NCBI GenBank assembly: GCA_900708905.1
Contig: CAADRB010000016.1
Coordinates: 693,614-757,613 of the forward strand
Source: Hymenolepis diminuta
Lineage: Eukaryota > Platyhelminthes > Cestoda > Cyclophyllidea > Hymenolepididae
DNA length: 64,000 nt
Direction of reading: 5' to 3'
Both the position numbers and the translations under genes were made by a program. Shown one piece after another: positions 1-64,000 of the stretch. Every line of letters begins with the position of its first letter. The stretch's first letter is position 1. The notes below the pieces were generated by a model that had not been told where the DNA came from, did no database searches, and saw only the letters and a program-made list of their open reading frames with translations.

Positions 1-779
1 ATCATTTGTTAGACTTTCTGCTATTCAATGTCAATCGCCTCGAACAATTAAAAATTGCAATTTTTTGTTTTAGTGTGGATATAATAGTAACTTTATTTCC
101 TGGTACGACGCCACTCAAAAGTTGTGGTGAGCCGTGCTTTGTTAAATGTACCTCTGTTAGTCTCATTTGCCTACCTCATGGATGTAAAAAAGATACAATC
201 ACGATTATTAACTAACCAGTCAGAGAACTCTAAATACAGTTGACATTAATTTTACCACTGAATTTTGAAGTCAAATAATGAATATTGAATATTACGCCAT
301 CACATAGTGAGCTCTCCTTTTTTGAAAACATAGACAGCTCAATGCTCCCGTAGTAGAGTAAGGCTTGTGATGTTCTGAAGTCATTACCCTCTCATTGACG
401 ACACTCTTCTTCTTTTCATACCTTAACTGACTCGTCTGTTTTTCCTTATTTAAATGCTTTCCCATGATTAATAATGTAAAGCCTTCTTGAAAGTGTCAAT
501 GAGCAATAATACTAAAGCTTTTTATCCTACGTTACCTTTCATCTAGGATTAACCTTTAAAGTGTCAAATTTCCTTAGAAACTTATTTTGAAAACTACGTT
601 TTTATCCTCTGAAAAGTCAGGTGCGGTAGAAGGCATGTAATCTCTGTCTTCACCAATATTGATGGATTTTTGAATGCATTTTATAGGAGTCTCTTATTAT
701 GAAGTCTATAAAAGTAAAATCATTTGAATAAGCCTTAAATAAGGTAATTTACTGGACTTACTTATATCTGAGTGAGTCT

Positions 780-980
780 GTGAGTCTTATTTTGAAATTA
801 CCAATGAAAACTGAAATTAAGCCGAAAAAAGCTCATAGCTGCAGTGTTTATGTTTTGTCTCGGGATTATAAATTCCAATTCTCTGCTTCCGAGTGGCTCA
901 TCACCCTCGTCAATACTTGTGCATACATTCCCTCAAAAGGCTTGACAATTACTCAGGGCATGAAGTGTGTTATCACTCCA
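780..980. repeat. dispersed repeat R3, copy 1
   Basis: Contains the order: purine run with aaaaaa, a T-rich ttatgttttgtctcg block, then ttataaattcc and ttctct. The same order recurs at about 22140-22230 (tttatttttgtctcg, attatcaattcc, ttctct). The match is diverged and short, so confidence is limited. Confidence 0.4.
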
Positions 981-1825
981 GCACGTTTTGACTTCTAACC
1001 CTCAATAACATTAAGAAAATTCGTATTCCTACGGTGATTATTCCATCTTACCTCTCTGAGGCTACTGTAGTTTATTAATATCTAGTGGGCTAATCATTGC
1101 CCCAGAAACCCTCTGGCAGTATAGCAGCATAGAAGCGTCCTAACTTTACAAAAGAAACCTTTTTATTTATAATTAAAAGAAAATAATTTATACGTTTCCA
1201 TAAAAAGGAACATCAAAAGAACAAATATACAGGGATGTTTATTCAGAATTTGGTTTAAATTATTAACAGTTACCAATAGTTTCTTAAACAAATCGACCCT
1301 ATGGTTATAAGTTTCGTTATGAAAGCATTTGTTTCGATTCGAGGATTTACTTTCGCTGCACTCTCACTGCACAACTGATTTCAAAACTTCATGTGCTAAT
1401 TACTTGCCACTTAAGGGCCCACAAAAATTCCTAAGGGTTAACCTTCTTAGCTCTCTATATTTTGGACTGGAGGGGCATTTGACTCATTCCAGAATCTAAA
1501 ATAATTTCACATCCATTATTGAATATCATAAATATTTATAACAACCAGCTAGCCTTACACGCATGTACATATGTAATGAGATACACATGAATTAGACTGA
1601 CATGATCAACTATTCAAATTAATATATTTAATATACAATTAAGTTTAATTGAGTTCGCCATGAGTAAACACAGCTTACGGAGCTTTGTTAACTTAAAATC
1701 TTTTATCTTTATCATCTTTGCTTTGCTGAAGCTGTGAACTGCAGAATATCGTTGAGTGTGATTCAGCCATCTCATCTCTGACTTGTTAAGACCGCAAGTC
1801 ACTGAATATCACGAAAGATCATTTT

Positions 1826-1945
1826 GTTTTCTCAACTTTGGAAAGAAAAAAATGAATTGAAGCGGCAAGACTGATTCTTCTTGATTAGATACTGCCGGCC
1901 AATAAGCACTAAACATCGTATACAAGCACTTGCTGCAATCCAAGG
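1826..1945. repeat. dispersed repeat R1, copy 1
   Basis: About 120 bp that resemble 20545-20642 in the same orientation. Both copies contain the block aaaaaaatgaattgaag followed by a near-identical ggcaagac, then an AT-rich stretch and a similar 3' end reading cttg(c/t)tg(c/g)aatcca. The similarity is seen by eye, is imperfect and has no coding potential, so this is an old repeat of unknown class. Confidence 0.5.
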
Positions 1946-2934
1946 GAAGATAAAAAGGGCTACAAGAGGCGATATTAATCCATTCGAAAGACATCATAAG
2001 TTATGTCTTTGGACCCATCTAAATAAATGAAAAACAAATTAAATCTATTAACAAACTGAAACTGATTCTAGGTTTTCCACATACGCGTATATACAAAATG
2101 TCATTCTATTCAGCTGAGGAGAAACTGCAAAGCAGGAGAATTTGTTAATAACTATATTTGGCACTCATGTCTTTTTTGAAATGTCTGCCTCTTATCTCAG
2201 TCCATTTTATTTAGATGGTTTCAGTAACCCGGAGGCTTATGTTATCCTTGAAAAAAATCTGATCCGTCATTATATCTTCCTAACGAAAAAGCATATCAGA
2301 TTTCGTAAATGAGATGACTGATAATGGTTGACGTGGTGTGAAAGACCTTCCATTCTTCCTGGGTGGCATTGCTTTTACGGAAAGGTCGGTGGTATCAGCA
2401 GAAATTAGGCACAAATGACTCAGAGGAGTCAGGAGCCCTGTTATACAGATAGGAGGATATGGGAGTGGAAACCGGGAAATTTGTCTCTCCCATCAGTTGA
2501 CAAATTGCACATCCAGTATACAGATTAAACGACCGAGGAAAATTTAAACGGGAGTCTCTTTTACTAAAGTGTTTAGAAGCATTTTCCCCTTATAGGGGTC
2601 TTGCGACATGTGTATTGATAACCGTTAAATTAAATTTATCTTTTTATTCTAGTTTTCTGCCTACTACAAGCTTGGATACATGTCTTTCTACCTATGACTT
2701 ATTGCTCTTCCTTTGCTTTTCTTATCGATTTTGTTCCAATTATCTTATCTCGCATATTCAGCTTTACTCCAGTCGATCTAGCCACTTTTTCAAATTTTAC
2801 CCTACAGGTGGTACGGCATCTTTATTCTCTTCTAAAACCAGAGTTTCTGCTTTCTTCCCATTGCAGGACGCGTAGTCTAAATTATTTTTATTAAGGAAAT
2901 CATATAAGGCAGGTTAAAATGGAAGTGTATAATG

Positions 2935-3015
2935 GTGGGCAAAAAAGTATAAGGTGAGAGGAAGTGATCATCTTGCCACAATGGCCACTATCTTCTACCA
3001 CAGCAAGAGACATTA
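2935..3015 (+). repeat. dispersed repeat R2, copy 1
   Basis: Carries the core gtgatcatcttgccacaatgg followed by ccact. Copies of this core and its purine-rich left flank recur in both orientations at about 9400-9520, 21350-21470, 21890-21970 and 62450-62540. The flanks are also partly similar, so the full unit is longer than the core. No coding potential; class unknown. Confidence 0.55.
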
Positions 3016-6000
3016 AGAAGAACGTATCTCGTCATGCCTCCTTCCCCATTGGTTTACACTCTGGATCCTTTTTAGTGTGTGTGCTTCTGATATGGTGCTG
3101 ACTAGTTTACTTTCAGTTCTTCACCAGCAACGTACTTGTTAACTACATCATCTTGCCTTGACGAAATTTTCAGTGATTCGTGGGACTGCAACTAGGCAAC
3201 ATTATTGGGTATAGAGAAGAAGGGGACTGTTTCACAAAGATTTAACGGACAATTCTTTGAAAGGGAGGAGTTTTCTGACCTTAATTTAAGACCGTATGTA
3301 AAATGCTTTTGATTCTAGAGATTGCCGCAAATACAATGAGAAGTGCTTCACTCCAGTAAACAGTATTTTAGAGGTGGCACGCAAATTTAAAAATATGTAA
3401 TGCATTTACGTATGTGGACTGTTATGGTACAAACAAGAAACGGAAAACTCGTGTTCAATGATGATGGCTGTAAAATAGGAAAAATTTCCCACCGGCTTCG
3501 ATTTTCTCTAGTCTATTAATGGGGTGAGACAGGTAATGAACCAATGTTAAATGTGGGATTTTGTTTCGTATTATTGCCTTGGAAAGTGCTATCTTGCCAG
3601 TAGAAACCCTGGTTTCAAATTCTTCCGAATGAACTCGCTTTAAGCTTGATTTTGCAACCGAAAATAGGACTGGATCATCTATAAGCATTTGGACACCTGA
3701 ACTATAATTATATTTTGGACCGGTGACTATTTATCATTGTCAGTGCCCATGATAGAGTAAATCATGTTAAGAAGTAGAATGTTAAGAAAGGGGAATGGAT
3801 AGAAGTAGAGTATAAAGTCATGACATCAACAAAATCTTAATCGGAATTTGAGATCCGTCATTTTGTTTACTTAATACTTAACAGGCATGCCTTAACCAAA
3901 GTTTTCACATTTTAGATCCCTGTCCAAAAAATTCAGAGAGTTTATTGTCCGGTAGATTAAGAATAAGAGATGTTCGAGATGCCATCTCTGAAGTCTTCTC
4001 CCTTTAGATAATCAAAGAGTAGTTAATAGACATTAGTTAAGACGAATTTAACCCGGCACGAGTTCACTGAAAGCAACTATTACCAGTATTAATGTACTGC
4101 TTTCACCTTCTCTTACGTTTTAGGGTACAGGGGATGTGTAGTTAAACATTCCGATGATGAGTCTTGGGTTTATATTTCTAGCTCTCGGATAGTCTCAGTC
4201 ATATTGAGTACTGGCTCCTATTAGCTACCGCTATTCCCATTGACCGCATTGGCTCTACTGACCCGTCCAGATTCTATAATTTATAAAATAGCACTGTTTT
4301 ATAAGAAATAGATAATGGGATTGATTGTTTATCTAGTATGGGAGCTAAGTACTAAGATCACTAACTATATAACCTACAATGTTGTTTACTAGAGGGAGAG
4401 TAAGGGAGGTGGCTACACAGAAGAAGGTAGGTAGAGCTGCAGATAGAATGAGGCTGACTGAAGGATTAAAATGTTGGAGTTGACTGGCAGGAGTTGGAGA
4501 GGACTATATGAGAATCTTGTTGTAAAGGCAGGATAAACGCATGTCCATTAATCGGTTTGAAAGGGGTAGAAAGTGTTGTCAGACGATAATTTGAGTTATC
4601 ACAGGAGTTTTGATAGACAAGCCGATGTAGGCATGACGATAAGATCTCGCTGATTGATAGTGATACTGAAAATCGCCAAGCTGTCTAAGAAATATTAAAT
4701 CAGACCCTGGGAACCGTCAAGCCCGAACAACTCCCGAAATTTCCTCTTCAATCAGCCATTTCAAGTGAATACTCATTACTGGCTAGTCAGATTTTAGTTG
4801 CTAGGGGATTCCATTTCAAGATATATTTAGGGGAGAATAGTAATCGAAATGACTGATGTCTGGGGAAAAAAGTTCATTCACATATTTTTTACTTCTACTC
4901 ATTGCGACCCAAGAGTTTCTCAGCACTGAAACAAGTAGAGTATTCTTTTCGACTTCTTATATTTGAATTTTCCTTAAAGCGTCTCCTTCCATAAACACTT
5001 GAATGTCACTGATCTACTTACCGGATTTGCAGTTCACCTACCTCTACCACCACTTCTCAGTAAATTCTTGTTTTACCGAGTTTTCTTCCCCCTTATTTTC
5101 TGCAGCTCTTTGCCTTCTACGATTGATGGCTCTATTTCTTGTCTATCTACAGTAAACTGAAGTAATGATTCGAATAGAACCAGTATTATATACATGATTT
5201 GTTAAACTTTAGGGACATTTCTAGTGTGCAGGTCACACGTCCACATGACCTTAATTTTAAAATACTATTTCTAGTGTTTTGTTATCTGTGTCAAATGCAT
5301 CTAAATCAAAAACAACTCCCACAGTTCTTCCAAATAAAATTTAATAATATAGTTCTTACACAGTACCATTCTTTAATCCAAAGAAGGATTAATTAACCGC
5401 TTTGTTTGTTTGAACATTCTGTTAAGAGTATGCGGATATCTGTTATATGCATATGGGAGCGATTTAATTCTCTTAAACAGTGATATTTCCTTCGAATTGT
5501 TTTTAATGCGCGAAAACATGTGGTAGTAAGGTGTTTTCATTGATTGACAGATTTCTCCTCTTTTACAGATACGTTGTCCACTTAAAAGACAGCGATATGT
5601 CATATTCTTCATCCCTCATATGCATACAAGAAGAGGCTCGTTGTAAAGGTCAGATTTGTCAATTATGGTATAGAAATTAGCTGCTATCAAATTTTAAATG
5701 TCTGACATATATCTTTAAAATACAGGAAAAATTATTTCACTGTTATTATTTATTCTTATATTTTCATTTATGGGAAGATATCTAAACGTGATTAACCATA
5801 AAGTAGAGAATAACATTAAGACATCGAATGAACATTAGTTTTGATTGAACTTCGGATTCATGAAATTTTTCATTGTTATATTGAAAGCATCGAGGTTATC
5901 ACTAATTAGAGGAGTTATACTATCACAACAGACAGAACAATTAAGACAACATGGCTAGTCACTCCGTTTACTCATATCGCTTATAGAGCCCTCAATATTC

Positions 6001-9000
6001 TGTTCATAAATTCGTTTAGGAGTGTGAATTATGAAATTTGAATTGAGGAACAAGAGAACATGACCCGTTAGATAAACTAAGATCGTTTGAATTTATACAA
6101 CGTGAAATCTAATAATGAATTACAATCCAGTTATTTGCTTTAATGCAAAGCTAAAAACTTTAAAAAACCCCACAATATGACTATAATACTATATCATACA
6201 GTCCAAAGTTGACATTCTTCAGCGTCATTCTTTCATGCAATACATTATAATAAGGATTTAATCATACGGTGATTCCATTCTATTCCGTACTCTTCATTTT
6301 ATAATAGCGAAAGTTCAAAGACTGCGATGAACTCATGCTAATAAGCCAGTTTTTACATATCTTTTGTTTAATTGTCCAATTCCGTGGATGGAATAAACAG
6401 CGTATTTATTAATATAGACTGTGTTAGCAAAAAGTGCAGCTGGAGAGTGGAATTCAAAAGCAGGAAAAATGATTTATGACAGTAATTGATGGTCAAATGA
6501 TTTGGCGCCAATTTTGCCATAGGTAGAGAGGAGTGAATGGCTGACCAACTGTTATGCGGTCATAGCCCGAAGCAGTCCCATAAAACCGATGCTATTGTTA
6601 TTATGCGCAATAATCATATCTAGCTAACTCAAATCTTCAACTTAAGGAAAATTCCCAGTATGTGATATTATTACTTGAGTCGAATGAAGGGACACTGTGT
6701 AATTGCTTCAGAGGTAAGCCAGAAAGTATATGAATAAATTCAACAAAAATGGATTTTTGGTGAATGTTAAATCATCTTACAATCGCGGTTATGAAGATTG
6801 AAGAGGTGTATTAGATCACATCTTAGTGTATGCGTCAACTACAATCGTTCAGATGGGCAATCGAGTTATACTTGACGAAAAATGACCCAGTAGACCCAGA
6901 TACCACAAATCTTCGAGGGTGAAATCTTCAAATTAATGTACTATTGAAATCTCGGCAAATCCTTGCTCATCTCATGCCATTGATACAAACTATATCCACA
7001 TAAGTAACACATCATTTTTATTAAGCAATCTTACTAAATGGATTTCAATTGCTCACCTTTTGGTTAAAAGCATATAAAAACGCGAATTCCATTAGAATCA
7101 CTTCTACAGAAAGTAATAACTTACCCTTATCAAACTTCTTAAGTTATTGGGGCGGGATGACCACATTTTAAATATTCATCGCTGTAGTTTGGGCACTGAT
7201 TAGTGACATTTTTCTTGAATAATTTGTTTATTTTATTCGTTTCTATTTTATTAGAATTCATCAATTTTTTGCCACTTCTGAGTGCTGTGTTTTATTTAGA
7301 AGACCTTCTGCTTCATATTCTTACTAATTACGTAAATAAGTGCGTTTGTGCATAAGTCCCATCCCAGGCTGGGAGCTGCTGACTTTGTAAGAGGTACGGT
7401 CTTAGTCTCGTTTGTCAGCTATTAATCTTCTTTATGTTTCATTTCAGTTTCAGCCATACAAGTTTATATAGTTTACTGCTTACCCTTATTTTAACCTAGG
7501 GTCTTAATAGCTACACTCTTAGGAACTAAGTAGATTTTAATGGTCAGAGCAAATTCCTGTCTGTGATGAATTTATTTGATTTTTTACCAAAAGTTAATTT
7601 TAATTTATGCCAAATTACCGTCGCGTGGATGCAACGATGGAACAGTGTCACCAACGCCTTTTAAATACATGGAAATTTTAGAGACAACGAGCCACTGTTC
7701 GCAATTTGTGCATTAGAGAAATCACAAATTCTTCCATTCCCGAAATTTTCGAATTTTATTCTCACTTAGCTCCAGTACATTTAACATTGATAAATTTGCA
7801 TATCTGTCTGTATGTCTTGTATCTCGTGATACGACTATTAAACAAGTATTTTTCGTTAAGTAGGCTAAACAAAATTGATGAGTATATTATTTTTCTACAT
7901 ATTTTATTCACATCAGACAAATAACCAGTCAAATAAATTGTCTTGGAGATAAAATGACATAAATCAAATTATTTCTGTGGGATCTCCAAGTCCCAAGTCC
8001 TCCAATTATCATGAATGAAGTATACAACCAAGAACCCTCCCTAATGAGAAATTTACAATCTATCCGCTGAATGTGCTCTGGTGTCAATTGAAACTGCCAT
8101 CACTGACATTGCTAACCATTACGCCATCAGCTCACAGAGTAGAGCAAAATTATCCAATGTCAATTTGGCGCACGATTTAAACACTGTCACCAATGCGTAA
8201 AATCAGACAGATACTTTGTAAGAAGTCAAAGTTGAACGCCACTTTTGATGCAGCATGTGGTAAAAAAAGACCTACCGCCTTAATTTGTACCCCTTGAATC
8301 TGCCAGTACCCCCTTCCCAAATTACCCTTCTTAAGGGAAACAGTTGTTGTAGAGATAACATTATACACACTTCCTGATCACATTAACTTTTGGCGCCAAA
8401 AAACGACAGTTGGTGGGTTCGATGGTTGTTTATCAACAGGGTGCACGTATATGTGTATGTAAGAGATGTTAAATTTAAAACTTGCGTTTGCAAAAATAGT
8501 TTTAGTGAACATTCAAAGGGAATTCAAGGCTCGCTTCCGCCTTTTGTGCATAAAATCCATTTCAGTGCTGTTGTGATGCTAGGAGGCCTAGTGCTGCCAC
8601 TATAATCTAGATGTCTCACATGATACTACTAGGCTACAGTTGACACATTTCGGGGAAGAAGAATACAGAAAAATCACTTCTTCGAGAAGTTTTATTTCTC
8701 TCTTTTATAGAAGTAATACAATTAATGAATCCACTATCTGGGTCGATTGTGAGGTTGTCTAAAATAGCTGACTAAACATTTGGGTCAGCGTGCGCCCGCA
8801 TATTGGTTAGGCCGATAGGCCCCTGTGAGATCACCCGGATATTTATTGATCATGTTGAGATAATGAAAGACTCAGTGGTCTTCACCTATATATCCCTACA
8901 ATTACAATTGAGAAAGCATTATTATTACTATCAGCAGTAGTAGTAACTAACGAAAAGGAACATAACTTAACTGGATCTAGTTAGTCATGAATGTAATAAA

Positions 9001-9399
9001 TCACTCAAATCCTAAACAGGCGTTCAGAGTTATACTTACGATGGTGGGAGGGAGTGGAAGCATATATAATGGGAAACCGAATAGTCGTTTGCGTTCTATG
9101 AAAAGAGTATATAATGGGAGACACATATGAGCAAGAAAACAAAAACGTAGATACAGAACAATTGAATCAATATACCACAAAAAATATCTCAAAGGCTTAT
9201 ATAAATTTAAGCATAAAGAGGGATAGGTAGTTGTCTCTTTAATCCATCAGACATGTTGTTTCTAAGGCACTGGAAAAAGCCTAATCTAACAACTAAGCCA
9301 GCCAATAGGGAATCGCTTGCAAACACACAGACCAACATTGGAGCAGGTTGAACAATTGAAAAGCTTGCAACTGAGATATGCTCAATCGCAATCCCATGC

Positions 9400-9520
9400 T
9401 TCTTCAGACATAAGTGGCCATTGTGGCAAGAGGATCGTTTCCTCTCGTTCTTGTTCCTTTTAATGTTTCTTGGTCCATCTTTCTATCTTTCTTACAACGT
9501 CATCCTTGTCTGTGATTATC
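9400..9520 (-). repeat. dispersed repeat R2, copy 2
   Basis: On the minus strand this reads accaagaaacattaaaagg, a purine-rich stretch and then cctcttgccacaatggccac, matching the copies at 2935 (+) and 62450 (+). The left flank accaagaaacatta is nearly identical to that of the 62.45 kb copy. Confidence 0.55.
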
Positions 9521-12337
9521 TATAATAAAACCCTCTTTGGACTACGCTTCCTAATTGTGGTCTGCAACTTATGGAATGCTTGTAATACACTGAATATGTT
9601 TTCATCCAGTCTAAATGTAAAATGCAGAAATCAGTAATGAGCAGATTAGTGCACCTTGGACACACTAACGAAGAGTGTGATTCAGATTCATTGAAAATTT
9701 ATGATTCGGCTTACTAACAAGTTTTAAGTAGTGCGTTGAAAAAGTAAAATAAACCCTTTTTCGCTGGAAATGCGAACCGATGGTACGTGTCTACTAGTTA
9801 GAAGTTACGAGATCGGACCATATCCAAACATACGAATAGCGATGGTTAATTCTGGCCAACAAAAGGTGAGTTGATAGAATGAGAGTTTCCATTAAGAGTG
9901 ATTGTAGAGTACCTTCCCCCTACATAAGTATAGTGTTGTTAACGCTTTCCATTATGAGGTTGGAAAGTTTTATGCTTACACAGATAAACTTATAATATGG
10001 CTTTCTAATATGACTGAGTCTTTAATTGATTAACACTCTTTACGTACATGTTTCGATGTCAGTTTTGTCAAAGGTTGGATCGAATGTGAAGACGATTCAC
10101 TTTCTTCGTGCACTCAAAGTACTTTTTTTGATTATCAACGCTCTTAATTTCGTTTTTGGATTCAAAAATGAGTAGAGGTACATCCAGTAGCCACAGCCTT
10201 CTTATTTGTAAATCAGCCAAGTTCTCCTAGGCCCAAATCGATGAAAGCGTTTGTAATTGTATCAATAAAGATATCGTTTCCCTTTTCTTTTCCAGTCTTA
10301 ATCACGATAATCAAGACATAACCTTGAGACACAATAATGTTTTGACTTGAAACATGGATTGTGAAGCTTTATGATGGCCTTAAATATCTTAAATATAGGT
10401 ACTAGGCGAGCAGAGCACCAGTGAAAAAAGCACTTCAGCGTGGTGGATTTTTCTGTGAAACTCTTTTTAAATACTTCTCATGAACTTCATTAGAAAATAA
10501 AATGACTGTGCAGCATGCATACTATTACTCATTCTCTCAAATTGCTTAACCATTAGACTCAGTTATTTGAAACCCCTCATTTCTACCTTGGACCCATAAG
10601 CATTTCAGTTTACCACTCAAATATTCTCCAACCTTCAATTTCATCGGTGGGAAACTGGAAAGATAAACAGCCTGATAGACTATCATATGTTAGTGACCTC
10701 TGAGTTGCAAAAACTTATGGCATAATGTTACCATGGTCAATTGGTCATGATTAATCAGAAATTTTCGATACCGGACATTAGATTCCTCGCCAGAATTGGC
10801 TGGGAATCTTTACAAATATTTTCAATTGGACCCTGATAATATAATCTTTCCACCTAAATCGTCTTCATTCAAAAATCAGAAGAAAACATCATTCATGTGT
10901 CCCATTTACTTTATATGTCTGAATCCTTTTTCGAAGATTAGTGAGTAAATCAAATTATAGTCTCTTAAGTTTCCTGAATCATGTGAGGAAAGGTACAAAT
11001 AGAGTTTAAAAAACTGCAGCTTTTCCATACTTGAAATCCCACGAAACCTGTTTCGTACAAATAATGCTATTTGCAAATTTTAAGTAGCATTAACATTTGC
11101 CAACTTAAGACTAATCCGATCATTTACGCTAACTTAGACGTCAAGGTCACTATTGCACACAGACAGGTCTATCTGTAAACATCAGATCTATCCAAACCAG
11201 TCGCTAATTTCACACAGCACGTTCAGATAATATCAAAACCAATATTAATCGTTCATAACGCACTAAAATCTTCTAGTTATTGTAAGGCAGTACAGTTTAT
11301 CGACCGTTCACTGGGCATACGTTGAGATTTAATATGGCGTCCATCTTCATACGGACCACACGAATGCTTTAAAATTCTCTGTATTAGTGTTTTCTGTGAA
11401 AGTCAATTTTCTGCAGATAAAACTTGAGAAATTACAAATCACCAACATCTGGCAGTTTGGGGAAAAGCAAGCCCTAGGTACCCTGCTAGAAAAGGCTCAA
11501 CTTTGTTGTAAATGGCCAACCGATAACTCTCTAAATCCAAAAATGAGGGTGGCACTATCACACAAAATTTTGTATTCGGCAAATTCGAATTCATGCCTCC
11601 TTCGACTCTCAGAAGAACGTAAGCTGGCATAATAAAGGAGGGATTACGAAAAATGCATAAATATAACTTTACAGCTGCAACTCCCACACAGACACAGCTC
11701 CAATTATAGAGAATACTCTCAGGATCCTACAGACGAGACGATTCCGATGAGAACTCCGACCACACAACACTCGATAGCTTCAAACCTCTCGATCGCCCGC
11801 CAGTTGCTCAAAAAGTTATTTTGGAGTTCACAGCATGACATTTTAAAGAGAATTAATAATAATCACACGCAAAAAGCTGCACCAGTTTCGGAATACACTC
11901 CACCAGTCAGCAAAATTCACAAAAAGGGCAATATGACCCCCAAAAATGGCTGAACAATCATTTAACTTCTATCAGAGGAGACAGTCGATAAGTACGTTAA
12001 ATGGACATTAAATATGTGTCTACCGCACTAATTCCTAAACATATCCCAACAGAAATCCAGTTCAGCAATTTCCTTTTTTTCAAACACCGAAAACGCGAGC
12101 TTTGTAACTGGCAGTCGAACACAAAAGACGAGGGCCTAACAACCCCCATTTAAAGGTGAATTCTAGTGAATAAAATGATAAATGTGGACATTGGACAAAT
12201 TAATGCAACAAATGAGTTAATGACTAAATTTAGACACGAAAGGAAACGCAACCGGAGAACATTCTACCCACATGAATCAGGTAATTACAAAAAACAAATG
12301 AATCACTATACAAGAACCATAAATTAATAGAGGTTAC

Positions 12338-12343
12338 TTTATT
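12338..12343 (-). terminator. poly(A) signal AATAAA of the BTF3 gene
   Basis: On the minus strand AATAAA lies about 45 nt past the BTF3 stop codon (12388-12390), a usual distance for a short 3' UTR. Inferred from position only. Confidence 0.5.
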
Positions 12344-12387
12344 AACATCCACGGTATTAGAAGTTGCAAATGCACTATTCGCACATT

Positions 12388-12962
12388 CTACTCTTTTGCA
12401 GTTTCTTCGAAATCACCTACTAAATCAGGGACATCATCGTCATCGTCTTCTGCAGCATCTTTGTTTTCATCCTGAGCAGTTTCTTAAAATAAATTGACCA
12501 GTAAATTAAAAGCAGCAAAGCATACAAATTCATCTTTAAAATAAAGCATACCTGACATTTTGGAAAGACGTTGCTTTGCTGTCTCCAATTGGCTCATCAT
12601 ATTTGGAAACAAGTCATTAAGACCTTAAAATATTACCAAAAGGACTGCACAATCTTACTTTTGTTCTCTGCAAGACCAGAAACGGCAAACATGTTAGCAT
12701 GTGGTGAGGCCTGAACTCTTGGGTTTTTGAAATGAAGCATTGTTCCGTCAGCTTTGTACATATTAACCTCCTCGATGGAGGGAATGGGGTTAAGTCCAAG
12801 CTTCTTTAGAGTTGCCTGCAATTTCTTATCATCGGTAGCAGCAGTTTTATGAACAACCTTCCTCTTTCTGCGTGCAGTACCTTTACCACCAATACGAGCT
12901 TGCTCAGAAAGAGGCTTTAAGGCCTGAATTCTTTCGAGACGAGCTGCATCCTTCGACTGCAT
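12388..12962 (-). CDS. BTF3: transcription factor BTF3 / nascent polypeptide-associated complex beta subunit
   Basis: Beta subunit of the NAC heterodimer, which binds nascent chains at the ribosome exit tunnel. Three exons on the minus strand: 12962-12659, 12623-12552, 12482-12388, joined by 35 and 69 bp GT-AG introns. Phases fit exactly (471 bp, 156 aa). The N-terminus has the basic ribosome-binding stretch ([17 protein letters not shown], near residues 23-39), then the NAC domain ([16 protein letters not shown] and [17 protein letters not shown]). Exon 2 gives the helical region ([13 protein letters not shown]), and the last exon the acidic tail with [10 protein letters not shown], typical of BTF3. 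The length is close to the ~160 aa of animal homologues. An AG acceptor-like site lies 8 nt before the ATG. No break or missing block is seen, so the gene looks intact. Confidence 0.93.
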
Positions 12963-12985
12963 TTTCTTGTCTAAAGTAACGAAAT
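12963..12985 (-). promoter_or_regulatory. candidate spliced-leader acceptor before BTF3
   Basis: On the minus strand a T-rich tract ends in cgttactttag (AG at 12971-12972) and leaves only 8 nt, acaagaaa, before the ATG. Flatworms add a spliced leader to some mRNAs at such sites. A conventional 5' UTR intron acceptor would look the same. Confidence 0.4.
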
Positions 12986-12989
12986 AAAA

Positions 12990-14340
12990 TACGAAAACGC
13001 AAACCTACCAAATTAAAAGAGAAAAAGCGTGAACAGAGTGAAAGTTGCGCGCGCTCAAACAATATACGTGTTTATAAAATTAGAGAAATATTTGATTTTT
13101 TTTAAAGAGTAAATATGTGTTTTTCGCTAACTTAAATAAATTTTTATTCTTCGTTTTCAGGTGAAATAAACTGATAATAGAATTTTAGGTTGTGTCGAAA
13201 ATAAATGGATAAAAATCACTGGCCAAAATTAAAAATGACATTTTAATTCTAAAAACATTGGTACATAGTTCTTTGATATTGAAAATCTGCTTTTCTTCTT
13301 GTAAGCTCATATATTTATCCAGTACATATATTTTCTCCTTAAGCGATATATAATATATTTTTCTTAAAGGTTTTAGTTTTGTGATTACGCTCAACTCAAA
13401 GTGAATCACTGATTAATATTTAGAATCCGTTTTGAAAATGGTAAACATCGAAATGTTGTCCTCCAGTGCCCAATTGCTTTCGAATTGTGATGACAAAATG
13501 AATTTCTTAATATTAATTATTGGCCTTATTTCCATATTTCAACATTAACTAGGTGTTATGAATTCCAGTGTAAATATTTAAGGTTGAACATTGAATAAAG
13601 TATGGGTCAGATGTCTTAATTTATTCAGTTAGCTATTTCTAGTGATCGTCAATGAAACTACTATTGTCGTAAAACGGTTAATTTGAAATTCTTTGGACAA
13701 ACTATTATGACCCTCTTTGTTTCAATCACACTGAATATCATGATTATTGGTTTCTGAAAATTCCAGTCCCAAGGAAAGCGGGAGAAACCAATGTTGTATT
13801 GGGTTACATCCAATTAGGACCCTAATATAAACCTGACCACATTCTTCTTTCTATACTGAATATGGTCAATCTAGAAGTGGTCACGAATATATATCATTTT
13901 TTAAAAAAATATATTTCGTCATCATCTTACCACTTTGTTGTTAATATAAACTTAACATGAAATTATTAGGATTGGATGAGTCACTGTGCAAATTATCAAC
14001 GCAAATTTTTTCATACCACAATTGTGATATGGCAGTCTTAATAAATATGTTTATTCTAACACTGGTGTTTTATTTATTTAATACTACCTGGGTGGTTGAT
14101 AACTGATTAAAATAAACAGACTTGCAATTATCAATGTTATGACCTCATAAACCTCCCGAAATTGCCTACTAAAGCCTTAGTTCAAAAAATAACACGGGAG
14201 TGCTGTACCGGTGGACTTCACTATAAACTTATAAATCAACTTATAGACCAATGACCCTGCAATTTAGTACATTTCAAAACATCCAAGTTTTATTAACAAT
14301 TAATTAATTTTATTTTTATCAGATAAAAAGTAATCGATTC
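12990..14340. other. intergenic stretch, nothing recognised
   Basis: AT-rich sequence between the BTF3 start and the gypsy relic. It should contain the BTF3 promoter, but I see no convincing TATA or initiator arrangement. There is one GC-rich patch (ttgcgcgcgctc near 13045) about 85 bp upstream of the BTF3 ATG. If the gypsy element kept a 3' LTR it would start near 14350 and run leftwards into this region. Confidence 0.4.
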
Positions 14341-15165
14341 AATACAACACCTCCCGGTGGGAGTTTGTTATCCACGCGTTTGGGTATTGGATCCACCTTG
14401 GATCTTTAACGAGGTTTTGTGAGGCGTTCGGTCGGGGCAATGATTGCGCTGGGTTCCTGGAGCTTCGGGATTTACAGACTGGGAGAGATTGCATGTAATC
14501 AGGTAAACATCTGCTGGATTTGTTCTCCGTTTAAAAGTTAAATCTGCGTACCAATAACGGCGTTTTTGCGATAGCTAATCGTGATTTGGACGTTAACATG
14601 AAGCTTCGCCCGGTACCTTAACTGAAAAAGATTAATAATCCTTTCCCTCTCCTTTGACATGAAAAGTTGCCTTTTCGCATTGTCAACAAGTTGCTTATCC
14701 TGACCATTGAAATTTGGAGAAGTGAAAACGGGAAACATTTACACCACTAAGAAAATCCTCAAATCGAATAGAAGAGAAATGGGTAACATTTCTAGCTACA
14801 ATAACTTTTGGTATGCCATGATGGGCAAATACCTGACGAAGGCCGTTAATGGTGGTGCCGGTTATGGCAGACCTAATAGATATAATCTCAGACCACTTTG
14901 AGTAGAAATCAGCCAAGTTTAGACAGGAGATTCCTTCTGTAGTCCCAATAAGACTGAAACAAATGTGAGACCAAGAAACATTAGTTTGGGAGCATAAAAG
15001 ATCCCGATGAAAAAGAATTACAGCCTCGCTCGCATTTTGTGGAACCACTTTTGACACTGTTTCATTTGCAAGAGAAACAGGTTTAGTATGACCTATTTCC
15101 TCGGGTTCTTTATAATTATCATCCACCGGCATTGACCGCTTATGACGAAAAACGAGCATTGGATT
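14340..15165 (-). mobile_element. Ty3/gypsy LTR-retrotransposon remnant (integrase end)
   Basis: Minus-strand integrase relic. At 15159-14695 the frame carries the gypsy integrase pattern (YSKWSEIISIRS, then TTINGLRQVFAHHGIPKVIV), and after a frameshift 14738-14538 continues it (NFNGQDKQLVDNAKRQL). The catalytic core is dead: the first Asp expected after the W-S-hydrophobic motif is absent (SWSHICFSLIG), and the second motif reads ARNVTHF without the Asp. Near 14350 the minus strand has a purine tract gggagg followed by TGT, a likely polypurine tract and LTR start. Reverse transcriptase, gag and a 5' LTR were not found. Confidence 0.75.
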
Positions 15166-15169
15166 AGCT

Positions 15170-18100
15170 CGAATGTGGATGTACTAACCAAGACATTTTA
15201 GAGAGTTGATCTATACAGACGATGTACGAGTTTTGGACTAGGCAAAAGTACAACTTTCCTTATACCCTTTTAGACTGAATATTTAAATTGTCTTGTGATT
15301 AAATAGAAGGGATTTCGGGACTGATTGTTGCTTGGGCACGGCTGACTCGGAGACAAGTCGCGCTGGAACTACTTTAGGCATGGAAAATTCTAGAGTGAGC
15401 GTGGCTCGTTGCTTTACACTACGTTTGACTGATGGGTACAATTTTGTCATTATTGGTCACCTCAACAGAAGTTGCAGTAGGAAGCACCTCTGGAAAGACA
15501 AGTACAACCTGAGATTGAGTAGAAGTTCTAAAGAATTTAGAGATTGATTTTAAATGTGTGGGCAACATCAAGACATTAGTCACAAATTCTCAATTATTAT
15601 GTAGAGTACTGAGTAATCTACTGTTTATGTAGAAACCCAAAACTTCCTTTTCCTTTGGACATCGGAAAATCGTCAGTGGTGGTAATTAATATGTGCTCGC
15701 CACTAGTTACCATTTAGACCATTACTACAACTTTGTTAAAATCCGTGAGTTTAAAAACCTCCTTGTCAGATACGACCAACGTGAAATGATGAAAGTGACC
15801 CTGCAACCACCCTAGTTTTTGGGTTGCCGGATGTATACTCTCACATAATTTTTCTCAATTCAATGCTGCTCAACGAATCAAAAACTTTTAAATAAATACA
15901 ACCCTCAGAACCAAACGTTACAAGTGAAAACTGGAAAAGAAAGTCGAGATATCTTCTGTTCAATTCGTATATTTGATATGATATTTTATTATTTTGCTAG
16001 AAGTCCATCGAGGTAATTTCTAAACTACTGTTACACAGGCGCAATAGATAAAGCAAAAAGGGTTACAAGTATTGCAACTCATAAATATTATACAATTATT
16101 AAGAAAGTACGATCTCTTACGTAGACTGAGTTAGGTTGGAATCGATTAAACGTCTGATTAGGGCAGCAGTGCGAAAATTAAATGATTGATAATTCATTAC
16201 ACGAAGGCTGAAATTTGTGAACCTCGTTCAAGTGCACTGAAAATACTCAAGTCGAGTTCTTTACTGAATAACGGAATGAAATTAAATAGGTAAATAGATA
16301 TGGCTGGTAAAATGTGTCTCAAAAAAATTAATATAAAGCATACGTACAACGAATACGAGTAATTACACCAAAGGAAAAAATTAGGCAAGCTAACTGTTTC
16401 CTCCTTGACACAGCGATTACCGTAATCGTCTACGAAGTTAGAGGTCGTGGAACTGGTGCGTATCAGTGCACATCCAGTAGGAGGAATGGCCAACCACATT
16501 AATCAAGATTGGCTAATAAGGATATGGCATAATTACAGTCTTCATCACGGAGGCTCCATGAAGCAACCGTCCTATCCAGTATCAGCGTTGGAAAGCGCAT
16601 TTGGAAAGAGTCAAATTATGAATTGCGTGTAATTTGAACATGGATTTTCTTTATTTCGCTCATATGCCATAAAGCCCATGTTCTTCAATTATTTCCTTGC
16701 GTCACTTTTATTAGTGCTGCGTGCTCCCTTAAGATCTCCACTGGCCAATCAAATACCTTATTAAATTCCATCTGCCAATAAAATAGGATAAAAAGGCACC
16801 AAGCATTAGTCACCGACCTCCGAAAATAATCGGATCCATAACCTCAACAGCCATTCCTCAGTAATTATCATGTTCGGGGAGAAAGCACGCACAGATAAAT
16901 ACACTGATGTGGATGCCACCTTAACTACTAGTCACTAGGATGAAGTCATAGTAACCTGTGTATATATCTATTATTTTAACATGCGAGGTCGGTTCACTTA
17001 GGTATGTTAACCCTATACAAGCACTATGAAAATCATAACCGACAAATCAAATCAAATTTCCAGCATCACCAAACATTTTAACTGATCGAGAGATTTTAAC
17101 CTTTAAATCTATAAAACTACACTGCATAAAAGCAACATCAAATAAGGAAAGTTTGAGGATGCTTAACATTTAGGTTAATTTTTCACTAGCAGATATTCCA
17201 CATCTGTGGCACAATGGCAAACGTCAGAAATTAACTATTAAGTAAAAAAGGCCTGGTAGGTTGAAACTGTATTTTATTTAAGTATACAAGTTAAAGAAAG
17301 CTACACAAAAATTAACAAGATATGGTCATTAGGTACCGTCTTTTATCATAAGTCCTTCTTTACCTCACCCTAGAGCAGATATTATGTATGGAAAAAACTT
17401 ACTGTTGTTTTCACTGGTTCAGGTGACTTCAAAGCAGATTCTGCCGGAATATTTATCTAAAAAGTTTACATAGACACCACAAAATTTGAGTCCGTTATTA
17501 TAGAAATGATGATAAAAAGCACAATGTCACGTACATCATTTGCTTCGATTGCGGGACGGTTGCCGAATTTCTCTTGGAGGCTGGGAAATAGAGGTAACAG
17601 GAGAGGAAGAATGAATTTGTGGAATATCCAGAGGAAGAATGGTACAAAAAGACAAGGAACACAAACCATGTCGTAGGATAAAACCAACCACCCACCTATT
17701 TCGTATTATGTGGCTATTAATAGGTGTTATTATAAGCTTAGTTAATTGCAAATAGTTGTTAAATTAATTATTAAACAACAACTTATGTATTTAATATTAA
17801 TTTTTATTCACCATAAGCAATTGTAATCGGTGCATTGTATTAGCATAGTTTTTTTGTAATAAAAGCTGGTAAGATATTCCCTCACTCAATACGCCGCTAA
17901 TCATGAAATGTCATTCATATGTTAAAGGTTAGCTGCATATTTTTAATTAAATGGTATATATATAGGTAGTTTAGCCAGTCAGGTATTTTACAATAATAAA
18001 TAAACCAATTATTTATTACTAATTCTTCTTCACTAAAATAAGTGCAAATCCAGGGAATATTATTCCATATATTCAAATAATTCACAAAAATACACCCTAA

Positions 18101-19500
18101 CCATAATCGCAAAGTTTTTGGTAAGTTATGAAATCTTTATCGTGAGGGTTGTATCTAGGGAGAAGTTACTCCATAAAACATCAAAAAGGTTTGTGTTCCA
18201 CAAACATGTCATATACCATTTGGAATCCCATCTCAGCAGAATTCTTGCTCGATTATTAAAATACATTCCGGCAAACCTGATATGAAAATCTGCAAAAAAC
18301 ACTACCTTCATATTACTGAAGAAATCGCTATGCATTATGTTTTACAAGTATAATCGACCAGATTTTCATTCTTTTCTGTCTTAAAGAGTAATATGTATTT
18401 GTGGATGTATGGCCTAGTAAGTACCCGAGGATAACAAAGTATACCAGCAAGTTCCCCCAAATCCCGTTTGCTTTGTGGATTAGTTAAAACAGTAAACTGC
18501 AAAGAACTGGATTCTTGACCATCTCACTTAATACTGAAATCTTAAAGCTATGCATTGACTTTATTCGACCCTAATAATATATCCTAATTTCATAAGAAAA
18601 TAGACGATATTATAAACCACTATCTGATTTCAGCATATTTTTCTACTCTCAAAAACAAATGAATTTTGAATAACTAAGAGGAAGTCTCATCAGTGAATCT
18701 TGTCGCACAATTAGAGGATTAGAAACAAATTTTGCGCTCAAGTCTTCATAAGAGTGAAATGTGAGTTTTTTAAAACATCCTCAGGTGTATTCAACAGGGA
18801 AATAATCCGTGTAGGCCCCACAGTGTCATAAATATGCGTGCGATTTGAAGGAGTTGGTAGACTGACCACCGCAATCTCACAAAGACTCATCAGTTAATAG
18901 ACCTTATTGTGCCCTGAACGCTTGTCATAAGACTTATCTGATTCCGGAAATTCATTTGTAGTGCTCCGACTTTGTACTGTCCTGAGCTTGGCCCATTGTA
19001 TCAGTTACTGATTTCTCCGCAAAGGACTGTCTTTGGTTCTAAAGTGCTATTATCTAATCGAATTTCATTCTCATCCATCTATTCGTTATTCCAATGTGCA
19101 ACTATATTCGTCCGCCTATTAATACGTTCGTTTACTCAGTACATTATTTCGAGTAATTCCAACCATCGGGATTCTATTCAATTCCTTAGTACTAGCGGGT
19201 TAAAATTCAAAATCACTAAATACTGCCTCTTGGATACATCAAATACGATAGTAACTTAAACTTCCGATTCTATATTTAATTAAATACAAAGAGGTAAATT
19301 TAAAAAACCACACATCTTCACAAAACGTGCTCATTCACTCTATTAGCCTCCTGGTATTTAGATTCCACGATCAGAAATTTTAATTAAATAAACTCAGTGA
19401 AAATTTGTCTGTGATTTTATATTGTAATCACAAAAGCACACTCGATAAAAGTTATTCAACAAAGAGATGAAAGCAAAAAAAGGACCCAATCGAATAAAAT
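15170..19500. other. intergenic region with one SINE copy
   Basis: About 4.3 kb with no recognised gene. It contains the SINE copy at 16418-16630. A 50-codon plus-strand frame at 17524-17676 (start MSRTSFASIAGRLPNFSWR, arginine-rich) is less AT-rich than its surroundings, but has no family match I recognise and no supporting splice structure, so it is not called as a gene. Confidence 0.4.
16418..16630 (+). repeat. tRNA-derived SINE copy
   Basis: Member of the family described at 24066-24310. It shares gtgcacatccagtaggagg, aatggcca, the middle block with ggctccatgaagcaacc and the 3' part cctatccagtatcagcg and agcgcatttggaaagag. The box B region survives as gttagaggtcgtgg, clearly decayed. Confidence 0.6.
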
Positions 19501-19509
19501 CTCATCACC

Positions 19510-22500
19510 TTAGCATTCCGTGCCAAAATCCATAAGATAGAGGACACCAACATCCCTATAATCCCCACCCTGGTTACCACTCTCCTCTTCCACACTCTTC
19601 GTCGTTGGGTTATCCCCAAAAACCCCTGGAGCTGCGGCTGCAAGAACCGCATTCATTGTAGACGTCCGTGCATCTGCTATTGAGGCGGTTGTGTTCAGGT
19701 AATCAAAGTTCATTTGAATGGCTGCACGCAGCGGTTGATTGCCTTTCGCTTTAGCTAACAGACGCAGACCAACATTGATTCCTACACGGTGGCCATGTCT
19801 ATAGGCGATCAATCTATCGGAAAGAGGAGGAAGGTAAGATCAGGAAATGAAAGACATACTTAGGGTCATCGTCCTTAAATTCGTTAGTCGTCTGACCAGT
19901 TACCAGATCACTGTATTCGCTGGCATCACTCTTGGCAGCAATCTTGATTCCAATTGTTGGAAGGTCAAGCTGAAATTTAAAGCGATTTCGGTTAAAGAGA
20001 ACACATTGTAATAAAGGAAACGTGTTATATCCAGCGAATGTCTATCAAAACCTGGTGATTAGAAATGATTGAATGGCGATAAGATCTCCACTATAGTGTT
20101 CACAGGCGATCCCCCCGTGTGCTTGCGTGTTTGCACATAGATACCTAAAGAAGTGTCTATCATCACGCCAAGATTCCGACGACTGACGTCTAACGAAATG
20201 TTTTGTATATGAACCTAATTTACTAATGGATAAATTGGGGTGGCTTGCCTGCCACCTCCGAACTGATCTGGCGACATGGGTAACTTGAACGACGTAACCC
20301 CGATAGACCTTCACGCTACTAAAAAACGCATATCTGAAAAAAAGCCACTATAAGGCTGAGAAACTTGAATTCAGTCATTCCTCACTTCCTCTATCGACCA
20401 GCAATTTCAATTAAGGAATGCACACCAATGAGTATTGAATCTGTCATATCCGACACGATAGAAGTGAACATTTAAACAATGAACTACTATCTCAACCCCG
20501 CTATTTTAAGATCGTGTGAGCTGCAGAAAATCATGTTGCTTTCTCAACCATCAGAAGAAAAAAATGAATTGAAGTGGCAAGACAAACCATTACTATTAAA
20601 AAACGATTAATTAGTATTGGACACTTGTTGGAATCCAGAGGACGAATCGTGGGATTTGAATTATAACTACTCATTAAGCAAGTACTACATAGTCTGAATC
20701 CAAAATCGAATGAAGTAAGACCCTTTGATACACAGACGCTGCTCTAAGCACGTTTTTGATCCCCTTCCCTTATACTTGTTAAATTTTCTGGTTATTTCCC
20801 ACAAATGAAAGTTGCACAAATTTTTATACCATGGGTAACAATAATGATTTGCAATACCTATTGTTATAAACAAGAATGAAGACATTAATCCAAGGTAAAT
20901 TACTTTAGGAAATAAGTGACAATATTAATGCAATTTACTCGACGTGTTGCTTTTCAGCCTTATTTATCATTTAGTAACCGGATAGTTTCTAAACATCAAC
21001 AGAGGAGCCTAAACATACAGATCTTCATTTCTCTTCTATAATAATATTAATAAAATAATACGTATGACGGTGGCATAACAATGAACGAATATCTCTACAG
21101 TGTCACAGGTTACTAAGGTGCATTTAGAGCCATACAGACCCAGTGATCCAGAGCTTTGTGCGTTTCTCTGTGTTTCCTTCAAGTGATCTCTGATCCCTCT
21201 TCCCACGTACTAACGCTTATTGGCGTAAGTTAAAACGAAGAGATTGAAATTAGGCACTTGTCAGCACACGGACTATCATGGACTCAGAGTGAACTAATGA
21301 AAAGCTTGAACTCCAGATAGAATAAACTGTGTGGTTCAATGCTAGAGGAGAGGGTAATGGCCATATATTGTGGCAAAGAGAGTCGTTTCTTCACACCTTT
21401 GCATCACTTAATGCTTGTTGGTTTATTTTTCAATCATATAGAACTTCATACCCTTTCCTTCTATATTGCCTTATCTATAAGTTGATCACTAATAAATAAA
21501 TATTTAGACCAGATTTATACCATTTGGTTTCTTTATCCCTAACTTCCTCCCATTTTCATGGATAGGTCAGACTGCGATTATAATTGAACTGTTTTTTTAT
21601 GATAAAAAAACTCGTTCTCACTGCCTCGTCGTTAAGATGCACTTAAGACTCAACAATTACGAGGTTGATATCTTGAGACGTATATCAAGCAAAAAGCATT
21701 GATTGCTATTGGTTAGGAGTAGGAGAGTATCTAATTCTAAAGGGAGAACCTAGATGTTATCGCTCGGCCTAAGATGAGTACATTACTCCTCATTGAGCTT
21801 GGAAATACAACGGTGTAAGTAGTGTGGTCTAAACAGATTTTTCTTAAGGCGCATCACGTAAATAAGAATAAAAATATGTAAGAATATATGAAAGATAAAA
21901 ATAGAGACCAAGAAGCAGAGATTACAAATGGTGAGAGAAGGCGGTCATTTTTCATCATATTTCTCTATCTCCATCGGTAGCGATTGCGACCGATGACTAA
22001 GTACCCCGCTCTAGTCAATAGTCACATTGAGCTCTGAGTTCGGCTCCCCTAAGAGACTCTCCGCGTGTTTCAGTCCGTTTCAGCAAGGTTGTGAGACTGA
22101 TTCAGAAAGTTTTTAGCGTATATCGACATTAAATGCCTACTAATGCAAATCCGGCCCAAAAAAAGGCTTTTATTTTTGTCTCGAAATTATCAATTCCTGC
22201 CGGTTCTCTAATTCGCACATGCTGAAAGTCATTCGGGACATTAACCGTTATGGGTCCGGCGGTGTTCTAATCCCCAAAAACCAACAACATGAAAACGACT
22301 TGCATTAATTTATACAATCTTTACGTATTGAATGTCTCTAAAGTATCTGAATATCTGCCTTACCTCTCTATTTGGGTCCGAGTCAACTGTAGCAGTAGAA
22401 ACTAGACTTAGCATCAAAGCAGTATAAAAGGGTCCTTACTTTACAAAACCTACCTTGACAGTTGAATAGGTGGGCGTCGAGCATCCAGTTTTGGTAAAAA

Positions 22501-25500
22501 ATTCCTTCAACTTCTCAGTCTCTTCCTCTAGAGTCAGTTGCCTCAATCTCACGGTAGTTATTCGATGCGCAGGATTAGATAACACTAGCACCACATTGAT
22601 TGGTTTCTCAACCGAGAGACCCTTGATTTTGAGTTCACGAGAAGGTGGAACGCTGTCAAATGTGATTGTAGGCAGAGACATTGGGGTGACACGTCGAAGT
22701 GGTTGATCAGATGACGGTGGTGGTTCAATTACACTTGGTGGCAACGAGAAATGCAAATCGGGCAGATGGTAAAGGGCGCTGAGATTGATGCGAAATTTGA
22801 TGAAGGATGGATTGAAATCGGCTTTACTCAGTGTATGCTCGCACTTTTTGCAACGAAGCGAACGCTTCACTGCGAGAGCTTTGTGACGGGGCTCCAAACA
22901 GACAGTTTCTGTGGGTTGGAGCCACGGGGACATGTGACGTTGTTGAACAGAAGTTACTAAAATTAGGGCAAAATCAATTGATGAAATTGAACTAGCCTAT
23001 GTAGTTACAAAAATTGGATCAGTGCAATCATCTAAGCTAGAAAACTCACATATTTCATTATACGACTTTCTTTATTCTCGAATATGATATCAATCCAGAA
23101 TTCTTATTCGTGCAGCCCTATTCATTTCTTAGAGTTTTATTTGACCCCAAGAAAATTTGACAACCTAAGCTATTATTCTCAATTGATAGTCTTCAAAATT
23201 AACCGCCGAAAAAACAATAACACTCGAAAAGACCTCGAGTCCTAAAGGACGTTAGGAAAAAGTGGCACCAATCGCAGTTCGGAATTTCAAGAAATCTTCA
23301 TTTTTAAAGACTACAGTTTTCAAATTTTACACAGTAAATAGCAGCATCAACCTGAAACATTAGCTGATCATTTTCGGAAGATTTGCATGTTTTGGTGGAT
23401 ACTTACCGAACAGTCACAAAAGAAAATTAACAAACACAATTTCTTAAAAGCTTGCAATACTAATATAAAAATCTCCACGGACAGGAGATGGTTGTACGAT
23501 GAATACATCAAGTGAAATAAAACAAATTCGTATTTTCAAGCCATTACTGAAGTTGTTTACTGATTAACAACAAACCGGAGGAACGATTTTTTCTATATTC
23601 CTGCTTAGTACATAAAACGAACAATGGTAAAAATACTTCAGATATTTCGGCGTTTATCTAGTTTCCCGCACATATGAGTAGAAGGTTGAGAATGCAAACT
23701 TCCGAGAAATATTGGACCACGATCGGTAAACGGGAGAAAAACTAACAATACTTAGGAGACAAGTCCTAAAAAAAGAACCCCCAAAGAATTGATCTGCTTT
23801 CAATTAATATATAGTACTGAAGAAAAGAGACATAAATCAACAGCCGTCTATTGCAGGTATTAAGGAGTTCTAGTGTCAACAACATCGTAGACTTAGAAGT
23901 GTGTAGAAACATGGAAACTATAAAATCCAAACAATCGGTCCTTATGTGGAGATACCACTGATAGTGCATTGGTATATATTACCGAATATAAATTGAAGTG
24001 GCTTCCAAGTCGATTTCATATTACCCAATCTGTATATGTCACTTGACTTAATCTTGTTGAAATCGGATTTACATTGTGTGCCGATGGCGCATTGGTCACT
24101 GTGCCCATTTGCCATGTCAAAGGCCAAGAGTTCGATTCTCATCGTCGTACACCCAGTAAGCAGAATGGTCAATCGCACTGATTAAGTCTGATTAACGTAG
24201 AGGGTGACAGAATTCGAAACTCTCCCCAGGGAAGTTCCATAATGCCACCCTCTACCCAAGATAGGATATGGAAAACGCGTTCCTAAATGGGGTTGAAATT
24301 ATATGCTATATTAAGTGCTGAGATCCAACCGGCAGATACCTGAAAATGGCAGTAAGATTGTGAAAGATAAGATAGGACCAAATGCAATCAAGCAATGCAA
24401 TTGTATAGCTATGATGACCATTATGCAGTAGTAGAGGATAGCAGCTAGACCACGACTAACAGCTAACAATAGACAACTAGTTTTCCCAAATCAAAGTACC
24501 AAGATATGTGAGTAGATCGGTGTACATACTGAAAAACAGCGTTGGAAATTCGAGGGAGTGAAAACCAGGTGCTTGTACCGAGCGACTACGGCTAATAATA
24601 AATGCAAAATGGCTCAGCCATCGCAAGGCAGACGCGAGTGAAAATCGAAAGTCGATATGCTACAGGCTAATCTAAGGCACACGGGAGTGAAATGTAGCGA
24701 TCGCATTCGGTTTACGCAAACATTCAGACGTATAAAAACACATCAAATTAACACGTTGTTAGAAAATAATTTTGGGAAGATTTGGGGAGTAAATCTTACA
24801 ATTTCATGTTGAACACTATTCAATTAGTTGTTAAGCGTGTATCCTGCCTAGTGAAATGTTCCATTAAACGGATCTGAGCAATTCATAGTCATCAGAAGCA
24901 AAAGGATTCAATCAAGAGGTGGTTTTGCATCGATCTGAGGACATAATTCTGTAATGGCTCATCATCATAATAACATTCAAACAATTAGATTACGAACCTC
25001 ATAGTTTGCCGATAATTTAGTGCTTTCTTGGAAATTTACAAACCTAGAGATCTTCACAGGGAGTTACTTTCAATCCCCCTATATTTGCAAACTCAAGATA
25101 CCCCTTAAGCGAACAATAAAATGGAATAATTAATGGTGAAACAGCATATTATGGTAAATCGACCTACAGAAATTATAGAACAGTGATTATTTAAATCTCC
25201 AATGAATTAAGAAATGGTACAGAAAAAATAAAAAACAGCCTAGGGCTAAGGATGCTCTCATACTACCTCGAAATGTAAACATTCTAAACATCGGCATAGG
25301 CATAGGTGAGAAAAAGGTCATAACTTATGCAAGCAACTTAGAGACACTCGCTGGTTTTACTCAAGATAAATCTCTAAAGCAAGATGAAACATGATTTGCA
25401 TATATAATTGGTAATCTGGCAAGAGAGATTTACTTTTCTCATAGACAAATGGTTTATTAACCAAATCATCAACGTTGAAACTTTCTGTTATGGCTGTAGC

Positions 25501-27548
25501 TTCTGCCGATGTAATTTTAATATCTGGACTGGAATTTGTATCCCTACTAAAATCAATAAAAAAACGAAGTTAAACAATATGTCTTTAAGGAAGGCTGCTT
25601 TCACATAAATAAACACAAGAAACGAACCCATAGGAGCCCCAGTTTGAATATCGTCTGCGAAAACGCGGCGTTAGAACCGGAAATCTCTCCTAAAGGAACA
25701 AGAAATATCAAATATCATTTTTCCTCTAGAGTTCAGACAGAAAGGGGGGAGGATGTGCAAAATAATAAATCATGCACGAGAGATATAATCAGGGTAATCA
25801 CATGCGAATGATTAGATGAGAAAGGTCGAGACTACAGCAAACAAACTTACCACTAAATGGGACTATAACAGGTCGAAAAAATGCGATTTAAAGGTTAGGG
25901 CAGGCCCATCATTACTACTTAGATGGTTGTTAGAGGCATACAAGTAAGAGTGCGCAAACAACATACCACAGATAGAATATACTTCCGCTTCTTGTACTTG
26001 CTCCGCTCCCTCTCATTTTTCTCCTTCATTGCAAATTGGCGATACTCATTTATGAGTTCTTCAATCTATAAAAAGGAAATGAAAGGAATCGAACGGGCTA
26101 CTGTGATAACGTCAATTTTCCAAGGCGTATCGATTCAAGGTGGATCCAATGCTCAAGCGTATGATTAAATAACAAACGAGCAATTATTATTCAAGAAAAA
26201 TTACATTAAAGAGATTTATTGTTATTTATTCATAAAATGTGTAAAATGACATGGCCTTTGACCTCCAGAAATTTTGGAGTGAAGCCTACCATTAAGATAA
26301 TTACGTGTGATTATTGAATTATGGCCTTCGCGGGTTATTCTAGGAGGCTAATAGGTTATAATAGAGTTAATGGATATTCGTAGGAAATATTCAGTCCCAA
26401 TGCAACAAAATTTGATTCGGTATAATAATTGTCCTTTGGCTACTAGAAGTGAGGAAGATTTATTGAGGTTCTGTAAACACGAAAACGCATACACTGACTC
26501 AGGCATAATCTGTTCTAACTGCCAAGTGATAGACTATTGTCGGTCGCTCGTCACTATTCAGATTTACAATAACAGTGTAGATGTTTGTTCCTTTATCTTC
26601 CAAAATTCAATTCCCCCTTCTTACACTCACACTACCTTTTGTAGGTGTAAAATACACATGAAGTCAAACTCTAAGGCTAATGAAATAACACCTTTTACAG
26701 ACCTGCTGAGGTACGCAAAACCAATCACTTAAATCAACCTATCGATCATCCAATTCTGAACGCAACAAACATGAAATATTACACTGAAATAGTCCTTATA
26801 TTATGGTATAAAACACCAAATCTATAGAGCAAAATGAAGACAATCTCATTATTACGTAATACAGATGTCAGGGCATACAATCTACCCTCTTTCCAATAAT
26901 CCATTCAACTTTTCAAATGAGATTAAAAGTGATGTTTTTTGCTTAGAAAAATTGGCAATAATACCAGATATCACAATTAAAAATGGCGCAACAATGACCA
27001 ATAAGAGAAGTGAAATTATTCGATTTTCTTCACAGAATGATTATAAATACCTTTCTATTGTTAAAGACCAATTTCAACAATGAGTTTTGTCAAACTATAA
27101 CACTTACCCTTTCAGCATGAGGGTTAGGTGTTTCCTGCCAACCACCTGGTGATTTTTGATCTGGGATACCACTTTCACGAGTGCACCAACGACAAAAGGC
27201 ACAAAGAAGATAGTAGGTCTTCTGAGGGGTCATTGGTGTTTCCCCTGGAGTTGTGCTTCCAGAAACGCCAACAGCGGGAGCTAAAGCGAGAGTTCCACGA
27301 GTCGACAAAGTGTGACCACAACTCGGGCACTCAAAGCAATTGCCACACCGATGTTTCCGCATTTTTGCCTCCGCGCTGGTCATATTTTCAAGGCAATTTG
27401 GGCAATAATGGGAATCGACTTCATGGGATACGCAATTTCCGCAGCGAACGTCATAACAATGTCGACAAAAATAAAGTTGGGAAAGAAGAGCACTGCGATT
27501 GCAGGAACACAGTCCCTGTACCCGGCGGAGGTCATAGTAAGTGGCCAT
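19510..27548 (-). CDS. DCTN4: dynactin subunit 4 (p62)
   Basis: Pointed-end subunit of dynactin, the activator of cytoplasmic dynein. Seven exons on the minus strand: 27548-27108, 26065-25967, 25689-25628, 25546-25434, 22956-22454, 19969-19860, 19813-19510. All junction phases agree (1632 bp, 543 aa). Exon 1 has the p62 cysteine-rich zinc region (CSC, CRHC, CGNC, CPNC, CGNC, CPSC, then YYLLCAFCRWCTRESG). Exon 2 is the charged helix IEELINEYRQFAMKEKNERE. Exon 5 holds the second diagnostic block VKRSLRCKKCEHTLSKADFN. Later exons give LDLPTIGIKIAAKSD and YRHGHRVGINVGLRLL. Vertebrate p62 is about 460 aa, and the excess is mainly C-terminal. I start at the ATG followed by GCC; no upstream in-frame ATG was seen. 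Exon 3 is short and uses donor gttcgt, so it is the least certain exon. Confidence 0.9.
20545..20642. repeat. dispersed repeat R1, copy 2
   Basis: Second copy of the repeat described at 1826-1945. It lies downstream of the dynactin p62 coding exons, within that gene's long last-but-two intron on the opposite strand. It is diverged by substitutions and small indels. Confidence 0.5.
21350..21470 (-). repeat. dispersed repeat R2, copy 3
   Basis: On the minus strand it shows the aagaaacgactctctttgcc block followed by acaatatatggcc, a diverged form of the R2 core. It lies in an intron of the dynactin p62 gene. Confidence 0.4.
21890..21970 (+). repeat. dispersed repeat R2, copy 4 (partial)
   Basis: Purine-rich left flank with gaccaagaagcag, then gtgagagaaggcggtcat, resembling the flank and the start of the R2 core; the ttgccacaatgg part is degraded. 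Weakest member of the family. Confidence 0.3.
22140..22235. repeat. dispersed repeat R3, copy 2
   Basis: Second copy of the repeat at 780-980, located inside the long intron of the dynactin p62 gene just downstream of its 503 bp exon. The family is not recognised. Confidence 0.4.
24066..24310 (+). repeat. tRNA-derived SINE, best-preserved head
   Basis: The head keeps both internal RNA polymerase III promoter boxes: a box A-like tggcgcattgg at about 24085 and a box B-like gagttcgattctc at about 24129, the spacing expected for a tRNA-derived promoter. It is followed by gtacacccagtaagcagaat and ggtcaa. The body, with gggaagttccataatgccac and ttcctaaatgg, is shared with copies at 16.4, 30.5, 31.1, 42.1/47.7, 42.6 and 43.4 kb. 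The family name is unknown to me. The copy lies in an intron of DCTN4. Confidence 0.65.
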
Positions 27549-27580
27549 TATTTCCAATTAAATCTAGTGAAAATAGAAGA
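27549..27580 (-). promoter_or_regulatory. candidate spliced-leader acceptor before DCTN4
   Basis: On the minus strand ctattttcactag ends at 27564 and leaves 15 nt before the ATG. Either a trans-splice acceptor or a 5' UTR intron acceptor. Confidence 0.35.
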
Positions 27581-27599
27581 ACGAAACTAATCTATATAT

Positions 27600-29000
27600 A
27601 ATACAAGTCGAATTAGTAAAATACAGATCAAGTAAAAATTGACCATATGAAACAAATGAAACATCACGCAATATAGTACCCTAAGCAGCTTGCCAATTCG
27701 AGGAAATACAAGTTGAAGTACTCGTACGGATTAATTACGCGAGCGGCTAAATATTAACCAATCAGATATGCGGCAACAGAAGTATCACAAAGAGCACAAT
27801 TTTGAAAAAGTAAATGAATTTTTGAGTGAAAATATTTTATCAAAGATATTTTCGTAGAACTATCAAGAAAGTTATCATTTTAATTTATAAGCTATCGGTT
27901 AATAGAGAATTATTTACAAATGAATAACTAAAATAAATCAATAATAATGTCATAATTATTTCGGAAATTTGTAAAAATTAAGTCCTAGATACAGCATTTC
28001 AACTTCTTCGAAGCAAATTTATTAAGAAAATTTATTTGTAGAATTGTCTTTGCATTTACAAAAACAAGTTAGATTTACTAATACATAAATACGTATAGGT
28101 GTATATTTACTGCCCCGAATCAGATCGACTAAATGGTCAGCAAGGGGCTCGAAGTGAGACTCCATCCCCATACGGATAACAATATAAATATTATTTTAAT
28201 CAAGAAAGTGGCTTTGCGGAGGCTTTACAATTAAGCATTTTTTTGGCGTAAATTCAAACATGAAAATGGATGCGCAGTGAATTAATTCCCATGTATGTGC
28301 CAATTTCCAGAGTCTTTACTAACTAAATCAGAGAAAATTTGAAACCAATATCAAATTGAAGAGTTTAAACATTTTAATAAGTCACATTGCATCAAGTTAT
28401 CTAAATCGGAAATCGGGAGATTATCAATATTCATAAATGAGTTAATTACTAAATATATTTTTACCGAAATTAATATTTTAATGGTGGAACATGAATATGT
28501 TATTGATGGGGCAACATAACGCCCATTTTGTAATTTTGCCTCAAATTCATAAGACATAAAAGTACTGTAAATATTGCCTGCGATTTCCAAAATGAATATT
28601 GCAGTTTCACAAGAGCTTATAGTTTTTATAATCATAATTCTTAAAACGATGTTTTTCTAAGCTATTGAAACTTTCATTTGTTTTCACAGATTTTCTGTAA
28701 TTAAAGTTTTCAAATGAAAATTAATTCAGATATTAAGCTTGGTTAAACTTAGATATTATTTAATTGGAGGTCTTCCAAAAATTTCCGCTCGTTAAAACTC
28801 TTGAAAATTGAAGTCATTATTGCATTATATTTGAATAAATTTACAGCAATTAATTAAAAATCTAGATGAAATAAAAAGCGAAAATGTTTATATAATTTTT
28901 GATTTCGGATTTGTCGGTTACGTCGACATTTTGGTACCTTACATTCTTTGTTTGTATTGTCATTTTGCCATGCGGGTACTTTATAATACACACATTACAC
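27600..29000. other. intergenic region between divergent DCTN4 and bystin
   Basis: AT-rich 1.4 kb between the 5' ends of two divergently transcribed genes, so it should hold both promoters. I see AT-rich runs but no motif I would call with confidence, and no gene. Confidence 0.4.
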
Positions 29001-29017
29001 AGTGAGACAGTGTGGAC

Positions 29018-31671
29018 ATGCCTAAACCAGGGACTAAGCGGAAGCATCAAGAAATCGATGAGACACAAGTTGGAAAACTCTTTACCTTTATTTTTTGTAG
29101 ACACTTGATGAGCGGTCTGTCAAAAAACTGCATAAGCTTATGCAGCAATCAAAAGATGATTTCGGACTGAACGAAAAGTAAGTGAAATCATTTCCCATTT
29201 TGTCTAATATTAGGAATTCAAAGGCAGAAGATCTGAAAATTGATGAAGTGGAATCTGAAGATGAGGAAATAAATGAGAGAAGGAAAAATCTAATCTTTTA
29301 TGACGATGACGGAAACGAATACGACGAAGATTGGGACAAGTTTTTCCAACCTAACACTGATAATAGTGAACTTCTCCAAAATATTGATGAAGCAAAGTTA
29401 TTGGTTGCTGAGGAGTTAACAGAATATTGCGGCAGTCTTGCTAGCGATTTTGATGACTTTCAAGCTGCTGGAGATATCGGAGATCTTCCAGAAGATCTTC
29501 AAAATCACATTCGACTCCTAAAGGATGTTCTTACGCATTATCGTAGTGGACCTCTGCCTAAAACTGTTAAGATGTTGCCTCATTTGCCTGGATACGACAG
29601 CCTATTGGAAATGCTTTCACCTTTAGATTGGACAAATCATGTTTATCCCAAGATGGTTAAAGTTTTTTCAGCTAAGGGCGGACAACAGGCAATGCAGTAC
29701 GTTTAGCTTTACATTTTTATCAGCTTTATTTTAGTCAGTTCATGCGAATTTGTATACCTTTTTTCTTCTCAGCTTTTATGAAAACTACTTGCTGCCAAAA
29801 GTGCGGAATGATATTTCAGAAAATCGTCGACTTTGTGTTCAGCTTTTCGATTCTCTTATTTTGTCGATCTTCCGTACCGAAGAATTTTTATCAAGCATCT
29901 TCTTACCTTGGATTAGGGTAGGCATTTTATCCATCTATAATGTTGAATCTTATTTTTGTCATAAAACTAATCGTGCTTGTCTGCTACAGTCTGAGATGAC
30001 CAAAACGGAGGGAATTATCTTGTCTCATCTCGTAAAGAAGGCTTCAATCAGGGCTCATTTCTCTTCTGTTGCTCTTGTGCTTGTCTTGGAGGAAGAATTC
30101 TCTATTCCACGTTCCATGGTGATTGAAGCGATTCTTAAAAAGCGCTACTTCCTTCCTGAGAAAGCGATCGCATGTCTTGTCAAATATTTTGTCTCGTAAG
30201 TTTACTCATTGACAAAATTCGTTTTATTTCCAAATGAGGGTAATCATTCTTAAATTACTTTTTATTCAACTATCTTGCGATCAATCGGACTTAACCGTTA
30301 CTGAATTTTTAGATACAAATAAATGTGTTGTTATCAGTCATGTCATAGTGTGTTTACTTTCACAGATAACATGTGTTCGAAACCCTTCAGTGCATATCCA
30401 TTTAGTAATATGGCTATCTAATTTTAAAAATAAGTTTGTCTGATAGATGGAAATCGAATACTAATTTCCAGTAGTGTTGGTGGAAATGTGGGCAACACAT
30501 GTGTCTGCCAAGTTAGAGGTCACGATACCCAGTGAATTATTTACCATCCTGTTTGATTCTGGTCACCAGTAGAGGTGGCAGAATATGAGTTTCCCGCAAG
30601 GTTTCGATACTTGTACTATAGTACTTATTGATGCTAATGGTTGTTTAACTCATTGGATGCTAATCTTGGTCTTACAGTTATATTTTAATCCCTAAGCTAT
30701 TAAGACTTCAAGTAACTTCTTAAAGATTATTAATGAGGTAATATTCCATTATCTGGATAGCCACCCGTCTTCTTATCTAATTCTGAAATACTGGCTATTT
30801 GGATGTATGCGTATGTACAGGAAATACATCCTCTCATGTCAATTTTTAATGTTATTTGGACTTATTTGACCTGTCCTCTTAGATTCTAGTGCCTTTCTAC
30901 TGAAATAGTTTCAATAGGTGTAGTAATATACTGCATTAAATCTCTGTCTTGAATTTAACTGTTTAATTATCTGAAATATACACATATCCACGGCATAATG
31001 ATTTATTATTGGTATGTCATTGTCTTCAAATTAATATAACGTTGTCATTGTTTTACGCCTAGCTAACCAAAACGGCTCATGTGTTTTACCATTATCGTCT
31101 ATATTCTAGCCACTTACTCAGATTTCGAGACCGATGCTTGTCGGTGCACATCCATTTTGGAGAATGGCCACCTGCTCTGGCCAATAAAGTAGCAGACTTG
31201 AAATTTCTCATTAGGAAGATTCCATGGAACAACACATCTATCCAAGAAGAGCGTTAACGTATCCCTAAATTGGCTTTCGAGTTAGATTCTCAACTACCGT
31301 TTGTTTGATACCGATAACAAGCGATATTTCTCATTGCAAAAATCTAAGATGGCCTTTCTCTGCCTATTAAACGCTAAACTCAGGAATTGCTATCGTGTTT
31401 CGTTTCACATTACTAAATCTGTCTTGCATTTTCTAATTATTTTAATAGGTTTGCAGATAGGGATTGTTCAATGCACTTTACAGCCGAAGGTAGAATGCCG
31501 GTTACATGGTTCGCAAGTTTCCTGACTTTCTTGGAATTCTATCGCGAGGGAATTTCACCAGAGGAGAGAATGGAACTCGTGAGAGTCTGCAAACGCCATC
31601 AGCATCCCTCTATCACACCGGACATTCGGGGATTTATTGGCCTTATTCCCACCTCCCAGAAAAAAGTCTAA
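29018..31671 (+). CDS. BYSL: bystin (40S ribosome biogenesis factor, Enp1 orthologue)
   Basis: Bystin/Enp1 is a nuclear and cytoplasmic factor needed for pre-40S maturation. Six exons: 29018-29068, 29101-29177, 29214-29696, 29773-29917, 29990-30195, 31461-31671. Introns are 32, 36, 76, 72 and 1265 bp, all GT-AG, and phases agree (1173 bp, 390 aa; human is ~437). The N-terminus is charged and acidic (YDDDGNEYDEDWDKFF). The bystin domain starts at HYRSGPLPKTVKMLPHLPG and continues with FYENYLLPKVRNDISENRR, SEMTKTEGIILSHLVKKAS, KKRYFLPEKAIACLVKYF and MPVTWFASFLTFLEFY, ending at KKV-stop. Two features are less certain: the 32 bp first intron, and the exon 6 acceptor, where gatag is chosen because it alone preserves phase. 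The gene looks intact. Confidence 0.92.
30490..30620 (+). repeat. SINE copy (partial) in bystin intron 5
   Basis: Contains gttagaggtcacgataccca, a decayed box B region, then gtgaattatttaccatcctg, and later ggcagaatatgagtttcccg with gcaaggtttcg, matching the body of the SINE at 24.1 kb. The 3' part is missing or unrecognisable. Confidence 0.5.
31120..31290 (+). repeat. SINE copy in bystin intron 5
   Basis: Shares gtgcacatccattttggag, aatggcca, aggaagattccatggaac, atctatccaagaagagcg and ccctaaattggctttcgag with the other family members. The head is truncated or decayed. Confidence 0.6.
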
Positions 31672-32192
31672 ACTTTGATCTAGTTTGTCATGTAAATAAG
31701 ACACTTGTTTATGAAATGGTAATAACTAGCTAAGTTACTATGTAGTTTAAAGTAGCGGGCTAAATATTAGGGTAATTAGATGTAAAACTAAAGAGTGTAA
31801 AAAGAAATTCGGAAAAAATAGAGGGAGGACTTCACAGTAGGTGGGAGAAGCTTCAGGTAGGAGGAAGCTGAGTGAGGGACCTGACTGGGAGTTGTTCGTC
31901 GGTAATTGGAGATGATATACTCAAGTCGATGTGTGATAGAATCCAGGGACGTCAGAGTCAATCAGGGAGGAAGATTACACCTGGATGCTTATAAAAAAAG
32001 GTGAATGTACGTTTGTACGATCCAACTGTTGGTCTTCTCGTTAAAGGCCGTTGTTTCTTGTTGGCCTTAGGAATATCATTAGTCGTAGGAGGGGTTATCG
32101 AGTGTACTTTGATTAAATCCTAAACCAGAATTAGACCTACTCTAAATTAGTGTAGTATTCGGAGCAATGACTTCTGCGCTACTTTTATTTAA

Positions 32193-32462
32193 GTGGGTAC
32201 TCAAACCCATTTACTTCTTTCCATTTCCGGCTCTCATCCATTGTTTCTTATCTTCGAAATATTCACTGAATTCGGCAGTCCAATAGGATCTCGCATACGC
32301 ACTAGAACATATTGGAAAGTGCAACTGATCACGCACCGACGTCTCCCAGTCAGCAACATTGCATCAAAACTTGAGCGCGTTGTTTTCACACATATAATTA
32401 GTAATTATTTGCAAGAAATGCACTCCTCTCCATGTTTCCAGTCGTTTTTTTGGCATAGCTAG
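32193..32462 (+). mobile_element. non-LTR retrotransposon reverse-transcriptase relic
   Basis: An 89-codon plus-strand frame whose second half resembles the early fingers part of LINE-type reverse transcriptases: RLPVSNIASKLERVVFTHII, then SNYLQEMHSSPCFQSFF, with the P-V-S-N-I-x-S-K-x-x-E order typical of this region. The frame stops before any palm motif, and no catalytic YxDD is present. It is a short dead fragment, and the assignment rests on pattern memory. Confidence 0.45.
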
Positions 32463-32959
32463 TCTAAGTCGGGAGTATTTATGCTAGAGGACTTTAATAG
32501 AAGCTAATTTAATTTGCCTGAAGCTAGTTGGACTCTGAGGGGATTACGCAGAAATTCGTCAAGGGTTTATTTGTGCATTATCCACACCACAGTAAAAACT
32601 AAATCATTTTCCTCAAAATAGGCATTTAAATGAAAAACATTGTGAGTACTCTCATCTGGATTGACTTATCCCCTTTCCACAAATAAATTATAGCCCAACC
32701 ACACCTTTCCAAATTTATAAATTTGACTCGGCCTGATTTCTTCATCATCAATTTCTTCATTTCTGCCTATTTCGTCCGTGTTTTGGTGTTTGTCTTAGTC
32801 ATAGAGCTTTCGCGTGATTATAATTCACATAAATGTATTTTTTGCATGGCCATGAGCAATGCGGGTTCGTGAAGCATCCGAGGACACCTCACGCAATTTT
32901 AGAAAAAACAGAAAATGAAACTGTTAATGGTCGAAATTTACAATTTCATGAAATAAAAC

Positions 32960-33700
32960 AAATAAATATAATATTAACATAGGTTTTATTCTGTACATCC
33001 TCCTTCGGCTTCTATCACCGACTCAATTTGAATTCGAAAATGACTGCAAACTTTCATCAGTGGTTTTTATTGATGTTCTCCATTGCTCGAGATATTGCTT
33101 TCATCAGAAAGGAGGATTTGGTGTTATGGGGATGCTCATTAACTTCCTTTTCAACCACGCCCAGCCCCACACACAGTAATCCTTTGGATTACTGGGTCTG
33201 GTGAGTAGTTAAGGGGGCAGACATGAGCTTGGTGTGACATGACGATGAAAATTCTCGGCTATCCATCTAACCGTGGGATTTGAGAGTTTCACGGGATAGA
33301 GCCGAATCTTGTTGGGAGACATAGGGGAGTCCTCCTCCATTAGCTACGCCGTCTATCCAAGGTGGCATAGCAATGATTTGAAGAGTCTCTATATAGGCAT
33401 CCGCATCAACTATAAGGTCCTTTGGAAAAAACTGAGGAGTCATGATGTGCCCCTCCTTTACTGCTAATAACACCGAAAAACATCGCTGTTGGTGGAAATA
33501 CTTCGTGTGCATGCACAACAGTTGGAATTTCGGTGGGGTCTACCCACTCGCACATAGCCACGTATACTGGATTGACTTTTTCGTCCTAGTTGAAATGTTT
33601 TTTTTCCGCCAGAGAAAAACAAAGAACACCTCTGTTCTCCTGGATATTTCAATTTGTTTAAGAGTCATTTTGCACGTATTAGACGATTTTCATTAGTTAT
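32960..33700 (-). mobile_element. Tc1/mariner-superfamily transposase relic
   Basis: Minus-strand, frameshifted transposase. From N- to C-terminal: a DEKVNPVYVAMCEW stretch with the DEK signature near 33570, then an open segment at 33518-33267 (KEGHIMTPQFFPKDLIVDAD, AYIETLQIIAMPPWIDGVA, YVSQQDSALSRETLK). The last part carries the QQDSA form of the second catalytic Asp motif. Around 33110-32985 it ends with AISRAMENINKNH and, after a frame break, an IESVIEAEGG tail. Stop codons and frameshifts separate the parts, so it is inactive. No terminal inverted repeats were identified. It ends 0.65 kb before the left arm of the large inverted repeat. Confidence 0.75.
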
Positions 33701-34719
33701 TTTCGTCGAAATTATCTGACGGCCTTGCCTAAGGACGCAACATTTGTATCCGAGGTCTTGATGTAGAACAATCCTTACGTATTGTTCCTTCAGGCGCTTG
33801 AAGATATTTGACAAGATTTCACTCATGCGCTGTCCTCAAAAACTCAGGTGTTCTGAATGTGTCATCAGAGTATTGACAGAGCTGTTTTCTCCTACTCCTG
33901 GTGGCAAATACATCTCCACTGTTTTCATTCAGCTCCATTCTAACTTTGCAAACGAAAGATTTAGTGAATTTTAGAAATCTTGCAATTCTGAAATTGTCAT
34001 GTTTCGCTTTTATTCACACAATTAAAGTTATAACACATCTTTTCATATCGTCAGCATAGTAGCATCTGGCATGAGATCTTCTGATGTAAAAATACGTTAG
34101 TTTAAAATTAAAAAATACACATGTAATCATATACTTTGTACGCGCTGTATATATTGTATAGGCACCATTATACGTATATATATGCTTAGTACCAAAGCAA
34201 TCTGAAAATTAAAGCAAAAAATCAGTCAATTTTACAATTCTGCACGCATCAAATTAGAGTATTATCATCTTTTAACATTTATGAAATTTGCAAAAGAGGT
34301 CCAACGTTAACAGAATAACATGTATAAACATAATTTTCATTAAAACGGTCTTGAAGAGTGAACTTCGCATATGAATAATTTTCCCGAGAATTCAAGCCAT
34401 GAAAATTTTGTCGTCAATAATTGGCACTTTGCATTTCTTTACCAATATTTTCATCGTAGGAAAGGTGATAAAAATCTTTTCATCTTCTTTTTTAAAATCA
34501 TTTAAAGCATCTTAAAAAAGTTTGAATTTATATCTTTTTATTCAGCTTTTATATATCTGTTCGAATTGGGGATGACTTCCGTATTGATAGGTCTAATTTC
34601 AAATTGCGTTTGTAATTTTAAAAAATTCTGGAACAGTTCGATAACTAACATTTTTATTGTCAGTTGAAATTACCTTGCTTGTCGACGTGGTAATGAAAAA
34701 TTACTTAATATTTAAAAAA

Positions 34720-36900
34720 AATGATAGCAAAAATGTCTCCGAAAAAAGATAAACTTGAACAAATCGTACAAAACTGCTAGAAAATTTCGTGAAACAGATG
34801 GAATATAGAGAAATTATGACGCAACAATATGAGGAAATCTTCTTGAAACCAATGGAACAATTTACGAAGAATCCGAACCTGAATCCTGAGCACTCAGATA
34901 AATCCATCCCTAACAACTTTGTTTTACAGATCAATGAAGTTAACCATGGTCCAGAGGTGGACCTTGCTTTTGATAACTGGTTTGATAAACGCAAGGATGT
35001 GTTCAGAAAAGATCTGGCTGACATCCCCGAGGAGAAAAGATTTGGACTCCTTCTTCGGCGATTGGTGACTGCGGAACACAAGAAGCTAAAAAGCTACGTT
35101 CATCCATGTTTAGACGAGTTTATCGATTCTCCTTTTTTTCTATAACCATCCTGTTTCATTTAAAAGTGTACCTGTACTCATAGCCTCACGCACGTCCTTG
35201 CCTTAGTGATTCATATAAATTGCGTTTATTTCCACTCACATGCACAAACGCAGACACACGCTGCTCGTACATTCTCCTTTCATCTCCTCTATTTCTCTCT
35301 CGAGTCCTCATCTTCGTCTATTCAACACACTTCGACCTACGCAACACTGTGTGTTCTAATTTTTGGAACTGTTGTTTGTTAACTTTCACAACACAGAGAG
35401 GCGAAATGCCGGATCGATACGAAGGATAATTTAAAGAAAAAGAGGACTGCTGGAAAACCTACTGGATCTTTCAATTCTCACAGTGTTGTCAGTTCAGCCT
35501 ACGAAGACATAAGTTCTAATAGGTGACAGTATTCAACCTTGATAATTATTGATCTTTCACCTCAAGAAAAACATGGAGAACCAGTGCTGAAACCGATAGA
35601 CCATATGGTTCGAAACGCTTCTGGTGATTCCTTGAAACTGGAAGGTGAACTTGACTGTCAAGTTTGTTATGATGATCAGAAAATTACTGCAAAATGCTTC
35701 GTAAAAAGCAATCTGATTTGGATCTTCTGAATTCTGATTGGTTAAACCAATCGAAGCTGCTGAAACAGATCATCCACTTCCTTGCCGAAAAATCACCTGC
35801 TATTCGGGTGGAAGAATCAAAAGTCAGCTCGAAGTAGGTGAGAAATCGGAGTGAAATTCACAGGAAGAATTCCAGCGAAGCCGTTAATAAAACATGCATG
35901 AGAAGCGAATCCGATACAGAAGTGAGTGAAGATGAAGTGAATATAATCAAACAATTTCCTTCAGTTTTCAGAGACAAATAGCGTCTAAGAATGGATAAAG
36001 ACAGAACTGCTTGTCAAAGTGCTGCTAGAAGCCCTTAACGCGAAAGAACGATGCCTTGGTCCCCAGCAAAGACACTATGGAGTAGAATGCATGTGGATTT
36101 TGCTGGTCTCATTAATGACATCGTCTACTTAGTCTTGGTGGACTTGCATTCCAAGTGGCCGGGAGTAATATCAATACCATCAACGCTTACTGCAACGATT
36201 ATCAGCGCATCTTCATGGCACACGGCTTCCCATAAATTCCGACATCAGACCGTGGAAAATGATTTTGTTTGTCGCAACACGATGAATACTGCAAACAAGA
36301 AACGGTTGATTGCATCCATACGTCCCCATATCAGCCAAGATCAAATGGCCAAACAGAATGATTTGTCGACACGTTCAAATGGGCCCTGTTAAAAGCAAAA
36401 GGGGAGGGAGTGACGTAGAAAGCTATTCGAAAGTTCCAACTGCCCTAGAGGACGCTTCCTCATCCGATACTCGGTGGTAAATCATATGCAGGACTATAAT
36501 TGAGATGAGCAGTTCGAACCATCAACCATGCTATGATGTCGTAGTAGAGGCGTGTTCACTGTCAATGATCTCGTGCTTGCTTATGATTTCCGAATTGGTT
36601 ATTCCTTCATGACAATAAGTATGGCTGGGAAAGGTCACTTAATGAAATTCAAGTAAATGACGCTAGTTGAATCAGGCATAGAAATCAATCGAGGATAAGT
36701 ACTGTGGGAAGTAAATAAATGCCGGCATCAACCCCACTTTACCACACCTTGGACACTATTAGACTTACAGCAAGTGAATCCGATAAAACCAGAGAAAGAA
36801 CTCCAGATTCTCCGCTCAAAAAGGACACTTCAGATGAGATCGCATTTGAAATAATACTAGGAAGAAATATGTTGTGGAAGGGGAGGTGTCAAGAAGGAAT
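34720..36900 (+). mobile_element. internally deleted Ty3/gypsy retrotransposon, left-arm copy
   Basis: Decayed element in the plus orientation. A gag-like frame lies at 34789-35145 (FDNWFDKRKDVFRKDLADIP, RFGLLLRRLVTAEHKKLKSY), with a short upstream start at 34732 in another frame. A protease C-terminal piece lies at 35539-35727 (SLKLEGELDCQVCYDDQKIT). The integrase zinc-finger end and core are at about 36000-36392 (MHVDFAGLINDIVYLVLVD, HSKWPGVISIPS), and the integrase tail near 36560-36710 (FTVNDLVLAYDFR, IRHRNQSR). The first catalytic Asp is kept, but the second motif is lost (NDFVCRNTM). Reverse transcriptase and RNase H are absent: the sequence passes from about 35990 straight to the integrase finger. 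A purine tract gaaggggagg followed by TGT at 36887 suggests the 3' LTR start. Confidence 0.75.
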
Positions 36901-38080
36901 TTAAAGTATTCAAATAATTAAATGCTTTTTTGTTATATTATGATATTTCATGATATTATAATTTATTTTATATTTCCTTCCTTTCCATATTGAACACAAC
37001 GTTTAATTATAAAGTTTTTTGCCTGAACTAATGAATAACCTTGACCATGGAATAATTTTCGCATTCAAAATTCTAAGATCTTTCAAATTTGTCTCCTCGA
37101 CTCCTCTCTCGACAGCTATTTTTGCTGGATATTTTGGGATTGTTTGCCGAAATTACACTAATGCAGCTGTGTCAAATTAGCGGTCATGAGGGCATTGGAT
37201 TCTTATAAAACGGTGTATATTTTATGGTCGATGGTGATGGTTGCCTGCCAATGCGTCCGCGTGAAGTATGTAGCTGACCACTTAAATGGGTGTCAGATTT
37301 AAGCGAAGCTGTTATTCATAAATTATTGTTCATAAATCAAAATTTTTTCAGTTGCAATTCGAAAGAGGCAGTTTTAATTAGTGTTATTACATTAAATTAT
37401 TAAAGATGGTTGTCGTGTAATTAGATACATTTCCTGGATGTTTATACATTTGAAAAATGTTAAATAATATTATTATAATTAAGATTAGAAGTATAAAATC
37501 CTCGAATTTGGTGTGAACTCTGGTACAAATAATAATTTCAATTACTGAAATGATCGAATACGTGTATTTGTCAAATGAAATGAAACCAAGTTTCTACTTT
37601 TTCACAATCGTCTCATTTAAACCTATTTAATCAATGAATTAATAGTAATACAATATTATTAAACAGAATGCTTAAATAACTCGAACATATATGATAATGA
37701 CAAGATATTGTAAAATTTTGTTTGAATTATGGACAGGATATGCCATAATTAAGCAGCAGCACTGTAAATCATCGTCATACATCACTGGGAGTAAGGATTC
37801 AATTTGTTCCGATACAATGGTGTTTTTCGCACACCGTGTAGGGCCACACAGGTTTCCTTGAAGCTACGTAGAAGTTGATACGAAAGCGTGGCCTGCGCTT
37901 TTATTTACTGGGGTATCACAGGGAAAGCCTTATATAAAAAAATGGGGTTTTTCATGCATGCCCAACTCCAAATCACGCTCATTTGAAGAAAATAGATATT
38001 CTCCAATTTTTGGTAAACCGAGGAGTACATGTTATAAGAGCCATCTACTATCAGAATGCAAACAGTTGAATTATCTTAAT
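36900..38080. other. AT-rich stretch in left arm, no gene seen
   Basis: About 1.2 kb of AT-rich sequence following the inferred 3' LTR start of the gypsy remnant; part of it may be LTR. No open frame of interest. It mirrors 51869-53049 in the right arm. Confidence 0.4.
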
Positions 38081-38639
38081 AGTGAAGGCCTGTCCTGAAC
38101 CCAACTCTCCATCAAGCAGAATAATAATTTTGGCAAACGTATTTCAGGAAAGTTTTTTTAATTTGCGGCAGTTAAGTGTAAGTAGGTTTCGAGTTGTGAG
38201 TGCGAGAATGGTATTGCAATCTTATCGTTTTCACTCGCCGGGTATTGATTGGGATCTACAGTTCATGCAGTTAAAAACTACACCAGCTCAGTTAGTTTTA
38301 TCCACCTTACGATGGCATTTTGTAGGCTAAAGCAAAGCACATCTGTTAAAGCTGGTCGTTTCAACAAAGTGCTTGAAAACTTTGCCGCCAAACAGGGCAC
38401 ATTAGTTCAAGCAGACTTATCCTCCCCGGAACTTCTTAATCGCATATCAATTCAAATACGTAACCAAAAGTTATAGACTATGCCAGCATTGCCTAATTTC
38501 AAATTACCAGGACCAATATTTTTAAATTGTAATTGAGCTTAACTAAGCGATAGTACAAATTTCTCAAGCCATGGAGTTGTAGTGACAAAGTTTATTGAAC
38601 TTTTACCAAATTAAGGATTTCCTCTCGGTCCTCCCACAT

Positions 38640-38760
38640 CAACTAATTCAGTGACATGGGCTAACTTCGAACCCGGCCACAATGATATTGCTCTTCTGGC
38701 GATGATAAAATCTGTCCAACAGTCAAATACATATATATACCTCCCCCGTGTGCCTACACA
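38640..38760 (-). repeat. tRNA-like box B motif, possible SINE or tRNA pseudogene (left arm)
   Basis: On the minus strand there is ggccgggttcgaagttagcc, a good match to the polymerase III box B consensus, with no convincing box A at tRNA spacing and no cloverleaf I can fold by hand. It is probably a tRNA-derived relic. The mirror copy is at 51189-51309 on the plus strand. Confidence 0.3.
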
Positions 38761-38860
38761 CCTGAGGGATGACTCTTCATGTATTTCCGGAATCACTCTT
38801 TATTCCCATTCCCCATGACAATACCTCGGTTTTTCGTCCACGTAGTCGCAGTGACGTCTT

Positions 38861-38861
38861 N
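38861..38861. other. ambiguous base (n) in left arm
   Basis: Single unresolved base in gtcttnttggt. Its mirror partner at 51088 (accaanaagac) is also n; 38861 + 51088 = 89949, the symmetry constant of the inverted repeat. Confidence 1.
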
Positions 38862-39780
38862 TTGGTGTTATTAGCTGTTAGCTGCCAACCTTTAGTTGTT
38901 ATCTTAACTCCAACACACCAGCCCACTACCCACATCTTTGCATACGCGAACGTCAATCTATCCGCCAGACCTGGGAAATTCCTTGCTTATTCAATAAAGC
39001 TCCCTAATTCCAATTTATATCTATTCCTGGTGTGTGGTGAGGATGAAAAGAATTTAGAAGAGTGACATCTCTTCAGCTAGGAACCTGGAGAGTGCACTAT
39101 TACAATACTTTGGCGTGCACAGAAGTATTACTCCTGTATTTCGGTCGAAAAAAGTTTATTCTCCGTATTTTCTATCATGCCCCATGGTTGTATCTTTCAC
39201 AAAGATGCCCGCTAAATTACACAAATGCCATACTGCGTGCCTTCCTAGATATTATCAATTTTATGCAGCTCCCTCATAGTGCTCGAGATCATCACATTAA
39301 TTTGTTAATGCAGATATGGATTCTCAAATGAGAGAAGGTCCTCAAAAATTAGAAGAACATGATTACCCCTTAATATGCTCCTTACTCACCACAAGTCAAA
39401 CCTGTCAATCATTGTACCCGCTGATGATTCCAACTATGGCGTTAGTGCGCTTATCACTCGTCTTCTCAGATGGTTTAGAGAAAGCTCTTGCTCATGTTTC
39501 TCAAACCTTCACTACGATTGAGAAAACTGGTCTAACTAAATACACAGGGAATTAAATAAGCATTTTAAGAAAATCATTCAATTTTTTCTTCTTCCAAGTA
39601 GAAACACGGTAGGGTAGAGGGGACAGTAAGTGAGAAAAAGGGTGAGGAAATAAGGGAGTGCAAGCATGTAGAGAATGGGGGGGGGGAGGGAGTGCTGTAT
39701 TGTTACAGGAATTCATTACACAAAGAAGGAATTTCCAGACTCCCACCCTTAATGAAACATCACAGCAAACACTCAAACAC

Positions 39781-42700
39781 TTAGACTGTAGAAGTAGGTG
39801 GTCTAACACCCTTTACAATTTTCGATCTCGACCCCACCAAGCCCCGTCTATCATAGCTCGATTTTCTCGAAGCCCGACGTCGTTTGCCACTTCCAGTGCC
39901 CTCAACTATCAAGCGATTCACCGGTTTCTTCACCTTGTAAATACGTACAATCCAATGCTCGGAAGTAAAAGCCTCTTCCAAGTGAGTTAATTGAATATTC
40001 TTTACACCAATTTCAGAGTTGCGAGCCCTGTCAAATCCTGCTGGCATCCGAGGATCGATTGCCGCCTCCGCAAATCGATAATAGCTCATTTTGTACATCA
40101 GAGAGTTCACCATTGCTGGGGGCGCCATATGATCTATTCTGTATTCACCCTAAAGGGGGAAACAAGATCAAATTAAGATTTATTTAGGGTTTCACGTGAA
40201 AGTAACAAACAGCTCCACCTACTTGGGCTGTGTAATAGTCCTGTTCATGGATGTCTTTCGGATGTTCTCCTTGTGCAATCCTTACCATCCACAGGAATTT
40301 ATTAATATCATCCCCAGAATAACCGCTCATTCCACCGAAAATAATGAGAACGTAATCCACATCTAGTGATTGCATCAACTAAAGTAAGCACATTTTACTT
40401 ATTTTTTACCATTAGGTGAGGTGGATATAAATTTTTTAAAGGTAACTTACTCGAAAAGCGACAGTTTCATTCGAGGACATAGCTTTACCAACCAAGGCGA
40501 TATGACTATTATTCCAGGTGTTGTTATCGACTAGGGTTGTTCGATTAGCCATCCCAGCAATCTGATAGCCATAATCCCACCATGACATCACTTTGGCATC
40601 TTCTGGAGTATTCTGCCATAGCCAGTAATAGGCCTCACCGAAATCATCCAGCAGTATACGTTCTCCACGCGATCCAGAATATGCAAGCACAACCGAGGGG
40701 CTTGAGTAAGCATTTGATGTGACCCAGGTGCAATGGAACATAAAGAGGAAGAGCACAAAGGTCGCTACCATGACAACGACCTTGCGAACGCTTATTCCCA
40801 AAAAGTCATCACCTCTACTGCTTTCAGCGTCAGATTCGGATTTTCCCTTCTTCTGTTTTCCACCTTCAGATGACTTGGACGGTTTGTCATAAAGTTGCTT
40901 CTCACGTGAAGTTGACCGCTTCTTTTTGGCCTCCTCTTCATTCTCTTCTCCGATTAAAGCGTCTTCACGCAAGTAAACATCGTAAAGACGGGAGAAGGCA
41001 ATAGCGGCCAGAACACAGACAATGGGGGCCAGGGTGAGAATAAGACGCACCATAACGCCAGCAAAGTAGGAAGCGAAAATGGCATAGAGTATGGCGAAGA
41101 CGCGCAGATCGTTCAGTTCGGAGAAACAGAACCACACGCCAGCGGGAAAGACAGTAACAAGGATATGAAGGTCAAAGAAAAAGGAAGTCCAGGTGGTTGG
41201 CTGATGTTCTGACACGGAGCTAATAATTGGAATGTGAACTCGAGCGTAACCAGTATCCCAGAGGGAGTAGAATCTGCAAAGTCATAAGGGTATATTAAAA
41301 TTTGATGCGTTGTTTCAAAATCAACAATAAATTTAAAATGTGAGCACTAACGGTTCTCAATATTGTGACTTCTCATTTGACATATTCCCCCAATATGTGA
41401 AACTTTCAAATACCAGCTCATGGTATAGTCCTATTCTCTGCAAACTGAAGTGATATTTAGATCTATCTTAATATGATCTGGGCAAACTCAGCTTAATTTC
41501 GGTGACCGAGATTAAATCTTAATTTGACAACACTTAGCCAAAATTCCCCCCCCCCCCTCCCCCATCATCCCCAGGATTTAGGTATCCAGTTTATTCAATA
41601 TGAAGAAAAGTATACATCAACAAAGCACCCGTGAATAAACGCTTCTAATTTTATCACTCTTGGTCTTCATTCGCTTATTTCACCAGATTAGCTACCATCT
41701 AAAATAGCCCCTTAAGCCCCCTATCCTAGCCTTTATGGCATGTTGTCCATTATGGTATGAACCAATGAAACACTGCATTTTCAATAGTTTCCATTTAAAG
41801 CCGCTTTTGTGTAAATTAAGGGGAGAACTAAACTTACCGACCGCTCCACGGCGCAATAACACCGGCCGCTGTTAAACCACAGACAGCAAGGAAGACCAGA
41901 CCGGCTATAACAACGATACCCATCGTGAAAAGGGAACGGAATTTGTTGGAGGGCACCAAAGTTTGAAGATATTGGAAGAATGCCACGGCCTGTGAAATAA
42001 CAACAGAAGTTGACGTGAATATTGCTACTACTGAAATCATTTCGGTAGAAGAAAAACAAAAATTACCATCTCAGCTATTACTTTTAACATCCTACCCTCC
42101 AAACCCATTCAAGAAGGCGTTTTCAGTATTAATTCTAGATGAGAAAGTAGCATCGTGGGGCCGTTCTGATTAAAACATCGAATTCTGTCTGAGAAAAGCC
42201 AGACCTAATCGATTATTAATTCTGCTCATTCTGAGTGTGCACCGATGGGCATCGTACGCGTGACCTCAAAGATTTATTCTCCCTCATCACGCTACTATTC
42301 TTCAACGAACTTCTGGAACTAAGCTGTAGAGCATCTTTAACTACACAAAATTACTGCACACCATGGTCTTATAGTGTTTAATTATCTTTCCTTGTAGATT
42401 AAACAAAGAAAGTTTAACATTTAGCCGTCGTCTAAGCCATAATAAAGAAAAGAACACGAATTCCCTTCAGAATGCTCCTGAGGTAAACTCCAACTACGAT
42501 CCTTCATAATCAAAAGACTAGATGTCTGGCATTTTGATACACATGTTAAATAATCACTTTTAACTCTCAAATCCATTTAAGAAAGTATTTTCCAATACTC
42601 AACTTTTGGAGAGGAATAATATCGCGGCGCCTGTCTCTTGGGAAACTCGAATTCTCCAAGCCTCCTTTCCCCTTTAATAGCCAGACTTGACTAGTGCTCG

Positions 42701-45700
42701 TGGCTTCGAAAACATAACCTCGGACCTCATAAAGGAGCCTAATAAGCCCTACGCCAAAAACGCAAAATGATTAAGTGAAATTACGGATTATATAAGAATA
42801 AAAATTACCTGTAGAAGTACAAACACACCAGCTGCGGCCATGTGTTCACTTGTGCGAACTGGCTGAAATCCAACAAAGGGTACTTGCATGGAGAGAATGA
42901 GTCCCAGGATGTAGAAACTCGTGTAGGCAACATAGAGACGCGAGGAGTAACGACCTGTTAGACAGAGCACGAAGGCATGTAGGGGCACAAGGTTGATTAT
43001 GAAAACATAGCCACCCCAAGCTGAGACCATGTAGAGATAGGCCAGAGCACATAGCACTGACCATAGAAGATGACCTGTACGGACTGCGCGTAACCAGAGG
43101 AAGTAGGTGAGGAGAAGAGCGAAGATAGCGATTCCTTCGTTGTCATAGCTACCAGCGACTGACCGACTGATGTATCCGGGAACTAAATGTACAAAAAACA
43201 TAATGATATCAATTAAAAGGAACCTTTGAATAAAAGAAGCATTACATTCAGCCAACCATATAACCTAACTGATAAGAAGCGAAATCGAATATTTTCCGTA
43301 CTCTAAACAGAACTCATACTCATCTTGGGTGGAGTAACTTCGTGAAGTCTCCCTGACGATAAAGCCGAATTTTGTAATACTCTTAATTAGCAGTATTAAA
43401 CCAGTGCGGTTAGCTATTCCGCCTGCTGGGTGTGCACAGACAGATAGAGAAGCCGTAATCTCGGACTTCGCAGACGAGTAGGTTTACCGCCAGGTGTCCT
43501 TCGCACTCCTCTGAGTTTATTTATTTAATTTCTTTTATTCAGTCCATTTTATCAGGAGGTGGTACCACTGGCGCAGACAGAGGTTTCCTAAATGGGGAGG
43601 GCTGAATGAAAACTTGGTAAATAGAAAGCAACTCCAATAAGATCAGTTTGTAACAGAAGTTCCGTCCATTTTTTCAATTTGAATTATAGTGGAAATTTTG
43701 TCAAATATACATTTATTTAGTCTTCAACATAGTCAACATTATTATTAATTACATTTTCTCATCTTGCCATAAGGTTCCTGGCTCCTTCTTCATAGAATTT
43801 AGCCTGTTTGGACTCATAAAAAGAAACTAGCTTCTTCACTTCGACCTCTTCTCTTGAAGTAAACCTTTGTTCCATTCACTGATTCTGTAAGCTACTGAAA
43901 AGATGAAAATCAGTTGCTGCAAGATGGGGAGAATATGGCGGGTAATGCATTACTTCCCAGCCAAATTCCTCAACGACATTTTTGGTTACTCTTGAAGTGT
44001 GGGGTCTGGCATTGTCATGGTGCAGAATCACTTCTTTTCGATTCATCACAGAAGGCCGTTTTCCCTGCCGTTAACTGCTTTTAAACGNCTTGACTTAGCC
44101 ACTGTCTTTTGCGCTTAACATTGTTGTGAAGGACCCACTCCTCGTCGCTATCAGTTATGATTCGGTCTAAAAATGGTGCCTGAAGTTCAATTCACGAGAA
44201 CGCAGTGAAACAACAGGTCACACACTGTTGCTTGTTCATTTCTGACAAATCGTGTGGGGGACCCATTTCCCATCCTTTGAGACTTTGCCAAGTCTTTTTA
44301 TTTCCCTATATGTGGTCATATGGCTTATGTTAAGGGTTTTGCTCAGTTCTCTAGTAGTGCAGGTTGGATTTTCATCAATGCCAACTTGCAATTGCTCAGA
44401 ATTGAGTTTTTTCTGAGCATCCTGCTCCCAGTTTGTCCCTCAGTCTCAAGTGGTCCTTTTTGAAACCACCTGCAGAAAACCACCTTCTGCAGGACTTTTC
44501 ATTCACAACCTCATTTTCATAAGTGTCTGAGTGTTTTTGCTGCTGAGCTTGACGTATTTCCTTTATGAAATTCAAACAGTAAAGTATGCCCGATATGCTC
44601 TTTATTTGGGGTGTACATTAGGGCTAGAAGGAGTTATTAATAACGGTAATTATCACACAATCTGAAAGAAGAAACAATGTTTTATTAATTACCATAGATA
44701 AGCAAGCTAAATCGTGCCCTAAACAAAGAGCTCAAAAATTGGGCAAAACGTCTCCTACAACCTGATATTATGGTTGCATTTCTTCGATAATACTAAGAAC
44801 GCGTAGGAAGAGACGTCGTATCAAAAGAACTAAAAGTACTAATATAGTAGGCTAGCGCATAAGAGGTGTCATCCCAAGAACAACTGCTTTTTTTTCGCTC
44901 TAAATATGACAAAATTAATAAATTTTTATTATTCTTCTGTTCTTGGCACTGTAAGAAATTATAAATTAATCAAAGTGCCATAACCAAGCGCTTGATCAGA
45001 TAAACCGGTTAATAAGCTCGAAGCACTGAAAAGATGAACACAACTATCAAACTGGAGGTCAAATGATGCAATATGAACTCGGAAATATTAGGTTTTGACA
45101 CCGTGACCTACCTTATTTCAATTCTTCATTTAACTTCTACTTTAAGAATTTGTAAAAGANNNNNNNNNNNNNNNNNNNNNNNNNNNNNNNNNNNNNNNNN
45201 NNNNNNNNNNNNNNNNNNNNNNNNNNNNNNNNNNNNNNNNNNNNNNNNNNNNNNNNNNNNNNNNNNNNNNNNNNNNNNNNNNNNNNNNNNNNNNNNNNNN
45301 NNNNNNNNNNNNNNNNNNNNNNNNNNNNNNNNNNNNNNNNNNNNNNNNNNNNNNNNNNNNNNNNNNNNNNNNNNNNNNNNNNNNNNNNNNNNNNNNNNNN
45401 NNNNNNNNNNNNNNNNNNNNNNNNNNNNNNNNNNNNNNNNNNNNNNNNNNNNNNNNNNNNNNNNNNNNNNNNNNNNNNNNNNNNNNNNNNNNNNNNNNNN
45501 NNNNNNNNNNNNNNNNNNNNNNNNNNNNNNNNNNNTTAACGTTCTGACAAAGACCTTCAAGGCTTATTTTAGATTACTGTACAGTGACAGAGTGAAGGTT
45601 TTAAAGATTTACTTATACTTACATTTTCCCTTAACAGGGCCTCGAATATTCACGGAAGATTTGAAGTTAGCAAAAGTAGAACACTTTATGGAAAAAAATA

Positions 45701-46887
45701 AAAATGGAAAGAAATTAACCAATTTACATATTCAGTTCCTCTGCATCTTACCTTTTTGAACAGTGCAGTCACACATTTTAACGTCAACATAACGGTGCAC
45801 ATTAGCAAATAGATAACGAATTTATTGTATCAAATAAGGAAATACACCCTCTTGTAAATTCAAATAGTAGACGTACAATGTAGAACTAAATAGACTATGA
45901 CAAAATTACGAAAACTAAAACATAGCTACTTCAACTGGTTAAAGGAATACAGAGATTATAGAAATATATAAATAACAAACAATTTTGTACAGAATAAAGT
46001 TATAAAAATCATTAATTCGAGTAATAAAATTTGCGTAAGAATAATAATGGGAGAATTAAAGTTCTACCACTTCAGACTTTATGAAAAAATACTCAAAGAT
46101 AAAGTCAGGATTAGAAATTAAACAGAAATGACGAAAAACACATTAATAGGGAGACTAGTTTAGCACTGAAAAATGATTTAGAAAACATTCAAAGAAACGC
46201 AAATGCAAGTTCTAAAAAATGTTTATCAAATGCGAATCCGTAACGATTTTAGACTAGCAGCATTTGAAACATGCTGCATTAGATTAAGAAGTTCAGATAC
46301 AGGTAATCGAACTGCAAAATAGACAAAAATTTAAAAAAGGTTAAAGAAATAAGAAACTTGCCTATTGCCAAGAAACAGGCTGCAAATAGGCCGGCACGAT
46401 CATTCCAGAGTTCTTTGGTTAAGAGATATCCCATGATAGCAGTCAAACCACTGAATATGGGTGCCAAAAATACACAAACTTCACGAATATGTATTGGAAA
46501 ATTGAGCAATCGCAGAATGTAATGAATCGAACCTGAAATTACGGGGAAAAAGTGTGTGAAGATGATAGATGCATATTCAAACTGCAAAAAGCAGAAATAC
46601 TTACCAGAAGTAATCATAAGTCCTGGATAAACAGTTCCACCAACAATTCGTCCGAGGGGATACCACGCAGTCACATCAAACCAGTTAAGAAAATCGTAGA
46701 AGCTGTTATCGACCATTTGTTTGGTTGCCCGATAGTTGAACCATGGGTCAAATTCATGGATGATGCTCTCAAATCGAATGACGGAAAAAAGTCGGGAGAA
46801 GAATCCTACTATCCATGCTAATGCAAGAATGCCAATGGTAAGGAGGCCTTTGCTGCTTTTAGCATTTAACATAAAGCCAGACTTCAT
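39781..46887 (-). CDS. STT3B: oligosaccharyltransferase catalytic subunit STT3 (STT3B-like)
   Basis: Catalytic subunit that transfers the lipid-linked glycan to Asn-X-Ser/Thr in the ER lumen; a multi-pass membrane protein. Seven minus-strand exons: 46887-46605, 46532-46362, 43182-42809, 41989-41838, 41273-40451, 40378-40223, 40149-39781. Phases agree throughout (2328 bp, 775 aa). Key motifs: [10 protein letters not shown] with the metal-binding Asp at residue ~47, [15 protein letters not shown] at ~558-562, DNNTWNNSH, and [12 protein letters not shown] (DK-type motif). The charged linker containing LYDK and a basic C-terminus favour STT3B over STT3A. Intron 2 uses a GC donor and contains a mariner relic and the assembly gap. 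Exons 1-3 lie in the spacer and exons 4-7 in the left arm. In-frame residues exist upstream of the chosen ATG, so the start is the least certain point. Confidence 0.93.
42080..42270 (-). repeat. SINE copy at inner edge of left arm
   Basis: On the minus strand it has gaggtcacgcgtacgatgcc, catcggtgcacactcagaat, gagcagaatt, and the body gacagaattcgatg and cgccttcttgaatgggttt, matching the SINE at 24.1 kb. It lies in STT3 intron 3, about 110 bp from the arm boundary. Confidence 0.6.
42560..42735 (-). repeat. SINE copy in STT3 intron 3 (spacer)
   Basis: On the minus strand: atgaggtccgaggttatg, ccacgagcactagtcaagtc, gagaattcgagtttcccaag, gttgagtattggaaaat and actttcttaaatgg, in the same order as the family. 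It is a second, more diverged copy 0.3 kb from the one at the arm edge. Confidence 0.55.
43310..43500 (-). repeat. SINE copy in STT3 intron 2
   Basis: On the minus strand: gaagtccgagattacggctt, gtgtgcacacccagcaggcg, gaatagctaaccgcactgg, aattcggctttatcgtcagg, gagacttcacgaag and cacccaagatgagtat. A good match to the SINE body, with a decayed box B. Confidence 0.55.
43690..44580 (-). mobile_element. mariner-family transposase relic in STT3 intron 2
   Basis: Minus-strand reading in broken frames. An N-terminal helix-turn-helix part lies near 44420-44260 ([20 protein letters not shown], then [15 protein letters not shown]). The central part near 44160-44090 reads [20 protein letters not shown]. 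The C-terminal part near 44045-43760 reads [38 protein letters not shown] and [20 protein letters not shown]. The HHDNARPH motif holds the second catalytic Asp, and the first is visible as the Asp of DSDEEW. Frame breaks, an n at 44088 and no identified terminal repeats mark it as a dead copy. It is a different lineage from the relic at 33 kb (HHDNARPH against QQDSA). Confidence 0.85.
45160..45535. other. assembly gap (376 N)
   Basis: Run of N between the two arms of the inverted repeat, inside STT3 intron 2. The joining of the left-arm contig and the STT3 5' exons to the right-arm contig depends on whatever spans this gap. Apparent open frames crossing it are meaningless. Confidence 1.
45536..46270. 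other. STT3 intron 2, AT-rich, nothing recognised
   Basis: Sequence between the gap and STT3 exon 2. No coding signal or repeat recognised. Confidence 0.4.
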
Positions 46888-47565
46888 TCGGATGGCGATA
46901 AAATCTTTACGCAGAGAAAACGCACACCACAGGGCGACAAATGTCTGATCATGATTGGCTATTTGATTGAACACTTAAGAGAAACATCTCCATGACCAAT
47001 TTTAATAAAAAATTCAAAATTAATCATTTTAAATGCATCATCTACAGTTATAGAGGTAATTCCACCATAGATATCTAAGTAAAAGAATCGTGATATGTTT
47101 TGCATTCTCATATTTTTAAAAAATAAATTGGTACTTATTTACTAATTACTAATTCAAGCTGTTTGCAATAACTGAGGAAGTGTATTAAGCTATTTAAAAA
47201 TTTATTCAATGTCTTGGTTACTGAAAGAATTCAACATACTCCTCCTTTACCAATAACCTAATTGATTTAAACGAAATGTGCTTGTCAAAATTAAAAACGA
47301 CAAAGAAGCACAGTACTCCTCATTACCTAGAAAACTTTGATTTTATAGGTAATAAACTCGAAAAATAGTGGTCTCCGTTATGTTTACAGTAATTAAAAAC
47401 ATTTAAGTATATGAAATTACAAAATGAAGTGATTCGAAAACTTATAAATGTAATAAAGCATTTAAAACCAGAAATTACAAAATATCACAAGATGATAGCA
47501 TCAGCAGACTATCTGAGAAAAACTAAAAATACTGGAAATTAAATTTCATACTGTTAAAGTGAGAA
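46888..47565. other. upstream region of STT3, AT-rich
   Basis: About 680 bp between the STT3 start and the inner edge of the right arm. It should contain the STT3 promoter. It is very AT-rich, with no motif I would name. A weak AG acceptor (gcgtaaag) lies 20 nt upstream of the chosen ATG on the minus strand. Confidence 0.35.
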
Positions 47566-47678
47566 AATTAAACACTATAAGGCCATGGTGTGCAGTAATT
47601 TTGTGTAGTTAAAGATGCTCTACAGCTTAGTTCCAGAAGTTCGTTGAAGAATAGTAGCGTGATGAGGGAGAATAAATC

Positions 47679-47869
47679 TTTGAGGTCACGCGTACGATGC
47701 CCATCGGTGCACACTCAGAATGAGCAGAATTAATAATCGATTAGGTCTGGCTTTTCTCAGACAGAATTCGATGTTTTAATCAGAACGGCCCCACGATGCT
47801 ACTTTCTCATCTAGAATTAATACTGAAAACGCCTTCTTGAATGGGTTTGGAGGGTAGGATGTTAAAAGT
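47679..47869 (+). repeat. SINE copy at inner edge of right arm
   Basis: Mirror of the SINE at 42080-42270, identical by inspection. Confidence 0.6.
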
Positions 47870-47959
47870 AATAGCTGAGATGGTAATTTTTGTTTTTCTT
47901 CTACCGAAATGATTTCAGTAGTAGCAATATTCACGTCAACTTCTGTTGTTATTTCACAG

Positions 47960-50168
47960 GCCGTGGCATTCTTCCAATATCTTCAAACTTTGGTGCCCTC
48001 CAACAAATTCCGTTCCCTTTTCACGATGGGTATCGTTGTTATAGCCGGTCTGGTCTTCCTTGCTGTCTGTGGTTTAACAGCGGCCGGTGTTATTGCGCCG
48101 TGGAGCGGTCGGTAAGTTTAGTTCTCCCCTTAATTTACACAAAAGCGGCTTTAAATGGAAACTATTGAAAATGCAGTGTTTCATTGGTTCATACCATAAT
48201 GGACAACATGCCATAAAGGCTAGGATAGGGGGCTTAAGGGGCTATTTTAGATGGTAGCTAATCTGGTGAAATAAGCGAATGAAGACCAAGAGTGATAAAA
48301 TTAGAAGCGTTTATTCACGGGTGCTTTGTTGATGTATACTTTTCTTCATATTGAATAAACTGGATACCTAAATCCTGGGGATGATGGGGGAGGGGGGGGG
48401 GGGAATTTTGGCTAAGTGTTGTCAAATTAAGATTTAATCTCGGTCACCGAAATTAAGCTGAGTTTGCCCAGATCATATTAAGATAGATCTAAATATCACT
48501 TCAGTTTGCAGAGAATAGGACTATACCATGAGCTGGTATTTGAAAGTTTCACATATTGGGGGAATATGTCAAATGAGAAGTCACAATATTGAGAACCGTT
48601 AGTGCTCACATTTTAAATTTATTGTTGATTTTGAAACAACGCATCAAATTTTAATATACCCTTATGACTTTGCAGATTCTACTCCCTCTGGGATACTGGT
48701 TACGCTCGAGTTCACATTCCAATTATTAGCTCCGTGTCAGAACATCAGCCAACCACCTGGACTTCCTTTTTCTTTGACCTTCATATCCTTGTTACTGTCT
48801 TTCCCGCTGGCGTGTGGTTCTGTTTCTCCGAACTGAACGATCTGCGCGTCTTCGCCATACTCTATGCCATTTTCGCTTCCTACTTTGCTGGCGTTATGGT
48901 GCGTCTTATTCTCACCCTGGCCCCCATTGTCTGTGTTCTGGCCGCTATTGCCTTCTCCCGTCTTTACGATGTTTACTTGCGTGAAGACGCTTTAATCGGA
49001 GAAGAGAATGAAGAGGAGGCCAAAAAGAAGCGGTCAACTTCACGTGAGAAGCAACTTTATGACAAACCGTCCAAGTCATCTGAAGGTGGAAAACAGAAGA
49101 AGGGAAAATCCGAATCTGACGCTGAAAGCAGTAGAGGTGATGACTTTTTGGGAATAAGCGTTCGCAAGGTCGTTGTCATGGTAGCGACCTTTGTGCTCTT
49201 CCTCTTTATGTTCCATTGCACCTGGGTCACATCAAATGCTTACTCAAGCCCCTCGGTTGTGCTTGCATATTCTGGATCGCGTGGAGAACGTATACTGCTG
49301 GATGATTTCGGTGAGGCCTATTACTGGCTATGGCAGAATACTCCAGAAGATGCCAAAGTGATGTCATGGTGGGATTATGGCTATCAGATTGCTGGGATGG
49401 CTAATCGAACAACCCTAGTCGATAACAACACCTGGAATAATAGTCATATCGCCTTGGTTGGTAAAGCTATGTCCTCGAATGAAACTGTCGCTTTTCGAGT
49501 AAGTTACCTTTAAAAAATTTATATCCACCTCACCTAATGGTAAAAAATAAGTAAAATGTGCTTACTTTAGTTGATGCAATCACTAGATGTGGATTACGTT
49601 CTCATTATTTTCGGTGGAATGAGCGGTTATTCTGGGGATGATATTAATAAATTCCTGTGGATGGTAAGGATTGCACAAGGAGAACATCCGAAAGACATCC
49701 ATGAACAGGACTATTACACAGCCCAAGTAGGTGGAGCTGTTTGTTACTTTCACGTGAAACCCTAAATAAATCTTAATTTGATCTTGTTTCCCCCTTTAGG
49801 GTGAATACAGAATAGATCATATGGCGCCCCCAGCAATGGTGAACTCTCTGATGTACAAAATGAGCTATTATCGATTTGCGGAGGCGGCAATCGATCCTCG
49901 GATGCCAGCAGGATTTGACAGGGCTCGCAACTCTGAAATTGGTGTAAAGAATATTCAATTAACTCACTTGGAAGAGGCTTTTACTTCCGAGCATTGGATT
50001 GTACGTATTTACAAGGTGAAGAAACCGGTGAATCGCTTGATAGTTGAGGGCACTGGAAGTGGCAAACGACGTCGGGCTTCGAGAAAATCGAGCTATGATA
50101 GACGGGGCTTGGTGGGGTCGAGATCGAAAATTGTAAAGGGTGTTAGACCACCTACTTCTACAGTCTAA
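47960..50168 (+). pseudogene. truncated inverted duplicate of STT3 (exons 4-7 only)
   Basis: Mirror copy of STT3 exons 4-7 at 47960-48111, 48676-49498, 49571-49726 and 49800-50168, with identical sequence and intact splice sites. Together they would encode the last 499 residues in an open frame, including WWDYG, but exons 1-3, with the first luminal loop and its essential Asp, are absent. The repeat boundary falls in intron 3, and the sequence upstream on this strand is unrelated spacer and the gap. If the arm is real this is a promoterless, non-functional partial copy. If the arm is an assembly duplication it does not exist. Confidence 0.8.
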
Positions 50169-50393
50169 GTGTTTGAGTGTTTGCTGTGATGTTTCATTAA
50201 GGGTGGGAGTCTGGAAATTCCTTCTTTGTGTAATGAATTCCTGTAACAATACAGCACTCCCTCCCCCCCCCCATTCTCTACATGCTTGCACTCCCTTATT
50301 TCCTCACCCTTTTTCTCACTTACTGTCCCCTCTACCCTACCGTGTTTCTACTTGGAAGAAGAAAAAATTGAATGATTTTCTTAAAATGCTTAT

Positions 50394-51867
50394 TTAATTC
50401 CCTGTGTATTTAGTTAGACCAGTTTTCTCAATCGTAGTGAAGGTTTGAGAAACATGAGCAAGAGCTTTCTCTAAACCATCTGAGAAGACGAGTGATAAGC
50501 GCACTAACGCCATAGTTGGAATCATCAGCGGGTACAATGATTGACAGGTTTGACTTGTGGTGAGTAAGGAGCATATTAAGGGGTAATCATGTTCTTCTAA
50601 TTTTTGAGGACCTTCTCTCATTTGAGAATCCATATCTGCATTAACAAATTAATGTGATGATCTCGAGCACTATGAGGGAGCTGCATAAAATTGATAATAT
50701 CTAGGAAGGCACGCAGTATGGCATTTGTGTAATTTAGCGGGCATCTTTGTGAAAGATACAACCATGGGGCATGATAGAAAATACGGAGAATAAACTTTTT
50801 TCGACCGAAATACAGGAGTAATACTTCTGTGCACGCCAAAGTATTGTAATAGTGCACTCTCCAGGTTCCTAGCTGAAGAGATGTCACTCTTCTAAATTCT
50901 TTTCATCCTCACCACACACCAGGAATAGATATAAATTGGAATTAGGGAGCTTTATTGAATAAGCAAGGAATTTCCCAGGTCTGGCGGATAGATTGACGTT
51001 CGCGTATGCAAAGATGTGGGTAGTGGGCTGGTGTGTTGGAGTTAAGATAACAACTAAAGGTTGGCAGCTAACAGCTAATAACACCAANAAGACGTCACTG
51101 CGACTACGTGGACGAAAAACCGAGGTATTGTCATGGGGAATGGGAATAAAGAGTGATTCCGGAAATACATGAAGAGTCATCCCTCAGGTGTGTAGGCACA
51201 CGGGGGAGGTATATATATGTATTTGACTGTTGGACAGATTTTATCATCGCCAGAAGAGCAATATCATTGTGGCCGGGTTCGAAGTTAGCCCATGTCACTG
51301 AATTAGTTGATGTGGGAGGACCGAGAGGAAATCCTTAATTTGGTAAAAGTTCAATAAACTTTGTCACTACAACTCCATGGCTTGAGAAATTTGTACTATC
51401 GCTTAGTTAAGCTCAATTACAATTTAAAAATATTGGTCCTGGTAATTTGAAATTAGGCAATGCTGGCATAGTCTATAACTTTTGGTTACGTATTTGAATT
51501 GATATGCGATTAAGAAGTTCCGGGGAGGATAAGTCTGCTTGAACTAATGTGCCCTGTTTGGCGGCAAAGTTTTCAAGCACTTTGTTGAAACGACCAGCTT
51601 TAACAGATGTGCTTTGCTTTAGCCTACAAAATGCCATCGTAAGGTGGATAAAACTAACTGAGCTGGTGTAGTTTTTAACTGCATGAACTGTAGATCCCAA
51701 TCAATACCCGGCGAGTGAAAACGATAAGATTGCAATACCATTCTCGCACTCACAACTCGAAACCTACTTACACTTAACTGCCGCAAATTAAAAAAACTTT
51801 CCTGAAATACGTTTGCCAAAATTATTATTCTGCTTGATGGAGAGTTGGGTTCAGGACAGGCCTTCAC
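50394..51867 (-). other. candidate coding region of unknown function, right arm
   Basis: Exact mirror of the candidate region at 38082-39555, reading on the minus strand and converging on the truncated STT3 copy. It gives no independent evidence, because its sequence is identical to the left-arm copy. Confidence 0.3.
51088..51088. other. ambiguous base (n) in right arm
   Basis: Mirror of the n at 38861. Two independently sequenced repeat arms would not be expected to share an uncalled base, so the arms probably derive from the same consensus or read set. Confidence 1.
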
Positions 51868-53048
51868 TATTAAGATAATTCAACTGTTTGCATTCTGATA
51901 GTAGATGGCTCTTATAACATGTACTCCTCGGTTTACCAAAAATTGGAGAATATCTATTTTCTTCAAATGAGCGTGATTTGGAGTTGGGCATGCATGAAAA
52001 ACCCCATTTTTTTATATAAGGCTTTCCCTGTGATACCCCAGTAAATAAAAGCGCAGGCCACGCTTTCGTATCAACTTCTACGTAGCTTCAAGGAAACCTG
52101 TGTGGCCCTACACGGTGTGCGAAAAACACCATTGTATCGGAACAAATTGAATCCTTACTCCCAGTGATGTATGACGATGATTTACAGTGCTGCTGCTTAA
52201 TTATGGCATATCCTGTCCATAATTCAAACAAAATTTTACAATATCTTGTCATTATCATATATGTTCGAGTTATTTAAGCATTCTGTTTAATAATATTGTA
52301 TTACTATTAATTCATTGATTAAATAGGTTTAAATGAGACGATTGTGAAAAAGTAGAAACTTGGTTTCATTTCATTTGACAAATACACGTATTCGATCATT
52401 TCAGTAATTGAAATTATTATTTGTACCAGAGTTCACACCAAATTCGAGGATTTTATACTTCTAATCTTAATTATAATAATATTATTTAACATTTTTCAAA
52501 TGTATAAACATCCAGGAAATGTATCTAATTACACGACAACCATCTTTAATAATTTAATGTAATAACACTAATTAAAACTGCCTCTTTCGAATTGCAACTG
52601 AAAAAATTTTGATTTATGAACAATAATTTATGAATAACAGCTTCGCTTAAATCTGACACCCATTTAAGTGGTCAGCTACATACTTCACGCGGACGCATTG
52701 GCAGGCAACCATCACCATCGACCATAAAATATACACCGTTTTATAAGAATCCAATGCCCTCATGACCGCTAATTTGACACAGCTGCATTAGTGTAATTTC
52801 GGCAAACAATCCCAAAATATCCAGCAAAAATAGCTGTCGAGAGAGGAGTCGAGGAGACAAATTTGAAAGATCTTAGAATTTTGAATGCGAAAATTATTCC
52901 ATGGTCAAGGTTATTCATTAGTTCAGGCAAAAAACTTTATAATTAAACGTTGTGTTCAATATGGAAAGGAAGGAAATATAAAATAAATTATAATATCATG
53001 AAATATCATAATATAACAAAAAAGCATTTAATTATTTGAATACTTTAA

Positions 53049-55229
53049 ATTCCTTCTTGACACCTCCCCTTCCACAACATATTTCTTCCTAGTATTATTT
53101 CAAATGCGATCTCATCTGAAGTGTCCTTTTTGAGCGGAGAATCTGGAGTTCTTTCTCTGGTTTTATCGGATTCACTTGCTGTAAGTCTAATAGTGTCCAA
53201 GGTGTGGTAAAGTGGGGTTGATGCCGGCATTTATTTACTTCCCACAGTACTTATCCTCGATTGATTTCTATGCCTGATTCAACTAGCGTCATTTACTTGA
53301 ATTTCATTAAGTGACCTTTCCCAGCCATACTTATTGTCATGAAGGAATAACCAATTCGGAAATCATAAGCAAGCACGAGATCATTGACAGTGAACACGCC
53401 TCTACTACGACATCATAGCATGGTTGATGGTTCGAACTGCTCATCTCAATTATAGTCCTGCATATGATTTACCACCGAGTATCGGATGAGGAAGCGTCCT
53501 CTAGGGCAGTTGGAACTTTCGAATAGCTTTCTACGTCACTCCCTCCCCTTTTGCTTTTAACAGGGCCCATTTGAACGTGTCGACAAATCATTCTGTTTGG
53601 CCATTTGATCTTGGCTGATATGGGGACGTATGGATGCAATCAACCGTTTCTTGTTTGCAGTATTCATCGTGTTGCGACAAACAAAATCATTTTCCACGGT
53701 CTGATGTCGGAATTTATGGGAAGCCGTGTGCCATGAAGATGCGCTGATAATCGTTGCAGTAAGCGTTGATGGTATTGATATTACTCCCGGCCACTTGGAA
53801 TGCAAGTCCACCAAGACTAAGTAGACGATGTCATTAATGAGACCAGCAAAATCCACATGCATTCTACTCCATAGTGTCTTTGCTGGGGACCAAGGCATCG
53901 TTCTTTCGCGTTAAGGGCTTCTAGCAGCACTTTGACAAGCAGTTCTGTCTTTATCCATTCTTAGACGCTATTTGTCTCTGAAAACTGAAGGAAATTGTTT
54001 GATTATATTCACTTCATCTTCACTCACTTCTGTATCGGATTCGCTTCTCATGCATGTTTTATTAACGGCTTCGCTGGAATTCTTCCTGTGAATTTCACTC
54101 CGATTTCTCACCTACTTCGAGCTGACTTTTGATTCTTCCACCCGAATAGCAGGTGATTTTTCGGCAAGGAAGTGGATGATCTGTTTCAGCAGCTTCGATT
54201 GGTTTAACCAATCAGAATTCAGAAGATCCAAATCAGATTGCTTTTTACGAAGCATTTTGCAGTAATTTTCTGATCATCATAACAAACTTGACAGTCAAGT
54301 TCACCTTCCAGTTTCAAGGAATCACCAGAAGCGTTTCGAACCATATGGTCTATCGGTTTCAGCACTGGTTCTCCATGTTTTTCTTGAGGTGAAAGATCAA
54401 TAATTATCAAGGTTGAATACTGTCACCTATTAGAACTTATGTCTTCGTAGGCTGAACTGACAACACTGTGAGAATTGAAAGATCCAGTAGGTTTTCCAGC
54501 AGTCCTCTTTTTCTTTAAATTATCCTTCGTATCGATCCGGCATTTCGCCTCTCTGTGTTGTGAAAGTTAACAAACAACAGTTCCAAAAATTAGAACACAC
54601 AGTGTTGCGTAGGTCGAAGTGTGTTGAATAGACGAAGATGAGGACTCGAGAGAGAAATAGAGGAGATGAAAGGAGAATGTACGAGCAGCGTGTGTCTGCG
54701 TTTGTGCATGTGAGTGGAAATAAACGCAATTTATATGAATCACTAAGGCAAGGACGTGCGTGAGGCTATGAGTACAGGTACACTTTTAAATGAAACAGGA
54801 TGGTTATAGAAAAAAAGGAGAATCGATAAACTCGTCTAAACATGGATGAACGTAGCTTTTTAGCTTCTTGTGTTCCGCAGTCACCAATCGCCGAAGAAGG
54901 AGTCCAAATCTTTTCTCCTCGGGGATGTCAGCCAGATCTTTTCTGAACACATCCTTGCGTTTATCAAACCAGTTATCAAAAGCAAGGTCCACCTCTGGAC
55001 CATGGTTAACTTCATTGATCTGTAAAACAAAGTTGTTAGGGATGGATTTATCTGAGTGCTCAGGATTCAGGTTCGGATTCTTCGTAAATTGTTCCATTGG
55101 TTTCAAGAAGATTTCCTCATATTGTTGCGTCATAATTTCTCTATATTCCATCTGTTTCACGAAATTTTCTAGCAGTTTTGTACGATTTGTTCAAGTTTAT
55201 CTTTTTTCGGAGACATTTTTGCTATCATT
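53049..55229 (-). mobile_element. internally deleted Ty3/gypsy retrotransposon, right-arm copy
   Basis: Exact mirror of the left-arm element: gag-like frame at 55160-54804, protease piece at 54410-54219, integrase core at 53898-53557, and purine tract plus LTR start near 53062. It has the same stops and frameshifts as the left copy, so the decay predates the duplication or the two copies are one sequence. Confidence 0.75.
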
Positions 55230-55931
55230 TTTTTTAAATATTAAGTAATTTTTCATTACCACGTCGACAAGCAAGGTAATTTCAACTGACAATAAAAATG
55301 TTAGTTATCGAACTGTTCCAGAATTTTTTAAAATTACAAACGCAATTTGAAATTAGACCTATCAATACGGAAGTCATCCCCAATTCGAACAGATATATAA
55401 AAGCTGAATAAAAAGATATAAATTCAAACTTTTTTAAGATGCTTTAAATGATTTTAAAAAAGAAGATGAAAAGATTTTTATCACCTTTCCTACGATGAAA
55501 ATATTGGTAAAGAAATGCAAAGTGCCAATTATTGACGACAAAATTTTCATGGCTTGAATTCTCGGGAAAATTATTCATATGCGAAGTTCACTTTTCAAGA
55601 CCGGTTTAGTGAAAACAATATATATGGCAACCCTATTGACTTATTCTCAGATCATTGCTTTCACTACATCAATAAGTGCATGACGAGTATGAACACCCAT
55701 TTACACACCTGGGTGCGAACCCCCCTTATACACGCTTTCTGACATCGTTTTCAATTCCGAAATTCCCCACTTTGCCTTTCTTTCCTTTTCAAAAATACGA
55801 GATATGCAAAACATATATAATTCCAATGTTGACACGCAAAATATAAGTACATAATTGTTAGTGATAAAAGGAAGGAATTTTCAAGATACAGAGTAAATTT
55901 ACAAAAAGTGACAGTGCACAATGGCACAACT

Positions 55932-58393
55932 TCAATGAAATCGATATTTCCGAGAGGATTTGAGATAAACTGGAGGAGGCATATCCGGATACTCCTTCTT
56001 GATTTCAATGTACCTTGCTCCTTTGTTGCTAACCACCTTCCCGTCCAGATACCGAACTTTGCTCGCCGGCTAAAAAACATGAACGAATTTTGACGGACAA
56101 CGATAAATACGAAAGTCAAAAGGCTACCTTCGGTTATTGTCCCACTATTTCTTCTCCATTCAATAAAATATTGAAAGATACGACCTAATTCCCGACCTAG
56201 GCTTAACTATAATAATTCTCAAATTCCCATTTAGGAGTATTTCAATACTCATTTTAAGAGGGTGGCATCATGGAACCTTCTTAGTGAGAAATGAGTTCGC
56301 TAATCACTACGCCAACTTATCTTGTTTCACTTCGAAATTTAACTCAGTTTTCTACTTCCCTCCTTCCATTCAACATGCTGTTATTCGACTTCCCGTTGTC
56401 TAAAATCTCCTTCTTGAACTTGACAAAACCAAAAATTTAGCTGCTCTCTAATTCTTCTTCCCATCACGTTTTAATGGCTTTCGTAAAGCTTAGAGGGATC
56501 ATAGCAATGATTAGTTTTCTCCTTTCAACACTGAAAACGTCTAGACTAGAGCGAGTGAGATAGCATGCAATTGTAAACTCACATACAACCATCCCACTCT
56601 TTACAAGTACAATTGGTCATTCCAATCATTAAATAGTCTTTAACTCAAAGTGAAGATTAAGGGTGAGATATCACGAGATCGATGCCCCTCCAGTGACTTT
56701 AATGACCAAAGATACTGATTAATTTTGGGAAAAAGGAGCGATAGAATATAAAATTCTTATCAGTGATCCAAAAGATACCTCCATTCTAATCAAATCGAGT
56801 GTTGTTGAAGCTTCTCTAAATAATCTTGAAATATTGCATAGGGGGACATGAAATAATTTAATCGAAAGGGTTCTAACAAGATTTGCAAGTAATCAGATGT
56901 ATAATTTAACCTCAACCAGGTAATAGCTCTACTACCCCATGCGCTTTCTGCTATCAGATGAACGCAAACTGGTATCTGAAAGTCAAAGAACGATTATAAA
57001 CTCTAAATGTAAAAAATACCCTTGTTCTGATCATCCAAATTTAACCAAAAGCAAGATATTTAAAATATACATCATTTAAATCACATTTTCACACTTTTAT
57101 AGACCGAACTGATCATAATTAAACCCAAAATTTAGTGTAAAATTTGCGCAGAACACTATAAATTTTTCTGGGAATAAAAATCCACCATAGGCCCTTCTCA
57201 TTCGCATATGATACTAACAAATGTTACATTAAGGAAATTATTTACAAAATTTGACTTGGAAAGAGAATTATGTTACTAACGAAACGCGCCTTCTATTAAT
57301 TAACCAGTGCCGTTGGTCATCTACATCTATGGATCTCTAACCATGATCCCCGACCACTGACTTGAAAGCACAAGAATCATTACTAATTACTATTAGCAGA
57401 CATTCCAGCATAAAAGTTGAATTACCGAAATCCTTCATCTTTAAAGTAAAATTCCGAAGACTTAGTTATGATAAAGAGAAGGGTCAAAACAAAGATCATT
57501 TTAAATCAAAATAAATATTTCAATTTAATCAACAAGAAATAGTCCACAAGAAAATGGGAGAAAACAATCTAAAAACCTGATGAAGGACAGCATTTTTCCA
57601 AAATACAGAAAGTTCTAGCTAAAAGAAAACATTTAACCACCCTTTTCTTGACCAATAATAACTGACGCTAAAGATTATTCAAACAGCTGACAAGTCTTCT
57701 AAATGTAAAATAGTAAATAACCGCACCTCAGAGGATTTTTTTACTGCAGGAGGGATAGAACAACCTTGGCGAGAAAATCCGTAACGTTGGGCATAAATTT
57801 GACGTTCTTCCTCTGTTAATTGGGGCTTGGAGTTGTCCTTCGAGTCCTTCGGATCTGTCACACGCAGCTCCTCATTAAACTATATGGGACAAAAAAGAAA
57901 ACATTAAAAAGTTTGATAAGTGTAATAGGCAATAGCAATCTAGGAAGAGTGCATACAATTAAAACGAGGGATAAAATATGGAAAGCAATGAATGCCCTCT
58001 TCGAAAACACACATTCTAAATCTACTCGACTAAAAATTACCGTTGGAATCAGCTCTAAAAGAGTATTAACACAGTAAGACGATTTATCTTCCAATTCATT
58101 TTCCTTCTTAGGAGAGTCCTTATTAACTAGACTTAATCGGGTCTTCTTTATCCACTCTGTGAAAATAGAACTGGATGACAAAGATAAAAAAAGGAAGCCC
58201 AAAATTACCTTGGAATGACCCTGCATGAGGGAAAAGTTTCCTTCAAAAAGGTTTCAACCTCTAACAGATCAAATTCACCCTCACACTCAACCTTGAACAT
58301 ATCCTCTACGTACTCTTCCATACATTCATCGCGATCCGGATCAAAATTGCTTTTATAAGCACGAATGAGATCGTAAAATTGATCGAGAATCAT
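55932..58393 (-). CDS. CUEDC2: CUE domain-containing protein 2-like
   Basis: CUEDC2 is a ubiquitin-binding regulator in animals; its role in worms is not known to me. Four minus-strand exons: 58393-58209, 58170-57957, 57879-57727, 56069-55932 (introns 38, 77 and 1657 bp; 690 bp, 229 aa, phases consistent). The N-terminal region FDLLEVETFLKETFPS fits the family start. The CUE-like segment is NTLLELIPT followed by VDLECVFSKRAFIAFHIL. The most diagnostic part is the C-terminus, with KVRYLDGKVVSNKGARY and the ending RKYRFH-stop, which matches vertebrate CUEDC2. The exon 2 donor is uncertain: gtatgc (chosen) keeps the second half of the CUE domain, and an earlier gtaatt after ELIPT would remove it without changing phase. 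Shorter than the ~287 aa human protein. Confidence 0.75.
56215..56325 (-). repeat. partial SINE copy in CUEDC2 intron 3
   Basis: Minus strand: ctaagaaggttccatgatgc, caccctcttaaaatgag, tattgaaatactcctaaatg and ggaatttgag. This corresponds to the 3' half of the SINE body at 24.2 kb. The head is missing or decayed. Confidence 0.45.
56330..57660. other. CUEDC2 intron 3, no further feature seen
   Basis: Rest of the 1.66 kb last intron; AT-rich, no coding signal recognised. Confidence 0.45.
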
Positions 58394-58420
58394 GACTGAA
58401 TCTATGAGGAAACCAGACGT
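58394..58420 (-). promoter_or_regulatory. candidate trans-splice acceptor between LYRM4 and CUEDC2
   Basis: On the minus strand tttcctcatag ends at 58402, 8 nt before the CUEDC2 ATG and about 100 nt after the LYRM4 stop. This spacing suits a spliced-leader acceptor resolving a polycistronic transcript. The 8 nt leader length equals that proposed for BTF3. Confidence 0.45.
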
Positions 58421-58481
58421 CTATTAAAAATGAATACAGATGCAGTTTTGAAAAAGAACGCAAATTACTAGCTAAAAATTA

Positions 58482-58487
58482 TTTATT
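58482..58487 (-). terminator. poly(A) signal AATAAA of LYRM4
   Basis: On the minus strand AATAAA begins about 15 nt after the LYRM4 stop codon and about 80 nt before the CUEDC2 acceptor, the order expected for coupled cleavage and trans-splicing. Confidence 0.55.
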
Positions 58488-58501
58488 TACAAAGAGCATA
58501 T

Positions 58502-58750
58502 CTACTCAATTGGTAATTTAGGTCCTCGATAGAATTGACTTATTGCTGATTGGCGCTTGAGCATTGCAAGTGTTTCCTCTGCTTCGGCGATATATTTTTC
58601 CTGTTCCTCCAAGGATTTGATGTCCTTATGTTTTTGAAACTCTTCAGTAACACGGCGAGTAAAATATTTTCTGAAATTGTAGTCTGTGAAATCATTACTC
58701 GCTCGAAGCATTTCTTTGAAGAGCCGAGCTATACGCTGCTCCTTAGACAT
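58502..58750 (-). CDS. LYRM4: LYR motif-containing protein 4 (ISD11), Fe-S cluster assembly
   Basis: ISD11 binds and stabilises the mitochondrial cysteine desulfurase NFS1 and the acyl carrier protein during Fe-S cluster assembly. A single uninterrupted exon of 82 codons, close to the ~91 aa of animal ISD11. The three-helix LYR layout is visible: RIARLFKEMLRAS (helix 1, with LFK where the family motif is LYR), then DFTDYNFRKYFTRRVTEEF (helix 2 with the family's Phe and paired Arg), and ETLAMLKRQSAISQFYRG (helix 3 with the ISD11-type RQ...QxY pattern). The ATG at 58750 is preceded at 23 nt by an AG acceptor (aattcag). It is the upstream member of a likely two-gene unit with CUEDC2. Confidence 0.88.
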   Translation of the reverse strand: MSKEQRIARLFKEMLRASNDFTDYNFRKYFTRRVTEEFQKHKDIKSLEEQEKYIAEAEETLAMLKRQSAISQFYRGPKLPIE

Positions 58751-58829
58751 GGAGTGAGTTTCAATGACTGAGCCTGAATTGCAATATACACAAACAACAT
58801 TTTAGACTTGTAGGACATATGGAAAAATA

Positions 58830-59940
58830 TTACAAGTTTAATAATGGAAAATAAAGAGATTTAATTTAGAAATTTTATTTTTGTCTTGTTTTTTAATGGT
58901 AATTTGTTGGAGCTGTTTTGACAGGGTCTCGTATTGAAGTTTTGTTAATTTAAATTTTTATATTTAATCCTCTTAATTCAATTTATATGCAGTTAAAAAA
59001 TTTAAAATAAAGTTATGTTTTAGGAATAAATGACAGCAAGTTCTCTGATGTTTTCTAAAATGACTTGTATTTTAATTTTAAACACTACTTATAGATGCAA
59101 ATTAGTTTATCTCTGTATTAAAATGAGCGATAAAAGCTTAATCAGAAGGCTGCCTTGGTTTCGGAGGTTATGTAGAGCACTGATGAGATATCCGAACACT
59201 TTTTTAATTTGAATTATAATAGTCATGGTCCACATATATACGAAATGTGACGAGTGTCCTGCCTATGTTAGATATGAACGACATTTGTATCACTCAACAT
59301 TCCATTTCTTAAGATGGGTCACATGTTAATGAGAACAAAGTGCAGAGAGAAAACTTTTTGTCATTAAATATGATGCCTACAAAAGCGGGTAGCAAATAAC
59401 AGAATTTTAAAATATCCACTGTTAGGTCTGAATGTTGCGAATAGTGACCCGATGTATTGAAATAAAATATGTTTCTACAGCGAATTAAAGAATCTAATGA
59501 CGTTACACGAATAGGTCATTAGTATTATATTACATATTTAATGATTGACATTTATTCAAACTATAAATTTTCTGAGAATCGCTTTATTTTGTTCGTTCAA
59601 CTTTCGGTAGTTCAGCAGATAGACAAAATTTTATTGCAATATTGAGTTCTTGTATTACTCTGATAACTTTTATAATGAATCAGAATCATTTTCAACAGAA
59701 CAAATCCCCTACCATAAGGATAAGTCATGGCTCCTCAGACTAGAGAAGTAGTGAGAAACATACCATAAGTTACAATTTCTATGACAAATTGAGAGGTGAC
59801 AGAATGATAGCAGCTTTATTAAATATCCCATTATTTCCAGATCTTTTATTAAAGAAAAACAAAGATAGCTGTCCCAAAATTTCGCTTTTTTCAGTTTGTT
59901 AAATAAAGGCGTCAATCAACGGAGCGCCAATGAATCGCAG
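58830..59940. other. intergenic region between LYRM4 and Dicer
   Basis: About 1.1 kb of AT-rich sequence containing the Dicer 3' UTR and, presumably, the LYRM4 promoter. No gene or named repeat seen. Confidence 0.4.
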
Positions 59941-59947
59941 GCGTGCA

Positions 59948-62322
59948 TTAATTCGTTAGGCGGCATGCGCTGATCCCCAACTGTTGAGCAATATCGAGTT
60001 TTGCCGTGCGAGTATTAAATCCTTCACCGGTTAGAGTACGACCTTTGTACTTGGCGACGATCTTGACACGGGATCGACCCAAATTGTGGCCCTTTTTGGA
60101 TTGGTTTGTTATCCATGTCGGCAGTTGTTGACTATCACTATCCGAAGATGAATCGTGTGAACCTTCCACGACTCTGACATCAAAATGAGAGAAAGAAAAT
60201 AAGAATAAGACAAAATCGAATTCTCTTCTCATATATTAGTGTTTAACAAAGAACTAACGTAATCTTCAGATCCGGGAAGGTTTCGTGCAACAAACGCACA
60301 GGATCCATTGGGGGACCCTTGCTGTACTCCTCTGAAAATGGACAGGAGGTTGAGATTAATTCCTTTTAAACAAATCTAATAACTACCAGACACACCCTAA
60401 CAGAGGCAATAAGCCCATGATCGACGCGAAGCCAATGAATTTTTACTTCTGTGCTAAGACCGTTTTAACATATTTAGTACACAGGAGACAACGTCTGCAG
60501 TTTTATTAGGCTCTTCGTGATTAAAAATTATTTTCTAAATATTCTCTACATCGAGTCAGCTTGACACTACTATTCGTTTCGACGTGCTCTCAAAAGCTGC
60601 AATCAAGTAACCAGAACTGTATTAAATAGGGGAAACTCAATCAACTGAGTCAATTTAACCTAACTTGTTGATCACCTGCGACTAATCTAAGCCAACGAAA
60701 TTATCTCCAATCCCACATATCACCCTCAGCACCTACAGACTAATCCATTTCGGCTAGTCTCCTCTCCCTATTTGAAGACTGCTATTAATAAGTCTTGCTG
60801 GCTGTAGCTGCCATATTTCTATATTCCTCAGCTAAGATTAGCGAAGGATAGGAGGTAGAGTCTACGGAATAACTAGGAGCCAAAAATTAGACACCTAACT
60901 GATATTCCTCCTTCAACGAGTCTAATAAAGTTGTGGTTATCACACCTATTTTACAGCCTTCTAACCCCTTATTTATTTGAAGCAGATTAGCCGGAATATA
61001 TTTCCTTGCTTAAGTAACAACTAAACCACCTTCCTCTTATTTTACTTTTTTTTCGAAAGTAAACAAATTAAATAGGAACTAAATCAACACCCGGACTTGA
61101 CATACACATCTGATAATGGGATTAGCAGTATATGGTAAACTTCACAAATCTGTAAAAGGAAAGTTTGTTTCATGGCAGATTCATTCTAGAAAATTTTTTG
61201 ATGAGAAACTTGCATATCCTTCACTTGTACCGTTTCAACTAATATGATTAATTATATTATTCGCAGAATATGTGCCACTGAGGACTTCAACTCTGACTTC
61301 AAAAGTCAGACGTGGTTGTGGTAACTTAAAGTCTTCGATCCTCATCTAACCTACAATATCTAGACCCTCAATGCCTCCTTTGGGGCATGACGATTTGTTT
61401 ACGTTGGTTTCCCCTCTGCCATCAAGCATGTTTCTTTAGTTTATCTAAACAGTCGTAACAGACACAATATATGAAAATGTAATCTGGATAAGACGTGTTC
61501 ACTCTGGAGTTTCCAGGGCTTTTATAAAACGTTTCCAAAAACGTTACATTAAAAATGTTACGATTAAAAAGCGATTAAACATCCAAAAAAGTTTCTGGAA
61601 GTTCAAAAACCAGTTGCACAGGCGCAAAGGTATATCATTACAGAAGTATATGCTTAGATCGACGCAAAACCGCCAAAAACTACCATGCGAAACCCAAGGC
61701 CACAGAGTTTATAATGAAATCACGGAACATTTGGGAAACAGTAAAATTGAAATATTAATTAAAGCCTCGTTGTCGTGTCCCGAAACAACTTGTCAAGACC
61801 TTAACTGACCTGCTGTGCGGCACCATTTCTTTATTCATGTTCCTCGTCCGATTTTCGTTATTAAGTGTCCTCATTCGACTTAATTTTAGTGGCCACAGTT
61901 GCTGCCTCAAGGAACTGGTGATTCCAACTAAATGTGTTAATGTTTCCCCCACTCAGTCATCCCTAAGTGGTCAAATGTTTTATGCTATTTCATAAAATTA
62001 GTTCTGACTCCCACTAGAATTATACTGACATTGTCCACGGTACCCAGTGGACATAATACTCATTTTACGTGTAGTTTTCTCATATTATAATTGGGTAGAG
62101 TTAACCAAAGAAGGGTGCCAAATACATCAAAAGTAACACAATGCCTAAGATGGAGAGAGCAGAAGAAGACTTACCGAATTCATTTTCTAGCAGGTTATAG
62201 ATGACACTAGTCACGACACTAGTAACTCCACCACAATCTACGAAAATAGCACCAATGATGGCCTCAACCATATCTCCTAGGACCTTATATGAGAGAGTCT
62301 CTTTGCGTTGGTTGCATTCATG
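59948..62322 (-). CDS. Dicer-type ribonuclease III, C-terminal exons (partial)
   Basis: Last three exons of a multidomain RNase III on the minus strand: 62322-62175, 60331-60259, 60173-59948, joined in phase; the rest lies beyond the window or in an unrecognised exon. The first shows the second half of an RNase IIIb domain, YKVLGDMVEAIIGAIFVDCG, with the catalytic acidic residues of GD and VEA in place. The second has the linker MDPVRLLHETFPDLKI, typical of the Dicer region between RNase IIIb and the dsRNA-binding domain. The last exon encodes an acidic-serine spacer (SHDSSSDSDS) and a dsRBD (VKIVAKYKGRTLTGEGFNTR, then TAKLDIAQQLG) close to the stop. The linker favours Dicer over Drosha. Which flatworm Dicer paralogue it is cannot be judged. 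Introns are 85 and 1843 bp. Confidence 0.82.
60332..62174. other. Dicer intron, nothing recognised
   Basis: A 1.8 kb intron between the RNase IIIb exon and the linker exon. No repeat with a clear partner elsewhere in the window was recognised. Confidence 0.45.
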
Positions 62323-62329
62323 CTAAAAT

Positions 62330-64000
62330 GGACAAAAATACGGGAATATTACACAGTAGGAAGCGCGGTCAAACATGTATTAATCAGGGAACATCTTATA
62401 GATAGGACAAATTAATTTAAAAGTCTATAAGACGCATAAGAAATGTAAATGGGAACCAAGAAACATTAGGAGTGAAAGGAAACGGTCATCTTGCCAACAT
62501 GACCGCAACCCTCTGCTCCGAGACAGGAACTTGAAGGATTATGCCCTAATTTAGCCCATGGCTCAATGTTTTCTCATGTACCATCCACGCGCTGTGCTCA
62601 TGTTAAATTACTCTGGCTAGGTTGCTGACTTTCAACGTACTTAGGTATTGAACCTACCTTATTCCGCTCTGTTTATCACAAACCGGTTTCCACTCGCTCA
62701 GCAATGGCACTCGATTCCTTCTCTTCCAATCCCAAATTTTTCATCCACTAGTGCCGTTTTCTGTATTTGCTTTGTCTAACCAAATATACATGCTCATGGT
62801 TCAACTCAATTCTTAATCCACTAATCTTGGAAGAGCAGATGAATCATTAGTTTAACGAGAAAATATCTTGCCCAATTTAGTCGAGTTTCATTGACGGGAT
62901 TAGTGATACTTTAGACCTCTAAATCTAGACCGCATTAGCTTTACTTGATGTTTTCAGACATAAATAGGGGGTTCACAACCACAAATTGGCGTATAACTAA
63001 TTGAGCGCAGCAGAGTACTTGAACAGCCCTCTGCTTTGACATATATTTCTATGTGAGCAAGAAAACTTCGGCAAACTCTCAACCCAAATCTCAAAAACAC
63101 TACTAAACTTCAGATCTTGAACATTAAACTTTAGAAAGCAAGGTAAGAATGCGACGAAATATAACTAAGAAGAAAAGAGATAGATAGCCAGATAAATAGC
63201 CTAAAAATTTCGGTTTGAGCGAAGAATGTTGGTAATTTAGCAACATGTATTTACGTTTCAGCGTATACCCATTTAAATTCCCTGTAGTAGAGATGGAAGT
63301 GGTACAACCGACAATCTTTTTCTTGAGCAATTTTTCAATCTTCCCTCCGATATCAAACGATAGACAGAAATTGTAAGTGATTTCAAACTTTTGTCCATGA
63401 AAATCAGCTCAATTGTCACCCCAATCATCTTGAAAATTAGTTTAGCAAAATTAATTTTACAAGTACCCTGAAGGTGAAAAGAGTTAAGAGCAGCAATGAA
63501 ATATCTCATTTTCAGGACAGGAATTCTTCATATATAACTTTCCTTATCCTTGCTTGCCAGTCTGAGCAAGTCTTCACAAGAATGATGATATTTCCACCAC
63601 ACACCCCATAACTCACATTGTCCGTTGACTCATTCTTCCCCCAACTGTCATAATTATTGGGAAACAACCCACGCATTAACATCGATACTATGCCTTAATT
63701 TATTTCTTTGCATCACCGGACGGTATTATTCTGTTCAAAATCAGAATTGTTCTCCCTGTAATATATTAGCCTTGCATATGCAACCTTCACCCAAATCTGC
63801 AACTACATCTCAACCCACCACTCCTTCCCGAGGTTTCAATAAATCCTGTTCACTACTATCTCGCCTTCCAACTTGTTTTCTCTCTTGTTATTCCTTATAT
63901 CATGTTTCGTGGTAAATATTGAAATGAGCTGGATGGGTGTAAGTTTAGGCGGGATCTGCTCTCTAAGCTACCTTTCACTCTTCTTTTTCATCAGAGAAAT
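62330..64000. other. probable Dicer intron with a repeat R2 copy
   Basis: The RNase IIIb exon begins in the middle of the domain and needs an upstream phase-0 exon carrying the first RNase III signature. I could not find that exon in this stretch on the minus strand, so the region is taken as intron; repeat R2 lies at 62450-62540. Confidence 0.4.
62450..62540 (+). repeat. dispersed repeat R2, copy 5
   Basis: Reads accaagaaacattaggagtg, then gaaacggtcatcttgccaac, in the same order as the 2.9 kb and (inverted) 9.4 kb copies. It lies upstream of the visible Dicer RNase III exon, presumably in an intron. Confidence 0.55.

Follow-up and report, generated by a model that had tools for sequence, protein, structure and literature searches.

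A mirrored 8 kb arm pair at the STT3B locus of Hymenolepis diminuta: probably a real inverted duplication, collapsed in assembly and written twice

Introduction

The window analyzed here (the whole 64,000-nucleotide stretch of Hymenolepis diminuta DNA) contains two arms of about 8 kb that repeat each other in opposite orientation, down to an N at mirrored places. This raises the question of whether the animal carries both arms or whether a single sequence was set down twice in the course of assembly. In short-read assemblies, a collapsed repeat is one unitig used in several paths. We propose that the 3' half of STT3B and its surroundings are truly present at this locus in two copies of opposite orientation, which the short-read assembler merged into a single sequence that was then written out twice; we put the probability of this reading at roughly two in three. 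Among the matches listed for a literature search on Hymenolepis diminuta and inverted repeats, none is about this structure.

The window probably belongs to the assembly WMSil1; the H. diminuta dynactin-4 record matches it exon by exon, with no difference outside the splice edges. According to the genome paper (PMC6890685), WMSil1 was built from Illumina paired-end and mate-pair reads (mate-pair library of 5-10 kb) with ABySS and dnaasm, and linked by nanopore reads via LINKS and dnaasm-link; the same paper gives a heterozygosity below 0.05%, an 11% error for the corrected nanopore reads and a growth of the contig total from 162.78 to 167.66 Mb (+4.9 Mb) once the first mate-pair set was added. 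The published description of dnaasm-link has it use each contig once, insert a single N between contigs judged to overlap and, optionally, fill gaps with long-read sequence (PMC6487145).

Two Arms Under One Mirror Rule

The arms and the sequence between them are laid out as follows:

34357..42366, plus strand: left arm, exact core; 8010 bp, the reverse complement of 47583-55592 without a mismatch
47583..55592, minus strand: right arm, exact core; 8010 bp
42388..47561, unstranded: spacer between the arms, with STT3B 5' exons, a mariner-like element and a 376-N gap
45160..45535, unstranded: the 376-N gap in the spacer
34656..37160, unstranded: remnants of degraded retroelement-like sequence in the arm; 34759-35145 matches DUF7083; related sequence at 66-84% in other parts of the genome

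As reverse complements, the cores agree at every base, their positions obeying the rule p + q = 89949. The collinear arms without net indel that the earlier note had described under this rule are accordingly exact over 8010 bp, and the extent it gave (34349-55600, about 8035 bp per arm) is correct to within tens of bases. The 10- and 12-base homopolymers it reported as common to both arms are indeed mirrored as G10/C12 runs (39677-39686 with 50263-50272; 41546-41557 with 48392-48403), and an N stands at both 38861 and 51088, where it had placed them. A repeat search delimits the arms at 8064 nt (34324-42387 and 47562-55625) with a rounded 100% identity, and BLAST aligns 8054 bp of the arms gap-free with 5 mismatches; all 5 lie outside the exact core, with 3 in the outer 23 bp and 2 in the inner 21 bp. 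The duplicated unit measures about 8.05 kb and the spacer about 5.2 kb, and all four arm-to-unique junctions are free of N. Since the arms represent one consensus, the identity of their cores is no measure of age or of the true divergence between them; the contention that it is not evidence for a recent duplication is upheld.

When the 170.6 Mb genome was searched with arm DNA (40000-41000), two full matches were recovered, both within the window, along with three partial ones at 70-76%. The query 34320-38800 likewise gave two full matches, both within the window, and retroelement-like relatives at 66-84% (best 40 of 991 candidates). In the left flank, 33357-34102 is an interspersed transposon-like repeat, to which at least 30 other places in the genome are related at 68-75%; further out, 29101-30199 holds exons, which we take to be bystin-like, with an in-frame stop between 29178 and 29182 that might be an intron, an error or real.

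Similarity Beyond the Exact Core

Just outside the core, at both ends, the arms are flanked by short rims that resemble each other:

34334..34356, plus strand: left outer rim; 20/23 bases equal to the right outer rim; chance 2.5e-9 at a fixed place
55593..55615, minus strand: right outer rim; partner of 34334..34356
42367..42387, plus strand: left inner rim; 19/21 bases equal to the right inner rim; within an STT3B intron; chance 1.5e-9 at a fixed place
47562..47582, minus strand: right inner rim; partner of 42367..42387

The rims reach extension scores of 14 and 15. As a control, we drew 400,000 random pairs of window places and kept the 293,378 whose first bases differ, as they do at the core edges; among these the score never exceeded 7. 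Beyond the rims, no further homology rises above that of shuffled sequence, whether gaps are allowed or not. The rims differ at 5 of 44 bases (11%, CI 4-25%), 2 of the 5 being the bases that end the core by definition and none an indel, as against 0 of 8010 in the core.

The inner rim pattern matches the two arms alone, with no further genome place at up to 3 mismatches, and the outer one recurs at 2 further places at 2 mismatches; neither rim is a high-copy repeat. These two look-alikes (C6:1136217-1136239 and C195:291729-291751) were found with a degenerate 23-base pattern whose reversed control gave none, and their likeness stops after 23-28 bp. At the left outer junction, none of the 45 listed matches (best 40 of 1175 candidates) spans the boundary except the window itself; at the right one, none of the 3 matches does so besides the window's own arms.

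Through the rims, the two sites are homologous outside the shared consensus as well. A pasted consensus has no reason to land between look-alike flanks on both sides, whereas related DNA does; hence, the rims favor related DNA. This bears on the two readings of the earlier note: the one it preferred, a single consensus placed twice, fails to predict the rims of 23 and 21 bp, whereas its alternative, a real repeat that was collapsed, fits better.

Single Ns as Probable Contig Joins

Three single Ns and the pieces of the broken repeat were located as follows:

38861..38861, unstranded: single N, left arm; taken for a contig join within an interspersed repeat
51088..51088, unstranded: single N, right arm; the mirrored join
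44088..44088, unstranded: single N, spacer; read as a contig join inside the mariner-like element
38760..38860, unstranded: first piece of the interspersed repeat that the N interrupts; matches C61:761062-761162 at 97%
38862..38915, unstranded: second piece of the repeat broken at 38861; the pieces are 274 bp apart in the closest copy

In 10/10 fetched copies of the interspersed repeat, the match to the left piece extends to 38860; the right piece was found again 253-368 bp further on in 8 of the 10 and was not found in the other two. The spacer element has a weak DDE_3 match, below the Pfam cut-off, and is presumably mariner-like; the one other copy of it with both sides has about 257 bp at the place of 44088, 50 of them N. 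In 264 kb of the scaffold, the only single Ns are these three, all within 38.8-51.1 kb, and the other eight N runs are 50 to 7469 long. The other fetched loci (76,656 bases, a few of the loci overlapping the 264 kb) have no single N and two longer runs. An exact end overlap of at least 8 bases was found at neither 38861 nor 44088.

We read the Ns at 38861 and 44088 as probable contig joins with a wrong gap estimate rather than uncallable bases. The "uncalled base" of the earlier note thus sits inside a broken interspersed repeat, in which 8 of 10 copies have 253-368 further bases. The single Ns were probably written by dnaasm-link: like its overlap placeholder (PMC6487145), those at 38861, 44088 and 51088 are, in our reading, one N between contigs. 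The difference is that the placeholder marks an overlap, whereas the repeat copies suggest that the sequence lacks about 250-370 bp at 38861 and, at 44088, about 257 bp; as no residual overlap is seen, the overlap estimate would have been wrong if these are such placeholders. If the same repeat broke both arms, each would be rejoined with an identical mark, so a shared N is what a collapsed repeat would lead one to expect and is no specific sign of copy-and-paste. The argument that independent copies would not share an N consequently fails, since each arm could gain its placeholder separately.

STT3B Across Spacer and Arm

The gene cut by the left inner boundary is STT3B, with the following exons:

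46605..46887, minus strand: STT3B exon 1a; start codon at 46887
46362..46532, minus strand: STT3B exon 1b; followed by a GC-AG intron
42809..43182, minus strand: STT3B exon 2; last exon in the spacer
41838..41989, minus strand: STT3B exon 3; left arm
40451..41273, minus strand: STT3B exon 4; left arm
40223..40378, minus strand: STT3B exon 5; left arm
39781..40149, minus strand: STT3B exon 6 with the stop; left arm
47960..50168, plus strand: STT3B exons 3-6 repeated as orphans in the right arm, with no 5' exons on this strand; mirror of the left arm, with ORFs

STT3B occupies 46887 to 39781 on the minus strand, with its first exons in the spacer and its last four in the left arm, the inner boundary of which falls in an intron. 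The frame is whole across this junction and gives 775 codons after removal of a 72-base in-frame intron, the length of the Rodentolepis nana record. The intron between exons 1b and 2 (46362/43182) starts with GC instead of GT and holds the mariner-like element and the 376-N gap. Among the matches listed, the closest proteins are those of Hymenolepis microstoma and Rodentolepis nana; no H. diminuta STT3B record was named for the arm variants among the best 120 of 6050 and of 6162 matches, in which a 90% cluster may hide one. Residues private to H. diminuta occupy 10/498 comparable sites in the arm part and 1/219 in the spacer part, a difference that is not significant (Fisher p = 0.19; p = 0.10 when set against the changes private to the two closest relatives); 3 of the 10 in the arm part fall where the seven other flatworm proteins in the comparison all have the same residue.

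Other Duplicates in the Assembly

The scan for further duplicates covered the 264 kb around the window whole and the remaining genome by short probes. The pairs on C63, C7 and C183/C89 were probed, and four of their ends were read to the base (C63 left, C63 right, C7 right and C183/C89 inner). In this non-random sample of few duplicates, found via the retroelement-like remnants of the arm, three of the four ends pass into similar sequence: C63 left (50/60), C7 right (17/25, chance 2e-5) and C183/C89 (15/20, chance 9e-6); C63 right (6/20) does not, and retroelements can have borders of similar sequence for reasons of their own.

One retroelement-like sequence lies, by equal scores, at the starts of C89 (211-1342) and C183 (211-1342), inside C183 (24599-25730) and reversed near the start of C122 (2336-3467); C89 and C183 agree in every probe over 2001-3677 and then differ. 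On C63, 1810843-1814285 recurs 28619 further on as a direct duplicate of about 3.4 kb, identical wherever it was probed, and shifts sharply at its left end into sequence of about 83% similarity. The transposon-like query from the left flank also returned equal-scoring pairs at C152 (519218-520283 and 542207-543259, with pieces offset by 13 bases) and between C168:552120-552808 and C138:955779-956467.

Weighing the Explanations

We advance the following mechanism for the preferred reading, a real inverted duplication that was collapsed and written twice. The H. diminuta genome would carry an inverted duplication of about 8.05 kb, comprising the STT3B 3' half and retroelement-rich downstream sequence, with arms flanking a 5.2 kb spacer that holds the 5' half. 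Judging from the general behavior of such programs, the de Bruijn assembler would have been unable to separate the arms and would have kept one sequence for both. Contigs would then have extended into the arm from four sides (left flank with X, Y with left spacer, right spacer with Y and X with right flank), with each arm broken at the same interspersed repeat. Finally, the long-read linker would have rejoined the pieces with a single N per presumed overlap, leaving Ns at mirrored places. Under this mechanism, a second copy of the arm probably exists in the animal.

This reading draws its support from: (i) the rims at both ends; (ii) the N as a probable join; (iii) the four N-free junctions, which were probably made before the linker added its Ns; (iv) the whole STT3B; (v) the ends of other duplicates. 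As dnaasm-link can fill gaps, a junction may lack an N without having been made early. Against it stands that the 5.2 kb spacing and the 8.0 kb arm are close to the mate-pair size of 5-10 kb in the genome paper (PMC6890685), such that a false inverted placement is possible. Further, the 11% difference of the rims equals the nanopore error rate given there, and gap filling by dnaasm-link may be their source; a point mildly against this is the lack of any indel among the 5 differences. Arms that were 11% different throughout would hardly collapse; the interior must thus be less diverged than the rims, and this calls for gene conversion or chance.

Gene conversion defines a sub-case of the preferred reading, which we regard as tentative and somewhat unlikely: an old inverted duplication truly kept near-identical by ectopic conversion, with the last 21-23 bp unconverted. 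The sharp change at both ends, from 5/44 in the rims to 0 of 8010 in the core, would accord with it, as would the private residues (10/498 against 1/219), as if a relaxed copy had fed changes in (p = 0.19, 0.10). However, the identity of the core is that of a single consensus and measures nothing, and a tract ending about 20 bp from both limits, if neat, is not required by the data. We further consider it quite improbable that such arms, kept alike by gene conversion, also recombine and thereby invert the spacer with no effect on the gene. With the STT3B 5' half in the spacer and a 3' half in matching orientation in each arm, STT3B stays intact either way; that a flip would yield a whole STT3B follows from the anatomy alone, and no evidence of flipping was found at the STT3B locus.

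A false second copy, in which the region occurs once (left flank, arm and spacer) and the right arm was misplaced, e.g., by wrongly oriented mate pairs, is in our estimate unlikely. In the true sequence, about 47.56 kb would then be followed by 55.62 kb, with or without a gap between them. A false copy would account for STT3B being whole through one arm only, with the right arm bearing orphan 3' exons, and for arms that are identical to the letter, the N of the join included. Equal-scoring duplicates also occur elsewhere, including at scaffold starts (C89, C183, C122), and the gain of 4.9 Mb with the first mate-pair set, as given in PMC6890685, suggests that some sequence may be written more than once. 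Yet, it leaves the rims at both ends unexplained and has to contend with right-arm junctions that lack an N; moreover, dnaasm-link as described uses each contig once, so that the linking step would not be expected to paste in a completed arm, N included. Rims at both ends would also be produced by a recent templated insertion with both junctions at pre-existing similar sequence of 20-odd bp, but unless the sites share ancestry, a pair of such matches at one target is very improbable (chances of 2.5e-9 and 1.5e-9 at fixed places), and the rim words are not high-copy repeats; we deem such an insertion exceedingly improbable.

Two other candidates were set aside. The heterozygosity below 0.05% in PMC6890685 counts against two haplotypes, and a haplotypic duplication was set aside on this ground; inside the core, the arms are without differences. 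A mobile element as the duplicated unit was rejected given a core that ends inside an STT3B intron, rim words that are not high-copy and two extra outer-rim matches that share 23-26 bp only.

Implications

Like the usual collapsed repeats of short-read assemblies, this locus has identical sequence in several places and contigs that break at repeated elements, whereas it differs from them in that the repeat is low-copy, inverted, only 5 kb apart and cuts through a gene. Inverted segmental duplications and palindromes can be maintained by gene conversion, e.g., those of the Y chromosome. The H. diminuta arms resemble these in their inverted arms, their spacer and possibly their unconverted edges; in contrast to them, the identity of the arms here is that of one consensus, and the right arm has only part of the gene.

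Two sequences can share an N without a consensus having been copied, since the placeholders of a linker can recur wherever the same element breaks a collapsed repeat. For dating duplications or counting STT3 genes in the H. diminuta assembly, an identity of 100% misleads. If the duplication is real, H. diminuta would have a glycosylation gene with two exchangeable 3' halves; if the spacer also flips, STT3B would exist as two interchangeable isomers.
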